From: Sphingomonas profundi
Lineage (GTDB): Bacteria; Pseudomonadota; Alphaproteobacteria; Sphingomonadales; Sphingomonadaceae
Assembly: GCF_009739515.1 (NCBI RefSeq)
Contig: NZ_CP046535.1
Coordinates: 2,852,001-2,916,000, forward strand
Direction of reading: 5' to 3'
Length of the DNA: 64,000 nucleotides
A program made the translations under genes and the position numbers. The stretch's first letter is position 1. The number at the start of each line of letters is the position of its first letter. Positions 1 to 64,000 of this stretch are shown one piece after another. The notes beneath the pieces are model-generated. The model was not told the origin of the DNA, did not search any database, and worked only from the letters and a program-made list of their open reading frames with translations.

Positions 1-1
1 A

Positions 2-1789
2 TCGGCGGTCGAGCGGTTCATGCAGCATTATTTCCTCACGGCCAAGCAGGTGGGCGACCTGACCGGCGTGTTCCTCGCCCACCTGGACGAGGAGTTCGCC
101 CGGCGTGGCCGCCGCTTCGGCCTGCCCAAGCTGAAGCGCAAGCCGCGCAACCTGGAAGGCTTCATCTTCGATCGCGGCCGCCTGACCACGCCCGCCGACG
201 ATTTCTTCCGCGAGGATCCGGCGCGGCTGCTGGAGATGTTCGCTGTCGCCGACCGGCACGGGCTGGAGATCCATCCCGCCGCCATGCGCCAGGCGACGCG
301 CGACGTGCGGCTGATCGATCACCGCGTCCGCCGCGATCCGCGCGCGAACGCCTTTTTCCTGGAGGTGCTGACATCCCCGCGCGATCCGGAGAGCGCGCTG
401 CGGTGGATGAACGAGGCCGGCATCTTCGGCCGCTTCGTGCCGGATTTCGGCCGCGTCGTGGCGCAGATGCAGTTCGACATGTACCATCATTACACGGTGG
501 ACGAACATTCGATCCGCGCCATCGGTCTGCTCGCGCAGATCGAGAAGGGGGAGCTGGAAGGCGACCATCCGCTGGCGACGGACATCTTCCGCCGCATCAT
601 CTCGCGCCGCGTGCTCTACGCCGCGGTGCTGCTGCACGATATCGCCAAGGGCCGCGGCGGCGATCACAGCATCCTGGGCGCCGAGGTGGCGGAGAAGCTG
701 TGCCCGCGCTTCGGCATGACGCCGGCCGAGACGGAGACGGTCGCCTGGCTGGTGCGCTACCACCTGCTGATGTCCGCCACCGCGTTCAAGCGCGACCTGA
801 GCGACTTCAAGACGATCCTCGACTTCGCCGAGAAGGTGCAGAGCCCGGAGCGGCTGCGGCTGCTGCTGATCCTGACGGTCGTCGACATCCGCGCCGTCGG
901 CCCCGGCGTGTGGAACGGCTGGAAGCGGCAGCTGCTCGCCGATCTCTACGAGGCGGCGGAGGAGGTGCTGCGGCTGGGCCACAAGCAGAAGGGCCGGCGC
1001 GAGCGGATCGACGCCAAGCAGGCGGACCTGCGCACCGTGCTCGGCTGGCCGGACGACGGGTTCGAGGCGCTCATCCGGCGGCTGCCGGAATCATATTGGG
1101 TGTCGGAAGCCGGCGACATACTGGAGCGCAACGCCCGCCTGATCGCCGCGACGGACGGCGCCGGCAAGCAGCTGGCCATCACCGCGCACGCCGATCGGGA
1201 GCGGGGCGCCACGCTGGTGACGATCTACGCGGCCGATCATCCCGGCCTGTTCTACCGCATCGCCGGCGCGATCCACCTGGCCGGCGGCAGCATCATCGAC
1301 GCGCGCATCCACACCACGCGGGACGGCATGGCGGTGGACAATCTGCTGGTGCAGGATCCCTTCGGCCAGCCGTTCGACGATCCGGACAGGCTGCAGCGGC
1401 TGCGCGTGACGATCGAGGACGCCCTCGCCAACCGCAACCGCATGGCCGATCGCCTCGCCGCCAAGCCGCTGCCGCGCACCCGCGCCGAGGCGTTCGAGAT
1501 CGAGCCGAACGTGCTCGTCGATAACAAGGCGTCGAACCGCTACACGGTGGTGGAGGTCAACGCGCGCGACCGGCCGGCGCTCCTCAACAGCCTGGCGCAG
1601 GCGCTGTTCCAGTCGAAGGTGACGATCCACTCCGCCCATATCGCCACCTATGGCGAGCGGGCGGTCGACGTCTTCTACTTCACCGACCTGATCGGCGACA
1701 AGGTGACGAACGCCACTCGACTGAAGGCCCTGGAACGCCGCCTGCTGGACGCCGCCGCCGGCGAGACGATCGAGCGGGCGGCGGCCTAG
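2..1789 (+). CDS. glnD: Bifunctional uridylyltransferase/uridylyl-removing enzyme GlnD (C-terminal part, 5' cut by window)
   Basis: GlnD adds UMP to and removes it from PII signal proteins in response to glutamine, controlling nitrogen assimilation in the cytoplasm. The reading frame is already open at base 2, so the start and the N-terminal nucleotidyltransferase domain lie outside the window; about 595 residues of a usual 900 or so are visible. An HD phosphohydrolase domain is seen with HHYTVDEHS near visible residue 162 and LLHDIAKGRGGDHS near 210. Two ACT domains follow, near residues 404 and 513 (TIYAADHPGLFYRIAG and VEVNARDRPALLNSLAQAL), ending in a short tail. It converges with the TonB receptor, 34 bp away. 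The assignment is firm from the HD-ACT-ACT order. Confidence 0.95.
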   Translation, partial: SAVERFMQHYFLTAKQVGDLTGVFLAHLDEEFARRGRRFGLPKLKRKPRNLEGFIFDRGRLTTPADDFFREDPARLLEMFAVADRHGLEIHPAAMRQATRDVRLIDHRVRRDPRANAFFLEVLTSPRDPESALRWMNEAGIFGRFVPDFGRVVAQMQFDMYHHYTVDEHSIRAIGLLAQIEKGELEGDHPLATDIFRRIISRRVLYAAVLLHDIAKGRGGDHSILGAEVAEKLCPRFGMTPAETETVAWLVRYHLLMSATAFKRDLSDFKTILDFAEKVQSPERLRLLLILTVVDIRAVGPGVWNGWKRQLLADLYEAAEEVLRLGHKQKGRRERIDAKQADLRTVLGWPDDGFEALIRRLPESYWVSEAGDILERNARLIAATDGAGKQLAITAHADRERGATLVTIYAADHPGLFYRIAGAIHLAGGSIIDARIHTTRDGMAVDNLLVQDPFGQPFDDPDRLQRLRVTIEDALANRNRMADRLAAKPLPRTRAEAFEIEPNVLVDNKASNRYTVVEVNARDRPALLNSLAQALFQSKVTIHSAHIATYGERAVDVFYFTDLIGDKVTNATRLKALERRLLDAAAGETIERAAA

Positions 1790-1823
1790 ACGTGTTTGGG
1801 GGGCGGCTGTGGCGCCGCCGCGA

Positions 1824-4661
1824 TCAGAACTTCGTCCGCACCGTCACCCCGTAGGTGCGGGGTTCGGCCAGGAAGGCGCCATAGAGGCGGTTGGCCGATG
1901 CCTGCTGGCCGTTCAGCACGGAGAGCGTGTCGCCCGTGCCCTGCGTCGGCATGTTGAACGCCACCTGCGTATAGTCGACGTCGAAGATGTTCTGGCCCCA
2001 GAACTCCAGGCTCCAGCGCCCGTCGCCGCCCGACACGCCGACGCGGGCGTTCACCGTCACCACGCCGTCCTGCCGCTTCTCGTAGAACAGGTCGGAGCCG
2101 GTGTTGATGTCGCTCTGGTAGCGCAGATCGGCGTAGAGCAGCCCGCGCAGGCCGCCGGTGCCGAGGTCCGGCGTCCAGCCCGCGCCGGTGGTGACGGTGA
2201 AGTAGGAGGAGTTCGACACGCGCCGCCCCGGCAGGTTCACCAGCGACGTGGGCAGGGCGCCGCTCGGGTTCAGCGCGGTGCGCGTGGTGCTCAGATCGTT
2301 GCGATACTGCGTGTCGGCCAGGGTGAAGCCGACATTGACGTTGAAATTGTCCGCCGGGCGGATGAACGCCTCGATCTCCACGCCACGGCTGCGCACGCCG
2401 GGCTTGATCTTGCCGATGCACTCGCCGGTCGCGGCGCTCTGGTCGCTATCCGCACCCGGGCCGCCGGACAGCTCCGTGCAGCCCTTGATGTTGGCGACGA
2501 TGAAGTTGACGCCCTGGAAGTTGTTCAGCTGGAAGTTCTTGAAGTCCTGCTGGAACAGCGCGACGTTGATGTCGAACCCGCGCCCGTTATATTTCGCGCC
2601 CACCTCATAGGCGTCGACCTTCTCGGACTCGAACTCAAGCTGGCTGAGGTCTGGCGCCGGCTGGCCGAGCAGCGGGATGCCCAGCACCGAGCGATCGAGG
2701 TTGAAGCCGCCGGCCTTGTAGCCCTTCGAATAGCTCGCATAGGTCAGCAGTTCCGGCGCCGGCTTCCAGCTGACCACGGCGGTGCCGGTCCACTCATCCT
2801 CCTTGCGCTTGCGCGAGGGCAAGGTGCCGTTGAACGGGGTCAGCACGCCGTAGAGGGCCGCGGCCGGCGCCAGCGCGCCGACGCCGCCCGCCGCGCCAGT
2901 GGCGGCGGCGCGGATGAACGGGTTGGCCGTGCTCGCCGCGAGCGCGCGCAGCTGCGCGACCGACTGGGCGAGCGAGGCCGCCGCGTTGCCGGCCGGCACG
3001 GTGGAGGCAAAGGCCGCCCGCAGCCGCTTGTCCTCGTTGGTGTAGCGCGCGCCCAGCGTGACGGAGAGGGTGTCCGTCACATGGATGACATTGTGGGTGA
3101 AGAAGGCGAAGTTGCGGCTGCGCTGGCGGTAGCGATCGTTCTGCCCGGTATTCGCATAGGTCGCGATATTCGGGATCAGCGCCGCCACCGGCGCGATCAC
3201 CGCCGCCGGCAGGCCCTGCTGGGCGAGCCCGGCCGAGACGAAGCCGCGCAGGTTGTTGAAGCCGGGGAACTGCGCCGCCGCGCCGCCGCTGCCGCGCACC
3301 AGCTGGGTTATGTAGCGGTCATAGTCCGCGCCGTAGGTCAGCGAGGAGCGGACATCGAGCCGCTCGTCGGCATAATAGCCGCCGACCAGCCAGTCGAGCT
3401 TGCCGGCGAACGCCTCGCCCTGCAGGCGCAGCTCCTGGCTGAAGGTGCGGAACTTGATGAAGTCGCGTCCGTCGTCCGGCCGGTAGAGCAGGTCCAGGCT
3501 GTTGAAGTCGGCGTCCTGGCCGCGCTTATAGTCGTTGTAGCGATAGGCGGTGATCGAGGTCAGCGCGGCCGGCCCGAAGTCCCAGTTGAGCTCGCCGGAC
3601 GCGCCCCAATCCTCGACGTCCTGGCGGTAGGTGCGGCCCGGCGTCACGGATGCGCGGCGATCATAGGGGCGGTCGCTGACGAAGCCGCCCAGGCTGCGCA
3701 GCACTGCAGCGGTGGACGAGGCGGAGGTCGCCAGCGATCCGTCCGCGCTGCGCCGCACGTCGCGCGTCGGCAGATAGACGCCGACGCAGCATTCCTCGTT
3801 CTTGCGCGAATAGTCGCCGATCAGGCGGAAGGAGATGTCGTCGTCCGGCTGGAACAATAGCTGGCCGCGCACCAGGTAGCGATCCTTGTCGTTGAAGTCG
3901 CGGCCGGTGCTGCCGGCATAGGTGCCTTCCTTGATGAAGCCGTCACGCTTCACGTAGACGCCGTCCAGCCGGTAGGCGATCTTGGAGTTGATCGGCCCGG
4001 TGAGGCCGACGATGCCGCGCCAGTAATCGTAATTGCCGTAGGAGAGCTCGGCCGTGCCCTCCTCCTCGAACTTCGGCTTGGCGGTGATGACGCTAATGAG
4101 GCCGGCCGAGGCGTTGCGGCCGAACAGGGTGCCCTGCGGCCCGCGCAGCACCTCGATCCGGTCGATCGCGCCCAATTCCGTGAGGCCGGTGCCGGTACGG
4201 GAGCGGTAGACCCCGTCGACGAACAGGGCGACGGAGCTTTCGAGGCCCGGATTGTCGCCGACCGTGCCGATGCCGCGGATGCGCGCGACGGCGCCGCCGG
4301 CATCCGACGTGGTCGAGGAGACGAGCAGCGACGGCGACAGCTGGTTCAGCGCGCGGATGTCGGTGGCGCCCGATCGGGTCAGCGTGTCGCCGGTGACGGC
4401 GGAGACGGCGAGCGGCACGTTGGAGAGCGCCTCGTTGCGGCGGGTGGCCGTGACGATGATGTCGCCATTGTCGGTCGCCTCGATCGCGGCTGCGGGCGCG
4501 GGCGCGGGTGCGGCCACGCTGCCGGCCTGCTCCGTGGGGCTCGGCGTGTCGGAGGTGGTCGCGGCGTCGGCGGGTGCCTGGCCGGCTGGCGGCGTCTGCG
4601 CGTGGGCCGGAACGGCGATTGCGACGATAGCCGTGCTCAGCAGCCAAAGCGACTTGGACAT
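1824..4661 (-). CDS. TonB-dependent receptor
   Basis: Outer-membrane, energy-coupled transporter of 945 residues. A Sec signal peptide is visible (first 22 residues, ending PAHAQ), followed by a low-complexity Pro/Ala/Thr stretch. The plug domain begins at DIIVTATRRNEALSNVPLAV and contains RIRGIG and VLRGPQGTLFGRNASAG, typical of receptors annotated for iron complexes, sugars or cofactors. A long 22-strand-type barrel follows, with a C-terminal Phe. The start is supported by GGGGAGG upstream of ATG. The substrate cannot be read from the sequence. Sphingomonads carry many such receptors, often regulated one by one, and a 12-bp palindrome in the leader suggests local repressor control. Confidence 0.93.
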   Translation of the reverse strand: MSKSLWLLSTAIVAIAVPAHAQTPPAGQAPADAATTSDTPSPTEQAGSVAAPAPAPAAAIEATDNGDIIVTATRRNEALSNVPLAVSAVTGDTLTRSGATDIRALNQLSPSLLVSSTTSDAGGAVARIRGIGTVGDNPGLESSVALFVDGVYRSRTGTGLTELGAIDRIEVLRGPQGTLFGRNASAGLISVITAKPKFEEEGTAELSYGNYDYWRGIVGLTGPINSKIAYRLDGVYVKRDGFIKEGTYAGSTGRDFNDKDRYLVRGQLLFQPDDDISFRLIGDYSRKNEECCVGVYLPTRDVRRSADGSLATSASSTAAVLRSLGGFVSDRPYDRRASVTPGRTYRQDVEDWGASGELNWDFGPAALTSITAYRYNDYKRGQDADFNSLDLLYRPDDGRDFIKFRTFSQELRLQGEAFAGKLDWLVGGYYADERLDVRSSLTYGADYDRYITQLVRGSGGAAAQFPGFNNLRGFVSAGLAQQGLPAAVIAPVAALIPNIATYANTGQNDRYRQRSRNFAFFTHNVIHVTDTLSVTLGARYTNEDKRLRAAFASTVPAGNAAASLAQSVAQLRALAASTANPFIRAAATGAAGGVGALAPAAALYGVLTPFNGTLPSRKRKEDEWTGTAVVSWKPAPELLTYASYSKGYKAGGFNLDRSVLGIPLLGQPAPDLSQLEFESEKVDAYEVGAKYNGRGFDINVALFQQDFKNFQLNNFQGVNFIVANIKGCTELSGGPGADSDQSAATGECIGKIKPGVRSRGVEIEAFIRPADNFNVNVGFTLADTQYRNDLSTTRTALNPSGALPTSLVNLPGRRVSNSSYFTVTTGAGWTPDLGTGGLRGLLYADLRYQSDINTGSDLFYEKRQDGVVTVNARVGVSGGDGRWSLEFWGQNIFDVDYTQVAFNMPTQGTGDTLSVLNGQQASANRLYGAFLAEPRTYGVTVRTKF

Positions 4662-4692
4662 GGAACCTCCCCTGAAAACTATTCTAGTTGCC

Positions 4693-4704
4693 GTTTACGT
4701 AAAC
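4693..4704. promoter_or_regulatory. Candidate operator of the TonB receptor gene (perfect palindrome)
   Basis: GTTTACGTAAAC is a perfect 12-bp palindrome 32 to 43 bp upstream of the receptor ATG. Its central CG and AT-rich flanks resemble operators of LacI/GalR-family repressors, which commonly control sugar-linked TonB receptors in alphaproteobacteria. The binding protein is an inference; no regulator gene is adjacent. Confidence 0.45.
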
Positions 4705-4915
4705 CAGAGGCCGGCACCATGCCAGCCCCTTTTGCACCACGGCCCGCCCCATCGTGGAGAGAAAGGCTTAACCCTTCCCTCCACGCTCTCTTACGATCGA
4801 AATACAAGGATTCCGTAACGGAAAGCAGGCGCGGCATACCAGCATCGGCCTGCCGTGCAAGCGCAATCGGCGGCGTCGACCCGGGCGCCGTGGCGACCAT
4901 CGGCACCACGCAACG

Positions 4916-4942
4916 AAAAAGGGAGCGGGTCGCCCCACTCCC
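4916..4942 (-). terminator. Rho-independent terminator of the thrS-Uma2-infC cluster
   Basis: Read on the minus strand, a 9-bp stem (GGGAGTGGG / CCCGCTCCC, one G-T pair) closed by a GCGA tetraloop is followed directly by TTTTT. It sits 27 bp after the infC stop. The rest of the 4662-4968 gap holds the receptor leader and nothing else I recognise. Confidence 0.9.
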
Positions 4943-4968
4943 TTCCGATCCCGCGAGAGGCGTGTCGC

Positions 4969-5508
4969 TTATTTGGGCGCCAGCACCATCAGCATCTGTC
5001 GGCCTTCCATGCGTGGGTGCTGCTCCACCTTGGCGATCTCGGCGATGTCCGCCTGCACGCGCTGCAACACCTGCATGCCGAGCTGGCCGTGCGCCAGCTC
5101 GCGCCCGCGGAAGCGCAGCGTGACCTTCACCTTGTCGCCCTCGTCGATGAACTCGTGCACCTTCTTCATCTTGGTGTCGTAGTCGTGATCGTCGATGTTC
5201 GGACGCATCTTGATCTCCTTGATCTCCTGCGTCTTCTGGCTCTTGCGGGCGAGGTTCGCCTTCTTCTGGGTCTCGTACTTGAACTTGCCGATATCCAGGA
5301 ACTTGGCGACGGGCGGATCGGCGTTGGGCGAGACCTCGACCAGATCGAGGCCGACCTCAGCCGCCTGCTCCATCGCCTCGCGCGTGTACATCACGCCCAG
5401 ATTCTCGCCGTCCCCATCGATCACCCGGACCTTGGGCGACTGGATGAATTCATTGTAGCGTGGGCCGTTCAACGGCATCGGCGGCTGGCCGAGCGGGCGG
5501 CGCATCAT
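4969..5508 (-). CDS. infC: Translation initiation factor IF-3
   Basis: IF-3 binds the 30S subunit, prevents premature 50S joining and proofreads start-codon selection. The 179-residue protein carries the N-domain ([24 protein letters not shown]), the lysine-rich linker ([19 protein letters not shown]) and the C-domain ([25 protein letters not shown]). The conventional ATG at 5508 lacks a near Shine-Dalgarno. An in-frame ATA at 5520-5518, four codons upstream, has GGAG 8 nt before it. infC is known for non-standard starts that allow autoregulation, so the true start may be 5520. It is the last gene of a minus-strand cluster with thrS and Uma2, ended by a strong terminator. Confidence 0.96.
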
Positions 5509-5597
5509 GGGCGGACGTATAGCAGCTTCTCCAGGCGTGGTGATTCAGACCTGCGATATAGGCCTTCGCGCGCGATTTTGAAAGATGCGGCGATGCC

Positions 5598-6167
5598 TCA
5601 GTCCAGCATGTCGAGCCGGATCGTCACGCCGGGCAGCAGCAACGCGGCGACGGGATCGTGCGCCTCATATTCCTCGACGTCACGATAGATCCCGTCGACG
5701 GGATCGCGATGGACCCGAATGGTCCGTCGCACGGCATCGACGACCCAGTAATCGCGTATGCCGAAACCGGCGTATAATGGCGCCTTCACGCGGAGATCAT
5801 AGCTGATCGAACTGCTCGCCACCTCGATCGCCAGCAGCAGATCCGGCCCCCGCACAGCGCGAGACTGGAGGCCGTCTGGACAGAGCGCCAGATCGGGCTC
5901 GACCAGATAATCCTGCGACAAGGTTATGCTCGCCTCCACGAAGAGGCGGGTCTCCGGCCCGGTCGCAAGGATCAGCGCCCGGATCAGTTGCGACTTCATC
6001 ATCTCGTGCGGACTGGCCTTTGCCGCAGCCATCGGCACGATCTCCCCATCGATCAGTTCGAACTTGTCGTCCTGGTCGAACGCGCCGGCTTCGGTCAGCG
6101 CGTAGACCTCGTCCACCGTGAGGCGGGCGGGGATGAGGCCGCGGCGGACATTCTGGAAGACGGTCAT
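5598..6167 (-). CDS. Uma2-family (DUF820) restriction-endonuclease-like protein
   Basis: 189 residues with the hallmarks of Uma2 proteins, a PD-(D/E)XK nuclease-fold family very common in cyanobacteria and scattered in other bacteria, with unknown physiological role. Visible motifs are KFELIDGEIVPMAAA, a conserved His in SPHEMMK, VEPDLALCPDG (catalytic Asp region), LLLAIEVASSS (Glu of the E-x-K-like motif), then LRVKAPLYAGFGIRDYWVVD. Substrate and biological role are unknown. It lies 31 bp downstream of thrS and 89 bp upstream of infC, so it interrupts the usual thrS-infC neighbourhood and is probably a later insertion that is co-transcribed with them. Confidence 0.88.
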   Translation of the reverse strand: MTVFQNVRRGLIPARLTVDEVYALTEAGAFDQDDKFELIDGEIVPMAAAKASPHEMMKSQLIRALILATGPETRLFVEASITLSQDYLVEPDLALCPDGLQSRAVRGPDLLLAIEVASSSISYDLRVKAPLYAGFGIRDYWVVDAVRRTIRVHRDPVDGIYRDVEEYEAHDPVAALLLPGVTIRLDMLD

Positions 6168-6198
6168 GGCGTCATCCTAGCATCGAACCGGCGCGACG

Positions 6199-8232
6199 TC
6201 AGCCGACCGCGCCGACCAGATCCGGCGGCGTCGCCTCCGCCACCAATGCGGCGATCGCCTCGTCCAGCGTCATGATCTGCTGCTGCTGCGATCCCAGCCG
6301 GCGGATGGCGACCTTGCCCTCCTCCGCCTCGCGCTTGCCCACCACCAGCAGCGCCGGCACCTTGGCCAGCGAATGTTCGCGCACCTTGTAGTTGATCTTC
6401 TCGTTGCGCAGGTCCGTCTCTACCCGCAGCCCCGCCGCCCGCAGCCTGGCCGCCACCGCGTGCGCATAGTCGTCCGCGTCGGATACGATCGTCGCCACCA
6501 CCGCCTGCACCGGCGCCAGCCACAGCGGGAAGCGGCCGGCATGATGCTCGATCAGGATGCCGATGAACCGCTCGAACGTGCCCAGGATCGCGCGGTGCAG
6601 CATCACCGGGCGGTGGCGGTTGCCGTCCTCGCCGATGTAGCTCGCATCCAGCCGCTCGGGCAGCACCCGGTCGGATTGCATGGTGCCCACCTGCCACGTC
6701 CGCCCGATCGCATCGGTCAGGTGGAACTCCAGTTTCGGCGCGTAGAAAGCGCCCTCGCCGGGCAGATCCTCGAACCGGGCCTTGATCGTCTCGCTGATGT
6801 CCGCCTGCATCACCGCCGCGCGTAGCTCCGCCTCGGCCTTGTCCCACATCGCGTCGTCGCCGAAACGCTTCTCCGGGCGAAGCGCCAGCTTCACGGCGTA
6901 GTCGGAGAAGCCGAGATCGTGATAGACCGAGTCGAGCAGTTCGCAGAACGCCCTCACCTCTTCGATCAGCTGGTCCTCTCGTACGAAGATGTGGGCGTCG
7001 TCCTGGGTGAACTGGCGCACGCGCATGATGCCGTGGAGCGCGCCGTGCGCCTCGTTGCGGTGGCAGCAGCCGAATTCGGCCATGTGGATCGGCAGGTCGC
7101 GATAGCTCTTGATGCCCTGCTTGAAGATCAGCACGTGCGCCGGGCAGTTCATCGGCTTCAGCGCCATCAGCTCGGCCTTGCCGCTGAGGACCGGCCCCTC
7201 GTCCTCGCCCGACGGGATCTCGTCCGGCACGACGAACATGTTCTCGCGATACTTGCCCCAGTGGCCGGACTGTTCCCACTGCCGCGCGTCCATCAGCTGC
7301 GGCGTCTTCACTTCCCTGTAGCCGGCGGCGTCCAGCCGGCGGCGCATATACGCCTCCAGCGCGCGCCACAGCACGAAGCCGTTCGGGTGCCAGAACACCG
7401 ATCCCTGCGCCTCCGGCTGCAGGTGGAACAGGTCCATCTCCTGCCCGATCTTGCGGTGGTCGCGCTTGGCCGCCTCATCCAGCATGAACAGGTGCTGGTC
7501 CAGCTGCTTCTTCGTCAGCCAGCCGGTGCCGTAGATGCGGCTGAGCATCGCGTTGTTCTGGTCGCCGCGCCAGTAGGCGCCGGAGACGCGCGTCAGCTTG
7601 AACGCGGCGGGATCGAGCTTGCCGGTGGAGGCCAGATGCGGGCCGCGGCACATGTCCAGCCAGCCATGCTCGGCCGTGCCGGAGCGGTAGACCGTCAGCG
7701 CCTCGCCCTCGGGCAGCTCGGCCGCCCACTCGGCCTTGAACGTCTCGCCGGCGGCCTGCCAGCGGGCGATCAGGTCCGCCCGGCTCCACACCTCGCGCAC
7801 CAGCGGCTCGTCGCGCGCGATGATGGCGCGCATCGCGGCCTCGATCGCCGGCAGATCCTCGTCGGTGAACGGGCGGTCGCGCCCGTCGATCTTCGGCGGC
7901 GCGAAATCATAGTAGAAGCCGTCGTCCGTCGCCGGGCCGAAGGTGATCTGGGTGCCGGGGAACAGCGTCTGCACCGCCTCCGCCAGCACATGGGCGAAGT
8001 CGTGCCGCGCCAGCTCCAGCGCGTCCGCCTCGTCCTTCGCCGTCACCAGCGCCAGCGAGGCATCCGCCTCAAGCGGCCGCGTGATGTCGCGCAGCTCGCC
8101 ATCCACGCGCGCGGCGATCGCCGCCTTGGCGAGGCCGGGGCCGATCGCCGCCGCGATCTCCGCCGGAGTGGTGCCGGCCGCGACCTCGCGGATGGAACCA
8201 TCGGGCAGGCTGATCTTGAGCATCGCGGACAT
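6199..8232 (-). CDS. thrS: Threonyl-tRNA synthetase
   Basis: Class II synthetase charging tRNA-Thr. Reading order: TGS domain ([16 protein letters not shown], residues 1 to about 65); second additional/editing domain with HDFAH and DMCRGPHL; catalytic core with [14 protein letters not shown] (zinc Cys), [12 protein letters not shown] and [14 protein letters not shown]-terminal anticodon-binding domain. The ATG at 8232 gives 677 residues, near family size, and starts right at the TGS domain. An upstream in-frame extension to 8325 would run through the terminator hairpin of the preceding gene and is rejected. Downstream are Uma2 and infC. Confidence 0.96.
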
Positions 8233-8283
8233 GGGGGCGTTTTCCAAGGGATCGGGAGGCGGGCTTATGCCCGTGCCGGCCAT

Positions 8284-8322
8284 ATAAGAAAAGCGGCCGG
8301 GGTGTCGCCACCCCGGCCGCTT
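8284..8322 (-). terminator. Rho-independent terminator after the outer-membrane protein gene
   Basis: Perfect 14-bp inverted repeat (arms 8291-8304 and 8309-8322) with a GCGA loop on the minus strand, followed by TTCTTAT. It ends the gene at 8345-8902 and insulates thrS, whose own start is 52 bp further on. Confidence 0.85.
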
Positions 8323-8344
8323 CATTTCCCGATCGCGGGTGCGA

Positions 8345-8902
8345 TCAGAGATGGAAGACCAGGCCGGCCATCGGCCGCACCGAATCGAAGTCGTAGGTGT
8401 CGGCCTGCAGCCGCAGGCGCACGCCCGAGTTGCCGGTGAGGCCGCCCAGGCCGATGTCCTTCGGGCCGACCTCCAGGCCGACGCCGTAGATCCAGTCGCT
8501 CCGGTCGGCGAAGCCGCGCTTGCCCTTGCCGTTGACCCACTGGTAGCCGGCCGAGGCGTAGATCAGGCCGCTGTCACCGGCGCGCACGCCAGCGCGGCCC
8601 TTGACGCCATATTCCCAGTCGATGTCCTTGAAGCCCTTGGCGGCATTGCCCTCGACGCCCACGAACACAGGGCCGAGCGGCACGTTGGCGCCGACGACGC
8701 CCTCGATCAGCGCGCCATCCATGCGGCCGCGATTGCCGCTGGTGCCGAACTCGCTGAGCTTGTCATAGGAATCATAGCCGCCGAGCACGCCGACATAGGG
8801 CTCGAAACCGAAAGCCGGGCTGCCGTCCGGCGCGCTGTCCTGCGCCATGGCGGCGGTGGGCAGGGCCAGGAGGGCGGCGGCGGCGAGAAGAAACGTCTTC
8901 AT
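8345..8902 (-). CDS. Outer-membrane beta-barrel (opacity/porin-like) protein
   Basis: A 185-residue secreted protein. It starts [20 protein letters not shown], a clear Sec signal peptide cleaved near AMAQ. The rest alternates polar and hydrophobic residues as in small 8-stranded barrels of the OmpA/Opa-like superfamily ([43 protein letters not shown]), ending in a barrel-type Phe-x-Leu (GLVFHL). ATG 8902 is chosen over an upstream in-frame TTG because GGAG stands 8 nt before it. Function beyond barrel formation cannot be assigned. It is monocistronic, with a strong terminator right behind it. Confidence 0.82.
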
Positions 8903-9078
8903 TATCAATACTCCACTCAGCGCCGGGGCATTATCGGCGACCTCACCGCCCCGTGCGTGGGGGGCTGAACTGCCGTGTGACGATCATGTTGCACTGCACC
9001 CGAACAAGAGCCCGCACTGTTGCCGTGAGGACACAGTGACAGGTGACGCGGCGCGCGGGCGGCACTATCCATCGCATC

Positions 9079-9825
9079 ATGCCCGCCACACCCGCCTGGC
9101 CCCCGGCCAGCACGCCCCGCCTGTTCGTCGCCGCGCCGCTGTCGCCCGGCGCCCGCGTCACGCTCGAAGGCGGGCAGGCGCATTACCTTTCGGCGGTGAT
9201 GCGGCTGAAGCCCGGCGATCCCCTCCGCCTGTTCGACGATGCCACCGGCGAGTGGCTGGCCGAGGTGGCGGACGTGCGCAAGCGCGACCTCACCGTCGCC
9301 GTCGCCGAGCGGCTGGCCCCGCGCGAGACGGTGCCCGATCTCTGGCTGCTCGCCGCGCCCATCAAGAAGGGACGGATCGACTGGCTGGTCGAGAAGGCGT
9401 GCGAACTCGGCGTCGCGCGCATCGTGCCCGTCGTCACGCAGCGCACGATCGTCGACCGGCTCAATCCCGATCGGCTGCGCGCCCACATGATCGAGGCGGC
9501 CGAGCAGTGCGGCCGCACCGCCCTGCCCGAACTCGCCGAGCTTGCGCCGCTGCGCGAGGTGCTGCGCGCCTGGCCGGCGGAGCGCATGCTGATCCACGCC
9601 GACGAGGAGGGCGGCGCGCCACTCGCCTCCGTCGCCCGGCCCGGCCCGGCGGCGATCCTGATCGGCCCGGAGGGCGGCTTCACCACCGAGGAACGCGCCG
9701 CCATCGCCGCCGTGCCGGCCGCGTGCGGCGTGTCGCTCGGCCCGCGCATCTTGCGCGCGGACACCGCCGCCGCCGCCGCCGTCGCGGTGTGGATGGCCGT
9801 CGCCGGGGACTGGACCGATCGGTAG
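9079..9825 (+). CDS. rsmE: 16S rRNA (uracil-1498-N3)-methyltransferase
   Basis: RsmE methylates N3 of U1498 in 16S rRNA of assembled 30S subunits. The protein shows the N-terminal PUA-like domain (RLFVAAPLSPG, LEGGQAHYLSAVMRLKPGD) and a SPOUT knot domain with IKKGRIDWLVEKACELGV, LIGPEGGF and SLGPRILRADTA, the deep-knot SAM-binding loops. ATG 9079 gives 248 residues, typical of the family; a GTG at 9043 would add 12 residues without similarity. It is followed 46 bp later by gshA in the same direction. Confidence 0.95.
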   Translation: MPATPAWPPASTPRLFVAAPLSPGARVTLEGGQAHYLSAVMRLKPGDPLRLFDDATGEWLAEVADVRKRDLTVAVAERLAPRETVPDLWLLAAPIKKGRIDWLVEKACELGVARIVPVVTQRTIVDRLNPDRLRAHMIEAAEQCGRTALPELAELAPLREVLRAWPAERMLIHADEEGGAPLASVARPGPAAILIGPEGGFTTEERAAIAAVPAACGVSLGPRILRADTAAAAAVAVWMAVAGDWTDR

Positions 9826-9871
9826 CTAATCCACTGGCAGAGGCTCGATCCGCTCGCTATGGGCGCTTCGC

Positions 9872-11245
9872 ATGAGCACGCGCACGGCCGGTAACGGCGA
9901 AGACCCGCAGATCGAATCGCGCGACGACCTGTTGCGCATCTTCGCCGGCGGCGAGAAGCCCAAGGATCGCTGGCGGATAGGCACCGAGCACGAGAAGTTC
10001 GTCTACTTTAAGGATTCGCACCGCGCGCCTTCCTATGAGGAGCCGGGCGGCATCCACGCGCTGCTGATCGGCCTGACGAAATATGGCTGGGAGCCGATCC
10101 ACGAGGGCGGCAACATCATCGCGCTGGCCGGCAGCGACGGCAATGTCAGCCTGGAACCGGCGGGGCAGCTGGAACTCTCCGGCGCGCCGCTCGACAATCT
10201 CCACCAGACCTGTGCCGAGACCGGCCGCCACCTGGAGCAGGTGAAGGCGGTCGGCGACCGGCTGGGCCTCGGCTATCTCGGCCTCGGCATGTGGCCGGAC
10301 AAGACACGCGAGGCGCTGCCGATCATGCCCAAGGGCCGCTACGGGATCATGCTGCGCCACATGCCGCGCGTGGGCAGCATGGGGCTGGACATGATGCTGC
10401 GCACCTGCACCATCCAGACCAACCTCGATTATTCCAGCGAGGCGGACATGGTGAAGAAGTTCCGCGTCAGCCTCGCGCTGCAGCCGCTCGCCACCGCGCT
10501 GTTCGCCAATTCGCCGTTCACCGAAGGCAAGCCGAACGGCTTCCTCAGCTATCGCAGCCATATCTGGACGGATACCGATTCGCACCGCACGGGCATGCTG
10601 CCGTTCGTCTACGAGGACGGCTTCGGCTATGAGCGATACGCCGACTACATGCTCGACGTGCCGATGTACTTCGTGTTCCGCGATGGCGGCTACATCGATG
10701 CGGCGGGCCTTAGCTTCCGCGATTTCCTGAAGGGGGATCTGGCCGTGCTGCCCGGCGAGAAGCCGCTGCTGGGCGACTGGACCGATCATCTCTCCACCGC
10801 CTTCCCGGAAGTGCGGCTCAAGAGCTTCCTGGAGATGCGCGGCGCCGATGGCGGCCCGTGGAACACCATCTGCGCGCTGCCCGCCTTCTGGGTGGGCCTG
10901 CTCTACGATCAGGCCGCGCTCGATGCCGCGTGGGACGAGGTGAAGCACTGGACGATCGAGGACCATCACCGCATCCGCGCCGAGGTGCCGCGGCTGGGGC
11001 TGGCGGCGCGCGGCCCGCGCGGGCGGACGTTCCAGCAGCTGGGCAAGCAGATCCTCGACATCGCCGACGCCGGCCTCGCCTCGCGCGCGCGGCTGAACGG
11101 CATCGGCGACAGTGAGCAGGGCTATCTCGATCCGCTGCGGGAGATACTGGCCAGCGGCAAGGTGCCGGCGCAGCGCCTGCTCGACCTGTACCATGGCGAG
11201 TGGCAGGGCGACCTCTCCCGCGTGTACGAGACGATGAGCTACTGA
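9872..11245 (+). CDS. gshA: Glutamate-cysteine ligase (alphaproteobacterial/plant type)
   Basis: Catalyses the first and committed step of glutathione synthesis, ATP-dependent joining of L-glutamate and L-cysteine, in the cytoplasm. The 457-residue length and motifs match the GCS2-like family shared by plants and alphaproteobacteria: WRIGTEHEKFVYF, GNVSLEPAGQLELSGAPL, LGLGMWPDK, PKGRYGIM, RTCTIQTNLDYSSE and FLEMRGADGGP. It is not related to the E. coli type. It follows rsmE, which is a common pairing in sphingomonads. Immediately downstream begins the 224-bp tandem repeat. Confidence 0.94.
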   Translation: MSTRTAGNGEDPQIESRDDLLRIFAGGEKPKDRWRIGTEHEKFVYFKDSHRAPSYEEPGGIHALLIGLTKYGWEPIHEGGNIIALAGSDGNVSLEPAGQLELSGAPLDNLHQTCAETGRHLEQVKAVGDRLGLGYLGLGMWPDKTREALPIMPKGRYGIMLRHMPRVGSMGLDMMLRTCTIQTNLDYSSEADMVKKFRVSLALQPLATALFANSPFTEGKPNGFLSYRSHIWTDTDSHRTGMLPFVYEDGFGYERYADYMLDVPMYFVFRDGGYIDAAGLSFRDFLKGDLAVLPGEKPLLGDWTDHLSTAFPEVRLKSFLEMRGADGGPWNTICALPAFWVGLLYDQAALDAAWDEVKHWTIEDHHRIRAEVPRLGLAARGPRGRTFQQLGKQILDIADAGLASRARLNGIGDSEQGYLDPLREILASGKVPAQRLLDLYHGEWQGDLSRVYETMSY

Positions 11246-11376
11246 TGCGCCCCTTCGTGTCCAGGGAGAGGGTCGATGGGTGAGGGCTGAGCGCGCGTGA
11301 CCCGCCTCACCGTCAACCGGCTGGCGCTGCACGGTCGCCCCGATCCGGCGACGACGCCGCCCGGGCCGATTTTCGG

Positions 11377-11503
11377 CGCGCAGAGACGCGGAGGCGCAGA
11401 GATGCTCACGACGCGGCGCAGCCGCTTCGATCCCTGCGGCGGTGGCGAGATGGGCACGCCTGCAGCGCGCGGCACCCTCTCTGCGTCTCCGCGTCCCTGC
11501 GCG
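11377..11503. repeat. Palindromic repeat element, copy 1
   Basis: 25-bp terminal inverted repeats (arms 11377-11401 and 11479-11503, 23 of 25 paired) of the type CGCAGAGACGCGGAGGCGCA flank a 77-bp centre. Elements of this look (repeated CGCAGAG/CTCTGCG arms) recall dispersed extragenic repeats of sphingomonads and related genomes; that likeness is from memory, while the inverted repeat itself is seen directly. No transposase is encoded. Confidence 0.75.
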
Positions 11504-11600
11504 AACAACATGGTCGCGCAGTGACCCGCTTCACCGTCAACGGGCAGGCCGTGCACGATCGCCCCGATCCGGCGACGACGCCGCCACGGCCGGGTTTCGG

Positions 11601-11727
11601 CGCGCAGAGACGCGGAGGCGCAGAGATGTTCGCGGCGCGGCGAAGCCGCTTCGATCCCTCCGGCGGTGGCGAGATGGGCACGCCTGCGGCGCGCGGCACC
11701 GTCTCCGCGACTCCGCGTCCCTGCGCG
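11601..11727. repeat. Palindromic repeat element, copy 2
   Basis: Same element 224 bp downstream of copy 1 (arms 11601-11625 and 11703-11727), with one more mismatch in the right arm and several changes in the centre. It lies 18 bp before the GTG start of the (2Fe-2S) subunit gene, in its leader. Confidence 0.75.
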
Positions 11728-11744
11728 AACAACACGGTCGCGCA

Positions 11745-12293
11745 GTGACCCGCTTCACCGTCAACGGGCAGGCCGTGCACTACCGGCTCGATCCGGAGAC
11801 GCCGCTGCTGTGGGCGCTGCGCGATGCCTCGAACCTCACCGGCACCAAATATGGCTGCGGCGCCGGCCTGTGTGGCGCCTGCACCGTGCATGTCGACGGG
11901 ATCGCGCAGCGATCCTGCCAAGTGCCGATCGGCGCCATCGAGGGCAGCTTCGTCACCACGATCGAGGCGCTCTCGCGCGATCGCGGGCATCCGGTGCAGC
12001 AGGCGTGGATCGCCGAGAGCGTGCCGCAGTGCGGCTACTGCCAGTCCGGCATGGTGATGGCCGCCGCCGCCCTGCTCGAACGGAATCGCAACCCGACGGA
12101 TGCCGACATCGACGCGGCGATCACCAACATCTGCCGCTGCGGCACCTATCCGCGCATTCGCCGCGCCATCCGCCGCGCCGCGCGGGTGCAGGCGGGCATC
12201 GAGACGATCGCGGCGGCACCGCCGCCCGGCATCGATCCGGCCGATGCGGCCCGCGCGGTGCCGGCGCTGCGCGAGGTGAAGCCGAGGAGGTGA
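11745..12293 (+). CDS. (2Fe-2S)-binding small subunit of a xanthine oxidase-family oxidoreductase (IorA-like)
   Basis: 182 residues. The N-terminal plant-type ferredoxin domain has the Cys pattern in [14 protein letters not shown] with a further Cys in RSCQV; the C-terminal helical (2Fe-2S)-binding domain has [12 protein letters not shown] and [15 protein letters not shown]. This is the electron-transfer subunit of molybdenum hydroxylases such as isoquinoline 1-oxidoreductase, normally encoded next to a large molybdopterin subunit (IorB/CoxL). No such gene follows here; the next gene is an RcnB-like protein. GTG 11745 is the start shared with the upstream partial duplicates. The partner must be elsewhere or lost. 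Confidence 0.88.
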
Positions 12294-12403
12294 TCGCGAT
12301 CCTGTCTGATCGCTGACAGGTGAATTCAGCGCCCGCTCAGTCGCGGCGGTGCATAGCGTCGCTCATGGTGGCACGGACGCCGCCGGGTTCAGGAGTGATC
12401 GAG

Positions 12404-13147
12404 ATGCGGCGCATGATAAGCTTCCTCTTGCTCGCGGCGACCGCCGCCGGCCCGCTCGCCGCGCAGACGTGGAATCCGCAGGACCGCCGCCCGCCGGACG
12501 ACGCGCGCGGCCCGCGCGGCGACGTGCGGCGCGACGATCCGCGCGCGGACGGCGGCCGTGACGACCCTCGCCTCGCCCAGCGCGACGGCCGCGGCGACGA
12601 TCGCCGCTTCGACGATCGCCGCGGACCGGACGCTCGCGGCCCGGACGTACGTGGACCGGACGGACGCGGACCGGACGGACGCGGGCCCGACTGGCGCTAC
12701 GACGGCCGCCGCGACGGCGACCGGCGCGGCGACGATCGCGGCCGCGACTGGTGGGACGGACGCGACGGCCCCCGCTACGGCGGCAACGATCGCGGACGCG
12801 ACTGGAACGGCGGGCGCGGCGGCTGGAACGGCGGCGGCGGCTGGAACAGCGGCTGGCGCAACGATCGCCGCTACGACTGGCAGGGCTACCGATCGAGCAA
12901 TCGCGCGCTCTATCGCGCACCGCGCTACTACGGCCCGCGCGGCTACGATTACAGCCGCTGGTCGCGCGGCTACCGGGTCGAGCCGTTCTTCTACGGCCGA
13001 AACTACTGGATCAACGATCCGTACCGCTGCCGCCTGCCGCCGGCCTATGGCGACTATCGCTGGGTCCGCTACTATGACGACGTGGCGCTGATCGACCTCC
13101 GGACCGGCCTGATCGAGGACATCATCTACTCCTTCTTCTACCGCTGA
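12404..13147 (+). CDS. RcnB-family secreted protein with Arg/Gly/Asp-rich repeats
   Basis: A 247-residue predicted periplasmic protein. The start MRRMISFLLLAATAAGPLAAQ is a Sec signal peptide and is preceded by AGGAG at 8 nt, so ATG 12404 is preferred to earlier in-frame codons. The middle (residues about 25-165) is highly charged and repetitive, including five RGPD-like repeats and many DRR/GDDR units and a Gly/Trp/Asn-rich stretch. The C-terminal domain (YWINDPYRCRLPPAYGDYRWVRYYDDVALIDLRTGLI) is the RcnB signature, named after the nickel/cobalt homeostasis protein; here the role is unknown. A second family member follows at 13388. Confidence 0.85.
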   Translation: MRRMISFLLLAATAAGPLAAQTWNPQDRRPPDDARGPRGDVRRDDPRADGGRDDPRLAQRDGRGDDRRFDDRRGPDARGPDVRGPDGRGPDGRGPDWRYDGRRDGDRRGDDRGRDWWDGRDGPRYGGNDRGRDWNGGRGGWNGGGGWNSGWRNDRRYDWQGYRSSNRALYRAPRYYGPRGYDYSRWSRGYRVEPFFYGRNYWINDPYRCRLPPAYGDYRWVRYYDDVALIDLRTGLIEDIIYSFFYR

Positions 13148-13172
13148 TCCGGCGGGAAGACGGGTGCGGGCG

Positions 13173-13202
13173 GAGGCCCGGGGTGGCGGCATCCCGGGCC
13201 TC
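13173..13202 (+). terminator. Likely terminator hairpin between the two RcnB-like genes
   Basis: Perfect 10-bp stem GAGGCCCGGG / CCCGGGCCTC with a 10-nt loop, 25 bp after the stop. Only a weak T content (TGCTTCGT) follows, so termination efficiency is uncertain. Confidence 0.5.
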
Positions 13203-13387
13203 TGCTTCGTCCACGTCGCTTCATTGCAGCCGTGCAACATTCGGCCACATCGGCGCCGCGAGCCTGTCTGCCGGCTGACGGCCACGTTCCCGCACGGTTC
13301 AGCGCCGCTGTGCGAATCAGGGATCGTCGGCGGGCGCGATCCGCTCCGCCGAACCAACTCGACGATGCCACAACAAGGAGAAGTCCG

Positions 13388-13870
13388 ATGCACAAGATGA
13401 TGATCTCGGCCCTGATCGCCGCCACCGCCGCCAGCGGCCTCGCCAGCGCCGCCCAGGCGCAGAGCGCCGCCGAGGTGCGGCACGACCGGCGCGAGCTGCG
13501 CGAGGAGCAGCGCGATCTGCGCGACGCCCAGCGCTACGGCACCCGCCGCGACGTGCGCGAGCAGCGCCGGGACGTGCGCGAGGCGCGGCAGGAGCTGCGC
13601 GAGGATTGGCGCGACTATCGCCGTACCAACGGCGACGTGTTCCGTGGCCCCGCTTATGCCGGCCCGCGCGGCTGGCGCTACCGCCCGATCGGTGTCGGCG
13701 GACGGCTGGCGCCGATCTACTACGGCCCGCGCTACGTGATCGCCGATCCGTACCGCTACCGCCTGCCGCGCCCGGGCGTGAACCGCTGGGTGCGCTACGG
13801 CAACGACGTGCTGCTGGTGAACCCGCGCAGTGGCCGCGTGGTCACGGTCTACAACAGCTTCTTCTACTGA
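13388..13870 (+). CDS. RcnB-family secreted protein (second paralogue)
   Basis: A 160-residue secreted protein. It has a signal peptide MHKMMISALIAATAASGLASAAQAQ, then a strongly charged helical segment rich in Arg/Glu (RRELREEQRDLRDAQR, VREQRRDVREARQELRED) likely to form a long helix or coiled coil. The RcnB-type C-terminal domain (YVIADPYRYRLPRPGVNRWVRYGNDVLLVN) matches that of the previous gene almost motif for motif, including the final aromatic SFFY. AAGGAG precedes the ATG. The two genes look like an old tandem duplication whose central regions diverged. Function unknown; envelope location inferred. Confidence 0.86.
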   Translation: MHKMMISALIAATAASGLASAAQAQSAAEVRHDRRELREEQRDLRDAQRYGTRRDVREQRRDVREARQELREDWRDYRRTNGDVFRGPAYAGPRGWRYRPIGVGGRLAPIYYGPRYVIADPYRYRLPRPGVNRWVRYGNDVLLVNPRSGRVVTVYNSFFY

Positions 13871-13886
13871 GGCCGGCGCATGGCAG

Positions 13887-13916
13887 AACGGCTCCGGGAG
13901 CGATCCCGGAGCCGTT
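13887..13916 (+). terminator. Hairpin after the second RcnB-like gene
   Basis: Perfect 13-bp inverted repeat AACGGCTCCGGGA / TCCCGGAGCCGTT with a GCGA loop, 16 bp after the stop. There is no clear T run on either side, so it may act in mRNA protection as well as, or instead of, termination. Confidence 0.55.
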
Positions 13917-13976
13917 CGCGTGCTGTCGTTGGGGCTGAGCGGGCGGGTTCGATGCCGCGACGCCCGCGCGATGCGG

Positions 13977-14666
13977 TCAGCCGGTCAGCTTGGCGAAGGG
14001 CAGCAGCTGCACCGCCAGCGCCGACGCCGCCTTGCCGTCGCCGGCGCGCAGCGGCACCAGCAGGGCGGCGGCGCTGCGCTGCATGATCCGGTCGAGCGAC
14101 GTCGTCGCCGGCGCCGCGACCGCCGCCTCGGCCAGCTGGCGCGCGCGGAGCATGTCGGCCGGGTCCAGACGGATGCGCATCAGGCTGGCGATACCGGGAT
14201 AGGCCGCGTGCTGCCCCCCGCCGAGCGCCACCGAACGATCGAGCGCAGCGAGGCCCGCGGCGCTGCGCGCGCCCAGCGCCATGCCGGCCATCATCTTGCC
14301 GAGATCGGCGATCGCATCCAGATGCCAGCCGGCGATCACCAGCTGCGCCTGCGGATCGCGCGGATCGGCTGCGGCCAGGCCGTCGAACAGGCGCTTGGCC
14401 TCCACCGCGTCGGCCCGGCTGCGCTTCAGCTTGGCGCGGTAGCCGATCGCCATCGCCCGCACCAGGCTCGCCTCGCGATCGCCCGGAGTGGCCTTCAGCT
14501 GCGCCTCCGCCGTCGCCTGCGCGTTGCCGAGCTGCAGTAGCGCGCTCGCCTTGTCGCGCGACTGGAAGGCGGCGGCCGTCAGCATGTCGCGCGGCGTGGC
14601 CGCCTGAGCCGGGGAGCTGGCCGCGATCGCCGCCGCCACGGCGACGCTCATCCACCAACGCTTCAA
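13977..14666 (-). CDS. Secreted hypothetical protein with TPR-like helical repeats
   Basis: 229 residues, Ala-rich and almost wholly helical. TTG 14666 is chosen as start because it opens a good signal peptide (MKRWWMSVAVAAAIAASSPAQA) and has GAGGAG 8 nt upstream; the next ATG inside the peptide would lose the basic N-terminus. The mature part carries alternating helices with TPR-like spacing (SALLQLGNAQATAEAQLKA, DAVEAKRLFDGLAAADPRD, LRARQLAEAAVA), suggesting a periplasmic scaffold. I do not recognise a named family. It is separated by about 180 bp from lysS, which is transcribed in the same direction, so the two may be independent. Confidence 0.75.
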   Translation of the reverse strand: MKRWWMSVAVAAAIAASSPAQAATPRDMLTAAAFQSRDKASALLQLGNAQATAEAQLKATPGDREASLVRAMAIGYRAKLKRSRADAVEAKRLFDGLAAADPRDPQAQLVIAGWHLDAIADLGKMMAGMALGARSAAGLAALDRSVALGGGQHAAYPGIASLMRIRLDPADMLRARQLAEAAVAAPATTSLDRIMQRSAAALLVPLRAGDGKAASALAVQLLPFAKLTG

Positions 14667-14849
14667 CGGAGTCTCCTCGATGCCTGCCTTTCGGGAGGCC
14701 GCGTCACGCTCGCCATCGTGACGCGGCCGGCCCGTGCGCCCGAGGGCGCGTCGTGCCAGTCCGAAAGGGGGTGGACCGAGGCGCTGAACGCGCCATTTCG
14801 GCGCCGGTTGCACGGCCGCGACAGACGGAAGACGGTTGCGTGAATAACA

Positions 14850-16460
14850 TCAGGCAGCCAGCGTCTCGGCGATCAGCCGCCGGCTGTTCTCCACGCCGTA
14901 GAGCGCGATGAAGCTGCCCATGCGCGGCCCCTGTGATGTGCCGAGCAGTGTTTCGTACAGCGCCCTGAACCAGTCCCTCAGCGCCTCCTTGCCGAAATGC
15001 GCCTTGCCGATCTCATAGACCAGCGTCTGCGCGTCCTCGGCCGTGTCGCCGTCCGGCAGCGCCGCCAGGCCCGCGTCCAGATCGCGCAGCGCCGCCGCCT
15101 CCGCCGCCGTCGGCTTGCGCCGGACGAGGGTGGGCGCCACGAAATCGCGGTGGAAGGCCAGCGCGTGGCCGACGAGCCGGTCGAGCGCCGGATACCGCTC
15201 CGGTGCGGCATCGGGCACATAGTTGGCGAGATAGCCCCAGACCTGATCGGCGCTGGCCTCGCCCAGCACGCCGACCAGGTTCAGCAGCAGCCCGAACGTC
15301 ACCGGCAGCGTCTCCGCCGGCACGGCGCCGTCATGGATGTGGTGGACCGGGTTGCCGAGCCGCTGCGGCAGCTCCTGCGCGGCCCATGCCCCGCGAAACT
15401 GCCAGTAATCGTCGATCGCGCGAGGGATCACGCCCATGTGCAGCGACTTGGCCTTCTTCGGCTCGCGATAGATGTAGAAGGCCAGGCTCTCCTGCGGTCC
15501 ATAGGTCAGCCACTGGTCGAGGCTGAGGCCGTTGCCCTTGGACTTGGAGATCTTCTCGCCCTTCTCGTCGAGGAACATCTCGTAGTTGAAGCCCTCCGGC
15601 GGCCGCGCGCCCAGCACCCGCGCGATCTTGGAGGAGACCGTCACCGAATCGATCAGGTCCTTGCCCGCCATCTCGTAGTCGACGCCCAGCGCCACCCAGC
15701 GCATCGCCCAATCCACCTTCCACTGCAGCTTCGCCGCGCCGCCCAGGATGGACTGCGTCACCGTCTCGCCACCATCGTCGAAGCGGATCAGGCCGGCCTC
15801 GGCATCCACCACCTCCACCGGCACCTGCAGGACGATGCCGGACTTCGGGCTGATCGGCAGCACCGGCGAGTAGGTCGCCTGCCGCTCCTTGCGCAAAGTG
15901 GGCAGCATCACGCCCATGATCGCGTCATAGTGGCGCAGCACCGCCTTCAGCGCCTCGTCGAACCGGCCCGAGCCGTAGCAGTCGGTGGCGGAGAGAAACT
16001 CGTAGTCGAAGCCGTAGCGATCGAGGAAGGCGCGCAGCATCGCGTTGTTGTGGTGGGCGAAGCTCTCGTGGCAGCCGAACGGATCGGGGATCTTCGTCAG
16101 CGGGCGCCCGAGATGTTCGGCCAGCATCGCCGCGTTGGGCACGTTGTCCGGCACCTTGCGCAGCCCGTCCATGTCGTCGCTGAAGGCGATCAGGCGGGTG
16201 GGCACGTCGCTCATCGCCGCATAGGCTTGGCGCACCATCGTCGTGCGCAGCACCTCGTTGAAGGTGCCGATGTGCGGCAGGCCGGAGGGGCCGTAGCCGG
16301 TCTCGAACAGCACGTGGCCCTTGGCCGGCGCGCCCTTGTCGTAGCGCTTCAGCAGCTTGCGCGCCTCCTCATAGGGCCAGGCCTTGCTCTCCAGCGCGGC
16401 GGCCTTCAGCGTGTCCGGGCGCGGTTCGCCAGCTACTTCGTTTGCCATCTGTTCCGTCAT
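14850..16460 (-). CDS. lysS: Lysyl-tRNA synthetase, class I
   Basis: Charges tRNA-Lys. This is the class I (archaeal-type, LysK) enzyme that replaces the class II enzyme in many alphaproteobacteria. The 536-residue protein has a Rossmann-fold core with the HIGH-type motif in GYGPSGLPHIGTFNE (about residues 55-69) and the KMSKS-type motif KISKSKGNG near residue 302, then a helical anticodon-binding region. Cysteine-containing segments such as DPFGCHES and ATDCYGSGR are visible. The ATG at 16460 is only 16 bp from the divergent GTG at 16477, so promoter elements must overlap coding sequence or the neighbour's start is misplaced. Confidence 0.95.
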   Translation of the reverse strand: MTEQMANEVAGEPRPDTLKAAALESKAWPYEEARKLLKRYDKGAPAKGHVLFETGYGPSGLPHIGTFNEVLRTTMVRQAYAAMSDVPTRLIAFSDDMDGLRKVPDNVPNAAMLAEHLGRPLTKIPDPFGCHESFAHHNNAMLRAFLDRYGFDYEFLSATDCYGSGRFDEALKAVLRHYDAIMGVMLPTLRKERQATYSPVLPISPKSGIVLQVPVEVVDAEAGLIRFDDGGETVTQSILGGAAKLQWKVDWAMRWVALGVDYEMAGKDLIDSVTVSSKIARVLGARPPEGFNYEMFLDEKGEKISKSKGNGLSLDQWLTYGPQESLAFYIYREPKKAKSLHMGVIPRAIDDYWQFRGAWAAQELPQRLGNPVHHIHDGAVPAETLPVTFGLLLNLVGVLGEASADQVWGYLANYVPDAAPERYPALDRLVGHALAFHRDFVAPTLVRRKPTAAEAAALRDLDAGLAALPDGDTAEDAQTLVYEIGKAHFGKEALRDWFRALYETLLGTSQGPRMGSFIALYGVENSRRLIAETLAA

Positions 16461-16476
16461 CTTATAGCCACTGCCG

Positions 16477-17028
16477 GTGGCCTTACCCGCAAAAGCCGAG
16501 CGACATGAAGCCTCGATCCGCGAAACGACGCTCTATGTCGCGCGGCCCGGCATCGGCGCGCTGCCGGAAGGGGCCGGCCTCGCCATCGCCTTCGCCGTGC
16601 CCCAGGCGCTGATGTGCTGCGCCTTCCTCTGGATCGTCTGGTTCCCCTGGCCCACCACGGAGCGCGCGCTCGGCTTCGACATCGGCATGACGATCCTGCT
16701 CTGCGGCCTGGGCGCCTTCCTGTTCTGGCGCATCGCGCGCGGCAACGGCGACATCGCCCGCGGCATCGTGCGCGCGCCGTTCGTCCGCCTCACCGTCACC
16801 GACCGGCGGCTGGTGTGGAGCGTGCCCTGGTCCCGCCGCCCGCTGATGGAGCTGGATGCGGCGCGCATCATGGGCGGCATCCTGGGCGATACGGACGGGC
16901 GCGGCCGCGGCACGGCGGCGATCATCCTGGTGCCGGGCGACCCCGCCGGAGACTTCGAGAACCGCATCCACCTCGATCGCCTGCCCGACGCGGCGGGCTT
17001 CGTCGCCGCACTCGGGCGGCTGGCGTGA
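16477..17028 (+). CDS. Membrane protein with a PH-like cytoplasmic domain
   Basis: 183 residues. Two hydrophobic segments (about residues 36-56, AFAVPQALMCCAFLWIVW, and 69-84, GMTILLCGLGAFLFWRIA) are followed by a soluble beta-rich domain (VRLTVTDRRLVWSVPWSRRPLMELDAARI) reminiscent of bacterial PH-like (YdbT/photosystem-assembly-type) domains. I do not recognise a specific family. GTG 16477 is the first available start, but it has no Shine-Dalgarno and lies only 16 bp from the divergent lysS start, so the true start is uncertain. Its stop overlaps the helicase start by four bases (GTGA), so the two are translationally coupled. Confidence 0.65.
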   Translation: MALPAKAERHEASIRETTLYVARPGIGALPEGAGLAIAFAVPQALMCCAFLWIVWFPWPTTERALGFDIGMTILLCGLGAFLFWRIARGNGDIARGIVRAPFVRLTVTDRRLVWSVPWSRRPLMELDAARIMGGILGDTDGRGRGTAAIILVPGDPAGDFENRIHLDRLPDAAGFVAALGRLA

Positions 17029-19772
17029 GGCCGGACACCCTCCCCTTCCCCGCGCTCCCGTTCCCCGCGCTCCACGCCACGCACGGCGGCATCTGGCTGG
17101 CGCGGCCGGATGGCGGCGTGCGGCCCGTCTCGCGCGGCGAGGCGATCGGGCTGGCGGCGGAGACGCCGACGATCCTGCTGAACGCGCCCGTTACCGCCAC
17201 CCGGCTCGGCTATGGCGAGCTTTCGGGGCTGGACCTGCTGGAGCTCTACGCCTTCGTCCACCCCGCCTGCTTCGCCGTGCCGACGCCCGCCGGCCTCGCC
17301 CGCGCGCTCGATCTGCCGCCGCCGGGCGGCGATGCCGAGGCCGCCGCCTTCCTGCTGACGGTCGCCGCCGCCCTGCTGGCCCGGCTGGACGCGGCCGACT
17401 GGCCCGAGCGGGAGGGCGCGTGGAGCAGCGCGCAGGCGCTCGCCCGGTTGCGCTGGCCGTGGGCGGCGGCGGTGGCCCAGCGTCTGCGCAAGCCGGACCG
17501 GGCGGAGCGGTGGCTGTTCGCCCGCCTGCCGGAATGGGAGGAGGCGCCGCCCCGCCCGCAGCCGCGACCGATCGTGCTCGGCGATACCGAGACGCAGGCC
17601 AGCCTCGCGCGGCTGCTGGGCACCGGCGCGGAGCCGCGCGAGGGCCAGCGCCTCTACGCCGCCGCCGCCGCCCGCGCGTTCGATCCGCGTGTGGCGGAGG
17701 GGCGGCCCCACATGCTGCTGGCGGAGGCCGGCACCGGCATCGGCAAGACGCTCGGCTATCTCGCGCCGGCCGCCGCCTGGGCGGATGCGGCGGGCGGGCC
17801 GGTGTGGATCTCCACCTACACCAAGGCGCTGCAACGCCAGCTCGATCGCGAGACGCGCCGCGTCTTCCCGCATCCGGCCGAGCATCGCGAGCGGGTGGTC
17901 GTGCGGAAGGGCCGGGAGAATTATCTCTGCCTGCTCAATCTGGAGGATGCGTTGCAGGGCGGTTTCCAGGGCCGCGCCGCGATCCTCGCCCACCTCGTCG
18001 CGCGCTGGGCGGCCTACAGCAAGGATGGCGACATGGTCGGCGGCGATCTGCCCGGCTGGCTGCCGACCCTGTTCCGCCGCGCCGGCTCCACCGCGCTGAC
18101 CGACCGGCGCGGCGAGTGCGTCTATGCCGGCTGCCCGCACTATCGCCGCTGCTTCATCGAGCGATCGGCCCGCGCGGCCGACGCCGCCGACCTCGTCATC
18201 GCCAATCACGCGCTGGTGATGATCCTGGCCCAGCGCCGGCGCGAGGAGGGCGCGCCGCTCGCGCGGCTGGTGTTCGACGAGGGGCATCACCTGTTCGACG
18301 CCGCCGATTCCACCTTCGCCGTGGCGCTGACCGGGCAGGAGGCGATCGAGCTGCGCCGCTGGATCATCGGCCCGGAAGGCAAGGCGCGCGGCCGCCGGCG
18401 GGGCCTCGCCGCCCGCCTCTCCGACGTGGCGTCCTATGACGAGGAGGGCGGGCTGGCGCTGGAGGCCGCGCAGGCCGCCGCCGCCGCGCTGCCGGCCGAT
18501 TCGTGGCTGGGCCGCATGGCCGAGGATCTGCCGCTCGGCCCGCTCGAACGCCTGCTCGCCGCCGTTCGCGCGACCGTGTATGCACGCGCCCGCGCCGCCG
18601 ATGCGGGCTACGGGCTGGAGACCGAGGCGGCCGAGCTGGACGGCCCGCTCGTGGAGGCGGCGACGGGTGCCATCGAGGCGCTGGAGGCGCTCGTCCGCCC
18701 GCTCGTCCGCCTCAGGCAGCGGCTGGATGCGGTGCTGGAGGATGCTCCCGACTGGCTGGACGGCCCGGCCCGCGCGCGCATCGAGGGGGCGATCCACGGC
18801 CTGGGCCACCGCACCGGCATGATGGGCGCGTGGATCGCCCTGCTCGGCCGGCTCGGCGGCCCGGTCGATCCCGACTTCGTCGACTGGCTGGCGGTCGATC
18901 GGGTGGAGGGGCGCGAATATGATATCGGCCTGCATCGCCACTGGCTCGACCCCACCCGCCCGCTGGCGGAAACCGTCATCAAGCCCGCCCACGGCGTGGT
19001 CGTCACCTCCGCGACGCTGAAGGGCGGCGTCGGCGCCGACGGCGGCTGGGACGCGGCGGACGCGCGCGCCGGCGTGCCCCACCTCGATCACGCGCCGATG
19101 CGCTTCGCGGCGGCCAGCCCGTTCGATTATGCCGCCCTGGCCGAAGTGCTGATCGTCACCGATCTGAAGCGCGGCGACATGTCCGCACTGGCCGGCGCCT
19201 ATGCCCGGCTGATCGCGGCCGCCGACGGCGGCACGCTGGGCCTGTTCACCGCCGTGCAGCGGCTGAAGGCGGTCCATGCCCGCATCGCCGACCGGTTGGC
19301 GCGGGGCGGGCTGCCGCTCTACGCCCAGCATGTCGATCCGATCGACACCGGCACGCTGGTGGACATCTTCCGCGACGATCCGCGCGCCTCGCTGCTGGGC
19401 ACCGATGCGCTGCGCGACGGCGTGGACGTGCCCGGCGATTCGCTGCGGCTGGTGGTGATGGAGGGGGTGCCGTGGCCGCGCCCCACCGTGCTGCACGGCG
19501 CCCGCCGCGCGGCCGGCGGCGGCACCGCGCACGACGATCGCGTGGTGCGCGCGCGGCTGGCGCAGGCGTTCGGCCGGCTGATCCGCCGGGCCGACGATCG
19601 CGGCATCTTCGTCCTGCTCTCGGCGGCCACGCCCTCGCGCCTGCTCGATGCGTTCCCGCCCGGCACGCCGGTGACGCGGGTGACGCTGGACGAGGCGCTA
19701 GCGCGGGTCGCGACGCGTCTTTCCTCCGTCACCACTTTGCGGCATCACTCCGTGCGAGCGGAGGGAGCCTGA
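17025..19772 (+). CDS. DinG-type ATP-dependent DNA helicase (superfamily 2, XPD-like)
   Basis: 915 residues from a GTG that overlaps the previous stop. DinG/XPD helicases unwind DNA 5' to 3' and use a 4Fe-4S cluster. Visible: a non-conserved N-terminal region of about 180 residues, Walker A AEAGTGIGKTLGYL near residue 235, an Fe-S cysteine set (CVYAGCPHYRRC) near 364-376, DEAH-box VFDEGHHLF near 418, and C-terminal motifs including VVVTSATL, LGTDALRDGVDVPGDSL and QAFGRLIRR. Sphingomonad genomes commonly have this long version. Longer in-frame starts run through the preceding gene and are rejected. A short phosphatase gene follows. Confidence 0.9.
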   Translation: MRPDTLPFPALPFPALHATHGGIWLARPDGGVRPVSRGEAIGLAAETPTILLNAPVTATRLGYGELSGLDLLELYAFVHPACFAVPTPAGLARALDLPPPGGDAEAAAFLLTVAAALLARLDAADWPEREGAWSSAQALARLRWPWAAAVAQRLRKPDRAERWLFARLPEWEEAPPRPQPRPIVLGDTETQASLARLLGTGAEPREGQRLYAAAAARAFDPRVAEGRPHMLLAEAGTGIGKTLGYLAPAAAWADAAGGPVWISTYTKALQRQLDRETRRVFPHPAEHRERVVVRKGRENYLCLLNLEDALQGGFQGRAAILAHLVARWAAYSKDGDMVGGDLPGWLPTLFRRAGSTALTDRRGECVYAGCPHYRRCFIERSARAADAADLVIANHALVMILAQRRREEGAPLARLVFDEGHHLFDAADSTFAVALTGQEAIELRRWIIGPEGKARGRRRGLAARLSDVASYDEEGGLALEAAQAAAAALPADSWLGRMAEDLPLGPLERLLAAVRATVYARARAADAGYGLETEAAELDGPLVEAATGAIEALEALVRPLVRLRQRLDAVLEDAPDWLDGPARARIEGAIHGLGHRTGMMGAWIALLGRLGGPVDPDFVDWLAVDRVEGREYDIGLHRHWLDPTRPLAETVIKPAHGVVVTSATLKGGVGADGGWDAADARAGVPHLDHAPMRFAAASPFDYAALAEVLIVTDLKRGDMSALAGAYARLIAAADGGTLGLFTAVQRLKAVHARIADRLARGGLPLYAQHVDPIDTGTLVDIFRDDPRASLLGTDALRDGVDVPGDSLRLVVMEGVPWPRPTVLHGARRAAGGGTAHDDRVVRARLAQAFGRLIRRADDRGIFVLLSAATPSRLLDAFPPGTPVTRVTLDEALARVATRLSSVTTLRHHSVRAEGA

Positions 19773-19777
19773 TCCAG

Positions 19778-20323
19778 ATGAAGAAGCTGACGCTGCTGCG
19801 CCATGCGAAATCCGGCTGGGACGTGCAGGTGGCGCGCGATTTCGATCGGCCGCTCAACGCCAAGGGCCGGCGCGGGGCGCGGCGGATGGGCCGCTACATG
19901 AAGGACGAGGGGCTCGCCTACGACCATGTCGTCGCCTCCCCCGCGGTGCGCGTCGTCGATACGCTGGACGAGCTGTGGGACGGCTATGGCCGCTCGCTGA
20001 GCGCGGTGCTGGACAAGCGCATCTATCTCGCCTCGTGCGTCACCCTGCTGGATGTGGTGCAGGAGGCGCCGGACGGGGCCGGGCACATCCTGCTCAGCGG
20101 CCACAATCCGGGCATGGAGGACATGATCCTGATGCTGGTGCCCGACAAGGCGGGCGACGACCTGCGGGACATGGTGGAGGACAAGTACCCCACCTCGGCG
20201 CTCGCCGAGATGGAGTTCGACGTCGACCGCTGGGAGGATGTGAAGCCGCGCACCGGTCGCCTCGTCCGCTTCGTCCGCCCACGCGACCTCGATCCGTCGC
20301 TGGGGCCGGACGCCGAAGGCTGA
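19778..20323 (+). CDS. Histidine phosphatase family protein (SixA-like)
   Basis: 181 residues. The phosphohistidine signature LTLLRHAKSGWD lies at the N-terminus (catalytic His in RHA), with the second catalytic His in LSGHNPGMEDM and the conserved ASPAVRVVDT. SixA-type proteins dephosphorylate phosphohistidine in phosphorelay or PTS proteins; the target here is unknown. ATG 19778 is preceded by GAGGG and begins 5 bp after the helicase stop, so it is in the same transcription unit. It is the last chromosomal protein gene before the tRNA and prophage. Confidence 0.88.
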   Translation: MKKLTLLRHAKSGWDVQVARDFDRPLNAKGRRGARRMGRYMKDEGLAYDHVVASPAVRVVDTLDELWDGYGRSLSAVLDKRIYLASCVTLLDVVQEAPDGAGHILLSGHNPGMEDMILMLVPDKAGDDLRDMVEDKYPTSALAEMEFDVDRWEDVKPRTGRLVRFVRPRDLDPSLGPDAEG

Positions 20324-20382
20324 TCGCCGCCAGGCCCTGGCCCGCCCGCCCGGATCCACGCCGCCGGCGCTGCAAAGGGTGC

Positions 20383-20411
20383 TTGAACGATCCGAAATCC
20401 CCTCCTATAGC
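20383..20411 (+). promoter_or_regulatory. Sigma-70-type promoter of tRNA-Pro
   Basis: TTGAAC (20383-20388) and TATAGC (20406-20411) are separated by exactly 17 bp. Transcription would start about 35 nt upstream of the mature tRNA 5' end. Confidence 0.7.
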
Positions 20412-20453
20412 GGCGCCGCTGTCGCACCGCTCCCTTGTGGAGCCGGGCTCCGT

Positions 20454-20530
20454 CGGGGAGTAGCTCAGCCTGGTAGAGCACTGTCTTCGGGAGGCAGGGG
20501 CCGGAGGTTCGAATCCTCTCTCCCCGACCA
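20454..20530 (+). tRNA. tRNA-Pro (anticodon CGG), prophage attachment target
   Basis: 77 nt with encoded CCA. Acceptor stem CGGGGAG / CTCCCCG, D arm GCTCAGCCTGGTAGAGC, anticodon stem CTGTC / GGCAG with loop TTCGGGA (anticodon CGG, reads CCG), T arm with TTCGAAT. All arms pair, so the gene is intact. An integrase gene begins 75 bp downstream, pointing toward the tRNA, the usual arrangement when a phage integrates in the tRNA 3' half and restores it. Confidence 0.96.
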
Positions 20531-20567
20531 GCTTTTCAGCCAGTTTCTGGCCGATCTGCACAGGATG

Positions 20568-20589
20568 CCGAGGTTCATTTGAACCTCGG
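20568..20589. repeat. Inverted repeat between tRNA-Pro and the integrase
   Basis: CCGAGGTTCA-TT-TGAACCTCGG, a 22-bp hyphenated palindrome, with a further GAGGTTCA at 20600-20607 overlapping the integrase stop. It lies in the putative attL arm. It could be an integrase/excisionase arm site or a terminator hairpin; no T run follows. Confidence 0.6.
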
Positions 20590-20604
20590 CGGTTCTAGCG
20601 AGGT

Positions 20605-21579
20605 TCACCAGTTGCCAGCGTTGGCCGCAGTCCGCAGGTATGCGGGGCTGAAGCGGGCATAGTGCTTCTCCGTCGTCCGGCTGTCGTCATGCCCCATAAG
20701 CTGGGCCAGTTCGGGCATTGAGATGCCATCCTCAGCCCGCCAGACACAGCCGGTATGGCGCAGCGTGTAGGGCGTTGCCTGGACAGCGCTCCTTTCGCTC
20801 GCCGCGGCGAACGCCTTCTTGATGCTTGCCACGGCCTTACCACCGCGCTCGATCACGAATTCCGATTGGCGCGCCTCGTAGGCGGCTTTCAGCGGAGCGA
20901 GAGCGTAATCGGCGATCGGCACGATCGGCCGGCGCTTCGCCGTTTGAATGCGCCCCCGCGGGTTGAGGTCGATGATGCCGCGATCAAAGTCGACGCGATC
21001 CCAGGTGAGCTGCAGGATTGCCATCGGCCGGGCGCATGTCGCGATCGCGAGCACCATGTAGAGTTGCGCATGAGGCGCCCGCACGGCAGCGAGAAATCGT
21101 CGGAACTGCTCGCGGGTCAGGTGCCGCTCCTTCCGTGCAGGCGGCGCGGGCCGCCAGATCGTCGGTGCCTCCTGGATCAGCTTCTTGCCTTTCGCCCAGC
21201 GCAGCGCGACGGCGAGCATGCCCAGCTCGTAGCGCATAGTCGCCGCCGACACGCCGCGGCGATCGGCGTAGGCTCGGCACATCTCCTCGTCGATCAGCCT
21301 GGGCGAGACGTCTTCCCAGAAGGTGCGCATCGCCTTCCACGCATCTGCCTGTCGCGTGACGGTGGCGATGCCCTCGCGCTCACGATCCTCGCGATAGGCC
21401 GCTATCAGCCGCCCCACGGGCCAGGAAGTACGGTCCCCAAGACGCCAGCGTTGCCGTGCTTCGGCTTCCGCCCCGACCCGATCGGCCGCGGCAAGGGTGT
21501 GCCGCCGGCGGGTCCCGGCGGCGTCTCGCCAGACGAGGGCGAAACCATCGCGGAACCGCTGGACGCTGTATTCAGACAT
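20605..21579 (-). CDS. int: Phage integrase, tyrosine recombinase
   Basis: 324 residues. The N-terminal SAM-like DNA-binding domain is followed by a catalytic domain with the first Arg in [18 protein letters not shown], the second Arg in TPYTLRHTG, His in [13 protein letters not shown] and the nucleophile Tyr in KHYARFSP, so all main catalytic positions are present; the usual His of the H-x-x-R motif is Tyr. It probably catalyses integration at the adjacent tRNA-Pro. It is the last gene of the minus-strand early operon and its start overlaps the excisionase-like gene by 175 bp in another frame. Confidence 0.93.
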
Positions 21580-21728
21580 TCGAACCTCTCGACCTCCTCG
21601 GGGCGCACGCGAATCGCCGCGCCGATTCGAAACGGCTGCAGCTTACCCTCGGAGATCAGCTTGCGGACCATGCTCTGGCTGCAGCCCCAATGCGCGGCCA
21701 AGCTCGAGACGGTGAAAGCCTTCGGCAT
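21405..21728 (-). CDS. Excisionase-like helix-turn-helix protein
   Basis: 107 residues. The first 55 form a MerR/Xis-type winged helix (AFTVSSLAAHWGCSQSMVRK, ISEGKLQPFRIGAAIRVRPEEV), as in phage excisionases and AlpA-like factors; the remainder is a Pro/Gly-rich tail. It sits directly upstream of the integrase, where xis usually lies. The C-terminal tail overlaps the integrase gene by 175 bp, which is long for such a pair; codons in this overlap may be constrained mainly by the integrase. ATG 21728 starts two bases before the methylase stop. Confidence 0.75.
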   Translation of the reverse strand: MPKAFTVSSLAAHWGCSQSMVRKLISEGKLQPFRIGAAIRVRPEEVERFECLNTASSGSAMVSPSSGETPPGPAGGTPLPRPIGSGRKPKHGNAGVLGTVLPGPWGG

Positions 21729-21730
21729 GA

Positions 21731-22279
21731 TCAAATTTCGATGGGCTCGAAGCGATCCACATCGTTGCCCCAGGCATCCCAACCCCGACGGCGTTGACGT
21801 GCGAACAGCTCCACATACGGCCCGTCGAACATCGCCTCGATGTCGGACGAAACACGATCCGGTTTGCGGCTGTGCTCACGCACCGGCTCAACAATCAGCT
21901 GACGCACGGCGCGGCTCTTGGGCAGACCCACGCGGCCAGCCATTCCCAACAAGCAGGTTTCTGGATTGGCATGGGTGTAGTAGCCGGTGCCGAGATGCCA
22001 GCCGGTGTCTAGCCGGGTTCGCTTCGCCCATGTGAAGGCGGTCGTCACGTACCGAAATCCCCAGCGGCGCATGACGTCGATCCCTTGATCGAGCATCGAA
22101 TCCGTCACCCAAAGAAACAAAGCGCACGAGTCGCTGGCGAGATGGCCGACAGGAAGACTCTTTATTTGCTCGATCGACATGGTCGGATAGTGGCGGTTTG
22201 CATTCCGGCTCTCACCTTTGGCTGAGTAGTTTTCAAACGGCCATGCCGGGTCGGCGAGGATCACTCTATAGCCAAACAT
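21731..22279 (-). CDS. MT-A70-family adenine methyltransferase
   Basis: 182 residues. MT-A70 enzymes are SAM-dependent N6-adenine methyltransferases; phage members methylate DNA and may protect against restriction. The catalytic motif appears as ILADPAWPFENYS (DPAW variant of DPPW) near the N-terminus; FLWVTDSMLDQGIDVMRRWGF and the C-terminal VREHSRKPDRV are also typical. ATG 22279 is chosen because GAGGGG stands about 7 nt upstream; in-frame ATGs at 22312/22315 overlap the stop of the DUF5131 remnant and remain possible. It belongs to the early operon. Confidence 0.87.
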   Translation of the reverse strand: MFGYRVILADPAWPFENYSAKGESRNANRHYPTMSIEQIKSLPVGHLASDSCALFLWVTDSMLDQGIDVMRRWGFRYVTTAFTWAKRTRLDTGWHLGTGYYTHANPETCLLGMAGRVGLPKSRAVRQLIVEPVREHSRKPDRVSSDIEAMFDGPYVELFARQRRRGWDAWGNDVDRFEPIEI

Positions 22280-22311
22280 GCGCAGCCCCTCGAAGGGAGG
22301 TCCCATTTGCA

Positions 22312-22398
22312 TCATCGGCGCCCGGGGGAGAGGACCGAGCACCCGTTGATGATGTTCCAAGTCGCGTCAGTCCACTCGATCTTGCTGGTGACACCCAT
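22312..22398 (-). pseudogene. Truncated DUF5131 (phage Gp37/Gp68-type) remnant
   Basis: The ATG at 22398 overlaps the previous stop (TGATG) and opens a 28-codon frame reading TSKIEWTDATWNIINGCS, then VLSPG. This matches from memory the N-terminus of phage Gp37/Gp68 (DUF5131) proteins, where the next residues form a cysteine-rich radical-SAM-like start. Here the frame runs into RR and a stop right where the Cys motif should begin, so most of the gene was deleted. Confidence 0.7.
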
Positions 22399-22862
22399 CA
22401 GCCCCGCCCTCCTGGCCCGGTAAGCAGCATCTGAGGCGGCCCGCCGGCATATTGGTCAGCGATCGGCGCGCTGACGCGCTCGTAAACGGTGAAACCGTCA
22501 GGCAGCACGACGTTGGCAAGGAACGCCTGCTCGAACGTCTCGACCTTGCTCTCGACGCTCTCGAGCTTGGCCTTGATCACGAGCAGCAGGGCGCGGGCCC
22601 GCTGGCGGTGCCGCTGGTCGAGGATCTCGCGCCGCTTCACCTCAGGCAGCGTATTTCGGCGACCGTCATACTTTGGCATTTCCTCGATGGCAGGCAGCAG
22701 CACGCGAAAGCGGATCCGCCGATCGGCCAGCAGAAACTCGATAAAGAAGCTGCCAGGCTGCTCAGCCTGCGCGATGTGCGTGGCGCCGGCCTTCTTAACG
22801 AGCCCGATGATCTCGCCGATCGACTTCTCGACCGGCACTGTGGTGGTCTCGGCATACGCCAT
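22398..22862 (-). CDS. Phage early protein of unknown function
   Basis: 154 residues. The N-terminus (ETTTVPVEKSIGEIIGLVKK) and the central block FFIEFLLADRRIRFRVLLP, followed by a basic helix (RREILDQRHRQRARALLLV), match an uncharacterised phage family I have seen in actinobacterial and alphaproteobacterial phages, but I cannot name a function. Start and stop overlap both neighbours (TGATG at each end), so it is translationally coupled within the early operon. Confidence 0.75.
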   Translation of the reverse strand: MAYAETTTVPVEKSIGEIIGLVKKAGATHIAQAEQPGSFFIEFLLADRRIRFRVLLPAIEEMPKYDGRRNTLPEVKRREILDQRHRQRARALLLVIKAKLESVESKVETFEQAFLANVVLPDGFTVYERVSAPIADQYAGGPPQMLLTGPGGRG

Positions 22863-23371
22863 CACGCCGCCTCCACGAACATGCGGGCCGCATCGGCCGC
22901 GTCGGGGAGCGTCCAGAAGCCCTGTCGACCCTTCACCCAGACCGGCTCCGCAAGCGGCTGGACGTCGCTGAGCGGCCAACCCCAATTCTGCTCTTCGAGC
23001 CGGTCGCTATCGACGGGATAGCCGTGGTCAGCAGCGAGGCGTGGCTCGCCGATCACCGCCGTACCGAGCAGACATGATAGCGGGGCCAGTTCCGGCGCCG
23101 TCAGCAGAGTGCTGAGGAAGTCGAGCGCGATTGGGATGTCGAGGCCGGTGGGGTGATCGATCGGCTCGCCCGCGAGGTGTTGTCGCCCCTCGTGGATGCA
23201 GTCCGTGATCAGCTGATAGACTTCGATCTTCGCGACCTTGCGGGTGCCGGCGTGAATGCCGATCCGCTGGCCGTGCATAGACCTCGGCGCGTACCAGCTA
23301 CGCCACTCGATCGGCTTGGCGCCGATCATGATCAGCGAAGCCCAAGGCTGCCATATCGTCAGGCACTTCAT
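22862..23371 (-). CDS. ASCH-domain-like phage protein
   Basis: 169 residues starting MKCLTIWQPWASLIMIGAKP and continuing IEWRSW, with RIGIHAGTR soon after. The pattern of a leading beta strand, Q-P-W, G-x-K and R-S-W resembles ASCH (PUA-like) domains, which bind RNA or modified nucleotides; phage members are common but uncharacterised. The C-terminal part contains GTAVIGEPR, typical of the fold's strands, then NWGWPLSDVQPLAEPVWVKGRQGFW. ATG 23371 overlaps the previous stop (ATGA). Earlier in-frame codons would run through the neighbouring gene. Confidence 0.72.
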   Translation of the reverse strand: MKCLTIWQPWASLIMIGAKPIEWRSWYAPRSMHGQRIGIHAGTRKVAKIEVYQLITDCIHEGRQHLAGEPIDHPTGLDIPIALDFLSTLLTAPELAPLSCLLGTAVIGEPRLAADHGYPVDSDRLEEQNWGWPLSDVQPLAEPVWVKGRQGFWTLPDAADAARMFVEAA

Positions 23372-23604
23372 AGCTTTTCTCCGATGATGCGCGCAGCAAG
23401 CGCGCCGGGTGAATTGGCGGTGTGCCAGGTCCGCGCTTCGAGGATCGCGGCGGACCAGTCTTCCAGGCGCCGGTCGGCCCAAGCGGAATTGATCGCGTCG
23501 CGAAGGTGGCGCGGTGTTCGCAGCCAATGAGGCCGGCACATGACGTGGCTATTCCGGACCGCTTCCTTGCAGCCAGGAGCTCCGCACTCGTGCAGCCGGG
23601 TCAT
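23368..23604 (-). CDS. Small phage protein with Cys/His cluster
   Basis: 78 residues. The N-terminus has HECGAPGCKEAV and MCRPHW, giving C-x4-C ... C-x2-H, a likely zinc-binding knuckle. The rest is helical (RHLRDAINSAWADRRLEDWSAAILEA). No named family is recognised. Overlaps both neighbours by four bases (ATGA), consistent with a tightly packed early operon. Confidence 0.7.
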   Translation of the reverse strand: MTRLHECGAPGCKEAVRNSHVMCRPHWLRTPRHLRDAINSAWADRRLEDWSAAILEARTWHTANSPGALAARIIGEKL

Positions 23605-23834
23605 GACGCGCGGCCTTGCTTCACGAGACAGTGGAACCGCTGCCGGATCGCCGCCTCGGTCCTGCCAGGCAGGAGAGCGGCGCAGGCCTTTGCACCTCGA
23701 TCCTGGTAATAAGTCCGCAGGATCTGTTCTTCGCGCGTCGACCAGCGGCTAGATGTCGGAAGATCCTCGGCGGTGAAGCCGGTGCGGATCGGTCGCCCGG
23801 GGGCGTTGGCGGCGAGGATGGCGGAGAGGTCCAT
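23601..23834 (-). CDS. Small phage protein with Myb/SANT-like helix-turn-helix
   Basis: 77 residues. The second half, RWSTREEQILRTYYQDRGAK followed by PGRTEAAIRQRFHCL, has the W-S/T-x-x-E-E-x-I-L ... G-R-T-x-x-A-I-x-x-R pattern of SANT/Myb-like DNA-binding folds that are common in small phage proteins. It probably binds DNA, but the target is unknown. Overlaps the next gene by ATGA. Confidence 0.7.
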   Translation of the reverse strand: MDLSAILAANAPGRPIRTGFTAEDLPTSSRWSTREEQILRTYYQDRGAKACAALLPGRTEAAIRQRFHCLVKQGRAS

Positions 23835-23841
23835 GTCGCCC

Positions 23842-24039
23842 TCACCAGCCGAGGGCGCGTGCGGCCGCGCCTACCGCAACACGGCCCGGAAAGAGGATGA
23901 AGCCGGCGAGTGCCACGAAAAGACAGAAGCCGGTGCTGGTATGCTCTGCGCGCAGCTGCCTCAGCTCCACTCGTCGCAGGTGGCGGCAGCGCGGGCAGGC
24001 GCAGTTTGGCGCATGGGCGCGAATCGGATCATGCTTCAT
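23842..24039 (-). CDS. Small membrane protein with CxC-CxxC-like cysteines
   Basis: 65 residues. The N-terminal NCACPRCRHLRR gives a possible zinc knuckle, followed by a basic helix and one hydrophobic span (CLFVALAGFILF) near the C-terminus. ATG 24039 overlaps the stop of the upstream gene (ATGA), which supports it over earlier in-frame starts. Function unknown; membrane location inferred from the single segment. Confidence 0.6.
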   Translation of the reverse strand: MKHDPIRAHAPNCACPRCRHLRRVELRQLRAEHTSTGFCLFVALAGFILFPGRVAVGAAARALGW

Positions 24040-24458
24040 GCCGCCCTCCGCTGTGAACGGCGGTGCGCCTTCTGCTCGCAGACGGAGCAGGTAAGCCCCT
24101 CCCCGATCGAGCAATCCTCGCCGTCACGGCCGATGCAAGGTGTCCAGCTGGTGCAGCCGCAGCTGCGGCAAATTGTCGGGTGATGAGCCGGTGCTTCGTC
24201 GCGGAGCTGGCGGTACACAGCGGGGTCGAACGGAAATGCGCGCTGATAATCGTCGACGAGGTAATCCTCGCGGATCATCGCTCCGGGAAGCTCCGCACGG
24301 CGCAGCGTCGCCTCGACGTCGGCGGCGTGTTCCGGCCGTCTGTAATAAGGCTTGGCCGCCTGCGCGATCGTCAGGCCAGCGGCCTCACGGCGCAGACGAA
24401 TATATTCCGCAGGCGTCAACGGCGGGACAAGCCCGGGCAGGATCGGGTCGTTCGGCAT
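24036..24458 (-). CDS. Phage protein: Cro-like N-terminus plus zinc-binding C-terminus
   Basis: 140 residues starting MPNDPILPGL. The first part (LTPAEYIRLRREAAGLTIAQAAK) looks like a Cro/XRE-type helix-turn-helix; the C-terminus carries six or more cysteines (ICRSCGCTSWTPCIG, CSIGEGLTCSVCEQK), likely a zinc ribbon. AAAGGAA 5 nt before ATG 24458 supports this start. The same layout is repeated in the frameshifted gene just upstream, so the pair arose by duplication. A longer reading frame would fuse both genes but only because of the frameshift described there. Confidence 0.75.
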   Translation of the reverse strand: MPNDPILPGLVPPLTPAEYIRLRREAAGLTIAQAAKPYYRRPEHAADVEATLRRAELPGAMIREDYLVDDYQRAFPFDPAVYRQLRDEAPAHHPTICRSCGCTSWTPCIGRDGEDCSIGEGLTCSVCEQKAHRRSQRRAA

Positions 24459-24469
24459 CGAAGTTCCTT

Positions 24470-24785
24470 TCAGGCGACTTCGGTGGAGGGAAGATCGGCG
24501 CCGAGCGCGACCGCGCCGGCGCAGTGCGTGCAGGTGTCGGGGTCGTGGGCCGCAGACGAGCTGCTCGTAGACGAAGCGATCGAACGCGAAGGCGCCTCGC
24601 AGGCGATCGAAAAAGCCCGGCGATGGCACGTGCTCATCGGTCTCGATCAGCTTCACCAGCGCCTTGTTGAACGTCACCCAAGCGTCCGTGACGGAGATCA
24701 GGACCGCGACATCGTCGATCGAGAGGCCGGCGGACTCGCGTCGGCGGCGGAGGTACGCTCCCGCCGTGAGCGGCTCGGCGATCAC
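24470..24785 (-). pseudogene. Frameshifted paralogue of the preceding Cro-like/zinc protein
   Basis: The ATG at 24785 opens a frame with AGAYLRRRRESAGLSIDDVA (same HTH-like block as the neighbour) through AFAFDRFVYEQL. After this the frame becomes Arg-rich and reads on into the next gene. The shifted frame gives AAHDPDTCTHCAGAVALGAD ending at a stop at 24472-24470, 11 bp before the neighbour's ATG, and aligns with the neighbour's HHPTICRSCG. So one base has been lost or gained near 24553-24562, or there is a sequencing error. Confidence 0.7.
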
Positions 24786-25219
24786 TCCGCCCTCGGCGTG
24801 TCGAGCGCGATCATGAGCGTCCCGAGCAGTTCGGTCGCGTGCGCCTCATCAAGCTCGATCGTGACGACCGGGCGGAACTCACGCATCGGCCCCGGATCGT
24901 CGCTCGCATAGGCCGTGACGGTGATGACCCCACCCTCGTAGCGAGCATCAGCGCTATAGCGAGTTGCGGGGCGTCGGATCGCATGGCGGATGCGACCAAG
25001 TTCGTCGTCAGCGGCCGATCGCCAATCCTCATGGCGGATCGCGAGCGGTATGAGGAAGTGGAGCGCCGCTGCGACTTCGGCCTCGTAGCGATGCGCGATG
25101 TCGAAGCCAACGCCGCGCATGAGCTGCCAAACCGGGTAGAGGCGATGTGGCGGCATACCGAGCACCTCGGCAAGCGCGGGCGACATCTCTTTCGGATAGG
25201 CGACGAGGCAATCGGACAT
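24782..25219 (-). CDS. Phage early protein of unknown function
   Basis: 145 residues starting MSDCLVAYPKEMSPALAEVL. Mainly helical N-terminal half (PHRLYPVWQLMRGVGFDIAH) and a beta-rich C-terminal half (GVITVTAYASDD, RPVVTIELDEAHATELLGT). I do not recognise a family. ATG 25219 is chosen because it begins the compositionally normal part and has a purine-rich AAAGGG upstream; a frame extending to 25870 is an antisense-style read through the primase gene. Its stop overlaps the next start by ATGA. Confidence 0.68.
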   Translation of the reverse strand: MSDCLVAYPKEMSPALAEVLGMPPHRLYPVWQLMRGVGFDIAHRYEAEVAAALHFLIPLAIRHEDWRSAADDELGRIRHAIRRPATRYSADARYEGGVITVTAYASDDPGPMREFRPVVTIELDEAHATELLGTLMIALDTPRAE

Positions 25220-25239
25220 GCGGAGGCCCTTTCTTCTGC

Positions 25240-27945
25240 TCAGCGGGAGGGGGTGGCGCCGGCGGCGCCGGGCTGCTGGAAGACCCAGCATTGAAGAATC
25301 TTGCCGTTGACCGAGTTGACCGGCTTGTTGGCGACGAACTTGCGCACCTTCGATGTCTTCAGGTGCTTCTTGAGATCGTTGATCGGCGGGATAGAAATAC
25401 GCCGGTCGGCGCAGCGCTGTTCGAATTCGACCAAGCTGACTGCGATCGTTGTTTTCGGATCTCGAGCGTGATTGATCGGGTGCGCCGGATTTTCGCCCTG
25501 ATTGAGCTCGATCCAGTCGAATTTCTCCCAGAACACCTGCACATCCGGATGATCGGCGTTGATCGCCAGCTGACGCTCGCACGCCATCGCCGTCGCGAAG
25601 TCCAAGGCCGCCGCGACGCGTTCGGCGCCGATCGGCAGCACGACGCACATTGCCTCGATCATCGCGAGCAGCTGCGCGTGGTTCTTCTCGAGCCGCTGGT
25701 TGCGGATCGCCGGCATCGCCTTCAGCGCTGCCTCGTGTCGCGCATAGGCCGCGTGAAAGACCTCCATCACCCTGGTCTCGCGGCGGATCGCGTGAAGGAT
25801 GAAGCCGCTGATGGTCTTGATCGGCCAGCGGTCGATACGCTGGGCGGCCATGCGCGTGGCCTCGGTCCACCCTTCCTTGTCGAAGTCGAGGTGCATGATG
25901 CGTTCGAGCATCGCCGGCGACGCATCGACCGGATGGTTCTGCTCGATGATGATGGCGCCGCGGAACGGTGGCTCGAAAGTCTCCATGCCACCGTTGGCGA
26001 GGCCACGGGAACGGACCGATCGGCCGTTATAGGCCGTCTTCAGCTCCTCCCACTCGAACTTGCGGGCATGGCTCGCATCCTTGTCGCGATCGCCTTCCAT
26101 GAGGACGACCGGCATGTTTGCGACCTTGCCGAGATTGCGGGCGAGCGCGGCGGCGGTTGCCTTCGCCGGATCGAACCCCTCATAATTGTCGCGACCGAGC
26201 AGTTTCCACAGGAACTCGATCAGGCTGGTCTTGCCGGTGCCTGGCAGCCCGGTGATCTCGAGAAAGCCCAGGCTGGATTGCTCGACGCGGATCTGTTCGG
26301 CGAACAGCGCACCGAACCAGAAGCCGAGAACGACCAGCCCCTTCGCCCTATAGGCCGTCCAGAAGTCGTCGAGCCAGCTCGTGTCGAGACGATCGGGATC
26401 GTAGTCGATCGCATCGAGGATGCGCTCCTCAGTGCGCAGCTTGACGGCGGCGGCCTTGCCGAAATCGAAGAAGCCGTCATCATTGACCTTGATGACGCGG
26501 CCATCCTTCACCGCGATGTCGCCGAGGATCCAGGCCTTGTGGGCGCGGCTGTAGCCGGTGAACTGGATCGGCTCGACGTCGCGGATGTGCACCATCTGGT
26601 GCGCCATGATTTTGTCGAGCTGGCCGGTGGTGCCGCGCCAATATGCCCCGGTGCCGATTGCCAGCAGCCGCTTCTTGAATTCCGCGCCGGCGGCAAGCGA
26701 GCTGGCAGAGAAGGGCCCCTTGGCTGACGGCCTGTCGGTAGGAAACTCGACCCTCAGATAATAGTCGGTCTCGTCCGTCGCCTCGTCGCGCTGCTTGTAG
26801 AGGGCGCGGAAGGTGCAGTTCGCGATGGCCTCGACCAGCCCCGCCTCGCGCGCGGCCATGTCGCGCTTCGTCTCGTAGGACAGCATCGCGATCTTGGAGT
26901 TTTCGGCATAGCCGGCGACGGTCTCGGCGATCTTGTTGGCGTTGAAACTCGCCCAATAGGTCTGGCCCTCGAAGGTGAAGTGGAAGCTGCCCCACTGCTT
27001 GCGCTGCCAGAGGAGGAAGGCCTTGTCAGTCGCGGTGTCCGCGATCATCACCTCGCCGTGCCAACGGCAGTCGGCGAGGTTTTCCGGTGCGAGCTTGTCG
27101 CGCAGATGCAGGTCGTTCCAGTCCAGCTTGGCGCCGAGATCCTCCTCGAGGCGCACCTGGGCCGCGGTCGCTTCCCAGCCAGCCTTGCGCGACTGCTTGA
27201 CGAATTTCCGGGTGTAGTAGGTTCCGGCCTGGCCGACATCGAGGGCCCAGACCAGAAGCGGCCCCTTCCCCGCGACTTCGCGCGCCGCGACGGCCTTGCG
27301 CAGCAGCCCGAGCTGAATCTCGGGATAATTGTTGCTGCTCATCAGCGACACGGCGATTATGCCGTTCTGGCGCAACGCCAGCGCGTCGAAGATGCCCTCG
27401 ACGAGCCAGAGCTCCTCCGCTCCGGCGAGACTTTCGATGGAGACGCCCGGCGGCATCCACCATTGGCCGCGCCAGCTCCTCTCGTAGGCGAAGCGTGCCT
27501 TTTTCGAGAAGCGGCCGGGTTGGTCGATCAGCCGTTCCCACCAGCTGCCACCGGGCAGGTCGAACCGGATCGTCGCGGTGCTGATGCGCCGGTCGGGGTC
27601 TTGATACCACTCCTGCGTGTAGGCGCCGCGCAAGCCCTGCAGGTCGATGCCGCGCTGGTGAACGAGATACGCATCGGCCGCGGCCGTCGGGTTCTCCGGG
27701 GTCGCCTTGTACCGCTTCGACCAGTCGTCAAATATTTCCGGGTAGCGGTCTTTGACCGCCTGATCCCAGCCGCATTTGTCAAGCCGGCCGCACTTCAGGA
27801 CGACCGGCTTCTCGGCGTGGGTGTAGACCTCCTTCTTGCCGCATCCGGGGCACTGGCCGCCGCGCAGCCATTGCCCGCTCTCGCGGAACTTGAAGTCCCG
27901 CTGCAGCAACTGGAGCACTTCACGCAGGATCTCGGGAGAATACAA
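25240..27945 (-). CDS. Phage primase-helicase (zinc finger, TOPRIM, P-loop ATPase)
   Basis: 901 residues, the replication protein of the phage. The N-terminus has a CHC2-like zinc finger (QCPGCGKKEVYTH, KCGRLDKCGW), then a TOPRIM primase core with LWLVEGIFDALAL near residue 182 and VWALDVG. A P-loop ATPase follows near residue 570 (ITGLPGTGKTSLIEFL) with VVLMEGDRDKD as probable Walker B. The combination resembles bifunctional primase-helicases of temperate phages, which prime and unwind at the phage origin. It is the first large gene of the minus-strand early operon. Confidence 0.88.
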   Translation of the reverse strand: MYSPEILREVLQLLQRDFKFRESGQWLRGGQCPGCGKKEVYTHAEKPVVLKCGRLDKCGWDQAVKDRYPEIFDDWSKRYKATPENPTAAADAYLVHQRGIDLQGLRGAYTQEWYQDPDRRISTATIRFDLPGGSWWERLIDQPGRFSKKARFAYERSWRGQWWMPPGVSIESLAGAEELWLVEGIFDALALRQNGIIAVSLMSSNNYPEIQLGLLRKAVAAREVAGKGPLLVWALDVGQAGTYYTRKFVKQSRKAGWEATAAQVRLEEDLGAKLDWNDLHLRDKLAPENLADCRWHGEVMIADTATDKAFLLWQRKQWGSFHFTFEGQTYWASFNANKIAETVAGYAENSKIAMLSYETKRDMAAREAGLVEAIANCTFRALYKQRDEATDETDYYLRVEFPTDRPSAKGPFSASSLAAGAEFKKRLLAIGTGAYWRGTTGQLDKIMAHQMVHIRDVEPIQFTGYSRAHKAWILGDIAVKDGRVIKVNDDGFFDFGKAAAVKLRTEERILDAIDYDPDRLDTSWLDDFWTAYRAKGLVVLGFWFGALFAEQIRVEQSSLGFLEITGLPGTGKTSLIEFLWKLLGRDNYEGFDPAKATAAALARNLGKVANMPVVLMEGDRDKDASHARKFEWEELKTAYNGRSVRSRGLANGGMETFEPPFRGAIIIEQNHPVDASPAMLERIMHLDFDKEGWTEATRMAAQRIDRWPIKTISGFILHAIRRETRVMEVFHAAYARHEAALKAMPAIRNQRLEKNHAQLLAMIEAMCVVLPIGAERVAAALDFATAMACERQLAINADHPDVQVFWEKFDWIELNQGENPAHPINHARDPKTTIAVSLVEFEQRCADRRISIPPINDLKKHLKTSKVRKFVANKPVNSVNGKILQCWVFQQPGAAGATPSR

Positions 27946-28106
27946 CGGCAGTCCTTCGGGCAGCAGAAAGCCGCTCCCGGAAGCAAGGCGACCGGGTTCG
28001 GCAGGGGTTCGGCAAGGGTGGCGATCGGCTGGCGGCGCGAGCGCCGCGCTGGTCAGATCGCGATCAGATCAGGATCTCGCGGGCGGGCAGCGGCACCTCC
28101 TCGGCA

Positions 28107-28556
28107 TCAATCGCCCTCCCGCAGCATGGAGAGCGTGTTGGTGATCGCGCCGACGGCCTCCTCGCCTTCCAGGCGCGCGCGGGCGCGCTCGTCAGCCGTG
28201 GCGCCGGGCTGCGAGGCCCTGATGATGGCGGCGATCGCCTCGCCGCTTTCCTTGGCCACCATGGCCGTCGCCGCCAGGAGCTCGGCCTGATCGCCCCGAG
28301 CCGCCGCAGTCGCAATGTCGAGCCGGAGCTGGTAGCACTCCAGCAGCGGCGCCGCCTGCCCGCCAGCAGCACGGTAGGCGGCGTCGAGACGCAGCGCATC
28401 CTCGAGCGGAATGCGCGCCGTCGTGTCGGGATCGCTCCAATTGCGGACGGTGCGCTCGGCCTGACCGACAACCGACGCGGCGCCATCCCAGCCGAGCAGG
28501 CCGGCTATGCGCGTGATCGCGAGATCGAAGCTGAGCGGAGCGCGGAGCTTGGTCAT
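28107..28556 (-). CDS. Phage regulatory protein (CII-like position)
   Basis: 149 residues beginning MTKLRAPLSFDLAITRIAGL. A helix-turn-helix-like segment (AASVVGQAERTVRNWSDPDT) is followed by long Ala-rich helices that could oligomerise. Its place just after the Cro-like gene and before the replication gene corresponds to lambda cII, but sequence identity to CII is not evident. It overlaps the Cro-like gene by four bases (ATGA). Confidence 0.72.
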   Translation of the reverse strand: MTKLRAPLSFDLAITRIAGLLGWDGAASVVGQAERTVRNWSDPDTTARIPLEDALRLDAAYRAAGGQAAPLLECYQLRLDIATAAARGDQAELLAATAMVAKESGEAIAAIIRASQPGATADERARARLEGEEAVGAITNTLSMLREGD

Positions 28557-28867
28557 GCCTCTGCGACTGCTTGCGAAATCCGGCGTCGACCGCACGAGAC
28601 GGCCGGCGCTGATGGCGATACATCGGGCAGCGAGGGGAGCATGGCGCCATGCTCGAGAGGGTAGATGTCAGGGCGAAGCAGATGACGAGAAACGCCGGTT
28701 GCGGCTTCGACAGGAAGAACATGCTCTGCCGGGAGCCGCTTGCTGCTTTGTAGCCACTTCCACACGGTAGGCTGCGCCTTCTCGCAAATCCGCGCGAGCG
28801 CCGACTGCCCGCCGGCTAGCTCAGCCGCGCGACGGAGTGCTTCGTAGGGGGTTGCTGCGCCGCTCAT
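28553..28867 (-). CDS. Cro/YdaS-type helix-turn-helix repressor
   Basis: 104 residues. The N-terminal half, PYEALRRAAELAGGQSALAR and VWKWLQSSKRLPAEHVLPVE, is a YdaS/Cro-like domain (Q-S-A-L-A-R ... V-W-K-W ... P-A-E-H). These small proteins act as Cro in lambdoid phages, repressing the lysogeny promoter during lytic growth. It is the first gene of the leftward early operon, divergent from the CI-like repressor across an 85-bp operator region. Confidence 0.85.
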   Translation of the reverse strand: MSGAATPYEALRRAAELAGGQSALARICEKAQPTVWKWLQSSKRLPAEHVLPVEAATGVSRHLLRPDIYPLEHGAMLPSLPDVSPSAPAVSCGRRRISQAVAEA

Positions 28868-28952
28868 GACGCTGGGGTATTTCCAAAGCTATAGGTTCGT
28901 CAACCCCAATTGCTAAGTGGCTAGCTATTACCATGACTATAGGGTCGCCGGC
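28868..28952. promoter_or_regulatory. Lysogeny switch: divergent promoter/operator region
   Basis: 85 bp between the Cro-like and CI-like starts. Two direct copies of CTATAGG(T/G)TCG lie at 28889-28899 and 28937-28947, 48 bp apart, one next to each gene. On the minus strand TTAGCA (28916-28911) and TATAGC (28893-28888), 17 bp apart, make a promoter for the early operon whose -10 box overlaps the first operator copy. Confidence 0.6.
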
Positions 28953-29612
28953 ATGAGGGTAGGCGAACGCGTTCTGGAACGGCTTTCCGCAGCCGGCATG
29001 TCGCAAGCTGAACTCGCGCGCCGGATCGGATTGGCGCAACCGACGATCAATAACCTCATCCGCCGGAACAAGGTTGGGACGAAACATCTCCATCGGATTG
29101 CGCGGGAGCTCGGCACAACCCCCGAGTATCTCACGGGCGAGACCGACGATCCCGCCGAAGGCGCACTGCCGGTTCCCACCGCCGACCTCGTCGCAGAGCA
29201 AGTCGGCGCTATCATGGTGCCGATGCTCGACCTGAGATTCGGTATGGGCGGCGGCAACGTTGTCGACGCGCACTCGATCATCGATCGCATTCCCTTTCCG
29301 CGTGATTGGCTGCTGTCGCGCATCGAGGGCAAACCCGAGCAGGTTATGATCATCACGGGGGAAGGCGACTCCATGGAGCCTACGATCCGGTCAGGAGACG
29401 CCCTTCTCGTCGACCAAGCGCAGCGGACGGTGCGCCAGCAGGATCAGATCTGGGCGATCGGCCTGCACGACGTCGGCATGGTGAAGCGGCTGCGCCGACG
29501 TAAAGGCGGTTACGAAATCATCAGCGACAATCCCGCCGTGCCGGCCGATCGCGCTGATGACGGCGAGATGGAGGTGGTTGGTCGGGTGATCTGGATCGGG
29601 CGGTGGCAATAG
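28953..29612 (+). CDS. CI-like phage repressor (HTH plus S24/LexA peptidase domain)
   Basis: 219 residues. N-terminal XRE-type HTH (RVLERLSAAGMSQAELARRI, LAQPTINNLIRRN), then a LexA/S24 self-cleavage domain with the catalytic Ser in GEGDSMEPTIRSGDALLVD and the Lys in DVGMVKRLRRR. Such repressors keep the prophage silent and are inactivated by RecA-stimulated self-cleavage in the SOS response. ATG 28953 with AGGG 8 nt upstream is preferred to an in-frame GTG at 28917 that would run through the operator. Divergent from the Cro-like gene. Confidence 0.93.
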   Translation: MRVGERVLERLSAAGMSQAELARRIGLAQPTINNLIRRNKVGTKHLHRIARELGTTPEYLTGETDDPAEGALPVPTADLVAEQVGAIMVPMLDLRFGMGGGNVVDAHSIIDRIPFPRDWLLSRIEGKPEQVMIITGEGDSMEPTIRSGDALLVDQAQRTVRQQDQIWAIGLHDVGMVKRLRRRKGGYEIISDNPAVPADRADDGEMEVVGRVIWIGRWQ

Positions 29613-29621
29613 TCGTCACCA

Positions 29622-29655
29622 GGGCTCTACCCACGGCCTGACGTGAGTAGAGCCC
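29622..29655. terminator. Possible bidirectional terminator between CI and the secreted protein
   Basis: GGGCTCTAC (29622-29630) and GTAGAGCCC (29647-29655) form a perfect 9-bp stem with a 16-nt loop between two converging genes. No T run is present, so it is only a candidate. Confidence 0.45.
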
Positions 29656-29687
29656 AAGTAACTAGGCGTTCTCCAAGCCCGATCGAT

Positions 29688-30203
29688 TTAGGCGCCAGGG
29701 ATCGGAACTGCCGTGAAGGCGGTGACGATCTGGCCAGAGGTCATTATGGCCGAGCGGCCGGAGATGAACATCGAACCAAGCAAGGCGGCGACAGTATTGC
29801 CCCTCCCCTCTTGGCGGTGTTTACCTTTCAAGGCGTATTGCTGACCACGAACGGTCACGGTGTTGAAGGTCATCTCGAACTTCGCCGATTTGCCCCCGAT
29901 CCCTTTCCCGGTGCGCCAAGTGATCGTACCCTTCACTGGTGCCCCACGCGGTATGATGACAACGCCGTTGTAGGTTACGTCAGTCGCGACCTGGAGCATG
30001 TAGGAGTCGCCCTCTTTCATCTTGATCGACGAAATCTCCTCCGTCGGCGTGACCTGGATGATTGTGTCCATCGGTAGCGTCGCCGGAGTTGGCGCCGAGA
30101 TGCTGGGAGCCGTAGCCGGCGCCACTGCTGGCATTTGCTGCGCACCCGCAGACATACCTACGAGGGCCAGCGCAATCGCTGGCAAAGTGCTTTGAGCCTT
30201 CAT
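29688..30203 (-). CDS. Secreted protein of unknown function (prophage accessory gene)
   Basis: 171 residues. The start MKAQSTLPAIALALVGMSAGAQ is a Sec signal peptide, then a Pro/Ala/Thr linker, then a beta-rich domain: VTPTEEISSIKMKEGDSYML, VIIPRGAPVKGTITWRTGKG, FEMTFNTVTVRGQQYALKGK. The G-x-x-I-P-x-G-x-x-V-x-G pattern recalls the VirB10/SAF-like beta fold, but I cannot name a function. It is transcribed toward CI, against the accessory genes to its right. Expression from the prophage would place the product in the periplasm, so it could be a lysogenic-conversion factor. Confidence 0.78.
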   Translation of the reverse strand: MKAQSTLPAIALALVGMSAGAQQMPAVAPATAPSISAPTPATLPMDTIIQVTPTEEISSIKMKEGDSYMLQVATDVTYNGVVIIPRGAPVKGTITWRTGKGIGGKSAKFEMTFNTVTVRGQQYALKGKHRQEGRGNTVAALLGSMFISGRSAIMTSGQIVTAFTAVPIPGA

Positions 30204-30395
30204 GTATCGTCCCCTGCGCCTCCCTGAATTGAGGCAATCGCAAGGACCGCAATATGGCTGATTCTGTCAAGTTGTCGGTCCGGCCGCCGGATCTTGGTAG
30301 TGACTGGCACGAACGTGACGAGGTGGGTATCGTGGGGGTACTACACAGCTGACGGCACCGTCAAAGCGTCGCTTATCCGCTCGTTCTGGCCGACA

Positions 30396-30418
30396 ACGGC
30401 GGAGGGTTCCTCCGCCGT
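30396..30418. repeat. GGAGG-NNN-CCTCC hairpin, copy 1
   Basis: ACGGCGGAGG-GTT-CCTCCGCCGT, a perfect 10-bp stem with a 3-nt loop, in the 300-bp gap 30204-30503 between the secreted-protein gene and the DUF2971 gene. The rest of the gap holds presumed divergent promoters that I cannot pin down. Confidence 0.75.
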
Positions 30419-30503
30419 GCATCACCGAAACGTATCGTGGGCAGTCCACCTGCTTTTCAGCGGGGATGGATAACGGCCACGGACTGTGCGATCCCTCGCG
30501 CGC

Positions 30504-31490
30504 ATGGCTGAACTCGACCCCCACTCCGACGACTATGCTGCCTTGCACTACTGCCTCTTCCAGTATGCGGCTGAAGCGGTGGCGAGCCTCCAAGAACCCG
30601 GACGCTTTGCGCATTACACGAGCGCGGCGGTCGTCATGGACATCATCCAGAGTGAGCCGCTACGCCGTTCGCTTTGGCTTCGCAACGCGACCGAAATGAA
30701 TGATTTCTCTGAGATCGAATTCGGGCTCGATTGTTTGGAGGAGACGCTCAAGGACCAAATCATAGGAGACAAGTTCAAGAAGGCGGTCCAGCAGATTGAC
30801 GAACGGATGCTAAATTGGATCTCCTCGGCCCTAATTGCGGAAGCTCCGCGCATCAAGGCGAACACGTACCTCCTCAGCCTAGCCCAACATGACATCCGGG
30901 AGCAGCGAAACGGCATTTTGAGCATGTGGCGCGCTTACGGAGGTGACGCAAACGTCTGCCTGATCCTCAAGCCAGGCCCGTTCGTCACCGAGCAAACCGC
31001 TTATGACGTAAGCCTTCATCCAGTCTCATACGGTGGCCTCCGAGATTTTCGAGACGAGTTCTCTCAGATGTGCGACCGCCTGATTGAGCGCGTGGATGAC
31101 TTGAGGGCAATCGATCCTGACGTGGTTTGGTTCAACATCAAGCGCGCTATCGACTTCATGGTGCTGTCCACTAAGCATCCCAGCTTCATTGAGGAGAAGG
31201 AATGGAGGGTCATTTACAGGCCTCCCGATCCACCTGCTGTTCCTGATGTTCCAAGCAAGATCGTTTGCGTAAATGGCATCGTGCAGAAGGTGTTTTACCT
31301 GCCAATGGTCAACATACCGGACCAGGGGGTAAACGGTGCTGACCTGCACGAAGTATTGGATCGCATCATAATAGGACCGACGCCGAACCCACCGCTCGTG
31401 ATAAACGCGTTCGTGGAACTGCTGCGCCAGGCAGGAATAGAAGATGCGGCACGTAGGGTCGTTTATTGCGACGTTCCGTTACGGCGATAG
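30504..31490 (+). CDS. DUF2971-domain protein (prophage accessory gene)
   Basis: 328 residues. The diagnostic DUF2971 start FAHYTSAAVVMDIIQ followed by LWLRNATEMNDFSEIEFG, the central GILSMWRAYGGDAN and the late EEKEWRVIYR are all present. The family is widespread in mobile elements and is often seen in phage-defence neighbourhoods; its biochemical activity is unknown. The start is uncertain: ATG 30504 is given, but a GTG at 30486 is in frame, and neither has a clear Shine-Dalgarno. GC content is visibly lower than in flanking phage genes, which fits recent acquisition. Confidence 0.82.
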   Translation: MAELDPHSDDYAALHYCLFQYAAEAVASLQEPGRFAHYTSAAVVMDIIQSEPLRRSLWLRNATEMNDFSEIEFGLDCLEETLKDQIIGDKFKKAVQQIDERMLNWISSALIAEAPRIKANTYLLSLAQHDIREQRNGILSMWRAYGGDANVCLILKPGPFVTEQTAYDVSLHPVSYGGLRDFRDEFSQMCDRLIERVDDLRAIDPDVVWFNIKRAIDFMVLSTKHPSFIEEKEWRVIYRPPDPPAVPDVPSKIVCVNGIVQKVFYLPMVNIPDQGVNGADLHEVLDRIIIGPTPNPPLVINAFVELLRQAGIEDAARRVVYCDVPLRR

Positions 31491-31570
31491 CAGCTCGACC
31501 GTTGTGCCTGCGGGTACCGAGCTGACAAATTGTGCGTATGGTAGCAGCCAAGTGAGACAGCTTTCGGTGC

Positions 31571-31597
31571 CGGCAGCGGAGGGCTCCTCCGCCGTTG
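31571..31597. repeat. GGAGG-NNN-CCTCC hairpin, copy 2
   Basis: GCGGAGG-GCT-CCTCCGC core (31576-31592) with partly paired outer flanks, 80 bp after the DUF2971 stop and 90 bp before the NUDIX start. Same design as the copies at 30396 and 60548. Confidence 0.7.
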
Positions 31598-31685
31598 TCC
31601 GCGTTTTAGCTGATTGGCAAAGCCATACTGTCGTGCGGGAGTTATCTAGAGTATGGCGATCCATCATTCGTTCGGACCTTGATCG

Positions 31686-32126
31686 TTGACTAAGCAGTCT
31701 GCCGCCATTCCATATCGGATTGATGATCGAGGCCGTATTACGGTACTACTCATCACCTCTCGCACAAAGCACCGGTGGATCATCCCAAAGGGCAAGGTTG
31801 GCCGTGCGATGGAGCCTCGAGCGTCGGCTGGCCGAGAAGCTTTCGAAGAAGCCGGCGTGATGGGCCGCCTCGGTCGTGTTCCTGTGGGATCGTATCGGCA
31901 GCTGGCTCATAACGCTCCTGGCGATGCCGTTAGCATTGAGGTTCAAGCTTTCCCCCTCGAAGTGACAGATGAACTGCCGGTATGGCTCGAGATGGAGCAA
32001 CGTGAGCGGCGCTGGTTCTCCATCGAGGAAGCAAGGCAGATCGTGCAAGATAGAGAGATCTCCGCGCTCCTAGAGTGTTTCGTCGAGTATCTAGTCAGCT
32101 CTCGACGATCGGCCGCGGACGCCTGA
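31686..32126 (+). CDS. NUDIX hydrolase (prophage accessory gene)
   Basis: 146 residues from a TTG start (31686). The NUDIX box is recognisable in PKGKVGRAMEPRASAGREAF followed by EEAGV: the R-E-x-x-x-E-E-x-G-V core is intact, while the upstream Glu position is Met. The surrounding IPYRIDDRGRITVLLIT and KHRWIIPKG fit the family of small alphaproteobacterial NUDIX proteins. NUDIX enzymes cleave nucleoside diphosphates linked to another moiety; the substrate is unknown. It follows the DUF2971 gene in the same direction and has a similar lower GC content, so both may be one acquired unit. Confidence 0.85.
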   Translation: MTKQSAAIPYRIDDRGRITVLLITSRTKHRWIIPKGKVGRAMEPRASAGREAFEEAGVMGRLGRVPVGSYRQLAHNAPGDAVSIEVQAFPLEVTDELPVWLEMEQRERRWFSIEEARQIVQDREISALLECFVEYLVSSRRSAADA

Positions 32127-32225
32127 TCCTACGGTTCGCGGCTATCCGGTTCAGTGGCACCGCGGTTTCGATTTGTTGAGTCGGCGGCTGTAGCGCGCGA
32201 CCCGCATTCCCCCTATGTTCCGGAC

Positions 32226-32588
32226 ATGTCGGGGAGTTCTGCAGCGCCACCCCGTCGGGATGAGGCGTTGGCCTACATCGTCGAGCGTATCGTGCGGTCG
32301 GGCACCAGCCCGTCCAACGAAGAGATCGGTCGTAAGCTCGGCGTCAGCAAGCAGCGTGCGAAGCAGCTCGTCGACGAACTGCTGGAGCGCAGGGTGATCG
32401 AGAAGACGCCCGGATCGCAGCGCAACCTGCAGGTGCGCGACGTCGCACAATGCCGCCTTATCATCGTCGCGCGCCTGCGCGAGCTTGGTTTGATCGTAGC
32501 CGATCCACTCGGGAAGCTGCAGCAGCCCTTTACGCAAGAACAGCTGCCGATCCTTCCTCCGTTCGAGCATCTACCCGACAACAATTAG
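32226..32588 (+). CDS. Winged-helix DNA-binding protein
   Basis: 120 residues. A winged-helix domain is visible (EALAYIVERIVRSGTSPSNE, EIGRKLGVSKQRAKQLVDEL, LLERRVIEKTPGSQRNL), similar to LexA/MarR-type N-terminal domains. ATG 32226 begins the conserved part; an earlier in-frame ATG at 32154 has no such support. First gene of the rightward cluster leading to DUF3164 and packaging genes, so it may regulate the switch to late transcription. Confidence 0.7.
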   Translation: MSGSSAAPPRRDEALAYIVERIVRSGTSPSNEEIGRKLGVSKQRAKQLVDELLERRVIEKTPGSQRNLQVRDVAQCRLIIVARLRELGLIVADPLGKLQQPFTQEQLPILPPFEHLPDNN

Positions 32589-32598
32589 TCGGGGTGGC

Positions 32599-32784
32599 AT
32601 GGTCAATTTCGCTAAATCACGGGCCGACATCGAAGCGATGCCGGGCGATCTCGTCGCCGTGCCGAAGGCCCAGCTATTCGAGCTGCTCGAGAAGGCGGAG
32701 ATCGGGCAGAACGCCGAGCGCCTCTTGAGCAGCATCGAGACGATCGCCGGCATCGGTGCCGGTTCGATGCGAGCGGCGGCATGA
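32599..32784 (+). CDS. Small phage protein of unknown function
   Basis: 61 residues, mainly one helical region (AVPKAQLFELLEKAEIGQNA). No family recognised. Its stop overlaps the start of the DUF3164 gene by four bases (ATGA), which supports translation. Confidence 0.6.
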   Translation: MVNFAKSRADIEAMPGDLVAVPKAQLFELLEKAEIGQNAERLLSSIETIAGIGAGSMRAAA

Positions 32785-33419
32785 AGGTGGTCGCTCACCC
32801 CGCCGCAATCGACGTGAACGGAAGCCCATACCTGCGCGATGCGAAGGGCAGCCTGGTGCCGCTTGCATCCGTGAAGGCGGCCGACCTGCTGATGGACGAG
32901 ACAGTGCGTAAAATCCTCGCCGGCGCGCACGAGGCGTCGGCGCTGGTGACCGCTTTCAAGGCGCGCACATTCGAGAATGTGGGCGAACTGCAGGCGCTGC
33001 TCGCGCAGCACTACGGCGCCAGCGTGGGCGGCAAGAAGGGCAATATCACGCTGGTGTCGTTCGACGGGTGCCAGAAAGTGCAGGTTCAGGTGGCGGATCT
33101 GCTCGAGTTCGGGCCGGAGCTGCAATCCGCCAAGGCGCTGATCGATGAGTGCCTCACCGAATGGGCGGTCGGCAGCGCAATCGAATTGCGCGCGCTGGTT
33201 AACCGCGTCTTCCAAGTCGACAAGCAGGGGCAAATCAACCGTGCCGAGCTCTTCATGCTGCTGCGCGTGGAGATCCAGGATGATCGCTGGATGCGCGCCA
33301 TGGAAGCGATACGCAATTCGATCCGGGTAATCGGCTCGCGCACCTACGTCCGCTTCTACGATCGGCCGGCACCAGACGCCGCGTGGCGGCCGGTGACCGT
33401 GGACCTAGCAGCGGCATGA
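32781..33419 (+). CDS. DUF3164-family phage protein
   Basis: 212 residues matching the DUF3164 pattern throughout: YLRDAKGSLVPLASVKAADL, LVTAFKARTFENVGELQALL, GGKKGNITLVSFDGCQKVQV, AKALIDECLTEWA, then GQINRAELFMLLRVEIQDDR and WMRAMEAIRNSIRVIGSR. The family is best known from Mu-like phages and prophages, where its role is unknown, possibly linked to DNA replication or transposition. Here it appears in a lambda-like phage. Coupled to both neighbours by ATGA overlaps. Confidence 0.88.
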   Translation: MKVVAHPAAIDVNGSPYLRDAKGSLVPLASVKAADLLMDETVRKILAGAHEASALVTAFKARTFENVGELQALLAQHYGASVGGKKGNITLVSFDGCQKVQVQVADLLEFGPELQSAKALIDECLTEWAVGSAIELRALVNRVFQVDKQGQINRAELFMLLRVEIQDDRWMRAMEAIRNSIRVIGSRTYVRFYDRPAPDAAWRPVTVDLAAA

Positions 33420-34063
33420 GCAGCGAGCGCTGGCTGATCCTCCGAACCAGCGGCGGGCAGACGCTACCGCTCGCGCGATCGTTGCAGGCTGCCGGCTTCG
33501 ATGCGTGGACGCCGGCACGCACGATCCGCAAAATCGTGCGGCCAGGAACGCGCACGGAGAAGCGTTTCGAGATTGATCTGGCGATCCTGCCGACATTCGT
33601 GTTCGCCCGCGAGCACGACCTCGTCTCGCTGGCGGACGCGGCGGCGAGGCCGGTCAGTCCACACCCGGCCTTCTCGATTTTCAGCCATGGCGGACGCATC
33701 CCGCTGATCGGCGACCGTGACGTCGCGGGGCTGCGCGAGGAGGAAGATCGGGCCGCAGCGACGATGCAGGCTATGCGCGACGCGGAGACGCACCAGGAGG
33801 CCGAGCGCATCCGCATCGCCGCGATCAAGTCCGAGGCGGCCAGGCGTCGAGCCATGCGCGCCCAACACCGCAGCTTCCTGCCAGGCACCGAGGTGACGGT
33901 GGCGGAGATGCCGGCACTGGTGGGCGTGACCGGCGTCGTAGAGGAGAGCGACGGCACGTTCGCCTCAGTGAGGTTCGGGACCCAATCCTGGAAGATTGAG
34001 GCTTGGCGTCTGTCGCCGATTGATGTAGCTGCCGATCAAGCCCTGCGGGGCCTCGCCGCCTGA
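33416..34063 (+). CDS. NusG/RfaH-like transcription factor with KOW-type C-terminus (candidate late antiterminator)
   Basis: 215 residues. The N-terminal part follows the NusG NGN fold: RWLILRTSGGQTLPLARSLQ, AAGFDAWTPARTIRKIV, and a strand ending LPTFVFA (compare P-x-Y-V-F in NusG). A helical, charged insert of about 50 residues follows (REEEDRAAATMQAMRDAETH). The C-terminus, PGTEVTVAEMPALVGVTGVV then FASVRFGTQSWKIEAWRL, has the G-x-x-V-x-V ... G-x-x-G-x-V spacing of a KOW domain. NusG homologues bind RNA polymerase and promote processivity. The gene sits just before the packaging and structural genes. Confidence 0.65.
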   Translation: MSSERWLILRTSGGQTLPLARSLQAAGFDAWTPARTIRKIVRPGTRTEKRFEIDLAILPTFVFAREHDLVSLADAAARPVSPHPAFSIFSHGGRIPLIGDRDVAGLREEEDRAAATMQAMRDAETHQEAERIRIAAIKSEAARRRAMRAQHRSFLPGTEVTVAEMPALVGVTGVVEESDGTFASVRFGTQSWKIEAWRLSPIDVAADQALRGLAA

Positions 34064-34174
34064 GCGGCTTTCGGGACAGACGATCTGGAGCTTCGGCTCT
34101 TGCGCGCCCACGCTGACTTCTGCGCCCATGTTGGCAGCGGAAGTCGTCAGCTTACCCTAGATCTGGAGGCCATC

Positions 34175-34348
34175 ATGGCAACTCCGTCGCTGGTCGATCG
34201 GCTGCGTATCGCGCAGGAACGGCTCGACCTCATTATCCGCGATGCCGAGAACGATCGCCGACCGCATGCGCGCACCGAGCAGCTGCTCGACGACGTGCAT
34301 GACCTCGGCACGGTTATGTGCCGCATCGCGCGGGGCGGCAGCCGGTGA
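34175..34348 (+). CDS. Small phage protein of unknown function
   Basis: 57 residues, helical and charged (DRLRIAQERLDLIIRDAEND), with CTGGAGG ahead of ATG 34175. No family recognised. Stop overlaps the next start. Confidence 0.6.
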   Translation: MATPSLVDRLRIAQERLDLIIRDAENDRRPHARTEQLLDDVHDLGTVMCRIARGGSR

Positions 34349-34479
34349 TGGATGACGGTGTCCGCCTCTTCATCCGGTGCGTGCTCGTCCTAGTCATGCT
34401 CCTGCTCGCGAAGGATGAGCCGCTGGTGATCACCCCCGTCGAACAGGCGTTGCACTGGGTGCGGGAGCGTATCGCATGA
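34348..34479 (+). CDS. Very small membrane protein
   Basis: 43 residues: MDDGVRLFIRCVLVLVMLLL, then AKDEPLVITPVEQALHWVRE. One hydrophobic span lies near the N-terminus. It overlaps the preceding stop (TGATG) and the next start (ATGA), so it fills the gap exactly, which argues that it is translated. Function unknown. Confidence 0.6.
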   Translation: MDDGVRLFIRCVLVLVMLLLAKDEPLVITPVEQALHWVRERIA

Positions 34480-34766
34480 GGTCTGAGGCATTTGAGTTCC
34501 CGCTGGTGCGGGAGGAGATGAAGCGCCTGCCCGGCGGCCGCTGGATCGATCCCCGCGTGCTCGACGACGCGATCGGCGAGATCGCCGTGGCCGATCTCAA
34601 AGCTGCCGGTGCTCGTGGCCGGCGCGACCGGCTGGACGCCGAGATCGCGAGACACGAGCAGGATGGTGCGCGTGCCCGGGCGAGGGTCATGGCCCTCATC
34701 GAGACCGCCATCACGATCAGCCCGGCAGCGTCGCCCGCCGAAATGCGACGAACCGAGTTCGATTGA
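34476..34766 (+). CDS. Small phage protein of unknown function
   Basis: 96 residues, mostly charged helix (EIAVADLKAAGARGRRDRLD, AEIARHEQDGARARARVMAL) and probably coiled coil. Last gene before the presumed packaging region. No family recognised. The start overlaps the previous stop by ATGA. Confidence 0.65.
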   Translation: MRSEAFEFPLVREEMKRLPGGRWIDPRVLDDAIGEIAVADLKAAGARGRRDRLDAEIARHEQDGARARARVMALIETAITISPAASPAEMRRTEFD

Positions 34767-34800
34767 CCTCGACACCGGCCGCCGCCCCCGGTTGGCCGCC

Positions 34801-34829
34801 CCCGAACCGGCCATCCCCCCCGGTTCGGG
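34801..34829. repeat. Inverted repeat upstream of terminase (candidate cos-region element)
   Basis: CCCGAACCGG / CCGGTTCGGG, perfect 10-bp arms with a 9-nt C-rich spacer, inside the 146-bp gap before the terminase small subunit. A palindromic CGTATACG follows at 34847-34854. In lambda-like phages this gap holds cos; a terminator is the alternative. Confidence 0.5.
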
Positions 34830-34899
34830 TCCTTCCCGGCCAGTTTCGTATACGGGGCGCAAAGGCTCGAAGCGTTCCCAGCTATGGGTTCTGAAAGGG

Positions 34900-35143
34900 G
34901 TCCGCACCTGAAATGTCCGCACCCCTGAACCTGGTGTCTGTGCGCGAGTTCGCGCGGCTCGACGGGTGCGACGACAAGCTGGTGCGCCGGGCGATAACGG
35001 CCGGAAAACTGCGGGTTTCGGAAGATGGCAAGCTCGACGCGGCGCTGGTCGGATCGGGCTGGAGACGGACCAACCGCCGCGGCGCTGCGGGTGCGGACAT
35101 CGGTGCGGACACCGCGCAAATGTCCGCACCGAATGTCCGCACC
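34900..35143. repeat. Six GTCCGCACC repeats around the terminase small-subunit start (candidate packaging site)
   Basis: Exact 9-mers at 34900-34908, 34915-34923, 35122-35130 and 35135-35143 (direct) and 35090-35098 and 35102-35110 (inverted). A degenerate copy (GTCCGCAGT) is at 35163. The repeats occur in both orientations and in different reading frames of the gene they overlap, so they are not a protein repeat. Position and number fit terminase binding sites (cosB or pac). Confidence 0.75.
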
Positions 35144-35560
35144 CAGGCAGTGACGGCGCCGCTGTCCGCAGTGCTCCCGCCGCCGACTGCGATTGGCGAT
35201 CAGCCGGATCCGGAGGAGGTCGTCGACTTCATCGCGCAGGTGCTCGCCGGCCGCTTCGCGCTGACCGGCGTCGCCGAGCAGGTGAAGGAGAATGCGCTCG
35301 CCGCGAAGAACCTGCTGGCTGCGCGGAAGGAAGCGGGTGACCTCGTCGACATCGAGGTGGCCGAGGCGATCCTGTTCGAGCAGGCGCGCCAGTTCCGCGA
35401 CGCCTGGATGAACTGGCCGGCCCGGGTCGGGCCGCTCATCGCCGCCGAGCTGGGCGTAGCGCCGGAGCCGGTGGTGGAGGCGCTGAACAAGCATGTCCAG
35501 CAGCAGCTCCAGGATCTCGGAGAGCCGGAAGCGGAGTTCGCAGAAGCCGGCGAAGGATGA
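34913..35560 (+). CDS. Terminase small subunit (Nu1-like)
   Basis: 215 residues. N-terminal helix-turn-helix (LVSVREFARLDGCDDKLVRR, AITAGKL), as in lambda Nu1, which recognises the packaging site. A Gly/Arg/Ala/Thr-rich linker (about residues 50-90) coincides with the GTCCGCACC repeats. The C-terminal helices (VVDFIAQVLAGRFALTGVAE, EAILFEQARQFRDAWMNWPA) resemble the large-subunit interaction region of related proteins. The next gene overlaps by 68 bp and encodes the large subunit, a typical gene order. Confidence 0.85.
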   Translation: MSAPLNLVSVREFARLDGCDDKLVRRAITAGKLRVSEDGKLDAALVGSGWRRTNRRGAAGADIGADTAQMSAPNVRTQAVTAPLSAVLPPPTAIGDQPDPEEVVDFIAQVLAGRFALTGVAEQVKENALAAKNLLAARKEAGDLVDIEVAEAILFEQARQFRDAWMNWPARVGPLIAAELGVAPEPVVEALNKHVQQQLQDLGEPEAEFAEAGEG

Positions 35561-37607
35561 GCGGCTGCGGCGCGCCTGGCGCCGCGGCCTCACGCCTCCG
35601 CCCTGGATCAATCTGCCCGACTGGGCGGATCGCTACCGACGGCTCGCGAAGGAGGCGGGCTCCACCTCGGGGAAGTGGCGGACCTCGACCGTAGAGGTGG
35701 CGCGCGGGCCGATGCTCGCGGTGACCGAGCCGGGGGTGCACGTGCTCACCGCCATGGTGTGCACGCAGCTGCTCAAGACGGCGCTGCTCGAGACGATCGT
35801 CGGCTATCACGCGCACATCAAGCCGGTACCGATGCTGCTCGTGCAGCCGAAGGAAGCCGCCGCCGAGCAGTTCTCGAAGGAGCGCATCTCGCCCATGATC
35901 CGGGCGACGCCGGTGCTTCGGGACCTGATGGGCTCGCGCAAGAGCCGGTCGGCCGAGGAGACGCTGCTCTACAAGGGCTTTCCGGGCGGCTTCCTCGCCC
36001 TGGCTGGCGCCGGATCGCCCGACAACCTCGCCCGGCGGCCCGTCTGCATCACGATGTACGACGAGGTCGACAAATACGTCCTGACGCGCGAGGGCGACGC
36101 GATCGGGCTCGGCGACGAGCGCCAGGCCACCTTCTCGGAATATCTGTCGGTCCGGGTCTGCTCGCCGACGATCGAGGGCGAGAGCCGCATCGAGGCGAGC
36201 TACCTCGCCGGCGACCAGCGGCAGGCCTCGGTCGAGTGCCCGCACTGCCGCCACCGCAACTTCATCGACTTCTTCAGGCACGTCGAGTGGGACAAGGAGC
36301 TCGACGAGGCCGGCAACGTCATCGCGCACCACCCGCGCACGGCGAAGATCTACTGCGAGGCCTGCGGCGTCGGCTGGGACGAGGGTGCCCGACTGCAGGC
36401 GCTGAAGACGACGCGCTGGCACCAGACGAAGGCGTTCCTGTGCTGCGGCAAGCACCAGGATCCGCTCGCCGTCTTCGAGGAGACGTGGCGGCGGCAGGGT
36501 GACAGCCGGCCGGCCGATCCGGTGCTGCAGACGTGGGACTGGTGGGCCGGCCCGCGATGGGCGGTTTACCGCGCGCGATGTCAGCACTGCGGCAAGTGGC
36601 CGGTCGACAACGAGCATGCCAGCTTCACCGCCGGCAAGCTGTTCTCGCCGTGGCCGAAGGATGCGCCGCCGAAGCAGGCGACGAAGTGGCTCGACATGAA
36701 GGACGACCCGGATCAGCGGGTCGTGTTCGACAACACGCAGCGCGGCCGGCCGCACCGGCGCGCCACAGGCAAGGACCTGAAGGCGGAGACGCTGGCGGCG
36801 CGAGCCGAGACCTGGCCGGGCGAGGTTCCGGACGGGATCGGCCTGATCACCGTCGGCGGCGACACGCAGGACGATCGCGTCGAGCTCGAGTTCGTCGGCT
36901 GGGGCACGAACGAGGAGAGCTGGTCGCTCGGCTACGTCGTAATCGAGGGCGACACCTCGAGCTTCGAGCTCTGGGATCGCGTCGACGAGCAGCTGCTGCG
37001 CACCTTCCGCCGCGCCGACGGTCGCGCGTTCGCGGTCGAGGCGGCGTGCATCGATTCGGGCGGTCACCGCACCAACGAGGTCTATGCGTTCGCCAAGGCG
37101 CGCCTGGGCCGCAAGGTGTGGGCCATCAAGGGCGCGTCGGAGAAGAGCGGCCAGCGCGCGCCGATCTGGCCGACGGTGAAGCCGTCAACGCGCAAGCGGT
37201 CGCAGTACAAGCCGACCGTGATCGGGGTGAACGCGGCGAAGGACACGATCCGCGCCAGGCTGGAAGAGGTTCGCGAGCCCGGGCCCGGGTTCATGCACTT
37301 CCATGCGAAGCGCGAGCTGGCCTGGTACGAGCAGCTGATCGTCGAACGACGCATCCTGAAGGTGATGGCGGGCTCCCGCTTCACGGTGTGGGAATGCCCG
37401 AAGGGCAAGGCAAACGAGGCACTGGACTGCCGGGTCTATGCCTACGCGGCGCTGCAGGGCCTGATCCATTTCGGCCTGCGCCTGAACGAACGCACCGAGG
37501 AACTGGCGACGCGGTTCATCGCGATCGCGGCGCCCGAGATGGCGCCGGCCGCCGAGGATGCCTGGATCAGCCGGTCCGGCGCCGACGGCGGCGAGAGCTG
37601 GCTATGA
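35493..37607 (+). CDS. Terminase large subunit (GpA family)
   Basis: 704 residues of the lambda GpA type, the packaging motor ATPase and nuclease. Visible are PPPWINLPDWADRYRRLAKE, a Walker A-like TQLLKTALLE in which the usual Gly before Lys is Leu, LLVQPKEAAAEQFSKERI, Walker B ITMYDEVDKY, two Cys pairs (CPHCRHRN, CEACGVGW) and the nuclease-domain GGDTQDDRVELEFVGW. ATG 35493 lies inside the small-subunit gene. The later Asp-rich motifs suggest the nuclease is intact. Followed by gpW and portal genes. Confidence 0.93.
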   Translation: MSSSSSRISESRKRSSQKPAKDERLRRAWRRGLTPPPWINLPDWADRYRRLAKEAGSTSGKWRTSTVEVARGPMLAVTEPGVHVLTAMVCTQLLKTALLETIVGYHAHIKPVPMLLVQPKEAAAEQFSKERISPMIRATPVLRDLMGSRKSRSAEETLLYKGFPGGFLALAGAGSPDNLARRPVCITMYDEVDKYVLTREGDAIGLGDERQATFSEYLSVRVCSPTIEGESRIEASYLAGDQRQASVECPHCRHRNFIDFFRHVEWDKELDEAGNVIAHHPRTAKIYCEACGVGWDEGARLQALKTTRWHQTKAFLCCGKHQDPLAVFEETWRRQGDSRPADPVLQTWDWWAGPRWAVYRARCQHCGKWPVDNEHASFTAGKLFSPWPKDAPPKQATKWLDMKDDPDQRVVFDNTQRGRPHRRATGKDLKAETLAARAETWPGEVPDGIGLITVGGDTQDDRVELEFVGWGTNEESWSLGYVVIEGDTSSFELWDRVDEQLLRTFRRADGRAFAVEAACIDSGGHRTNEVYAFAKARLGRKVWAIKGASEKSGQRAPIWPTVKPSTRKRSQYKPTVIGVNAAKDTIRARLEEVREPGPGFMHFHAKRELAWYEQLIVERRILKVMAGSRFTVWECPKGKANEALDCRVYAYAALQGLIHFGLRLNERTEELATRFIAIAAPEMAPAAEDAWISRSGADGGESWL

Positions 37608-37617
37608 GGAGTTGCCG

Positions 37618-37812
37618 ATGGCGTTCACGAGCAACGACGTAGAGCAGCTGCGTGCCGCGATCGCGACGGGCGCGGTGAAAGTGCGCTACGCCGACCGCGA
37701 GGTGACCTATCGATCGCTCGGCGAGATGCGCGATATCCTGCGCATGATCCAGGCGGACATGCAGGGCGACGCGCTGAGCAACCGCTGCCGCACGTCCGTG
37801 GCGGCGTTCTGA
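37618..37812 (+). CDS. Head-tail joining protein (gpW family)
   Basis: 64 residues. Pattern FTSNDVEQLRAAIATGAVKV, YADREVTYRSLGEM and MRDILRMIQADM matches lambda gpW, which binds the portal after packaging and forms the platform for tail attachment. ATG 37618 with GAGG nearby is preferred to an earlier in-frame start inside the terminase gene. It lies in the lambda order A-W-B. Confidence 0.87.
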   Translation: MAFTSNDVEQLRAAIATGAVKVRYADREVTYRSLGEMRDILRMIQADMQGDALSNRCRTSVAAF

Positions 37813-37813
37813 G

Positions 37814-39364
37814 GTGACCTGGCTCGACCAGGCGATCGGCTGGGTGGCGCCCGTCGCCGGCGCGCGGCGTCTGGCTGCGCGGCGGCAGATGGACATGCAC
37901 GGCCGCGCCTACGAGGCGGCGCGTCGCGACCACCGCACCGCCAGCTGGCAGGCCGGCGGCACCGATGCCAATGCCGAGGCGGGCGCCAACGAGGAGATCG
38001 TCCGCAATCGCTCGCGCGACCTGGTGCGCAACAATGGCTGGGCGCTGCAGATCGTCGACACCTTCGCCGACCATGTCGTCGGCACCGGCATCGTCGGTGC
38101 GCCGACAGGGCTGAAGGGACGCAACGCGAAGAAGGTCTCCGGCGACTGGCGGAGCTGGGGCGAGGTCTGCGACCATGACGGCGACCATGACCTGAACGGG
38201 CTGCTCTGGTCGGCGACGAAGGGCATGGCGGAATCGGGCGCCGCCATCGTCCGCTTCCGCCGCCTGCAGTTCGACGCCAAGGTGACGACCGCGCCGCTGT
38301 CGCTGCAGGTGATGGAGCCCGACTTCCTCGATCCGCTGAAGAACGGCACGACGCGAAGCGGTGGCCTGATCGATCGCGGGATCGAATATGACGCCGGCGG
38401 CCGCAAGGTCGCCTACTGGCTTCTCCCGCACCATCCCGGCAACGTCGCCCAGTTCCGCGCCCGCACGCTCGTCAGCGATCGCGTACCGGCCGACGAGATC
38501 GTCTACCTCTACAACAAGCTGCGGCCCGGGCAGGACCGGGGAATGCCGCTGCTGGCGCCCGCGGTGATGACGCTGCGCGATCTGCGCGGCTATCTCGACG
38601 CCGAGCTCGTCCGCAAGCGCATCGCCTCGTGCATGGCCGGCTTCATCACCGACAAGGGCGACGGCGATCCGGTGACGCTCTCCGATCCGAAAACGGGCGA
38701 GGCGCTGAAGCGCAAATTCGGCAAGCTCGTCGACAAGTTCGAGCCGGGCATGATGACGCGCCTGTTTCCGGGCGAGGATGTCACCATGGCGACGCCGCCG
38801 AGCGCGCCCGGCATCGCCGAGGCGGCGCAATTCTACCTGCGTGAGGCCGCGGCGGCCGCCGGCGTGATGTACGAGCACGCCACCGGCGACTTCTCCGGCG
38901 TGAACTATTCGAGCTGGCGCGCCGGGCATCATGGCTTCCGCCGCCGGATGGAGCGGATCCAGTGGCTCGTCGTGGTGCACAAGCTCTGCCGCGTGATCGC
39001 GCAGCGCTACCGCGAGGCGTCCCTCGCCGCCGGCCTGCTGCCGGTCGCGAGCTTCGGCTGGCGCTGGACGCCGCCTGGCTTCATCTCAGTCGACCCCTAC
39101 AAGGATGCTCAGGCGGATCTCGCCAACCTGCGGATGGGCAAGGTGACGCTCAGCCAGCTCGTTGAGGAGCGCGGCTACGACTATCTCGAGTTCCTCGCCC
39201 AATATGCCGAGGATCTCGCGAATGCGGAGGCGGCGCTTGGGCCCGGCGTGATGTTCGACGGCGATCCGCGCAAGCTGGTCAACCCGCCGAAGCCGGAGAG
39301 CGGCGACGCGAAGAAGGCCGACGCGGCCGCCAACGACAGCGCTGACGCCGCCGACGCGGCCTGA
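37814..39364 (+). CDS. Portal protein (lambda gpB family)
   Basis: 516 residues from GTG 37814. The start (WLDQAIGWVAPVAGARRLAA), the motif VRNNGWALQIVDTFADHVVG, VMEPDFLDP, IEYDAGGRKVAYWLLPHHPG, the loop VPADEIVYLYNKLRPGQDRG and SGVNYSSWRAGHHGFRR are all typical. Portals form a dodecameric ring at one capsid vertex through which DNA is packaged. The C-terminal tail is rich in Ala/Asp/Lys. Next gene is the protease-capsid fusion. Confidence 0.94.
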   Translation: MTWLDQAIGWVAPVAGARRLAARRQMDMHGRAYEAARRDHRTASWQAGGTDANAEAGANEEIVRNRSRDLVRNNGWALQIVDTFADHVVGTGIVGAPTGLKGRNAKKVSGDWRSWGEVCDHDGDHDLNGLLWSATKGMAESGAAIVRFRRLQFDAKVTTAPLSLQVMEPDFLDPLKNGTTRSGGLIDRGIEYDAGGRKVAYWLLPHHPGNVAQFRARTLVSDRVPADEIVYLYNKLRPGQDRGMPLLAPAVMTLRDLRGYLDAELVRKRIASCMAGFITDKGDGDPVTLSDPKTGEALKRKFGKLVDKFEPGMMTRLFPGEDVTMATPPSAPGIAEAAQFYLREAAAAAGVMYEHATGDFSGVNYSSWRAGHHGFRRRMERIQWLVVVHKLCRVIAQRYREASLAAGLLPVASFGWRWTPPGFISVDPYKDAQADLANLRMGKVTLSQLVEERGYDYLEFLAQYAEDLANAEAALGPGVMFDGDPRKLVNPPKPESGDAKKADAAANDSADAADAA

Positions 39365-39377
39365 TCCGGAGACCATC

Positions 39378-41477
39378 ATGGACAAGAATCCGAAGGCGCC
39401 ACCGGCGCCGTCCACTCAGCGCATCCTAATCGTTACGAGCGCGAGCACCGGCACTGCAGCGGCGATCGTCGCCGCACGATTGCGCGACGCCATACCGATG
39501 ACACGCAGCGCGCCCAGCATCGACCCGGAGGAGCGCCGGCAGCCGCAGGCAGGTGGCCGCGGCGTGCGCAGCCTTGCTGTGGCGCCGGACAGCTACGACG
39601 CAACCGCACGCACGGTAGAGGCGGTTCTCTCTGCCGGTACTGCGGTACGCCGCTACTATTTCACTGAAGAGCTCGAGATCTCGGCGGACGCGATCGACCT
39701 CGCACGCGTGACTGGTGGCGTTTGCCCGCTGCTCGACACGCACAACCAATATCAGCTGGACGGCGTCATCGGCCGCATCCTCTCCGTCCGGATCGAGGGT
39801 GGCCAGCTGATCGGCGTGTTGCAGTTCGCGGACACCGAAGCCGGCCGCGCCATCGAGACGCGTGTCTCCGCCGGCGAGTTGCGCGCGATCTCGATCGGCT
39901 ACCGGGTCACCCGCTGGCAGATCACCGCTACCGACGACACCGATCACGAGACCTGGCGCGCCGTCGCCTGGGAGTTGCTTGAGGCCAGTCTCGTCCCCGT
40001 TCCCGCCGATCCGAACGCCGTGGTTCGATCCGCACCGGGCACCCCCGCACACGGCAGCCAAGAGGAAGATGATATGCGACGCAACCTCCCCACCGGCGCG
40101 GCTGCGGCCGCTCCTGCCATCGCCAGCGTTTCCACCCCGGTCGACAATGCCCGCACCGTTGAGGTCGTCGCTGACGTGATCGCGCCTGTCGTGATCGAAC
40201 AGCGGCAGGTGCCCGCAGCCGTGACGGTTGCGGCGATCCGCACCGCGGCACGCAACGCCGGCCTGACCGACGACGCCACGTTCGAGCTGATCGAGCGCCA
40301 CGAAGCGACGCCGCTGACGCGCGACGCGCTGATGGCCGACATCGGCCGCCGCTTCGCCGAGCGCGACAGCCAGGCGCCGACGACCAGCCGCGTGACCGTG
40401 ACGCGCGACGCCGGCGACACCATGCGCCGCGGCATGGAAGAGTATCTGTTCCACCGCATGTCGCCGCGCTCGGAACTGGCCGACGTTGGTCGGGCCTATC
40501 GTGGCATGTCGCTGCTGCGCATGGCCGAGGAGCATCTGGCGGCCGGCGGCGTCAGCGTCCGCGGCCTCACCCCCAACGAGATCGCGGAGCGCGCGCTGCA
40601 CAGCACGAGCGACTTCTCGAACCTCGTCGGCAACGGCCTCAACCGCCGCCTGCGCGCCGCCTATGACGAGAACCAGCCGAGCTATCGCTCCTGGGCGCGT
40701 CGCGCGCCAAACGCGCCGGACTTCCGCTCGGTCGACGTCATCCAGATGTCGGCGATGCCGGACCTGGTGAGGGTCAACGAGGCCGGCGAGTTCCGCTACG
40801 GCACCGCGAGCGACGGCAAGGTCAGCTACGCGGTCGTGACCTACGGCCGCATCATCGCCGTGACCCGCCAGCTCATCATCAACGACGATCTGCGCGCGCT
40901 CGAGCGGATCACGACCGGCTTCGCCGGCTCGGCCGCCCGTCTCGAGAACCGGACGGTCTATGCGCAGATCACGTCCAACCCGACGATGCCCGACGGCAAG
41001 GCGCTGTTCCACGCCGACCACGGCAATCTCGGCTCGGGCGCGATCTCGGCGACGTCGCTGGCCGCCATGCGCAAGGACATGCGTCTGCAGAAGGGGCTCC
41101 AGTCGGAGGAGCTGAACCTGATGCCGGAGCATCTGCTGGCGCCGGCGACGCAGGAGCAGCTGGCCTACCAGTTCACCTCGAGCCAGTTCGTGCCCGCCAA
41201 GGCGACCGACGTGAACGAGTTTCGCGCCGGTGGCCGCACCGCGCTCGACCCGATCGTCGAGGCCATCCTGGACGGCAACTCCACCACCGCCTGGTATGGC
41301 GTGGCGTCGAACGCCCAGGTCGATACGGTCGAGTACGCCTATCTCGAGGGCTCCGAGGGCGTGCAGATGTCCAGCCGCATGGGCTTCACCGTCGACGGCG
41401 TCGAGATGAAGGCGAGCCTCGATTTCGCGGCGGCCGTCATCGATCACCGCGGCCTCTGGAAGTCGACCGGCGCCTGA
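39378..41477 (+). CDS. Prohead protease / major capsid fusion protein
   Basis: 699 residues. The N-terminal third is a prohead protease (VCPLLDTHNQYQLDGVIGRI with the likely catalytic His; SAGELRAISIGYRVTRWQ with the likely Ser), ending ELLEASLVPVPADPNAV. A linker with an internal Met (residue 233) leads to a scaffold-like helical region and a HK97-type capsid domain (NGLNRRLRAAYDENQPSYRS, GRIIAVTRQLIINDDLRALE, RTALDPIVEAILDG). Such fusions exist in several siphoviruses and remove the N-terminal part by self-cleavage. An AGAGGA lies 8 nt before the internal ATG at 40074, so a separate capsid/scaffold product may also be made. Confidence 0.9.
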   Translation: MDKNPKAPPAPSTQRILIVTSASTGTAAAIVAARLRDAIPMTRSAPSIDPEERRQPQAGGRGVRSLAVAPDSYDATARTVEAVLSAGTAVRRYYFTEELEISADAIDLARVTGGVCPLLDTHNQYQLDGVIGRILSVRIEGGQLIGVLQFADTEAGRAIETRVSAGELRAISIGYRVTRWQITATDDTDHETWRAVAWELLEASLVPVPADPNAVVRSAPGTPAHGSQEEDDMRRNLPTGAAAAAPAIASVSTPVDNARTVEVVADVIAPVVIEQRQVPAAVTVAAIRTAARNAGLTDDATFELIERHEATPLTRDALMADIGRRFAERDSQAPTTSRVTVTRDAGDTMRRGMEEYLFHRMSPRSELADVGRAYRGMSLLRMAEEHLAAGGVSVRGLTPNEIAERALHSTSDFSNLVGNGLNRRLRAAYDENQPSYRSWARRAPNAPDFRSVDVIQMSAMPDLVRVNEAGEFRYGTASDGKVSYAVVTYGRIIAVTRQLIINDDLRALERITTGFAGSAARLENRTVYAQITSNPTMPDGKALFHADHGNLGSGAISATSLAAMRKDMRLQKGLQSEELNLMPEHLLAPATQEQLAYQFTSSQFVPAKATDVNEFRAGGRTALDPIVEAILDGNSTTAWYGVASNAQVDTVEYAYLEGSEGVQMSSRMGFTVDGVEMKASLDFAAAVIDHRGLWKSTGA

Positions 41478-41560
41478 TCGCCGGCGCTTCGCCACCCACC
41501 GCAATCTGACGACGCGCCGGCGGTAAGCCGCCTGCGCGTCGTCGCTTCTGGAGACAGACC

Positions 41561-41902
41561 ATGGCCAAGAACTATCGCCACAAGGGCGACACCTGCACCT
41601 TCACCGCCCCCAATGCCGTCGCTTCCGGCGGCGGCTTCCAGGTCGGTTCGCTGTTCGCCGTCGCCCAGTGCGATGCCGCCCAGGGCGCCCCGGTCGAGGG
41701 CGACGTCGTCGGCGTCTGGACGCTGCCGAAGAGCACCGCCGCCGGCACCGACTTCACCGCCGGCACCAAGCTCTACTGGGACAATGCGGCGAAGCTCGTC
41801 ACCAAGACGGCGTCGACCAACCTGTTCATCGGCGCCGCCCTGGGCGACGCGGCCGCGGGCGACGCCACCTGCGCTGTCCGCCTGAACGGCGTCGCCGCCT
41901 GA
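41561..41902 (+). CDS. Capsid decoration/stabilising protein (DUF2190 family)
   Basis: 113 residues. The pattern YRHKGDTCTFTAPNAVASGG, FAVAQCDAAQGAPVEG, GVWTLPKSTA, TKLYWDNAAKLVTKT and FIGAALGDAAAGDATCAVRL is the DUF2190 signature; members coat the capsid surface as in lambda gpD-like proteins. CTGGAGA precedes the ATG. It directly follows the capsid gene. Confidence 0.88.
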   Translation: MAKNYRHKGDTCTFTAPNAVASGGGFQVGSLFAVAQCDAAQGAPVEGDVVGVWTLPKSTAAGTDFTAGTKLYWDNAAKLVTKTASTNLFIGAALGDAAAGDATCAVRLNGVAA

Positions 41903-41967
41903 TACACCAACAACGGCCGGCGATCGCGGCGCAGCTGCTGTCGCCGGCCGCATCCGAGGAGGGCATC

Positions 41968-42132
41968 ATGCCGAACGTCCAACTGCACGGCCCGGCGCTC
42001 GACAAGAACGGCCTCTATGTCGACGCCGGCGCGATCCTCGCCGTCGGCGATGCGCCCGAGGCCGATATCTCGATCGAGGAAGCCACCGTGCTCGTCGAGG
42101 ATCTGCGCGCGGTCGAGGTGGACGAGGCCTGA
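41968..42132 (+). CDS. Small head protein of unknown function
   Basis: 54 residues: VQLHGPALDKNGLYVDAG, then an acidic tail rich in Glu/Val. An excellent AGGAGG stands 6 nt before the ATG, and the stop overlaps the next gene (TGATG). No family recognised; the position suggests a head-tail role. Confidence 0.65.
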   Translation: MPNVQLHGPALDKNGLYVDAGAILAVGDAPEADISIEEATVLVEDLRAVEVDEA

Positions 42133-42434
42133 TGGCCGACCCGTTCGCCGCCGGCCTGGCCGCGATCGACGCGGTGTTCCGCGAGGCCGTCGTCTATACC
42201 GGCGCCGGCCTCGACGCCGCGCCGATCCGGGCGATCTACGCCGACGAGGCGGCGCAGCCGTTCGTCGGCGGCGGCAGCACGCTGCGGCAGGTGAGCTTCG
42301 AGCTCGACCAGGCCGACCTGCCGGAGCGACCGCGCAAGGGCAACATGATCGTCCGGGCCGGCGTCACCTGGAAGGTGGACGACGTAACCGACCGTGACGA
42401 CATCGGCCGCTACGTCGTCGTGGTGAAGCGGTGA
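42132..42434 (+). CDS. Head-tail connector protein
   Basis: 100 residues. The beta-rich pattern (VVYTGAGLDAAPIRAIYADE, RQVSFELDQADLPERPRKGN, GVTWKVDDVTDRDDIGRYVV) matches head-tail joining proteins of the lambda FII/gp-like connector class. It overlaps both neighbours and lies between the decoration and tail terminator genes, as expected. Confidence 0.72.
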   Translation: MADPFAAGLAAIDAVFREAVVYTGAGLDAAPIRAIYADEAAQPFVGGGSTLRQVSFELDQADLPERPRKGNMIVRAGVTWKVDDVTDRDDIGRYVVVVKR

Positions 42435-42868
42435 CCGCCGCCCGCTCGCAGATCCTCGCCGCGATCGTCGCGCGCCTGGCCGGCGTGTCTGGCATGAGCG
42501 CCGATCGCGTCGAGCTGATGCCGTCGGGCGACCCCGACGCGTTCCCCGCGCTCGGCGTGCACGATCACGGCCAGCGCAACGTCGACGGCGAGGCCGGCAG
42601 CACCACTTACGAGCTGCAGGTGACGGTCGACGGCTTCGTCGAGGGCGACGGCGCGCGCGAAGCGATCGGCGAGCTCTACGTTGGCGTCGTCGCGGCGCTG
42701 GTGACGGAGCCGCCGCTGGACGAGCTCGCCGGCGGCGTCAGCCTGATCGACGAGGGCGACACCCGCGTCGACGTCGCCGAGCTCGCCTCCACCGGTCGCA
42801 TCGCCTTCGCCACCGATTTCGCGATCCAGTTCGCGACCCCTCGCGGCGATCCGTCGCGCTTCGCCTGA
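42431..42868 (+). CDS. Tail terminator-like protein (gpU position)
   Basis: 145 residues from GTG 42431 (GTGA overlap). MTAARSQILAAIVARLAGVS, then a beta-rich core (TTYELQVTVDGFVEGDGARE, AIGELYVGVVAALVTEP) and VDVAELASTGRIAFATDFAI. Size, fold pattern and position between the connector and tail tube genes match tail terminators, which cap the tail and join it to the head. Confidence 0.72.
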   Translation: MTAARSQILAAIVARLAGVSGMSADRVELMPSGDPDAFPALGVHDHGQRNVDGEAGSTTYELQVTVDGFVEGDGAREAIGELYVGVVAALVTEPPLDELAGGVSLIDEGDTRVDVAELASTGRIAFATDFAIQFATPRGDPSRFA

Positions 42869-42883
42869 TCTGAGGAGATCGAC

Positions 42884-44116
42884 ATGTCCGACCCGATTAT
42901 CCGCACCAGCAATGTTGCGGTGCTGCTCAAGCTCGAGGCCACCGAGAGCGTCGACGCTCTGCCTGGCGTCACCGATGCGGTGAACGTCGAGGCGAACTCG
43001 GTGCAGACGAGCGCGCCGTTCACCGCCGAGGCGTCGAGCGAGGCGACCGGCTCGCTCGTCGGCGGCGCGCCGCTGGTGATCGGCCAGCCGGCGACGATCC
43101 GTTTCCGCTCGCAGATCAAGGGCGCCGGTGCCGGCGTGACCTACAGCCCCACCGTGAAGCCGCCGCTGCACCAGGCGCTGCAGGCCTGCGGCAAGCGCGG
43201 CCAGTTCACCGCCGCCAAGGTGACGTCGCTCTGCAGCGCGGGCTCCGCTACGTCGGCGACGCTGAACGCGGCCCATGCGGCGACGGCCGAGGCCTATCGC
43301 GGCATGCGGCTGATCATCACGGCCGGCGCGGGGGCGGGCAGCACCGCCCTGGTGAGCTCGTACAGCGCCGGCCGCGTCGCGCTGCTGACCAAGACGTTCC
43401 TGACGCCGCTGGATGCCTCCACCAGCGTCGCGATCAACGACAACTGGACCTATTCGGGCACCAGCCCCTTGGATCTCACCGCCCGGCTGACCGATCAGCC
43501 GTCCGCGACGATCTACGTCTATCGCGACGGCAAGCTGCGCAAGTTCGTCGCCTGCCGCGGCACTGTGGACTATAGCGGCAACACGGCACGCGCGGGCTTC
43601 GCCGACTTCTCGTTCACCGGCATCTACGTGGGCGATGCCGACGCGGCGGTGCCCTCCGGCCTCGTGCTGCCGAGCCACTCGGCGCCTATCCTGGCTCAGT
43701 CGACCGCCCTCGACGCCGTCGTGCTGCTCAACCGCCTGCCGATGCCGATCAGCCAGTGGTCGCTGGAGAATGGCGGCACGCTCGAGACGCCGGACGATCC
43801 GAACACGAACAACGGTTTCGGCGCGAGCGTCATCACCGACCGCATCCCGCTGCTGAAGATGGACCCGCTGGCGACGCTGATTGCGTACCGCAACTCGATC
43901 GCGGACATCCAGGGCGGCACGCTGATGAACGCCTCGCTCTCGTGCGGCATCAGCGCCGGCAATCGCTGGGCGCTGACCCTGCCGCGGGTGCAGAAGACGG
44001 TGGCCGAGGATGGCGAGCGCGGCAAGCTGCAGTCCGAGCAGATCACCGCGCAGGCGCGCAGCCTCTCCGTCGACGCCTACGGGCGCGACGGCGACAGCAT
44101 CCTGATGTTCGACTGA
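42884..44116 (+). CDS. Major tail tube protein
   Basis: 410 residues. Repeated beta segments (SDPIIRTSNVAVLLKLEATE, NVEANSVQTSAPFTAEASSE, ATIRFRSQIKGAG, DNWTYSGTSPLDLTARLTDQ) are typical of large siphovirus tail tube proteins with an inserted Ig-like region. The strong GAGGAG and its position before the chaperone pair support this. It is longer than lambda gpV, suggesting extra surface domains. Confidence 0.78.
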   Translation: MSDPIIRTSNVAVLLKLEATESVDALPGVTDAVNVEANSVQTSAPFTAEASSEATGSLVGGAPLVIGQPATIRFRSQIKGAGAGVTYSPTVKPPLHQALQACGKRGQFTAAKVTSLCSAGSATSATLNAAHAATAEAYRGMRLIITAGAGAGSTALVSSYSAGRVALLTKTFLTPLDASTSVAINDNWTYSGTSPLDLTARLTDQPSATIYVYRDGKLRKFVACRGTVDYSGNTARAGFADFSFTGIYVGDADAAVPSGLVLPSHSAPILAQSTALDAVVLLNRLPMPISQWSLENGGTLETPDDPNTNNGFGASVITDRIPLLKMDPLATLIAYRNSIADIQGGTLMNASLSCGISAGNRWALTLPRVQKTVAEDGERGKLQSEQITAQARSLSVDAYGRDGDSILMFD

Positions 44117-44126
44117 GGGAACCCGC

Positions 44127-44699
44127 ATGATCGCGATGTCGACGAGCCAGCCGATCCGCTGGACCCCGCCCTGGCGCGAGCAGGAGGAGCCGAAGCCGGT
44201 CTACCTGCTGCGCGCGCCTTCCGTCACCGAGCGCGAGATCCTGGAGGGCGAGCTCTCCGGCGAGCATCGCGCCGGCATCGTCTACGGCTTCCAGCTTCGT
44301 GCGGCGTTCGCCGCCGGCATCGACTCGTTGATCGGCGAGACGGCACCGGACGACGCGGCGCGGCTGAAGGAGCTGTCCGCCCAGCAGGCGGCGCTGAAGG
44401 ACGGCGAGAGCCTGGCCGATGACGAGATCGCGCTGCTCGAGGCGGCCGAGGCGGTGCTGATCGAGCATTATCCGGCCTACCGCAGCCTCATCGCCCAGCA
44501 GCAGCGCCGCGAGGCGCTGGCGCCGATCGTCGCGTTCCAGAAGTGGTGCGTCGGGGTGGAGAACCTGGACGTGCCGTTTGCCCGCGACTGGTCCGGCGTG
44601 AAGCCGGAGGCGATGGCGGCGATCGATCCGCTGGAGCTGCGCGTCGCCGGCCGCACCGCCTACAATCTCGCCTACGCGGGCCAGCATCTGGGAAACTGA
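44127..44699 (+). CDS. Tail assembly chaperone (G-like, zero-frame product)
   Basis: 190 residues, acidic and helical (SVTEREILEGELSGEHRAGI, EIALLEAAEAVLIEHYPAYR), ending AYAGQHLGN. By position, between tail tube and tape measure, it corresponds to lambda gpG, which helps tail assembly. Its last two sense codons form the slippery site G GGA AAC, directly followed by the stop. GAGGGAA precedes ATG 44127. Confidence 0.82.
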   Translation: MIAMSTSQPIRWTPPWREQEEPKPVYLLRAPSVTEREILEGELSGEHRAGIVYGFQLRAAFAAGIDSLIGETAPDDAARLKELSAQQAALKDGESLADDEIALLEAAEAVLIEHYPAYRSLIAQQQRREALAPIVAFQKWCVGVENLDVPFARDWSGVKPEAMAAIDPLELRVAGRTAYNLAYAGQHLGN

Positions 44700-44980
44700 G
44701 AGGCGCGCTCGTCTGCCGGCAGCACCCCGCCGACTTCGAGTATAGCGCCGAGGAAAGCGGGGGCTGGGACATCGCCGGGTGCATCTGGGAGCAGAACCCG
44801 CTCCTGGCGATCCCGCGCGGCATCTTTTCGGTCGTGGATCTCTGGCTCAGCTGCCGTGCCCACGGCGGGCCAATGGGCGGCCGGGCGCTCCCCTGCGCTG
44901 GCGGCCCGGCCGACCAGCCGGCGGCGCTGATGGACGCCTTCATGCTGCTCGAGGCCTGGGTGAACCCGAAGGAGGCCTGA
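44127..44980 (+). CDS. Tail assembly chaperone GT-like fusion made by -1 frameshift
   Basis: If ribosomes slip back one base at 44690-44696, reading continues as LRGALVCRQHPADFEYSAEE in the -1 frame to a stop at 44978-44980, giving a 284-residue product with a 94-residue T-like extension. That extension (WDIAGCIWEQNPLLAIPRGI, AALMDAFMLLEAWVNPKEA) has no own start codon or Shine-Dalgarno, so the frameshift is the natural way to express it. This mirrors lambda G and G-T, where a fixed ratio of the two proteins is required for tail assembly. The next gene begins in the stop (TGATG). Confidence 0.8.
44690..44696 (+). other. -1 ribosomal frameshift site (slippery heptamer GGGAAAC)
   Basis: The heptamer G GGA AAC is in the correct register (codons GGA AAC) with the zero-frame TGA immediately after. 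X XXY YYZ sites of this form, such as lambda's GGGAAAG, allow two tRNAs to re-pair one base back. Confidence 0.85.
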
Positions 44981-45636
44981 TGCCGAACCCCTTCGATGCG
45001 CTCACGATCGACTTCGCCAAGCTCGGCGCGGATCGCTCGCGGCTCGAGAAGGCGATCCTGGAGGCGGAGCGGGCGGCGGTCACCGACGTCGGCAAGCAGG
45101 CCGAACGGGCGCTGGAAGCGGCGACGGCGGCCGGCGGCCTCGGGCGGCTGGCCAAGGCCTGGAACAGCAAGGTCTATCCGCAGAAGGGCCTCGCGGCCGG
45201 GCCGGCGACGCTGCTCTACCCCAAGGGCGGCGACCGCACCAAGGGCGCGATTCGCGGCCAGGTGGAGGGCGGGCGCATCGGCGCGCGCGGGGGCGGGACG
45301 ATTGCGGTGCCGACCAAGGCGGCGGCGCTCGGCGTGCGCAAGACGCGGCCGACGCCGGAGGAGTGGGAAGCGGCAACGGGGATCAAGCTGATCCCGGTGC
45401 AGCGCCCGGGCAAGCCGACGCTGCTGATCGCGACAGGCGCGCGCGTGCTCAAGTCCGGCCGGATCCGCGCCGCCAGCGCGTCGGCGATCAACCGTGGCCG
45501 GTTCGCGTCGGCCGTGATCTTCGTCCTGGTGCCCTACGTCAGCCTGCGCTCGCGCTTCTCGGTCGAGGGCACGCTGGCGCCGTTCGCCGGCAGGGTCGCC
45601 GAGGATTTCGCCAGGCGCGCAGGCGCGATCAGCTAG
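44980..45636 (+). CDS. Tail protein of unknown function (possibly DUF6441-like)
   Basis: 218 residues. N-terminal helices (DRSRLEKAILEAERAAVTDV, GKQAERALEAATAAGGLGRL) and a basic, Gly-rich middle (RTKGAIRGQVEGGRIGARGG) that includes beta strands. Its position between the chaperones and tape measure, and the general pattern, recall DUF6441 proteins, but I cannot confirm this. Start overlaps the previous stop (TGATG). Confidence 0.7.
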   Translation: MPNPFDALTIDFAKLGADRSRLEKAILEAERAAVTDVGKQAERALEAATAAGGLGRLAKAWNSKVYPQKGLAAGPATLLYPKGGDRTKGAIRGQVEGGRIGARGGGTIAVPTKAAALGVRKTRPTPEEWEAATGIKLIPVQRPGKPTLLIATGARVLKSGRIRAASASAINRGRFASAVIFVLVPYVSLRSRFSVEGTLAPFAGRVAEDFARRAGAIS

Positions 45637-45644
45637 GAGGGATC

Positions 45645-48557
45645 ATGCCGAACGTCGACATCGTCGCCCGGCTGAAGCTCGCCGGCGAGCAGTTTTCCGC
45701 AGAGTTCGGCCAGCGGATGGACCGGATCGAGACCGAGGCGCGATCGGCCGCGTCACGTGTGAACACCGCGCTTGGCGGCATCGGCAACACGCTGGCGGGC
45801 TTTGCCGCCGGGATTGGAATTGCCGGGATCGCCGAAGCCGGCAAGGCGGTTCTCGACTATGCCGATGATCTCGGCACCGCCGCCGATCAGGCCGGAGTCG
45901 CCGTCGAGCGCTACCAGACGCTGAAGGAGGGTCTGCGCTCCCTCGAGATCCCGACTGAAAAAACCGACAAGGTTCTGAAGGGATTGAACGACACGCTAGG
46001 AGCCGTTCAGTCGGGGACCGAGAATGGGGCGACCAAGGCACTCGACCGTCTCGGTATTACTGCAGATATCCTCGCAGGAAAGATCAGCGATCCCGCGCAG
46101 CTGCTGGATGCTCTCGCCGCGGCGTCAAAGGGGGCCGGTTCGGAGGCGCAGTATGCGAGCGACCTGGTCGACATATTCGGGAAGAAGATCGGCGTCGATC
46201 TTGCGGCGGCGCTAAAGGACGGCGGAGCCGCGCTGCACGACGCCGAGCAGGCCTTTCGCGACACCGGATCGGTGATCACCTCCGAGATGATCGACAAGCT
46301 GGCGGATGCCAACGAGACAATCGACGCGTTCGTGTCGCGATCACGCAATCAGTTCGTGATCTTCGCAGCCAACGGGATCAGCGCCTTCGAGAGCGTCGAG
46401 CTGCGACTGGCGAAGCTTGGACGAGCGCTGGCCAACTTCTCGCCAATCGGCAACCCGTCATCGTACGAGGCGGAGATCCGCGATATCGAGCGGCGCACGG
46501 CAACGAAAAGCGCTTATGACGCGCAGCGGGCGCGTACGGTCGCGGCGCTCCAGGAGAAAGATCGAATCGCAGCAGGAGACGGTGTCTTCAAGAATACGGC
46601 GCTGCCGCAGGCAGTGAATACGTACAAGAGGGAGCTCGCCGAACTCCGCCGGATCGCCAAAGATTTTAACGCGAACAGGGCTGCCGCCGGTGTCGACGAC
46701 GGCGCCGGCGCCGTGATCAAGCCAGCCGAGACCGCCAGGACGGAGACCAACCTCCGCAAGGTGCAGGCGGCCGCCAAGGAAGCGAGTTCTTCTCTCAACT
46801 TCGTGCCGCCGATCCTGAAGGACATCGCGATCCAGTCGGACGCCGCCGGCGAAGCCGCCCGCAGGTTCTACGACTCTGTTGGCGTTGATCCGTTCGATTT
46901 CAGCAAGAAGATCGCGGCCAACGACGCGGAATGGAAGAAGTCGTTCGACGCTCAGCAAGAGGCGATGGAAGAGAGCTGGCGCCGCCAGGAAGACAATGTC
47001 CGCAGCCTCGCGGACTTCTACGCTGACGCGTTCGAAGGCGGTTCGGGCTCTATCTGGAAGAGCTTCAAGCGCCAGGGCCTGGCGGTGATCAGCGAGATTG
47101 CGGCGCGCTACACGCTGGCGCTGCTGTCGGGCAAGAGCACGGACTTCGGATCGATCCTGTCGTCGGCGCAAGGCACGGGCTCCCCGCTGGGCAGCATCCT
47201 TGGCCTGCTCAACAGCGGCGGCGGCGTCACGAAGGGTGGCACCACGATCCCCACCACCGGGACCGTCATCTCGGAAGCCGGCGCGGTGCCGGGGGCGACC
47301 AGCGGCGGCGGCATCCTCGGCAAGATCGGCATCTCGTCCGGCACCGCGTCGTCGATCGGGCAGGCCGCAGGCGCGTTCGGCGCGGCGATCGCCGTGAACC
47401 AGATCGTGGGTGACGTTTTCGGCTTCAAGGGCGGGCCGCTGGGGATCCTCACCGGCCTGTTCACGAAGACGAAGAAGGCGGCGGCGACCTTCGGCACCAC
47501 CGCCGACGGGTTCGGCGTGACCGGCGTTACCGGCAATTCGGCCAAGTTCAAGGCCGCCGCCAGCAGCGCCGGCGACAACGTCTCGTCGATCCTGCAGAAC
47601 ATCGCGGATCAGCTGGGCGGAACCCTCACCGGCCCGGCCTCCGGCTCGATCGGCGTGCGCCACGGCGACTTCCGCTACGATCCCTCCGGCCGTGGCATCA
47701 CGAAGAAGGCCAAGGGCGCAATCGACTTCGACGACGATCAGGAAGCCGCGATCAAATATGCCGTCAGCGACCTGCTGAAGGACGGGCTGCTGCAGGGCGT
47801 CAGCGAGGCCAGCAAGCGGCTGCTGACGAACGGCGGCGACCTCGACGCGCAGTTGCAGAAGGCAGTGACGCTGGAGAGCATCCCCAAGCTGCTGAAGGCC
47901 CGGCTCGATCCGGTCGGCGCGGCTGTGGACACGGTGACGGAGAAGTTCGCCGGCATGGTCAAGATCCTCGACGAGAGCGGCGCCTCGGCCGAGCACCGCG
48001 CCGACGCGGAGAAGCTCTACCGGCTCGAGCTCGAGGATGCGCGCAAGAGCGCCGGCGACGCGGCCGAGAGCCTCAAGGCGTTCCTCGACGGCATGAAGAC
48101 GGGCAGCGATTCGCCGTATTCGCTGCGCGACCAGGAGACGGCGGCGCGCGCCGCGCTCGATCCGTATCTCGCCGACATCAACGCCGGCGTCTCGATCGAC
48201 CAGCAGAAGTATCTCGCCGCCGCACAGTCCTTCCTCGACGTCGAGCGCGAGCTCTACGGCTCGACCCAGGCCTATTTCGACGCGCTGAACACGGTGCAGG
48301 CGGCGACCGGCAAGGCGATCGCCACGATCGGCAATGCCACGCCGATTACCGGCGCCGCCGCGGTCGATCCGTTCGCGAAAGCGACCGCGGCGGCGGCCGA
48401 GAAGACGGCGACCGCGACGTCGACGGCGACCGACCTGCTCGACCAGATGAGCGGCCAGCTGGGCGACCTGCCGGCGATCCGCACCGCGCTGGAGGCGATC
48501 GTCGCCCGCGGCGGCACGGCGCTGAGCGGCCTCGGCGCTGCGCGAGGCTATGTCTGA
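45645..48557 (+). CDS. Tail tape measure protein
   Basis: 970 residues. ATG 45645 with AGGAGG directly upstream. Long coiled-coil stretches (LAGEQFSAEFGQRMDRIETE, ELAELRRIAKDFNANRAAAG), Gly/Ala-rich membrane-like segments (NTLAGFAAGIGIAGIAEAGK, SSIGQAAGAFGAAIAVNQIV) and a Ser/Gly-rich region. The tape measure sets tail length and is ejected with DNA. A longer upstream frame overlapping the previous gene is not credible. Its length predicts a moderately long tail. Confidence 0.92.
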   Translation: MPNVDIVARLKLAGEQFSAEFGQRMDRIETEARSAASRVNTALGGIGNTLAGFAAGIGIAGIAEAGKAVLDYADDLGTAADQAGVAVERYQTLKEGLRSLEIPTEKTDKVLKGLNDTLGAVQSGTENGATKALDRLGITADILAGKISDPAQLLDALAAASKGAGSEAQYASDLVDIFGKKIGVDLAAALKDGGAALHDAEQAFRDTGSVITSEMIDKLADANETIDAFVSRSRNQFVIFAANGISAFESVELRLAKLGRALANFSPIGNPSSYEAEIRDIERRTATKSAYDAQRARTVAALQEKDRIAAGDGVFKNTALPQAVNTYKRELAELRRIAKDFNANRAAAGVDDGAGAVIKPAETARTETNLRKVQAAAKEASSSLNFVPPILKDIAIQSDAAGEAARRFYDSVGVDPFDFSKKIAANDAEWKKSFDAQQEAMEESWRRQEDNVRSLADFYADAFEGGSGSIWKSFKRQGLAVISEIAARYTLALLSGKSTDFGSILSSAQGTGSPLGSILGLLNSGGGVTKGGTTIPTTGTVISEAGAVPGATSGGGILGKIGISSGTASSIGQAAGAFGAAIAVNQIVGDVFGFKGGPLGILTGLFTKTKKAAATFGTTADGFGVTGVTGNSAKFKAAASSAGDNVSSILQNIADQLGGTLTGPASGSIGVRHGDFRYDPSGRGITKKAKGAIDFDDDQEAAIKYAVSDLLKDGLLQGVSEASKRLLTNGGDLDAQLQKAVTLESIPKLLKARLDPVGAAVDTVTEKFAGMVKILDESGASAEHRADAEKLYRLELEDARKSAGDAAESLKAFLDGMKTGSDSPYSLRDQETAARAALDPYLADINAGVSIDQQKYLAAAQSFLDVERELYGSTQAYFDALNTVQAATGKAIATIGNATPITGAAAVDPFAKATAAAAEKTATATSTATDLLDQMSGQLGDLPAIRTALEAIVARGGTALSGLGAARGYV

Positions 48558-48919
48558 TGCCGTTCGATCCCGCCCTCGACGCCGCCGGCCTGCGCGACCA
48601 GGTGGTCGCCACCTGGTCGAACACCGCGATCCGCTCACGCTACCCCTCGGCGCGTGACGCGATCGCGGCGCCCGCCGAGGGCTTCTTCGACGCGATCGGC
48701 GATGCCCAGGCGGTGATCGACGCGCGGGCGAGCCTGCTCGGCGTCGAGCGACGGCGCTTCGTCGTCGTGGTGCAGGACGTGCTCTGGCTCGATCCCTCGC
48801 TTGGCACGCCGACCGTGACGCTGGCGGACAGCGAGCAGGCGGCGGGCGGCACCTTCATCGTCACCGGGGTCGAGGTCGATCTCGACGCCGGTACGACCTC
48901 CCTCGAGCTGTTCGGGTAG
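48557..48919 (+). CDS. Minor tail protein
   Basis: 120 residues. Pattern AIRSRYPSARDAIAAPAEGF, RFVVVVQDVLWLDPSLGTPT and TFIVTGVEVDLDAGTTSLEL is beta-rich and sits after the tape measure where distal-tail components are encoded. Start overlaps the stop (TGATG). Specific role unknown. Confidence 0.7.
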   Translation: MPFDPALDAAGLRDQVVATWSNTAIRSRYPSARDAIAAPAEGFFDAIGDAQAVIDARASLLGVERRRFVVVVQDVLWLDPSLGTPTVTLADSEQAAGGTFIVTGVEVDLDAGTTSLELFG

Positions 48920-48923
48920 AGCC

Positions 48924-49745
48924 ATGGCAAATGCGTGGATCATCCCGCCGCTGCCGATGGCAGCGGTGACCGCGCCGACGTCGGTCGGCGCCGCCGCATA
49001 CCTGGCGAACGACTATCGCGGCATGGTCTGGGAGGTCGGCGGCGATCTGGGCGGGCCGACCGACGGCGGCTACTTCATGTCCGTTGACGTCGATCTCGGC
49101 TCGGACCGCACCGTCGACACGATGCTGCTGCTCGGCCTCGCGGGCCTGATCGCCGGCACGCAATGCTATGTCTTCGCCGCGACGGAGGCGCAGGGGGCGG
49201 CCTTCACGACCAACTACTGGCGCAGCCCGAACCTGCTGCCCTACGCGAGCGCCGAGGCGCTGGTGAACGGCGACGGCATGTTCCTATGGAGCGCGCCGGA
49301 CGACGGCACGCCGCCGCTGCCGGCGCGCTACTGGCGGATCGCCTGGATCACGCCGGCGCGCGTATCGATCCGGGCGCGGCGGATCGTGCTCGGCGAGCGC
49401 ATCGTGCTCGAGCGGAACTTCAGCTTCGGCCGCGCCGTCGGCGTGCGTCCGTTCGGCGCGACCGACTTCTCCGCCCGCGGCGTGCTGCTGCGCCGGCGGG
49501 CGCCGACGCTGCGCACGACGGGCCTGACCTTCGCCAGCACGAGCCGCGACGAGATCGAGGCGAAGGTGCTGCCGCTGCTCGAGCGGTTCAACGTCACCGA
49601 GCCGGTCGCGCTGATCACCGATCCCGCGCCGCACCCGATGCGCACGCGCCGCACCTTCTTCGGCCCGCTGATCGGCGACCTGGGCGCGATCCAGCGGAAC
49701 GCGGCCGGCTGGCAGTGGCAGGCCAACCTCGTGAGCCTGATCTGA
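48924..49745 (+). CDS. Distal tail / tail tip protein
   Basis: 273 residues, beta-rich: VDLGSDRTVDTMLLLGLAGL, NYWRSPNLLPYASAEA, RYWRIAWITPARVSIRARRI and VLGERIVLERNFSFG, then a C-terminal half with TTGLTFASTSRDEIEAKVLP. The F5/8-type (discoidin-like) look of the first half suggests a carbohydrate- or protein-binding module at the tail tip. No exact family named. Stop overlaps the next start. Confidence 0.68.
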   Translation: MANAWIIPPLPMAAVTAPTSVGAAAYLANDYRGMVWEVGGDLGGPTDGGYFMSVDVDLGSDRTVDTMLLLGLAGLIAGTQCYVFAATEAQGAAFTTNYWRSPNLLPYASAEALVNGDGMFLWSAPDDGTPPLPARYWRIAWITPARVSIRARRIVLGERIVLERNFSFGRAVGVRPFGATDFSARGVLLRRRAPTLRTTGLTFASTSRDEIEAKVLPLLERFNVTEPVALITDPAPHPMRTRRTFFGPLIGDLGAIQRNAAGWQWQANLVSLI

Positions 49746-52700
49746 TGCTGGGCGTGATCGTCCGCATCGACGGCCATGATCCCGTCGCGGGCGCGCCCGT
49801 CACGCTGCGCGCGGCGAGCCACGACGACATGCGCGTCTGCCATCTGGACGGGCAGGACTGGTGGCCCGTGATCGCGAAGCTGCCCACCCTGCGCTACGAC
49901 CTGTTCGACGGCAGCTTCGGCGGCGGCATCACGGCGCCCTCATCCTCGCTGACGATCGGCATCGAGCCGTGGCCGGCGCTGCCGCGCTACATGCTCGCCG
50001 ACGCGCGCTTCCGCCTGTGGACAGGTGAGGTCGGCGCCGCCTGGAGCAGCTGGACCCTGCGCTTCGACGGGCGGGTGACGGCGCAGCCGCAGATCGCCGA
50101 CGGCCGCGCCGACATCGCCTTCGCGGTCGACGATCGCTGGCTCGATGCGCCGCTGCTCGCCACCTATGCGGGCACGACCGGGGCGGAAGGGCCGGCGTCG
50201 CTGAAGGGGCAGGTGAAGCCGCTGGCGATCGGCGCGCCTCGCTACGTCACGGGCACGCTCGTCGACGTCGCCAGCAGCGTCTTCCAGCTGTCGAACGGCC
50301 CGATCAACGACGTGCCGGCGGCGCTGGAGCGGCTGGCGCGCTACGGCGCGTCGGCCGGCGACTATCCGGGCCACGCCGCGCTCGTCGCGGCCGCGATCCC
50401 GGCCGGCCGGTGGGCGACCGCGAAAGCGGCCGGTCTCGCGCGCTTCGGCGCGCCGCCGACGGGGAAGGTGAGCTTCCTCGTCCAGGGCGACGCCGGCGGC
50501 GCCGACGGCTGGATCCGGCGGCCGGGCAGGATCGTCGCCCGCCTGGCGACGCTGTCCGGCGGCGCCGGCCGGATCGACGCCGCCTCGCTCGCGGCGCTCG
50601 ACGCGGCCCGGCCGTACAATCTCTCGCTGAACCTCACGGCGCAGACGACGGCGCGCGACACGATCCAGCGGGTCGCGGCGAGCGTCAACGCGGTCGCCGG
50701 CGTCTCCTGGCTCGGCAAGCTGTTCGTCGCGCCGGTCGGGCTCGGCGCTCCGGCGCTGACGCTCGCGGCCGACGGATCGGCGCTGCCGCCGGTCGCCTCG
50801 GTCACGCAGGTGCCGGGCGCCGCACCCTGGTGGCGGCTGGCGATCGGCGCCGAGCGGACCGAGACGGTTCACCAGCTCGGCGACGTCGCCTTCTACGGCG
50901 CGCTGATCGATCTCGGCGCCTACGATCCCGGGCGGACGTACCGCGAGGGCAACATCGTCCAGTACCAGGGCTCGTCCTGGGTCTACATCAATCCCGTGGC
51001 GACCGCCGGCAACGCGCCGCCGACACTGCCGACCGAGAGCAACGCCTGGTGGCGCGTCCTCGCGCGCGCCGGGGTCGACGGCGCGGACGGCGCCGACGGC
51101 ACCGCCGGTGCGCCGGGCGCGAACGGTGTGGACGGCGCGACGCTCTACACCTGGGTCGCCTATGCCGACACGCCGGACGGCTCGGTCAATTTCACGCTCG
51201 GCGCGCCCGGCGCGCGCGGCTTCCAGGGCACCGCGATCAACCGGACGACGCCGGGCGAGAGCAGCAATCCGGCCGACTATGCGTGGGCGCCCTATCGCGG
51301 GCCGGCGCTGTTCGGCCTGGTCGCGCGGGGCAACTGCGTCGTCGGGCCCGACTATGCGCTGAAGAATGGCGGGGCCGCCGCCTGGGACAGCGACGTCTAC
51401 TCGGACGTGACGTGGACCGGCGGATGCCAGCTGAGCTTCCGCGCCGGCCAGACGAACGCTCAGGTCATGATGGGCATCAACACCGATCCGGCGACGAACG
51501 CCGACTATGTCTCGATCGACCATGCCTTCTTCCTGGCCGACGACGGTCATTGGGAGATCTGGGAGGATGGCGCGTACGTGATCGGCGCGACCGGCACCGT
51601 CTACGCCACCACCACCGTCTTCCAGATCATCTACGACGGCCGCCGGGTGACCTACCTGACCGACGGCATCCCGGTGCGGGTCGTGCCGGTCGCCGCCGGC
51701 CGCGCCTTCTATCTCGACAGCAGCTTCGCCTACCCGGGCGCGCGGATCGACCGGATCAGCTGGTCGGCGATGGGCGCGGCCGGTGGCGACGGCGTCGATG
51801 GCGTCGACGGCGCGGCCGGGCTGCCCGGCCCGCCCGGTGCCGATGGTGTCACGCACTGGAATTGGATAGCCTATGCGAACTCTGCTGACGGCACGGTCGA
51901 CTTCGTAACAGGTAGTAACGGCGGCCGCTTCTACATCGGCATCGCCAACAACAAGACCACGCCGATCGAAGGAACGGACCCGGCCGCCTACACCTGGTCG
52001 CTGATCCGCGGCACTGATGGCGTGCCCGGCACGCCCGGCGCAGACGGCTCGCCGACGTTCACCTGGTTCGCCTATGCCGACGCGGCCGACGGCTCGGCGA
52101 ACTTCACCACCGGCAACGCGGACGGGCGGCTCTACATCGGCCTCGCCCCGAACAAGCCGACGTCGAGCGAGAGCAGCGATCCGGCCGACTATACCTGGAC
52201 CCGCCTGCGCGGCGCGGACGGCGCGACAGGGGCTCCCGGTGCGAACGCGCTCAGCGTCGCGATCGCGCCGCCCACCACGACGATCGGGTGCGATGCCGCG
52301 GGCATCCCGCGCGACAACCAGTTCCCGCGCAGCGCCACCGTCGCGGTGATCTCCGGCACGCTCAACGTCACGAACAGCAGCGTCTTCCACATGTCGGCGA
52401 CCGGCTGCTACGCGACCCTCAGCGGCAGCGGCGTCGTCACCGTCACCGGGATCACCGACGAGACCGCCTATGTCGACGTGACGGCCGAATATGGCGGTGG
52501 CGCCGCCACGCAGCGCTTCACCCTGTCCAAGGTGCGCGACGCCACGCCGAACCAGGCCAAGCGCTACACGGGCGGCCCAGCGACCGTCTCGGCGACCACC
52601 TACGGCTCGAGCAACTTCGGCCCGGCCGAGATCATTGTCGGGCCCAACGGCACGATCTCGGCGTCGGTGCTCGTCGCATGGAGCGCGGGCACGGCGACGA

Positions 52701-52951
52701 ACATGGCCGCCAAGGTCCAGTATCGCGAGAAGGGAACGTCGACCTGGATCGACCTGGGCGTCGAGCAGATCGGCGAGCCGTCGAGCGCCGGAACGGCCGG
52801 CGAGCCGGGCGATGACGGACAGGTCAGCACGACGCGCAGCGCGAGCGGCCCCGCCGAGCTGAAGGTCTACGAGTTCCAGCTGCAGGTCCGCAAACATGCC
52901 GGCGCGGACAAGAGCGTCACCGTCACCCTCTTCTGCTCGTGGGCGCCCTGA
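49745..52951 (+). CDS. Tail fibre / host-specificity protein with collagen-like and repeated modules
   Basis: 1068 residues. The first 390 or so resemble tail-tip hub proteins. A chitin/carbohydrate-binding-like segment (YDPGRTYREGNIVQYQGSSW) is followed by collagen-type Gly-x-y runs (GVDGADGADGTAGAPGANG and two more). Each run is followed by a copy of a roughly 50-residue module with W-x-A-Y-A-[DN]-x-x-DG-[ST]-x-[ND]-F-x-T/L-G and P-x-x-Y-x-W. Three module copies are seen (about residues 475, 710 and 775). A larger domain with YSDVTWTGGCQLSFRAGQTN lies between the first and second. It likely contacts the host surface. Confidence 0.85.
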   Translation: MLGVIVRIDGHDPVAGAPVTLRAASHDDMRVCHLDGQDWWPVIAKLPTLRYDLFDGSFGGGITAPSSSLTIGIEPWPALPRYMLADARFRLWTGEVGAAWSSWTLRFDGRVTAQPQIADGRADIAFAVDDRWLDAPLLATYAGTTGAEGPASLKGQVKPLAIGAPRYVTGTLVDVASSVFQLSNGPINDVPAALERLARYGASAGDYPGHAALVAAAIPAGRWATAKAAGLARFGAPPTGKVSFLVQGDAGGADGWIRRPGRIVARLATLSGGAGRIDAASLAALDAARPYNLSLNLTAQTTARDTIQRVAASVNAVAGVSWLGKLFVAPVGLGAPALTLAADGSALPPVASVTQVPGAAPWWRLAIGAERTETVHQLGDVAFYGALIDLGAYDPGRTYREGNIVQYQGSSWVYINPVATAGNAPPTLPTESNAWWRVLARAGVDGADGADGTAGAPGANGVDGATLYTWVAYADTPDGSVNFTLGAPGARGFQGTAINRTTPGESSNPADYAWAPYRGPALFGLVARGNCVVGPDYALKNGGAAAWDSDVYSDVTWTGGCQLSFRAGQTNAQVMMGINTDPATNADYVSIDHAFFLADDGHWEIWEDGAYVIGATGTVYATTTVFQIIYDGRRVTYLTDGIPVRVVPVAAGRAFYLDSSFAYPGARIDRISWSAMGAAGGDGVDGVDGAAGLPGPPGADGVTHWNWIAYANSADGTVDFVTGSNGGRFYIGIANNKTTPIEGTDPAAYTWSLIRGTDGVPGTPGADGSPTFTWFAYADAADGSANFTTGNADGRLYIGLAPNKPTSSESSDPADYTWTRLRGADGATGAPGANALSVAIAPPTTTIGCDAAGIPRDNQFPRSATVAVISGTLNVTNSSVFHMSATGCYATLSGSGVVTVTGITDETAYVDVTAEYGGGAATQRFTLSKVRDATPNQAKRYTGGPATVSATTYGSSNFGPAEIIVGPNGTISASVLVAWSAGTATNMAAKVQYREKGTSTWIDLGVEQIGEPSSAGTAGEPGDDGQVSTTRSASGPAELKVYEFQLQVRKHAGADKSVTVTLFCSWAP

Positions 52952-53532
52952 TGATCGCGATCTTCAACAGCGCAACCGGCGCGGTGCTCGAGCACGTCGT
53001 CGCGACATCCGGCATCGACATGACCGGCAAGGGACAGAAGCCGATCCCGGTCGGGTACGACGCATCGACCTACAGCTGGAGCGTCGCGGCTCGGCAATAT
53101 GTCGAGGATCCGGCGAAGGTCGAAGCGGTGCTGGTCGGCCAGGTGAAGGCGGAAGGCGAGCGCCGCTCGATGCTGGTCATGTCCACGGGCGGGGCGAAGA
53201 AGACGAAATATGCCGCCAAGGCGGTCGAGGTCGAGAACTGGTACGGGCTCGGCGGCGTCGGTGCCGCGACTTCCGCCCTGCTCGCCGCCTTCAACCTGCT
53301 GAACACGACTGTGCGTGCGCGCAAGTTTCGCTACGCGATCGCCGACGCGAAAGCCCACGGCGACTCGGTCGACAAGGCGATCGCCCGCTTCGTCGCCGGC
53401 GCCGACGCGAGCCAGAACGAGGCGGCGCGCCTAGAGGGGATCGAGCAGGCCGGCGTCGACGCCATCAAGGCCGCGACCACCGCTGCAGCCAAGCGCGCCG
53501 CCCATGCCGCCATCAGCTGGGCCACCGCCTGA
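52951..53532 (+). CDS. Tail-associated protein of unknown function
   Basis: 193 residues. Short N-terminal beta part (MIAIFNSATGAVLEHVVATS) and long Ala-rich helices (AVEVENWYGLGGVGAATSAL, KAHGDSVDKAIARFVAGADA). The position between two fibre genes suggests a fibre chaperone or connector. ATG 52951 overlaps the previous stop (TGATG). Confidence 0.65.
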   Translation: MIAIFNSATGAVLEHVVATSGIDMTGKGQKPIPVGYDASTYSWSVAARQYVEDPAKVEAVLVGQVKAEGERRSMLVMSTGGAKKTKYAAKAVEVENWYGLGGVGAATSALLAAFNLLNTTVRARKFRYAIADAKAHGDSVDKAIARFVAGADASQNEAARLEGIEQAGVDAIKAATTAAAKRAAHAAISWATA

Positions 53533-53592
53533 CGCGCCATCCGAGCGCGATGACCATCCGGGCGCCAGCGCCTTCAATACGGGAGAACCATC

Positions 53593-56500
53593 ATGGCCAA
53601 GACGGTTATCGTCTTCGACCCCATCAACCCGCGGCTGCCATCGATCCGCATCCGGCTGGCAGACGCAGCGGCCGACGCGCTGGTCGCGACCGGCGCCGCG
53701 GTGTTCCCGGTGATCGACACCTCACTCTCGACCGGCATCGTCGTGCCGCCGCCCGCGCCCACCGTTACGCTCTCGCTCTCGGTCAGCCAGGCCGAGGGGA
53801 ATAGCGGGCCGAAGCTGTTCACCTTCACGGTCACCGCCTCGCAGGCGGCGCCGGCCGGCGGCCTGGTCGTGCCCGTCGCCTTCTCAACCGGTTCGACTAA
53901 CGCGGCTGATTACACCGGCGGCACGCTGCCGAGCCTCACCTCGGTGACGATCGCGGCCGGGCAGACCTCGGCCGACATCGTGATCAGCGTCAACGGCGAT
54001 ACCGACGTCGAGAGCGACGAGAGCTTCGGCCTCACCATTTCGGCGCCGGCGGGCTACACGCTGCTGAACGCCAGCGCCACCGGCACGATCGTCAACGACG
54101 ATGTCTCGTCCGTTGCCACCCCGCAGCAGCCGGAGGAATCGATCATCTCCCCGGCGAATGTCTCCCTGCGCTCGACGTACGTCTTCACCAAGCAGGGCGC
54201 GATCGTCGGCATGAACCCGGCCATGGCCGCGCGAGGTGCGACCGGGCTTGGGCCGTACTGGCCGAAGATCGTCTACGCGCCGAGCGCCGCCTACCCCGAC
54301 CGCCACATCGTCTTCTACACGACCGACCACGACCTGTACGATTCCAGCAAGCCAGGCTCCGGCACCGGCGGCGTCTACCTGATGACCTGCGTCGCCGATC
54401 CGGGCGTTGCGGCGAACTGGAAGACCTATGCGGACGCCGTCGCCGCCGGCTGGTGGAACGACGTGCCCAGCCGGCCGGCGGCCGAGCCCATCTACATCGG
54501 CCCGTATGCTGCGAATACGCCGGTGCAGGCCGAGACGATCTGGGTCAACTGGGTGCCCGAGGCGAACCTGTGGGTGGGCACCTACCAGGTCACTGCCGCG
54601 CGCGCGACGCGGCTGGACGGCACCACCTACGGCAACCAGGCGACGATCATGGCGACGTCGCCGGACCTCCTCAACTGGACGGGCAACAACATCGCCGTGA
54701 CCTTGCCGCCGGCCGACAAGCAGCTGGGCGACGGTCACACGGGCTACTTTAACTGGGGGCCGAACCCGTTCCCGGGCCTCATCAACCCGGCCACGAGCGC
54801 GCCCTGGAAGTACGTCGGCTACTGCTCCATGGGCGGCCAGGGCGCGAGCCCCGAGACCCAGTGGGGCTCGGACAACCCAGGCGCCGCGCCCGCCCTGGGC
54901 GGCAGCTCGCCGTGGACGTTCCTGTCGACGATCAGCCCTTGGGGCGGCCGCGCCGCGCCGAACTATCCGAACAGCGATACCAACGACAGCCGCCTCGTGA
55001 CGCGTTGGTTGGAGCTGTCCAGCTTCCGCGCCACGCGGCAGGGCTACGCGGGCCTCATGACCGGCGGCCCCGCCACCGCCGGGCAGGGGTCGGCCAACCG
55101 CTCGGTCTACGAAGTGCTGATGGACGCCACCGGCCGCGAGATGCTTGGCCGACCGATCCAGGTCGTCACCAAGAGCAGCGTGACCGGCGGAGACGACGGC
55201 ACCAGCGCGCATGCCGCCAGCATCGTCAACTTCGGCGATCGGCGTGTCGTCGCCTACGAGGGACAGGGGTCCGGCACAAACAAGCTGCTCATCGCGACTT
55301 CGCCGAAGCGGAACCCGGCCAACACGTGGTTCGATCCACTCAATCCGGTCATCCCGGCTGGCTACGCGGAAATCGCCCGGAACGTGCGGGGCGCGAGCGC
55401 GGTGCCTGCCGGCTTCACGGCGGTGACGGGCGGGGCTCCTGCCGCGCCGACCTTCGACGCGAACGGCATGACGATCGCGCTGAACAACGGACAGGAATAT
55501 TACCTGTTCGAGGATGCGGGCTTCATGCCCAACCAGACACCCTACGTCGACCTGTTCCTCGAAGGCTGGCGCAGCCTTGCCGCGAGCGCCGAGCGGTATC
55601 CCTATATCGGCTTCGCACATGAGAAGGCGATCCGCTCCGGCCTTTTGAACGCCCTGTTCGTCAGCAACGGCGAGGGGACCGGCACGGACGCGCGCCTGTC
55701 CGGCATCGTCGGCGGTGCAGCGCCCGTCGTGGGCGGCGCCTGGGCCTACTACGAGGGCATCGGCTACGGCTCCTCGACGGCGGCGACCCAGGGCAAGGAC
55801 ATCGGCATCCGCTGGTTTCCGCAGGCCGGCCGCCTGCTTGGCCTCGGCCTCGGCCGAACGGAAGTCCGCATGGACAACGCCGGGCTCGCCGGGCTGGATC
55901 TGACACAGCGGTTCTACGCGTTCGTCGGCTTCAAGGGCGTCGGCTCGGCCGCGCAGGAGCGCATCCAGCGCATCGTCGTCCGCACGAAGGACGAGAGCAA
56001 CGTGCTGGTGGCCCTGACCCCGTCGACCGACTTCATCCAGGGCGTCGCCGTCTCCGGCACGCTGACGGGGGCGAAGGCCGGCTCGACCATCACGTCGAAC
56101 ATCCCCGGCATCACCGTGGACAGCCCGAACCGCACGTACAGCGGCACGCCGACCGGCTCGGGCACGATCGCCAACGCCTTCGTCGAGACGCTGGCGGGGT
56201 ACGGCGGCTCGCCCTACCCGACGCCGGTGACGGTCGAAGCCGCGACCACCGCGTTCCTCTACGACAAGTTCTCTGCGGCGGACGGCACCGACGTCACCTA
56301 CGATGGCCCGGACGCGGACACGGACGCGGACTACTCGCCGATCATCGGCGGCAAGTGGTCGAAGCACAACGGTTCGACCAGCACGCCGTCGATCAAGAGC
56401 GGCCGGTTCTCCTGCGCCTCGGCCGGCTCCTCGCCCCGCATCATCAACGCCACCGTGCCGCCGAAGGCAGACTACAAGGTGGAGGCTGACTTCACCTTCG

Positions 56501-56856
56501 TCGGCGGCACGCCGTCGACGAGCTACGCCGGCATCATGCTCCGCCTGTCCAGCACGGCGCTGCAGGGATACGGCGTCTACTGGAACGGCGCCAACAGCCA
56601 GTGGCGGCTCATGCGCTGGACCGGCACCGGCGCCAACATCAACACGCTCGCCGCGACGCCTGCTGGCGGCCAGACCTACCACCTCGAGGTCAGGGCCGTG
56701 GGCACGACGATCAGCGCCTACGTAGACGGCACCCTGATCGGCACCGCGAGCGACACGAACTACCAGGCGGCCGGCGGCGTCGGCATCCACTACCCGAACA
56801 ACGCTACGGATGCGGCGGGCATCCAGATCGACAACCTCAAGGCGACAGCACTATGA
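53593..56856 (+). CDS. Tailspike with Calx-beta, beta-propeller-like and lectin-like domains
   Basis: 1087 residues. Residues about 55-170 are a Calx-beta domain (SLSVSQAEGNSGPKLFTFTV, VPVAFSTGSTNAADYTGG, DIVISVNGDTDVESDESFGL). Residues about 200-570 have repeated W-x-G/Y-x-S and W-T/N blades (PYWPKIVYAPSAAYPDRHIV, GYFNWGPNPFPGLINPATSA) like glycoside-hydrolase beta-propellers. The C-terminal domain (YKVEADFTFVGGTPSTSYAG, QTYHLEVRAVGTTISAYVDG) looks like a concanavalin/LamG-type lectin. Probably binds or degrades a surface polysaccharide; catalytic residues cannot be assigned. GGGAG precedes the ATG. Confidence 0.78.
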   Translation: MAKTVIVFDPINPRLPSIRIRLADAAADALVATGAAVFPVIDTSLSTGIVVPPPAPTVTLSLSVSQAEGNSGPKLFTFTVTASQAAPAGGLVVPVAFSTGSTNAADYTGGTLPSLTSVTIAAGQTSADIVISVNGDTDVESDESFGLTISAPAGYTLLNASATGTIVNDDVSSVATPQQPEESIISPANVSLRSTYVFTKQGAIVGMNPAMAARGATGLGPYWPKIVYAPSAAYPDRHIVFYTTDHDLYDSSKPGSGTGGVYLMTCVADPGVAANWKTYADAVAAGWWNDVPSRPAAEPIYIGPYAANTPVQAETIWVNWVPEANLWVGTYQVTAARATRLDGTTYGNQATIMATSPDLLNWTGNNIAVTLPPADKQLGDGHTGYFNWGPNPFPGLINPATSAPWKYVGYCSMGGQGASPETQWGSDNPGAAPALGGSSPWTFLSTISPWGGRAAPNYPNSDTNDSRLVTRWLELSSFRATRQGYAGLMTGGPATAGQGSANRSVYEVLMDATGREMLGRPIQVVTKSSVTGGDDGTSAHAASIVNFGDRRVVAYEGQGSGTNKLLIATSPKRNPANTWFDPLNPVIPAGYAEIARNVRGASAVPAGFTAVTGGAPAAPTFDANGMTIALNNGQEYYLFEDAGFMPNQTPYVDLFLEGWRSLAASAERYPYIGFAHEKAIRSGLLNALFVSNGEGTGTDARLSGIVGGAAPVVGGAWAYYEGIGYGSSTAATQGKDIGIRWFPQAGRLLGLGLGRTEVRMDNAGLAGLDLTQRFYAFVGFKGVGSAAQERIQRIVVRTKDESNVLVALTPSTDFIQGVAVSGTLTGAKAGSTITSNIPGITVDSPNRTYSGTPTGSGTIANAFVETLAGYGGSPYPTPVTVEAATTAFLYDKFSAADGTDVTYDGPDADTDADYSPIIGGKWSKHNGSTSTPSIKSGRFSCASAGSSPRIINATVPPKADYKVEADFTFVGGTPSTSYAGIMLRLSSTALQGYGVYWNGANSQWRLMRWTGTGANINTLAATPAGGQTYHLEVRAVGTTISAYVDGTLIGTASDTNYQAAGGVGIHYPNNATDAAGIQIDNLKATAL

Positions 56857-57848
56857 TCCGCATCCTCCTGGCAGCCTTGGCGCTGGCCCTTCTTCCCTCG
56901 CCAACGGCGGCCGCGCCGCTCGCCGGCGTCAACCTGTCGGGCTGCGAGTTCAAGGGCGTCTTGAACGGCGCGCTCTGCCCCACGCCCGACGACGTGCGCT
57001 TCTCGATCGGGCAGGGCTTCCGCCTGATCCGGCTGCCGTTCAAGTCCGCCCAGCTCGACGACGCGAAGGCGTGGGCGAAGATCCGCGCCGCCGTGGCGGC
57101 AGCGAACGCGGCCGGCGTGCCCGTCATCCTCGACCGGCACGAGTTCCGCTGGCCGCCGGTGGAGGAGCAGGTTGCCTTCTGGAAGCGCGTGCTGGCCGCG
57201 CTGCCGGCGGGCGCCGACGTGAAGCTCGACCTAATGAACGAGCCGAAGGGCTTCGCCGACCCGCGCGCGCCTTATGCCCAGTGGGCGCGCGACACGAAGG
57301 CGATCGTCGCCGGCATCCGCGCCTTCGCGCCGCGCACCGAGATCCTGGTTGAGTGGCCGAACTACTCCGCCACCTTCCGCTTCCACGATCCCCGCGTCGC
57401 CGCGATCGAGGCCGACCCCAGGCGCACCTGCCCGACCGCCGGCTGCGCGCTCGACCGCGTCGGCGGCTTCGGCCCGAACGTGGCGCTCTCCGGCCACCGC
57501 TACTTCGATACCGGCAATGCAGGCATCAAGGCGGCCTGCTCGACGAAGACGCCCAACCCCGCGACTTCCATCGCCAGCTTTGCCGAGGGCGCGCGGAAGC
57601 GGGGGATGAAGGCCTATGTCACCGAGGTGGCGTGGGGCAGCTGGCGCGGCGTGCCCAAGTCGTGCGCCGGGCGCGGCGCCGCCTTCCTCGCCGACGTCGC
57701 GGCGAACCCCGACGCGATCGCGGGCTTCACCGTCTGGGGCGACGGTCCCGCCTGGGCGGAGAATTACATCTTCCGCGTGAACCCGCCGAAGGGTGCGAGC
57801 CCGACCGCGACCGCGTCGGCTTACGTGCGGTCGCTGACCGGCCGGTAG
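56853..57848 (+). CDS. Secreted GH5-family glycoside hydrolase (cellulase-like)
   Basis: 331 residues with a Sec signal peptide MIRILLAALALALLPSPTAAA. The TIM-barrel shows GVNLSGCEFKG, GFRLIRLPFK, VPVILDRHEF, the acid/base Glu130 in DLMNEPKG and the nucleophile Glu258 in AYVTEVAWGS, the two catalytic positions of GH5. Four or more Cys suggest disulphides. It starts in the stop of the tailspike gene (ATGA), so it is part of the late operon. A signal peptide is unusual for a tail enzyme; it may act as a secreted polysaccharide hydrolase at lysis or in the lysogen. Confidence 0.87.
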   Translation: MIRILLAALALALLPSPTAAAPLAGVNLSGCEFKGVLNGALCPTPDDVRFSIGQGFRLIRLPFKSAQLDDAKAWAKIRAAVAAANAAGVPVILDRHEFRWPPVEEQVAFWKRVLAALPAGADVKLDLMNEPKGFADPRAPYAQWARDTKAIVAGIRAFAPRTEILVEWPNYSATFRFHDPRVAAIEADPRRTCPTAGCALDRVGGFGPNVALSGHRYFDTGNAGIKAACSTKTPNPATSIASFAEGARKRGMKAYVTEVAWGSWRGVPKSCAGRGAAFLADVAANPDAIAGFTVWGDGPAWAENYIFRVNPPKGASPTATASAYVRSLTGR

Positions 57849-57942
57849 AGGTGAGGCGGAGCAGGGACGCAACTCGCTCCGCCTCGAGGATAATAACGGC
57901 GTCGCGCGGAAAGCCTTAGCGCCGGGCCCGGGGGAGCATCCC

Positions 57943-58377
57943 ATGACGAACGACATCACGCCGGCGGCCGCAGCGCCGCCGGCGCCTACCGCCGCGCAGG
58001 CGGTCACCGTCGTGCAGCCGGCGGAGCGGCCGCTCTCGCTCGACATCGGCCATGTCGGCGCCTGGGCGGGGGCGATCATCGCCATCACGACCGTTGCCGC
58101 GCTGCTCTACAAGCTGCTCACGCGCGAGATGAGCCGCGACATCCGCGAGGTAGCGCACAAGGTGCGCAACGTCGTGACGCGGGTCGACTCCATCGAGCAC
58201 CTGCGCACTGGCGACATCGAGCGCATCGTCAAGCTGGAGGCGGCGCAGACCTCGTTCGACCGGGCGGTCGAGCGCGTCGAGCGCGGTCAGGAGAAGCTGG
58301 CCGACACGATCAACGACCGCTTCGATCTGCTGGCCGAGTCGATCCGCGAGATCCGTTCGGTGAGCCCACGTGGCTGA
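57943..58377 (+). CDS. Single-span membrane protein with coiled coil
   Basis: 144 residues: a Pro/Ala-rich N-terminus, one membrane span (IGHVGAWAGAIIAITTVAAL, about residues 35-58) and a long coiled coil (MSRDIREVAHKVRNVVTRVD, AAQTSFDRAVERVERGQEKL). GGGGGAG precedes the ATG. Its place just before the lysis genes suggests a holin-associated or membrane-tethered role, but no family is certain. Confidence 0.68.
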   Translation: MTNDITPAAAAPPAPTAAQAVTVVQPAERPLSLDIGHVGAWAGAIIAITTVAALLYKLLTREMSRDIREVAHKVRNVVTRVDSIEHLRTGDIERIVKLEAAQTSFDRAVERVERGQEKLADTINDRFDLLAESIREIRSVSPRG

Positions 58378-58378
58378 C

Positions 58379-58543
58379 ATGCCGATCAACGCACTGGACG
58401 CCGGCGTGCTCGGCGTGATGCGCGCGATCGACGAAGCCGCCAGCGAGATCGATGCCGCCTTCGCCGCCGAGCTGCGCGCGCGTCACGGCACGCCCGAGTG
58501 GGATCGGCCAGCGCCGATGCACTTGGAAGCCTGCGACATCTGA
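58379..58543 (+). CDS. Small phage protein of unknown function
   Basis: 54 residues: MPINALDAGVLGVMRAIDEA, then a charged helix and the tail HLEACDI. It begins 2 bp after the preceding stop (a GTG at 58370 would also be in frame). No family recognised. Confidence 0.5.
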   Translation: MPINALDAGVLGVMRAIDEAASEIDAAFAAELRARHGTPEWDRPAPMHLEACDI

Positions 58544-58564
58544 TTGTGTGGCCGCAGTCGGGAT

Positions 58565-58600
58565 GAGGGTGTGCCCCCGAGTTCCGCGAAGCACACCCTC
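58565..58600. repeat. Inverted repeat in the gap before the endolysin gene
   Basis: GAGGGTGTGC (58565-58574) and GCACACCCTC (58591-58600), perfect 10-bp arms, 16-nt loop. There is no T run. The remaining 140 bp before the endolysin hold only its Shine-Dalgarno. Confidence 0.5.
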
Positions 58601-58740
58601 CCCGCTAAGCGAGGGTGGCCTTTCGACGATCGAAGTCGCGTTCCGGACCAATCCAGAAGGCCGCGTTTCCACGCTCTTCCGACGCCAGCCCAACCAGCTC
58701 GACCGGATGCCGTTCCGGTTGCCTCTCGAAAGGATGACCC

Positions 58741-59202
58741 ATGTCGACGGTATTCCCGCGCGAGAAGGACGCGCTTGCCTTCTACGGCTCGCCCGGCACC
58801 GGGCACGTGCGGATCAGGCCGCCGTATCAGCTCTGGTTCGGCGACCAGAAGGTCTCCTCGATCCTGATCCACGGCAAGTGCGCCGATAGCGCGCTGCGCG
58901 CCATGGAGCGGATCGCCGCCACGTACAGCCCGGCCGACATCCACCGGCTCGGCTTCGACGCGTTCGCCGGCTGCTTCAACGATCGCGACAAGCGCGGCGG
59001 CACGACGAAGTCGATGCACGCCTATGCCTGCGCGATCGACTGGAACGCCGGCCGCAATCCACTGCGCGCCGATCATCGCACGGCCTCGTTCGCCCGACCG
59101 GAGTGCAGGGCCTTCCTCGACGCCTGGGAGGCGGAGGGCTGGGTCAGCCTCGGCCGGGCCCGGGACTATGACTGGATGCACGTCCAGGCGGCGCGGCTGT
59201 GA
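58741..59202 (+). CDS. Endolysin, M15-family peptidase
   Basis: 153 residues. The M15 zinc signature S-x-H-x-x-(G/A)-x-A-x-D is present as SMHAYACAID (Ser91, His93, Asp100) and the second zinc His in YDWMHVQ (His147). M15 enzymes cut peptide bonds in peptidoglycan cross-links and serve as endolysins in many phages. AAGGA precedes the ATG. It lies directly before the holin-like and spanin genes, confirming a lysis role. No signal peptide, so it depends on a holin. Confidence 0.88.
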   Translation: MSTVFPREKDALAFYGSPGTGHVRIRPPYQLWFGDQKVSSILIHGKCADSALRAMERIAATYSPADIHRLGFDAFAGCFNDRDKRGGTTKSMHAYACAIDWNAGRNPLRADHRTASFARPECRAFLDAWEAEGWVSLGRARDYDWMHVQAARL

Positions 59203-59456
59203 GCGCGGATACCGGCATGGAGGCTGAGCGCGCCGCCGCCTCGCCGCCGATTGGCATCTCGTCGCGCCAGATCTTCGTCGTCGCGCTGCTCGCGATCGCC
59301 GGATGGCTCGCGGTGAGCGCCTGGATCATCACGCACTCGGCCGACGCCTCCGACCGCGCCGCGATCCTGCAGTCGGCGATCAACATCGCGACGACGGCGT
59401 TCGGCTTCTATCTCGGCTCGAGCGCCAGCTCGCGGAACAAGGACCACCGGCCATGA
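59199..59456 (+). CDS. Putative holin (two membrane spans)
   Basis: 85 residues from GTG 59199 (overlap GTGA); ATG 59217 is an alternative. Two hydrophobic segments: IFVVALLAIAGWLAVSAWII (residues about 25-44) and IATTAFGFYLGSSA (63-77), with a charged C-terminus (SRNKDHRP). Size, topology and position between endolysin and spanin genes match class II holins, which permeabilise the inner membrane at a set time. Confidence 0.75.
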   Translation: MSADTGMEAERAAASPPIGISSRQIFVVALLAIAGWLAVSAWIITHSADASDRAAILQSAINIATTAFGFYLGSSASSRNKDHRP

Positions 59457-59941
59457 ACGGCGGCGCGCTGGTCGACGTCGCCGCCGGGCTCGTGCCGGGC
59501 GGCGGCTGGGTGCGCACCGCGCTCCGGATCGCGGGCAAGGCGTGGCCGTATGTCGCGATCGCGGTGCTCGGCGTGGCGTTGCTGCTGACCCGCGGCACGC
59601 TCGATCGCGTGAAGGCGGAGGGTCGCGCGGCGATCGCCGATATCGGCCGGGCCTCAGCCGAGCGCGCCGCCGCCGACGCGCGCCGCGGCGAGGCGGCCGC
59701 AAGCACCTATGCCGCGCGCACCGCCGCGCTGCAGCCCATCATCCTCCGCTCGAAGGACACGGTGACCACCTATGCGCAGACACCTGCTGGCCGCACTCCC
59801 TGCCTTGCTGCTGACCGCGTGCATGGGCTCGACGAGCTCGACCGGGATCTCTTCACCCCGCCCGATCCCGCCGGCGCTGCGCGAGCCCTGCATGCCGACC
59901 CCGGCGCACCGCCAGCCGGACGGATCGTCGACCAGCGCTGA
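59453..59941 (+). CDS. Inner-membrane spanin (Rz-like)
   Basis: 162 residues. One N-terminal membrane span (AWPYVAIAVLGVALLLTRGT) is followed by a helical coiled coil (AIADIGRASAERAAADARRG, EAAASTYAARTAALQPIILR) and an acidic tail. This is i-spanin architecture. The ATGA overlap with the holin and the out-of-frame lipoprotein nested in its 3' part make the Rz/Rz1 assignment strong. Spanins fuse the inner and outer membranes in the last step of lysis. Confidence 0.82.
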   Translation: MNGGALVDVAAGLVPGGGWVRTALRIAGKAWPYVAIAVLGVALLLTRGTLDRVKAEGRAAIADIGRASAERAAADARRGEAAASTYAARTAALQPIILRSKDTVTTYAQTPAGRTPCLAADRVHGLDELDRDLFTPPDPAGAARALHADPGAPPAGRIVDQR

Positions 59942-60029
59942 CACCGAGGCGACGATCCGCGACGGCCGCATTGACCTGAAGGCATGCGACGACAAGCGAC
60001 GCCTGGCGGTAGACAGCTGGCCGATCTAA
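59772..60029 (+). CDS. Outer-membrane spanin lipoprotein (Rz1-like)
   Basis: 85 residues with a lipoprotein signal peptide (LAALPALLLTAC, lipobox LTAC, Cys about residue 17). The mature part is Pro/Ser-rich (SPRPIPPALREPCMPTPAHR), a usual Rz1 trait. It lies out of frame inside the i-spanin gene over 170 bp and runs 88 bp beyond it, the classic overlapping arrangement. Confidence 0.82.
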   Translation: MRRHLLAALPALLLTACMGSTSSTGISSPRPIPPALREPCMPTPAHRQPDGSSTSADTEATIRDGRIDLKACDDKRRLAVDSWPI

Positions 60030-60119
60030 AGTAATGACATCAGGGCCGAAACGACATCATAGGCGTCGGAACATCTCGCATGGCAAATCGCTACGACTCT
60101 CCCAATGCGGCGAGGTCAG

Positions 60120-60362
60120 ATGATGCCACCCTTCTATTTTCACGCGTACGAAGGCGATGAGATTAGGGATGGCGATGGGCAGGATTTACCCGACATCTGC
60201 TCTGTGCGGAGGGTGGCAGTTGCATACGCGGGCGATCTCCTGAAAGAGGCCGGCGACACGCTTTTTGATCATGACATGCGGCTCGTAGTTACAGACGGGA
60301 CCGGACTGACGTTGTTCTCGATCCTTATCGTCGCAACCGAGGCTCCATCCGTTCGATCCTAA
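60120..60362 (+). CDS. DUF6894-family small protein
   Basis: 80 residues: MPPFYFHAYEGDEIRDGDGQ, then DLPDICSVRRVAVAYAGDLL and LVVTDGTGLTLFSILIVATE. This is the DUF6894 pattern (F-x-F-H ... D-x-x-G-x-x-L-P-D ... A-x-x-A ... D-x-x-G-x-x-L-F), a common alphaproteobacterial orphan family of unknown function. GAGG stands before ATG 60120. It marks the start of an AT-richer accessory stretch after the lysis genes. Confidence 0.78.
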   Translation: MMPPFYFHAYEGDEIRDGDGQDLPDICSVRRVAVAYAGDLLKEAGDTLFDHDMRLVVTDGTGLTLFSILIVATEAPSVRS

Positions 60363-60603
60363 AGAAGCAACTCGAGGCTAGCGAGCAGCCAAGATCGGCG
60401 GGTTCGCGCGCGTCCCGCTCGATAATTATATGGATGCCAAGTGGAGGCTGGCGGCGGACGGCTGGCCGGATCGATGCGGGTATCGGCTGGGGTACCGCAG
60501 GCCGACGCACCATCAGAAACCCGCAGATTTTTGCGCCTGCAACCCGACAGCGACGGAGGGGTCCTCCGTCGCTGCACCTGTGTAATCAGGTTGTGTTGAC
60601 GAG
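60363..60603. other. Intergenic stretch with GGAGG-NNN-CCTCC hairpin (copy 3)
   Basis: No convincing gene. A 51-codon frame (60430-60585) is open but has no family signal. The region carries a perfect 12-bp stem CAGCGACGGAGG-GGT-CCTCCGTCGCTG at 60548-60574, the longest member of the hairpin family. It separates the DUF6894 and BLUF genes, which converge. Confidence 0.7.
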
Positions 60604-61059
60604 CTAGATTAGCAGGCCTCGACGGGGATCGCTTTCGCGACCGCCTGCTAAGCGCCGCCGACCATCACTTAGCGCAGCAAAGCCGACGAAGAAGGCCCGA
60701 AGATCGAAATCCGAGACGTTGTTCACAAGTGCCTTCACCTCTTGTTCGAACTCTCGAGTGTTTTCACGCCCGAGTGTTCGCTGCGTCATCGACCAATGCC
60801 CAAACTCTCGATGATCGATCTCCGTGTTGAAGATCACACGTATCTGGAAGTGGCGAACGTCGCGGGCGATCCGAGCATAGCACTCTGAAACCGCCTCATC
60901 TGGACCCTCCAGGGCTTGGAGGAAAAGCAACCCATCCCACAGCAGCAGGCCAGTGACACCATCACGCTTGTTCAAAGCCGCAGAGATACTGACGATCTCG
61001 GCGAACTGCTGCTGATCGTCTGGCGATCGGGCTTCGCTTGTATAGCAGATTCGCAGCAT
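60604..61059 (-). CDS. BLUF-domain blue-light photoreceptor
   Basis: 151 residues. A complete BLUF domain: RICYTSEARS (Tyr6), SAALNKRDGVTGLLLW (Asn30), LLFLQALEGP (Gln48), VRHFQIRVIFNTEIDHREFG and HWSMTQRTL (Trp89, Met91). Spacing from Tyr to Asn, Gln, Trp and Met (24, 42, 83, 85) equals that of AppA Tyr21, Asn45, Gln63, Trp104 and Met106. BLUF proteins bind FAD and respond to blue light. The C-terminal 50 residues are a short helical extension without a catalytic domain, so it must act through partners. AAGGAG precedes ATG 61059. Lower GC than the phage core suggests later acquisition. Confidence 0.9.
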   Translation of the reverse strand: MLRICYTSEARSPDDQQQFAEIVSISAALNKRDGVTGLLLWDGLLFLQALEGPDEAVSECYARIARDVRHFQIRVIFNTEIDHREFGHWSMTQRTLGRENTREFEQEVKALVNNVSDFDLRAFFVGFAALSDGRRRLAGGRESDPRRGLLI

Positions 61060-61297
61060 CGACCCATGCTCCTTACCTGACAGAGCGTACGAACGAGTGG
61101 TTACTAAAAAGCAACCATCAATCTGAGCCTGCAAGGAACTGAACTGAACACGTCCGCTGGTCGCGAGACCAGCGGGGGTTGCCGTGCGCCAACACGGCAA
61201 GCCGACGGAGAGTGATCCGTCACGCGCGGCTGGCTATGCCGCAAACGCCCCGCACCCGTTTCGAAGCGGGCGGGGCTCCCATGGACCTGCAATCGTT

Positions 61298-62104
61298 ATG
61301 GAAATGGAAATGACCTCGGTCGCGGCTACCCGCCCGGCCGCTCCCTACCTCGGCGGCAAGCGCAACCTCGCGAGCCGCCTCGTCAAGCGCATCGCCACGG
61401 TCCCGCACGAGACCTATGTCGAACCGTTCGTCGGCATGGGCGGCGTGTTCCTCCGTCGCACGGCGCGCCCGCGATCGGAGGTGATCAACGACATCTCGGG
61501 CGACGTGACGACGCTCTTCCGCGTGCTCCAGGAGCATTATCCCTACTTCGTCGACATGCTTCGCTGGCGGCTGACCAGCCGGGCAGAGTTCGATCGCCTC
61601 CGCGCTCTCCCGGCCGAGCGGCTGACCGACCTGCAGCGGGCGGCGCGCTTCCTCTACCTGCAGCGCCTCGCGTTCGGTGGGAAGGTGCGCGGCCAGCACT
61701 TCGGCGTCGATCGACGCACACCGGGCCGCTTCGACGTGACCAAGCTCGAGCCGATGCTGGCCGAGATCCATGATCGGCTCGCCGGCGTGGTGATCGAGCA
61801 GTTGCCCTATGCGGATGTGCTCCGGCGCTACGACGGGCCGGCGACGCTGTTCTACCTCGATCCGCCCTATTGGGGATGCGAGACGGACTATGGCCAGGAC
61901 GTGTTCGGCCGCGCCGACTTCGAGCTCCTGGCCGACCAGCTGGCAGGGATCTCGGGCCGCTTCATCCTCTCGATCAACGACACGCCGGGCGCGCGGGAGG
62001 TTTTCGGCCGGTTTCGGATCGACGAGGCCGAGACGACTTGGACGCTCGCAACCGCCGCTTCGGGCGGCGGGAAGCGGGTGACGGAGCTGATCGTCTCCGG
62101 CTGA
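61298..62104 (+). CDS. DNA adenine methylase, D12 class (Dam-like)
   Basis: 268 residues. Motif I FVGMGGVFLRR (SAM-binding F-x-G-x-G type), catalytic FYLDPPYWGC (DPPY motif IV), the N-terminal PYLGGKRNLASRL, which is standard for D12 enzymes, and EQLPYADVLRRYDGP. It methylates adenine N6; GATC is typical for the class but the site cannot be read. Three in-frame ATGs (61298, 61304, 61310) are possible starts. It is divergent from the BLUF gene across about 240 bp that holds no recognised gene. It may protect phage DNA or mark lysogens. Confidence 0.9.
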   Translation: MEMEMTSVAATRPAAPYLGGKRNLASRLVKRIATVPHETYVEPFVGMGGVFLRRTARPRSEVINDISGDVTTLFRVLQEHYPYFVDMLRWRLTSRAEFDRLRALPAERLTDLQRAARFLYLQRLAFGGKVRGQHFGVDRRTPGRFDVTKLEPMLAEIHDRLAGVVIEQLPYADVLRRYDGPATLFYLDPPYWGCETDYGQDVFGRADFELLADQLAGISGRFILSINDTPGAREVFGRFRIDEAETTWTLATAASGGGKRVTELIVSG

Positions 62105-62107
62105 TCG

Positions 62108-62413
62108 TCAGCCGCGGCGCCGACGGATCTCGGCCTTGTGGTCGCGCTCCGTCGGCTCCGGTGGCGGCGGCACGATCGGCACCTTGATCGGTTCGAGCGA
62201 AAGGCGCGCCTGGCGCTGGCCACAGGCGTCGCAGCGGAAGCGCGATGGCGCCGCCTCCCATGCCAGGTTCCAGCCACGCGCGAGAAAGTAGCCGACCAGC
62301 CCCTTAGCTTCGTAGACGGCTGACCGGCCGCAACCGCGCACCTGGCAGGTGATGCGTAGGTGGGCGTTGAGCTTCACCAGGTCGTGGAGCGTTTTCGGTC
62401 GGGCGATCCCCAT
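62108..62413 (-). CDS. Small zinc-ribbon protein
   Basis: 101 residues. ITCQVRGCGRSAVYEAKGLV and FRCDACGQRQARLSL give a C-x4-C ... C-x2-C pattern that fits a zinc ribbon, with a Pro-rich linker and a charged C-terminus (ERDHKAEIRRRRG). Related proteins are seen often in sphingomonad mobile elements from memory; function unknown. It converges with the methylase gene, 3 bp apart. Confidence 0.75.
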   Translation of the reverse strand: MGIARPKTLHDLVKLNAHLRITCQVRGCGRSAVYEAKGLVGYFLARGWNLAWEAAPSRFRCDACGQRQARLSLEPIKVPIVPPPPEPTERDHKAEIRRRRG

Positions 62414-62545
62414 GGTCGCGAATCATCCCTGCCGAGCCGCTCGCGCGAGCGATAGCCAACACGTCGGTGAACTGATCACCGGTCGCGGCGCCGCCTGATC
62501 CATAGCCGCGCTTCCTGCGCTGCCGCCCCAACCCACGAGGGAAAC

Positions 62546-63766
62546 ATGCTCACGAACGCTGCGGTAAAAGCCGCACGGCCGCGCGCGGCCGCCTACAAGC
62601 TGTCGGACGCCGGCGGCCTTCATCTCTACGTCGCACCGAACGGCCGCCGATCTTTCCGGATGCGCTTTCGCTGGCAGGGACGCGAGCAGTTGATGACCTT
62701 CGGCACCTGGCCGGAGGTCTCGCTCGACACGGCTCGCGCACAATGCGAGGCGGCGCGCACGCAGCTGGCCCGCGGCGAGGATCCGCGTACCGCTCCCGAT
62801 CGCTTGAATGCGCAACCCAGCGACTTTGAGACGATTGCCCGACGCTGGCAGGTCCACATGCTGCCGCGCTGGACCGTCGTCCATGCCGGCGATGTTCTGG
62901 CAAGCCTCGAGCGTGACATCTTCCCGGCGATCGGCGCAATGCCCGTGGGCGCGATCACGCCTCCTGTGGTGTTGAACGCTCTTAGAGTGATTGAACGACG
63001 CGGTCGGCTGGAGACAGCGCGCCGTGTACGCCAGCGCATCTCGGCCGTATTCCAGCACGCGATCGCCGAGGGCCTGGTCGAGAGCGACCCGGCCGCGCTG
63101 ATCGCTCGCGCGTTGCTGCCGCCAAGGCCGCAGCGCCGCCAGCCAGCGCTGGTCGATATCGACGACGCACGGGCGCTGCTCGCGGCTGTCGGCCGCCTGC
63201 AGGCGGCACCGACTGTGGCGCTCGCCTCGAGGTTCCTGGCGCTGACCGCCGTCCGCATGGCGGCGGTGCGCGGCGCACAATGGGAAGAGATCGAGGATCT
63301 GGAAGGAGAAGCACCAACGTGGCGCGTACCGGCGGCGCGGATGAAGCTCGCCGCGGCCAAGAAGCTTGACGCTGGCAACGATCATCTCGTGCCGCTCAGC
63401 AGGCAGGCGGTGCACCTGCTGCGCGTGGCGCGCAAACTCGGCCATGGCGCTGGACTGATTTTCCCCGGCAGCGATACGGCCTCGCCGATCGGCGAGGCGG
63501 CGATCGGCGCACTCTACACCCGCGCGGGTTTCGCCGGTCGTCATGTGCCGCACGGCTGGCGTGCTACCTTTTCGACGATCCTAAACGAGCGCTTTCCGGA
63601 AGAGCGCGGTGCAATCGATCGAGCGCTGGGCCATGTTGGCGGCGGGCGTGACGAGCGCGAGGAAGGAATCAATCGCAAGGTGGAAGGCGCCTACAACCGG
63701 GCCATGCACCTGCCACGGCGCCGGCGGCTGTTCCAAGCCTGGGCTGACGAGCTGGACGCAGCCTGA
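62546..63766 (+). CDS. Second integrase, P4-type tyrosine recombinase (DUF4102 N-terminus)
   Basis: 406 residues. The N-terminal DUF4102 domain (KLSDAGGLHLYVAPNGRRSF, MTFGTWPEVSLDTARAQ) is that of P4-like integrases. Catalytic residues: Arg in FLALTAVRMAAVRGAQW, His-x-x-Arg in PHGWRATFSTI, His in RALGHVGGG and Tyr in VEGAYNRAMH. GAGGG precedes the ATG. It is unrelated in subfamily to the integrase at 20605. Position at the right of the prophage suggests either that the element's real right end is near or that a second mobile element abuts it. Confidence 0.92.
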   Translation: MLTNAAVKAARPRAAAYKLSDAGGLHLYVAPNGRRSFRMRFRWQGREQLMTFGTWPEVSLDTARAQCEAARTQLARGEDPRTAPDRLNAQPSDFETIARRWQVHMLPRWTVVHAGDVLASLERDIFPAIGAMPVGAITPPVVLNALRVIERRGRLETARRVRQRISAVFQHAIAEGLVESDPAALIARALLPPRPQRRQPALVDIDDARALLAAVGRLQAAPTVALASRFLALTAVRMAAVRGAQWEEIEDLEGEAPTWRVPAARMKLAAAKKLDAGNDHLVPLSRQAVHLLRVARKLGHGAGLIFPGSDTASPIGEAAIGALYTRAGFAGRHVPHGWRATFSTILNERFPEERGAIDRALGHVGGGRDEREEGINRKVEGAYNRAMHLPRRRRLFQAWADELDAA

Positions 63767-64000
63767 TCGGCTCAGCCGTATCTCGACGGCTCGGCCGCGA
63801 CATATCCCGAACCTCTACGAGCGTGCGTCCGCCACGCTCGACTCGCCGGGACAACCCGGCCTCAGTCGCGGGGCATGCTGCCGCGACCAAGATCCACGCC
63901 GGCACGGTCATGTAGAAATGCCGGCTGATCGGATCGAAACTCCCCACCCCCCGATCAACCGCGTCTTGTTCTGCCTCAGCCTTACTCGCGCGCCATGGCG
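63767..64000. other. Sequence after the second integrase, no recognised gene or att site
   Basis: Contains a small hairpin (GCCGGG-ACAA-CCCGGC) possibly ending the integrase transcript. No tRNA and no copy of the tRNA-Pro 3' end are present. Confidence 0.6.

What the first reader, a model, noticed from the sequence alone, without database searches (positions are those of the whole stretch)
34900..35143. Cluster of GTCCGCACC repeats at the terminase small-subunit gene: candidate cos/pac recognition site
Six exact 9-mers in 244 bp, four direct and two inverted, plus one degenerate copy at 35163. They fall in different reading frames and on both strands within coding sequence, which argues for selection at DNA level. 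Packaging sites of lambda and P22 lie in or next to the small terminase gene, and the encoded protein has a Nu1-like HTH.
Basis: partly seen in the sequence, partly recalled or inferred. Interest (0 to 1): 0.75.

Follow-up and report, generated by a model that had tools for sequence, protein, structure and literature searches.

The report
Phage DNA-packaging start site (cos)
The repeated 9-letter word marks where this bacterial virus's packaging enzyme most likely grips its own DNA before cutting it; across more than 100 related viruses the word changes together with a few amino acids of the enzyme part predicted to read it, so the match can be partly predicted from sequence.

Summary
The repeats are real: six exact GTCCGCACC at 34900-35143, P about 3e-17 for one 244-bp span. 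The core is TGTCCGCAC(C), with a seventh copy at 35163. They are best explained as the terminase small-subunit (TerS) binding sites, cosB, of a lambda-type cos. Upstream lie cosQ (GGGTCCTT, identical to lambda) and a predicted nick at 34854/34855 (TATACG^GGGCG; lambda TTACG^GGGCG). In two relatives with sequenced virion ends (RcKemmy, BZS1) the first repeat is bp 47-48 from the end; here it is bp 46. The first repeat lies 72-78 nt from cosQ in 82 of 84 homologous loci, even where terS is up to 2.3 kb away: the repeats follow cos, not the gene.

The repeat's sequence changes with the TerS recognition helix. In 69 loci, residues 21, 22 and 25 predict three bases without exception (18 of 18 phylogenetically independent contrasts). 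On new loci the rules for residues 21 and 25 held; residue 22 held for K/T but failed for A and G. A close relative carries a different helix and repeat inside an exchanged ~310-bp block between conserved cosN and conserved terS 3' end/terL. Known kind (lambda/N15 cos), new variant. No binding or virion-end experiment exists for this phage itself.

The parts
34827..34834 (+). cosQ: GGGTCCTT (GGGTCCTTCC conserved)
   Evidence: identical to lambda GGGTCCTT at nearly the same distance from the nick; GGGTCC invariant in 18 aligned relatives
34855..34866 (+). predicted cosN overhang GGGCGCAAAGGC; top-strand nick predicted between 34854 and 34855, about 12-nt 5' overhang (length 11-13 uncertain)
   Evidence: collinear with sequenced ends of RcKemmy (11-base 5' overhang) and BZS1 (12-base); both nicks lie 23 nt before CTAGC, the window equivalent CCAGC is at 34878; TACG^GGGCG as in lambda
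34900..34908 (+). TerS-binding site 1 (bp 46 from predicted left end), cluster I
   Evidence: position matches lambda R3 (bp 50-65) and N15 R3 (bp 48-60)
34914..34923 (+). TerS-binding site 2, overlaps terS start codon
35090..35099 (-). TerS-binding site 3 (inverted), cluster II, bp 236
   Evidence: N15 has an inverted site rR2 at bp 249-260
35102..35111 (-). TerS-binding site 4 (inverted), bp 248
35121..35130 (+). TerS-binding site 5
35134..35143 (+). TerS-binding site 6
35163..35172 (+). TerS-binding site 7, degenerate (TGTCCGCAGT)
34913..35560 (+). terS, terminase small subunit, 215 aa
   Evidence: phrog_57 terminase small subunit E 4e-18; no Pfam hit
34973..34999 (+). codons of the predicted recognition helix, residues 21-29 (DKLVRRAIT)
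   Evidence: AlphaFold2 model, pLDDT about 92; residues 21, 22, 25 covary with the repeat
35096..35203 (+). codons of the predicted disordered linker (residues 62-97), in which most of cluster II is embedded
   Evidence: pLDDT under 50 for residues 62-85 and 90-97
34900..35215 (+). exchangeable specificity block (sites + HTH + linker code)
   Evidence: against L027 identity falls to about 40-65% in this block, 78% over cosQ-cosN and 83-95% from 35233 on
35493..37607 (+). terL, terminase large subunit, gpA (lambda) family
   Evidence: PF05876 E 1e-59 and PF20454 E 9e-71

Best explanation
The repeats are R-type binding sites (cosB) of a lambda-type cos. Order: cosQ (34827), cosN (nick predicted at 34854/34855), cluster I of two sites (bp 46-69 from the left end), about 165 bp that encode the TerS helix-turn-helix, then cluster II of five sites (two inverted, three direct; bp 236-318) inside the DNA that encodes the disordered linker of TerS. 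The TerS DNA-binding domain would bind the sites, hold the gpA-type TerL over cosN for staggered nicking, and package rightwards from the left end. TerS residues 21, 22 and 25 would read the three central bases of GT-X3-X4-X5-CA: residue 21 D/E gives G and H gives C at X5; residue 22 K/R gives C and T/M gives T at X3; residue 25 R gives C, H or S gives T, Q gives G at X4. Shown by sequence: sites, cosQ/cosN homology, spacing, covariation, block exchange. Inferred: TerS binding, nick position, role in packaging.
For: (1) cosQ GGGTCCTT and TACG^GGGCG identical to lambda in order and spacing (cosQ to nick 28 predicted, 30 in lambda). (2) The conserved upstream element coincides with sequenced cohesive ends in RcKemmy (PMC8601537) and BZS1 (PhageTerm plus PCR, PMC7556043). 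(3) First site 72-78 nt from cosQ in 82 of 84 loci whatever the motif and wherever terS lies, including L225-L230 with terS 1.4-2.2 kb away. (4) Roughly 100 of 113 loci have their own clustered 7-mer. (5) Motif follows the recognition helix: 69 loci, no exceptions; independent pairs on a tree of the TerS C-terminus alone: 7/7 (p 0.016), 5/5 (p 0.06), 6/6 (p 0.03). (6) Held-out loci: residue 21 and 25 rules held in every locus with a detectable cluster. (7) Nearest relatives by TerS C-terminus have another helix and another motif in the same layout within an exchanged block. (8) Cluster II maps to the predicted disordered linker. (9) gpA-type TerL.
Against: No binding, cleavage or virion-end data for this phage; the nick is transferred by alignment and may be off by 1-2 nt, overhang 11-13 nt. 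The residue classes were chosen after seeing the data; held-out loci broke the residue-22 rule for A (L434: T instead of C) and G (L441: A instead of C). L439 and L309 had no clear predicted cluster. The Caballeronia locus L034 shares the helix DDKLVRR but has only two weak copies and no cosQ. Resemblance to the Nu1 domain is weak (VIA Z 4.0, 13% identity), with no PDB sequence match.
Confidence: 0.92

Rival explanations
1. pac-type headful packaging site inside terS (as in P22 or SPP1), with no defined cohesive end.
For: Sites lie largely inside terS, as pac does in P22-like phages (general knowledge).
Against: lambda-identical cosQ and nick context, gpA-family TerL, and sequenced 11- and 12-base cohesive ends at the homologous position in two relatives.
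Confidence: 0.04
2. Operator sites of a transcription regulator (perhaps TerS itself) controlling the late operon.
For: Site 1 is just upstream of the terS start and site 2 overlaps it; MerR/BldC-like fold of the DNA-binding domain.
Against: In L225-L230 and the RcC phages the sites stay beside cosQ/cosN while terS is 1.4-2.3 kb away; in L078-L094 all sites lie between cosQ and terS without overlapping its HTH region. A secondary autoregulatory effect is not excluded.
Confidence: 0.03
3. Protein-level repeats (SAP, VRT, GAD peptides) or a random low-complexity expansion.
For: Five of the seven sites lie in a linker where peptide repeats could drift.
Against: Copies in two + frames and inverted, and non-coding copies; the encoded peptide changes with the motif class while the DNA motif tracks the helix.
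Confidence: 0.01

Closest known systems
Phage lambda cos (cosQ-cosN-cosB) with gpNu1/gpA
   Same: Order cosQ, cosN, TerS sites; GGGTCCTT and TACG^GGGCG identical; first site at bp 46 versus R3 at bp 50-65; gpA-family TerL; HTH TerS; residue 25 here aligns by eye with lambda residue 20, a known specificity residue.
   Different: Seven short (about 10 bp) sites instead of three 16-bp ones; no clear IHF site (best 7 of 9); cluster II lies within terS beyond the HTH codons; terS starts at bp 59, not 191; different site sequence.
Phage N15 simple cosB (R3 plus inverted rR2)
   Same: First site upstream of terS at bp 48-60 and an inverted copy inside terS about 200 bp further (bp 249-260), almost exactly where the inverted copies lie here (bp 236 and 248); no IHF site.
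   Different: N15 has one site at each place and rR2 is dispensable; here two and five; N15 site sequence differs.
Rhodobacter RcC phages (RcKemmy, RcSwan) and Serratia phage BZS1
   Same: Related TerS or TerL; same cosQ-cosN-site spacing; cohesive ends sequenced.
   Different: Their own motifs (GTTTCCAC, GGTAACA) and helices; in RcC phages terS lies 2 kb from cos. The passages read of their reports do not describe the repeats.
Coliphage PICI cos-rpp packaging modules
   Same: cosQ-cosN followed by a gene for a small DNA-binding packaging protein.
   Different: PICIs carry rpp, not terS, and no repeated R sites; no terS-less copy of this cos was found in 299 family genomes with a strict pattern.

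Membership tests
lambda-type cos | cosQ (GGGTCCT) upstream of cosN at about 30 bp | tested here: met
   34827, 28 bp before the predicted nick; lambda 30, BZS1 31
lambda-type cos | staggered cut giving about 12-base 5' overhangs | tested here: inconclusive
   sequenced in homologous sites of RcKemmy (11) and BZS1 (12); not measured for this phage
lambda-type cos | repeated TerS-binding sites at a fixed distance right of cosN | tested here: met
   repeats present at the fixed distance: first site at bp 46; 72-78 nt from cosQ in 82 of 84 loci; binding itself not tested
lambda-type cos | gpA-family TerL and HTH TerS encoded next to the site | tested here: met
   PF05876/PF20454; phrog_57; HTH in the model
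lambda-type complex cosB | three R sites with an IHF site between R3 and R2 | tested here: not met
   seven sites; no strong IHF consensus match
gpNu1 winged-HTH fold | DNA-binding domain like 1j9i | tested here: inconclusive
   VIA Z 4.0 to 1j9i; Z 4.9-5.2 to 7lxs, 7lw0, 7lwr (viral packaging motor entries); MerR/BldC/Xis domains score the same
TerS of cos phages | TerS binds the repeats | not testable with these tools
   only covariation is available
pac/headful packaging | circularly permuted virion DNA | not testable with these tools
   related phages have unique cohesive ends

The most novel reading that the evidence does not exclude
Nu1-like small terminases share a readable recognition code: a few helix residues set the central bases of the packaging sites. 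In many of these phages binding sites, DNA-binding domain and linker form one exchangeable block of about 310 bp, swapped like a type I restriction target-recognition domain, so packaging specificity can be predicted and has changed repeatedly in nature.
Probability: 0.6. Interest if true: 0.75.

Novelty: new variant of a known kind. Interest (0 to 1): 0.62.

Why it matters
How a terminase picks its own genome is known genetically for very few phages (lambda, 21, N15). Here a natural series of over 100 phages gives a motif for each TerS helix, with repeated co-changes and one clear block exchange. That makes packaging specificity partly predictable from sequence, allows cos ends to be located in prophages without virion sequencing, and gives directly testable single-residue/single-base pairs. 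It also predicts which co-resident prophages can package each other: the two prophages in this genome share identical sites.

Tried and rejected
No PDB sequence match to TerS and no Pfam family. Foldseek gave nothing at E below 0.001. Strict cosQ-plus-site pattern in 299 family genomes to look for satellites lacking terS: one hit only (L259), a locus that encodes terS. An att repeat between tRNA-Pro and the right part of the window was not found at 14 nt or longer. Automatic motif search failed for RcKemmy and RcSwan (2.5-kb span, GC-rich words); their sites were read by eye at the virion end and entered by hand. L105 and L309 (SDTLVHQ): predicted GTTTGCA not found as such; L105 has three CTTTGCA. 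The regular expression for helices shifted some rows by one residue; these were re-read by hand. Rule for A/G at residue 22 rejected after hold-out. While thinking I began recalling lambda end sequence from memory; this was not used, and the comparison rests on record NC_001416.

Full report
Observation. The chance of six or more in one 244-bp span is about 3e-17. The core is TGTCCGCAC(C), and TGTCCGCAgt at 35163 is a seventh copy. The word is common in the host genome (160 copies in 4.54 Mb), so clustering, not presence, is the signal. The copies form two groups: I at 34900-34923 around the terS start, and II at 35090-35172 in codons 60-87.

Surroundings. terS (34913-35560) matches PHROG 57, terminase small subunit. 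terL (35493-37607) is gpA family by two Pfam domains, followed by lambda-family portal and a fused protease-capsid gene. The element has a tyrosine integrase at 20605-21579 beside tRNA-Pro 20454-20530.

Relatives. Searches of viral contigs and genomes gave TerS relatives in Sphingobium, Sphingomonas, Novosphingobium, Roseomonas and Caballeronia and several hundred further viral loci, partly redundant. Nearly all close relatives carry the same word in the same two-group layout. L013, L027 and L029 carry GTTGCCAC instead, in the same layout and orientation. Automatic word search then found a clustered 7-mer in about 100 of 113 loci, with different words in different groups: TGTCCGCA, TGTTCGCA, GTTGCCA, GTTTCCA, GGTAACA, GGTTGCA and others. 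Neighbouring sites are most often 12 bp apart.

cos. Upstream of group I, an alignment of 18 relatives has invariant GGGTCC and GGG and a conserved AGCTAT block. In Rhodobacter phage RcKemmy, whose TerS is a relative and whose ends were read from sequencing as 11-base 5' overhangs (PMC8601537), the joined ends align collinearly with this element, and GTTTCCAC repeats begin at bp 47 of the virion although terS is 2 kb away. In Serratia phage BZS1 the 12-base end was determined by PhageTerm and confirmed by comparing the prophage PCR product with virion ends (PMC7556043); its GGTAACA repeats begin at bp 48. Both cuts lie 23 nt before CTAGC; the equivalent CCAGC in the window is at 34878, which puts the nick at 34854/34855. 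The lambda record shows the same GGGTCCTT and the same TACG^GGGCG. In lambda, R3 lies at bp 50-65; in N15, R3 lies at bp 48-60 and an inverted rR2 at bp 249-260 inside terS. Here the first site is at bp 46 and the inverted sites at bp 236 and 248. Over 84 loci with both elements found automatically, the cosQ-to-first-site distance is 72-78 nt in 82; one of the two exceptions (RcSwan) is a wrong word. In L225-L230 and RcKemmy the sites stay at cosQ while terS is 1.4-2.3 kb away, and in L078-L094 they lie upstream of terS. The sites therefore follow cos, not the gene.

Recognition. The predicted TerS model has a confident helix-turn-helix with the second helix at residues 21-29, a disordered linker at 62-97 and a helical C-terminal part (pTM only 0.39 overall). 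Group II is encoded mostly within that linker. In 69 loci, written as GT-X3-X4-X5-CA, residue 22 T/M goes with X3=T (otherwise C, once G), residue 21 H with X5=C (D/E with G), and residue 25 R with X4=C. There is no exception. On a tree of the TerS C-terminal part only, independent pairs agree 7/7, 5/5 and 6/6. These classes were chosen after seeing the data; the rule was then written down before new loci were fetched. New loci: five of six code-covered loci had the predicted word first among 64, plus L292. In one search, L415 and L416 were right in full, L428 was right but with two copies only, and L419 and L449 were right at X3 and X5 with unlisted residues (A, D) at 25. L434 (SDAAVRK, GTTCGCA) and L441 (TEGAVRK, GTACGCA) were right at X4 and X5 but wrong at X3, so A and G at residue 22 do not fix that base. 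L439 and L309 showed no clear predicted cluster. Most held-out successes belong to the K22 class, so the hold-out is supportive rather than strong.

Exchange. The nearest relatives of the window by TerS C-terminus are L027, L051 and L029, which have the other helix and the other motif. Window and L027 are 78% identical over cosQ-cosN, fall to about 40-65% from site 1 to the end of the linker, and are 83-95% identical through the rest of terS and into terL. Binding sites, DNA-binding domain and linker thus differ as one block of about 310 bp between conserved neighbours, as expected if they are exchanged together.

Mechanism and status. Best reading: TerS binds the repeats with its HTH, positions gpA-type TerL on cosN about 46 bp away, and packaging starts there. 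Binding, nick position and necessity are inferred. Residue 25 aligns by eye with lambda residue 20, one of two residues known from genetics to set lambda/21 specificity, which fits. The fold match to Nu1 itself is weak, and MerR/BldC-like domains score equally. It is a lambda/N15-type cos by its tested features except the lambda-specific tripartite R-IHF-R-R layout; the multi-site, two-group arrangement around the HTH code and the covariation series are the new parts. The literature search was limited to open papers and found no earlier description.

Noticed in passing
G000:C1 about 2053000-2090000 (L260, L261): A second prophage in the same genome shares 97.7% identity with window 34343-44982 and 95% with 47465-53090; its cosQ, cosN and all seven sites are identical, so the two could package each other's DNA.
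   Followed up: partly
L191-L198, L327-L340: In some relatives with GGTAACA or TGTCCCA the binding sites lie wholly between cosQ and terS (roughly 190 to 10 bp upstream of terS), while in near kin they straddle the HTH code: the layout itself changes within one family.
   Followed up: partly
window 45000-47465: Between the two shared stretches the second prophage diverges from the window (only short 85% matches), in the region of the gene at 45363-48557 that matches tape-measure families.
   Followed up: no
window 61184-62104 and 62546-63766: A DNA methyltransferase gene and a second tyrosine-integrase gene lie near the right end of the window, so a second mobile element may adjoin the prophage.
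   Followed up: no
L105 576-1067, L309 1233-1736: TerS with helix SDTLVHQ: L105 has three CTTTGCA words, one base off the predicted GTTTGCA, and L309 only traces; residue 26 (Q) may read the first base.
   Followed up: no
L441, L446, L449: Further motif/helix pairs outside the code: TEGAVRK with GTACGCA x8, APSAVEK with GGTGGAC x6, SHTAVDK with GTTGCCA x11.
   Followed up: no
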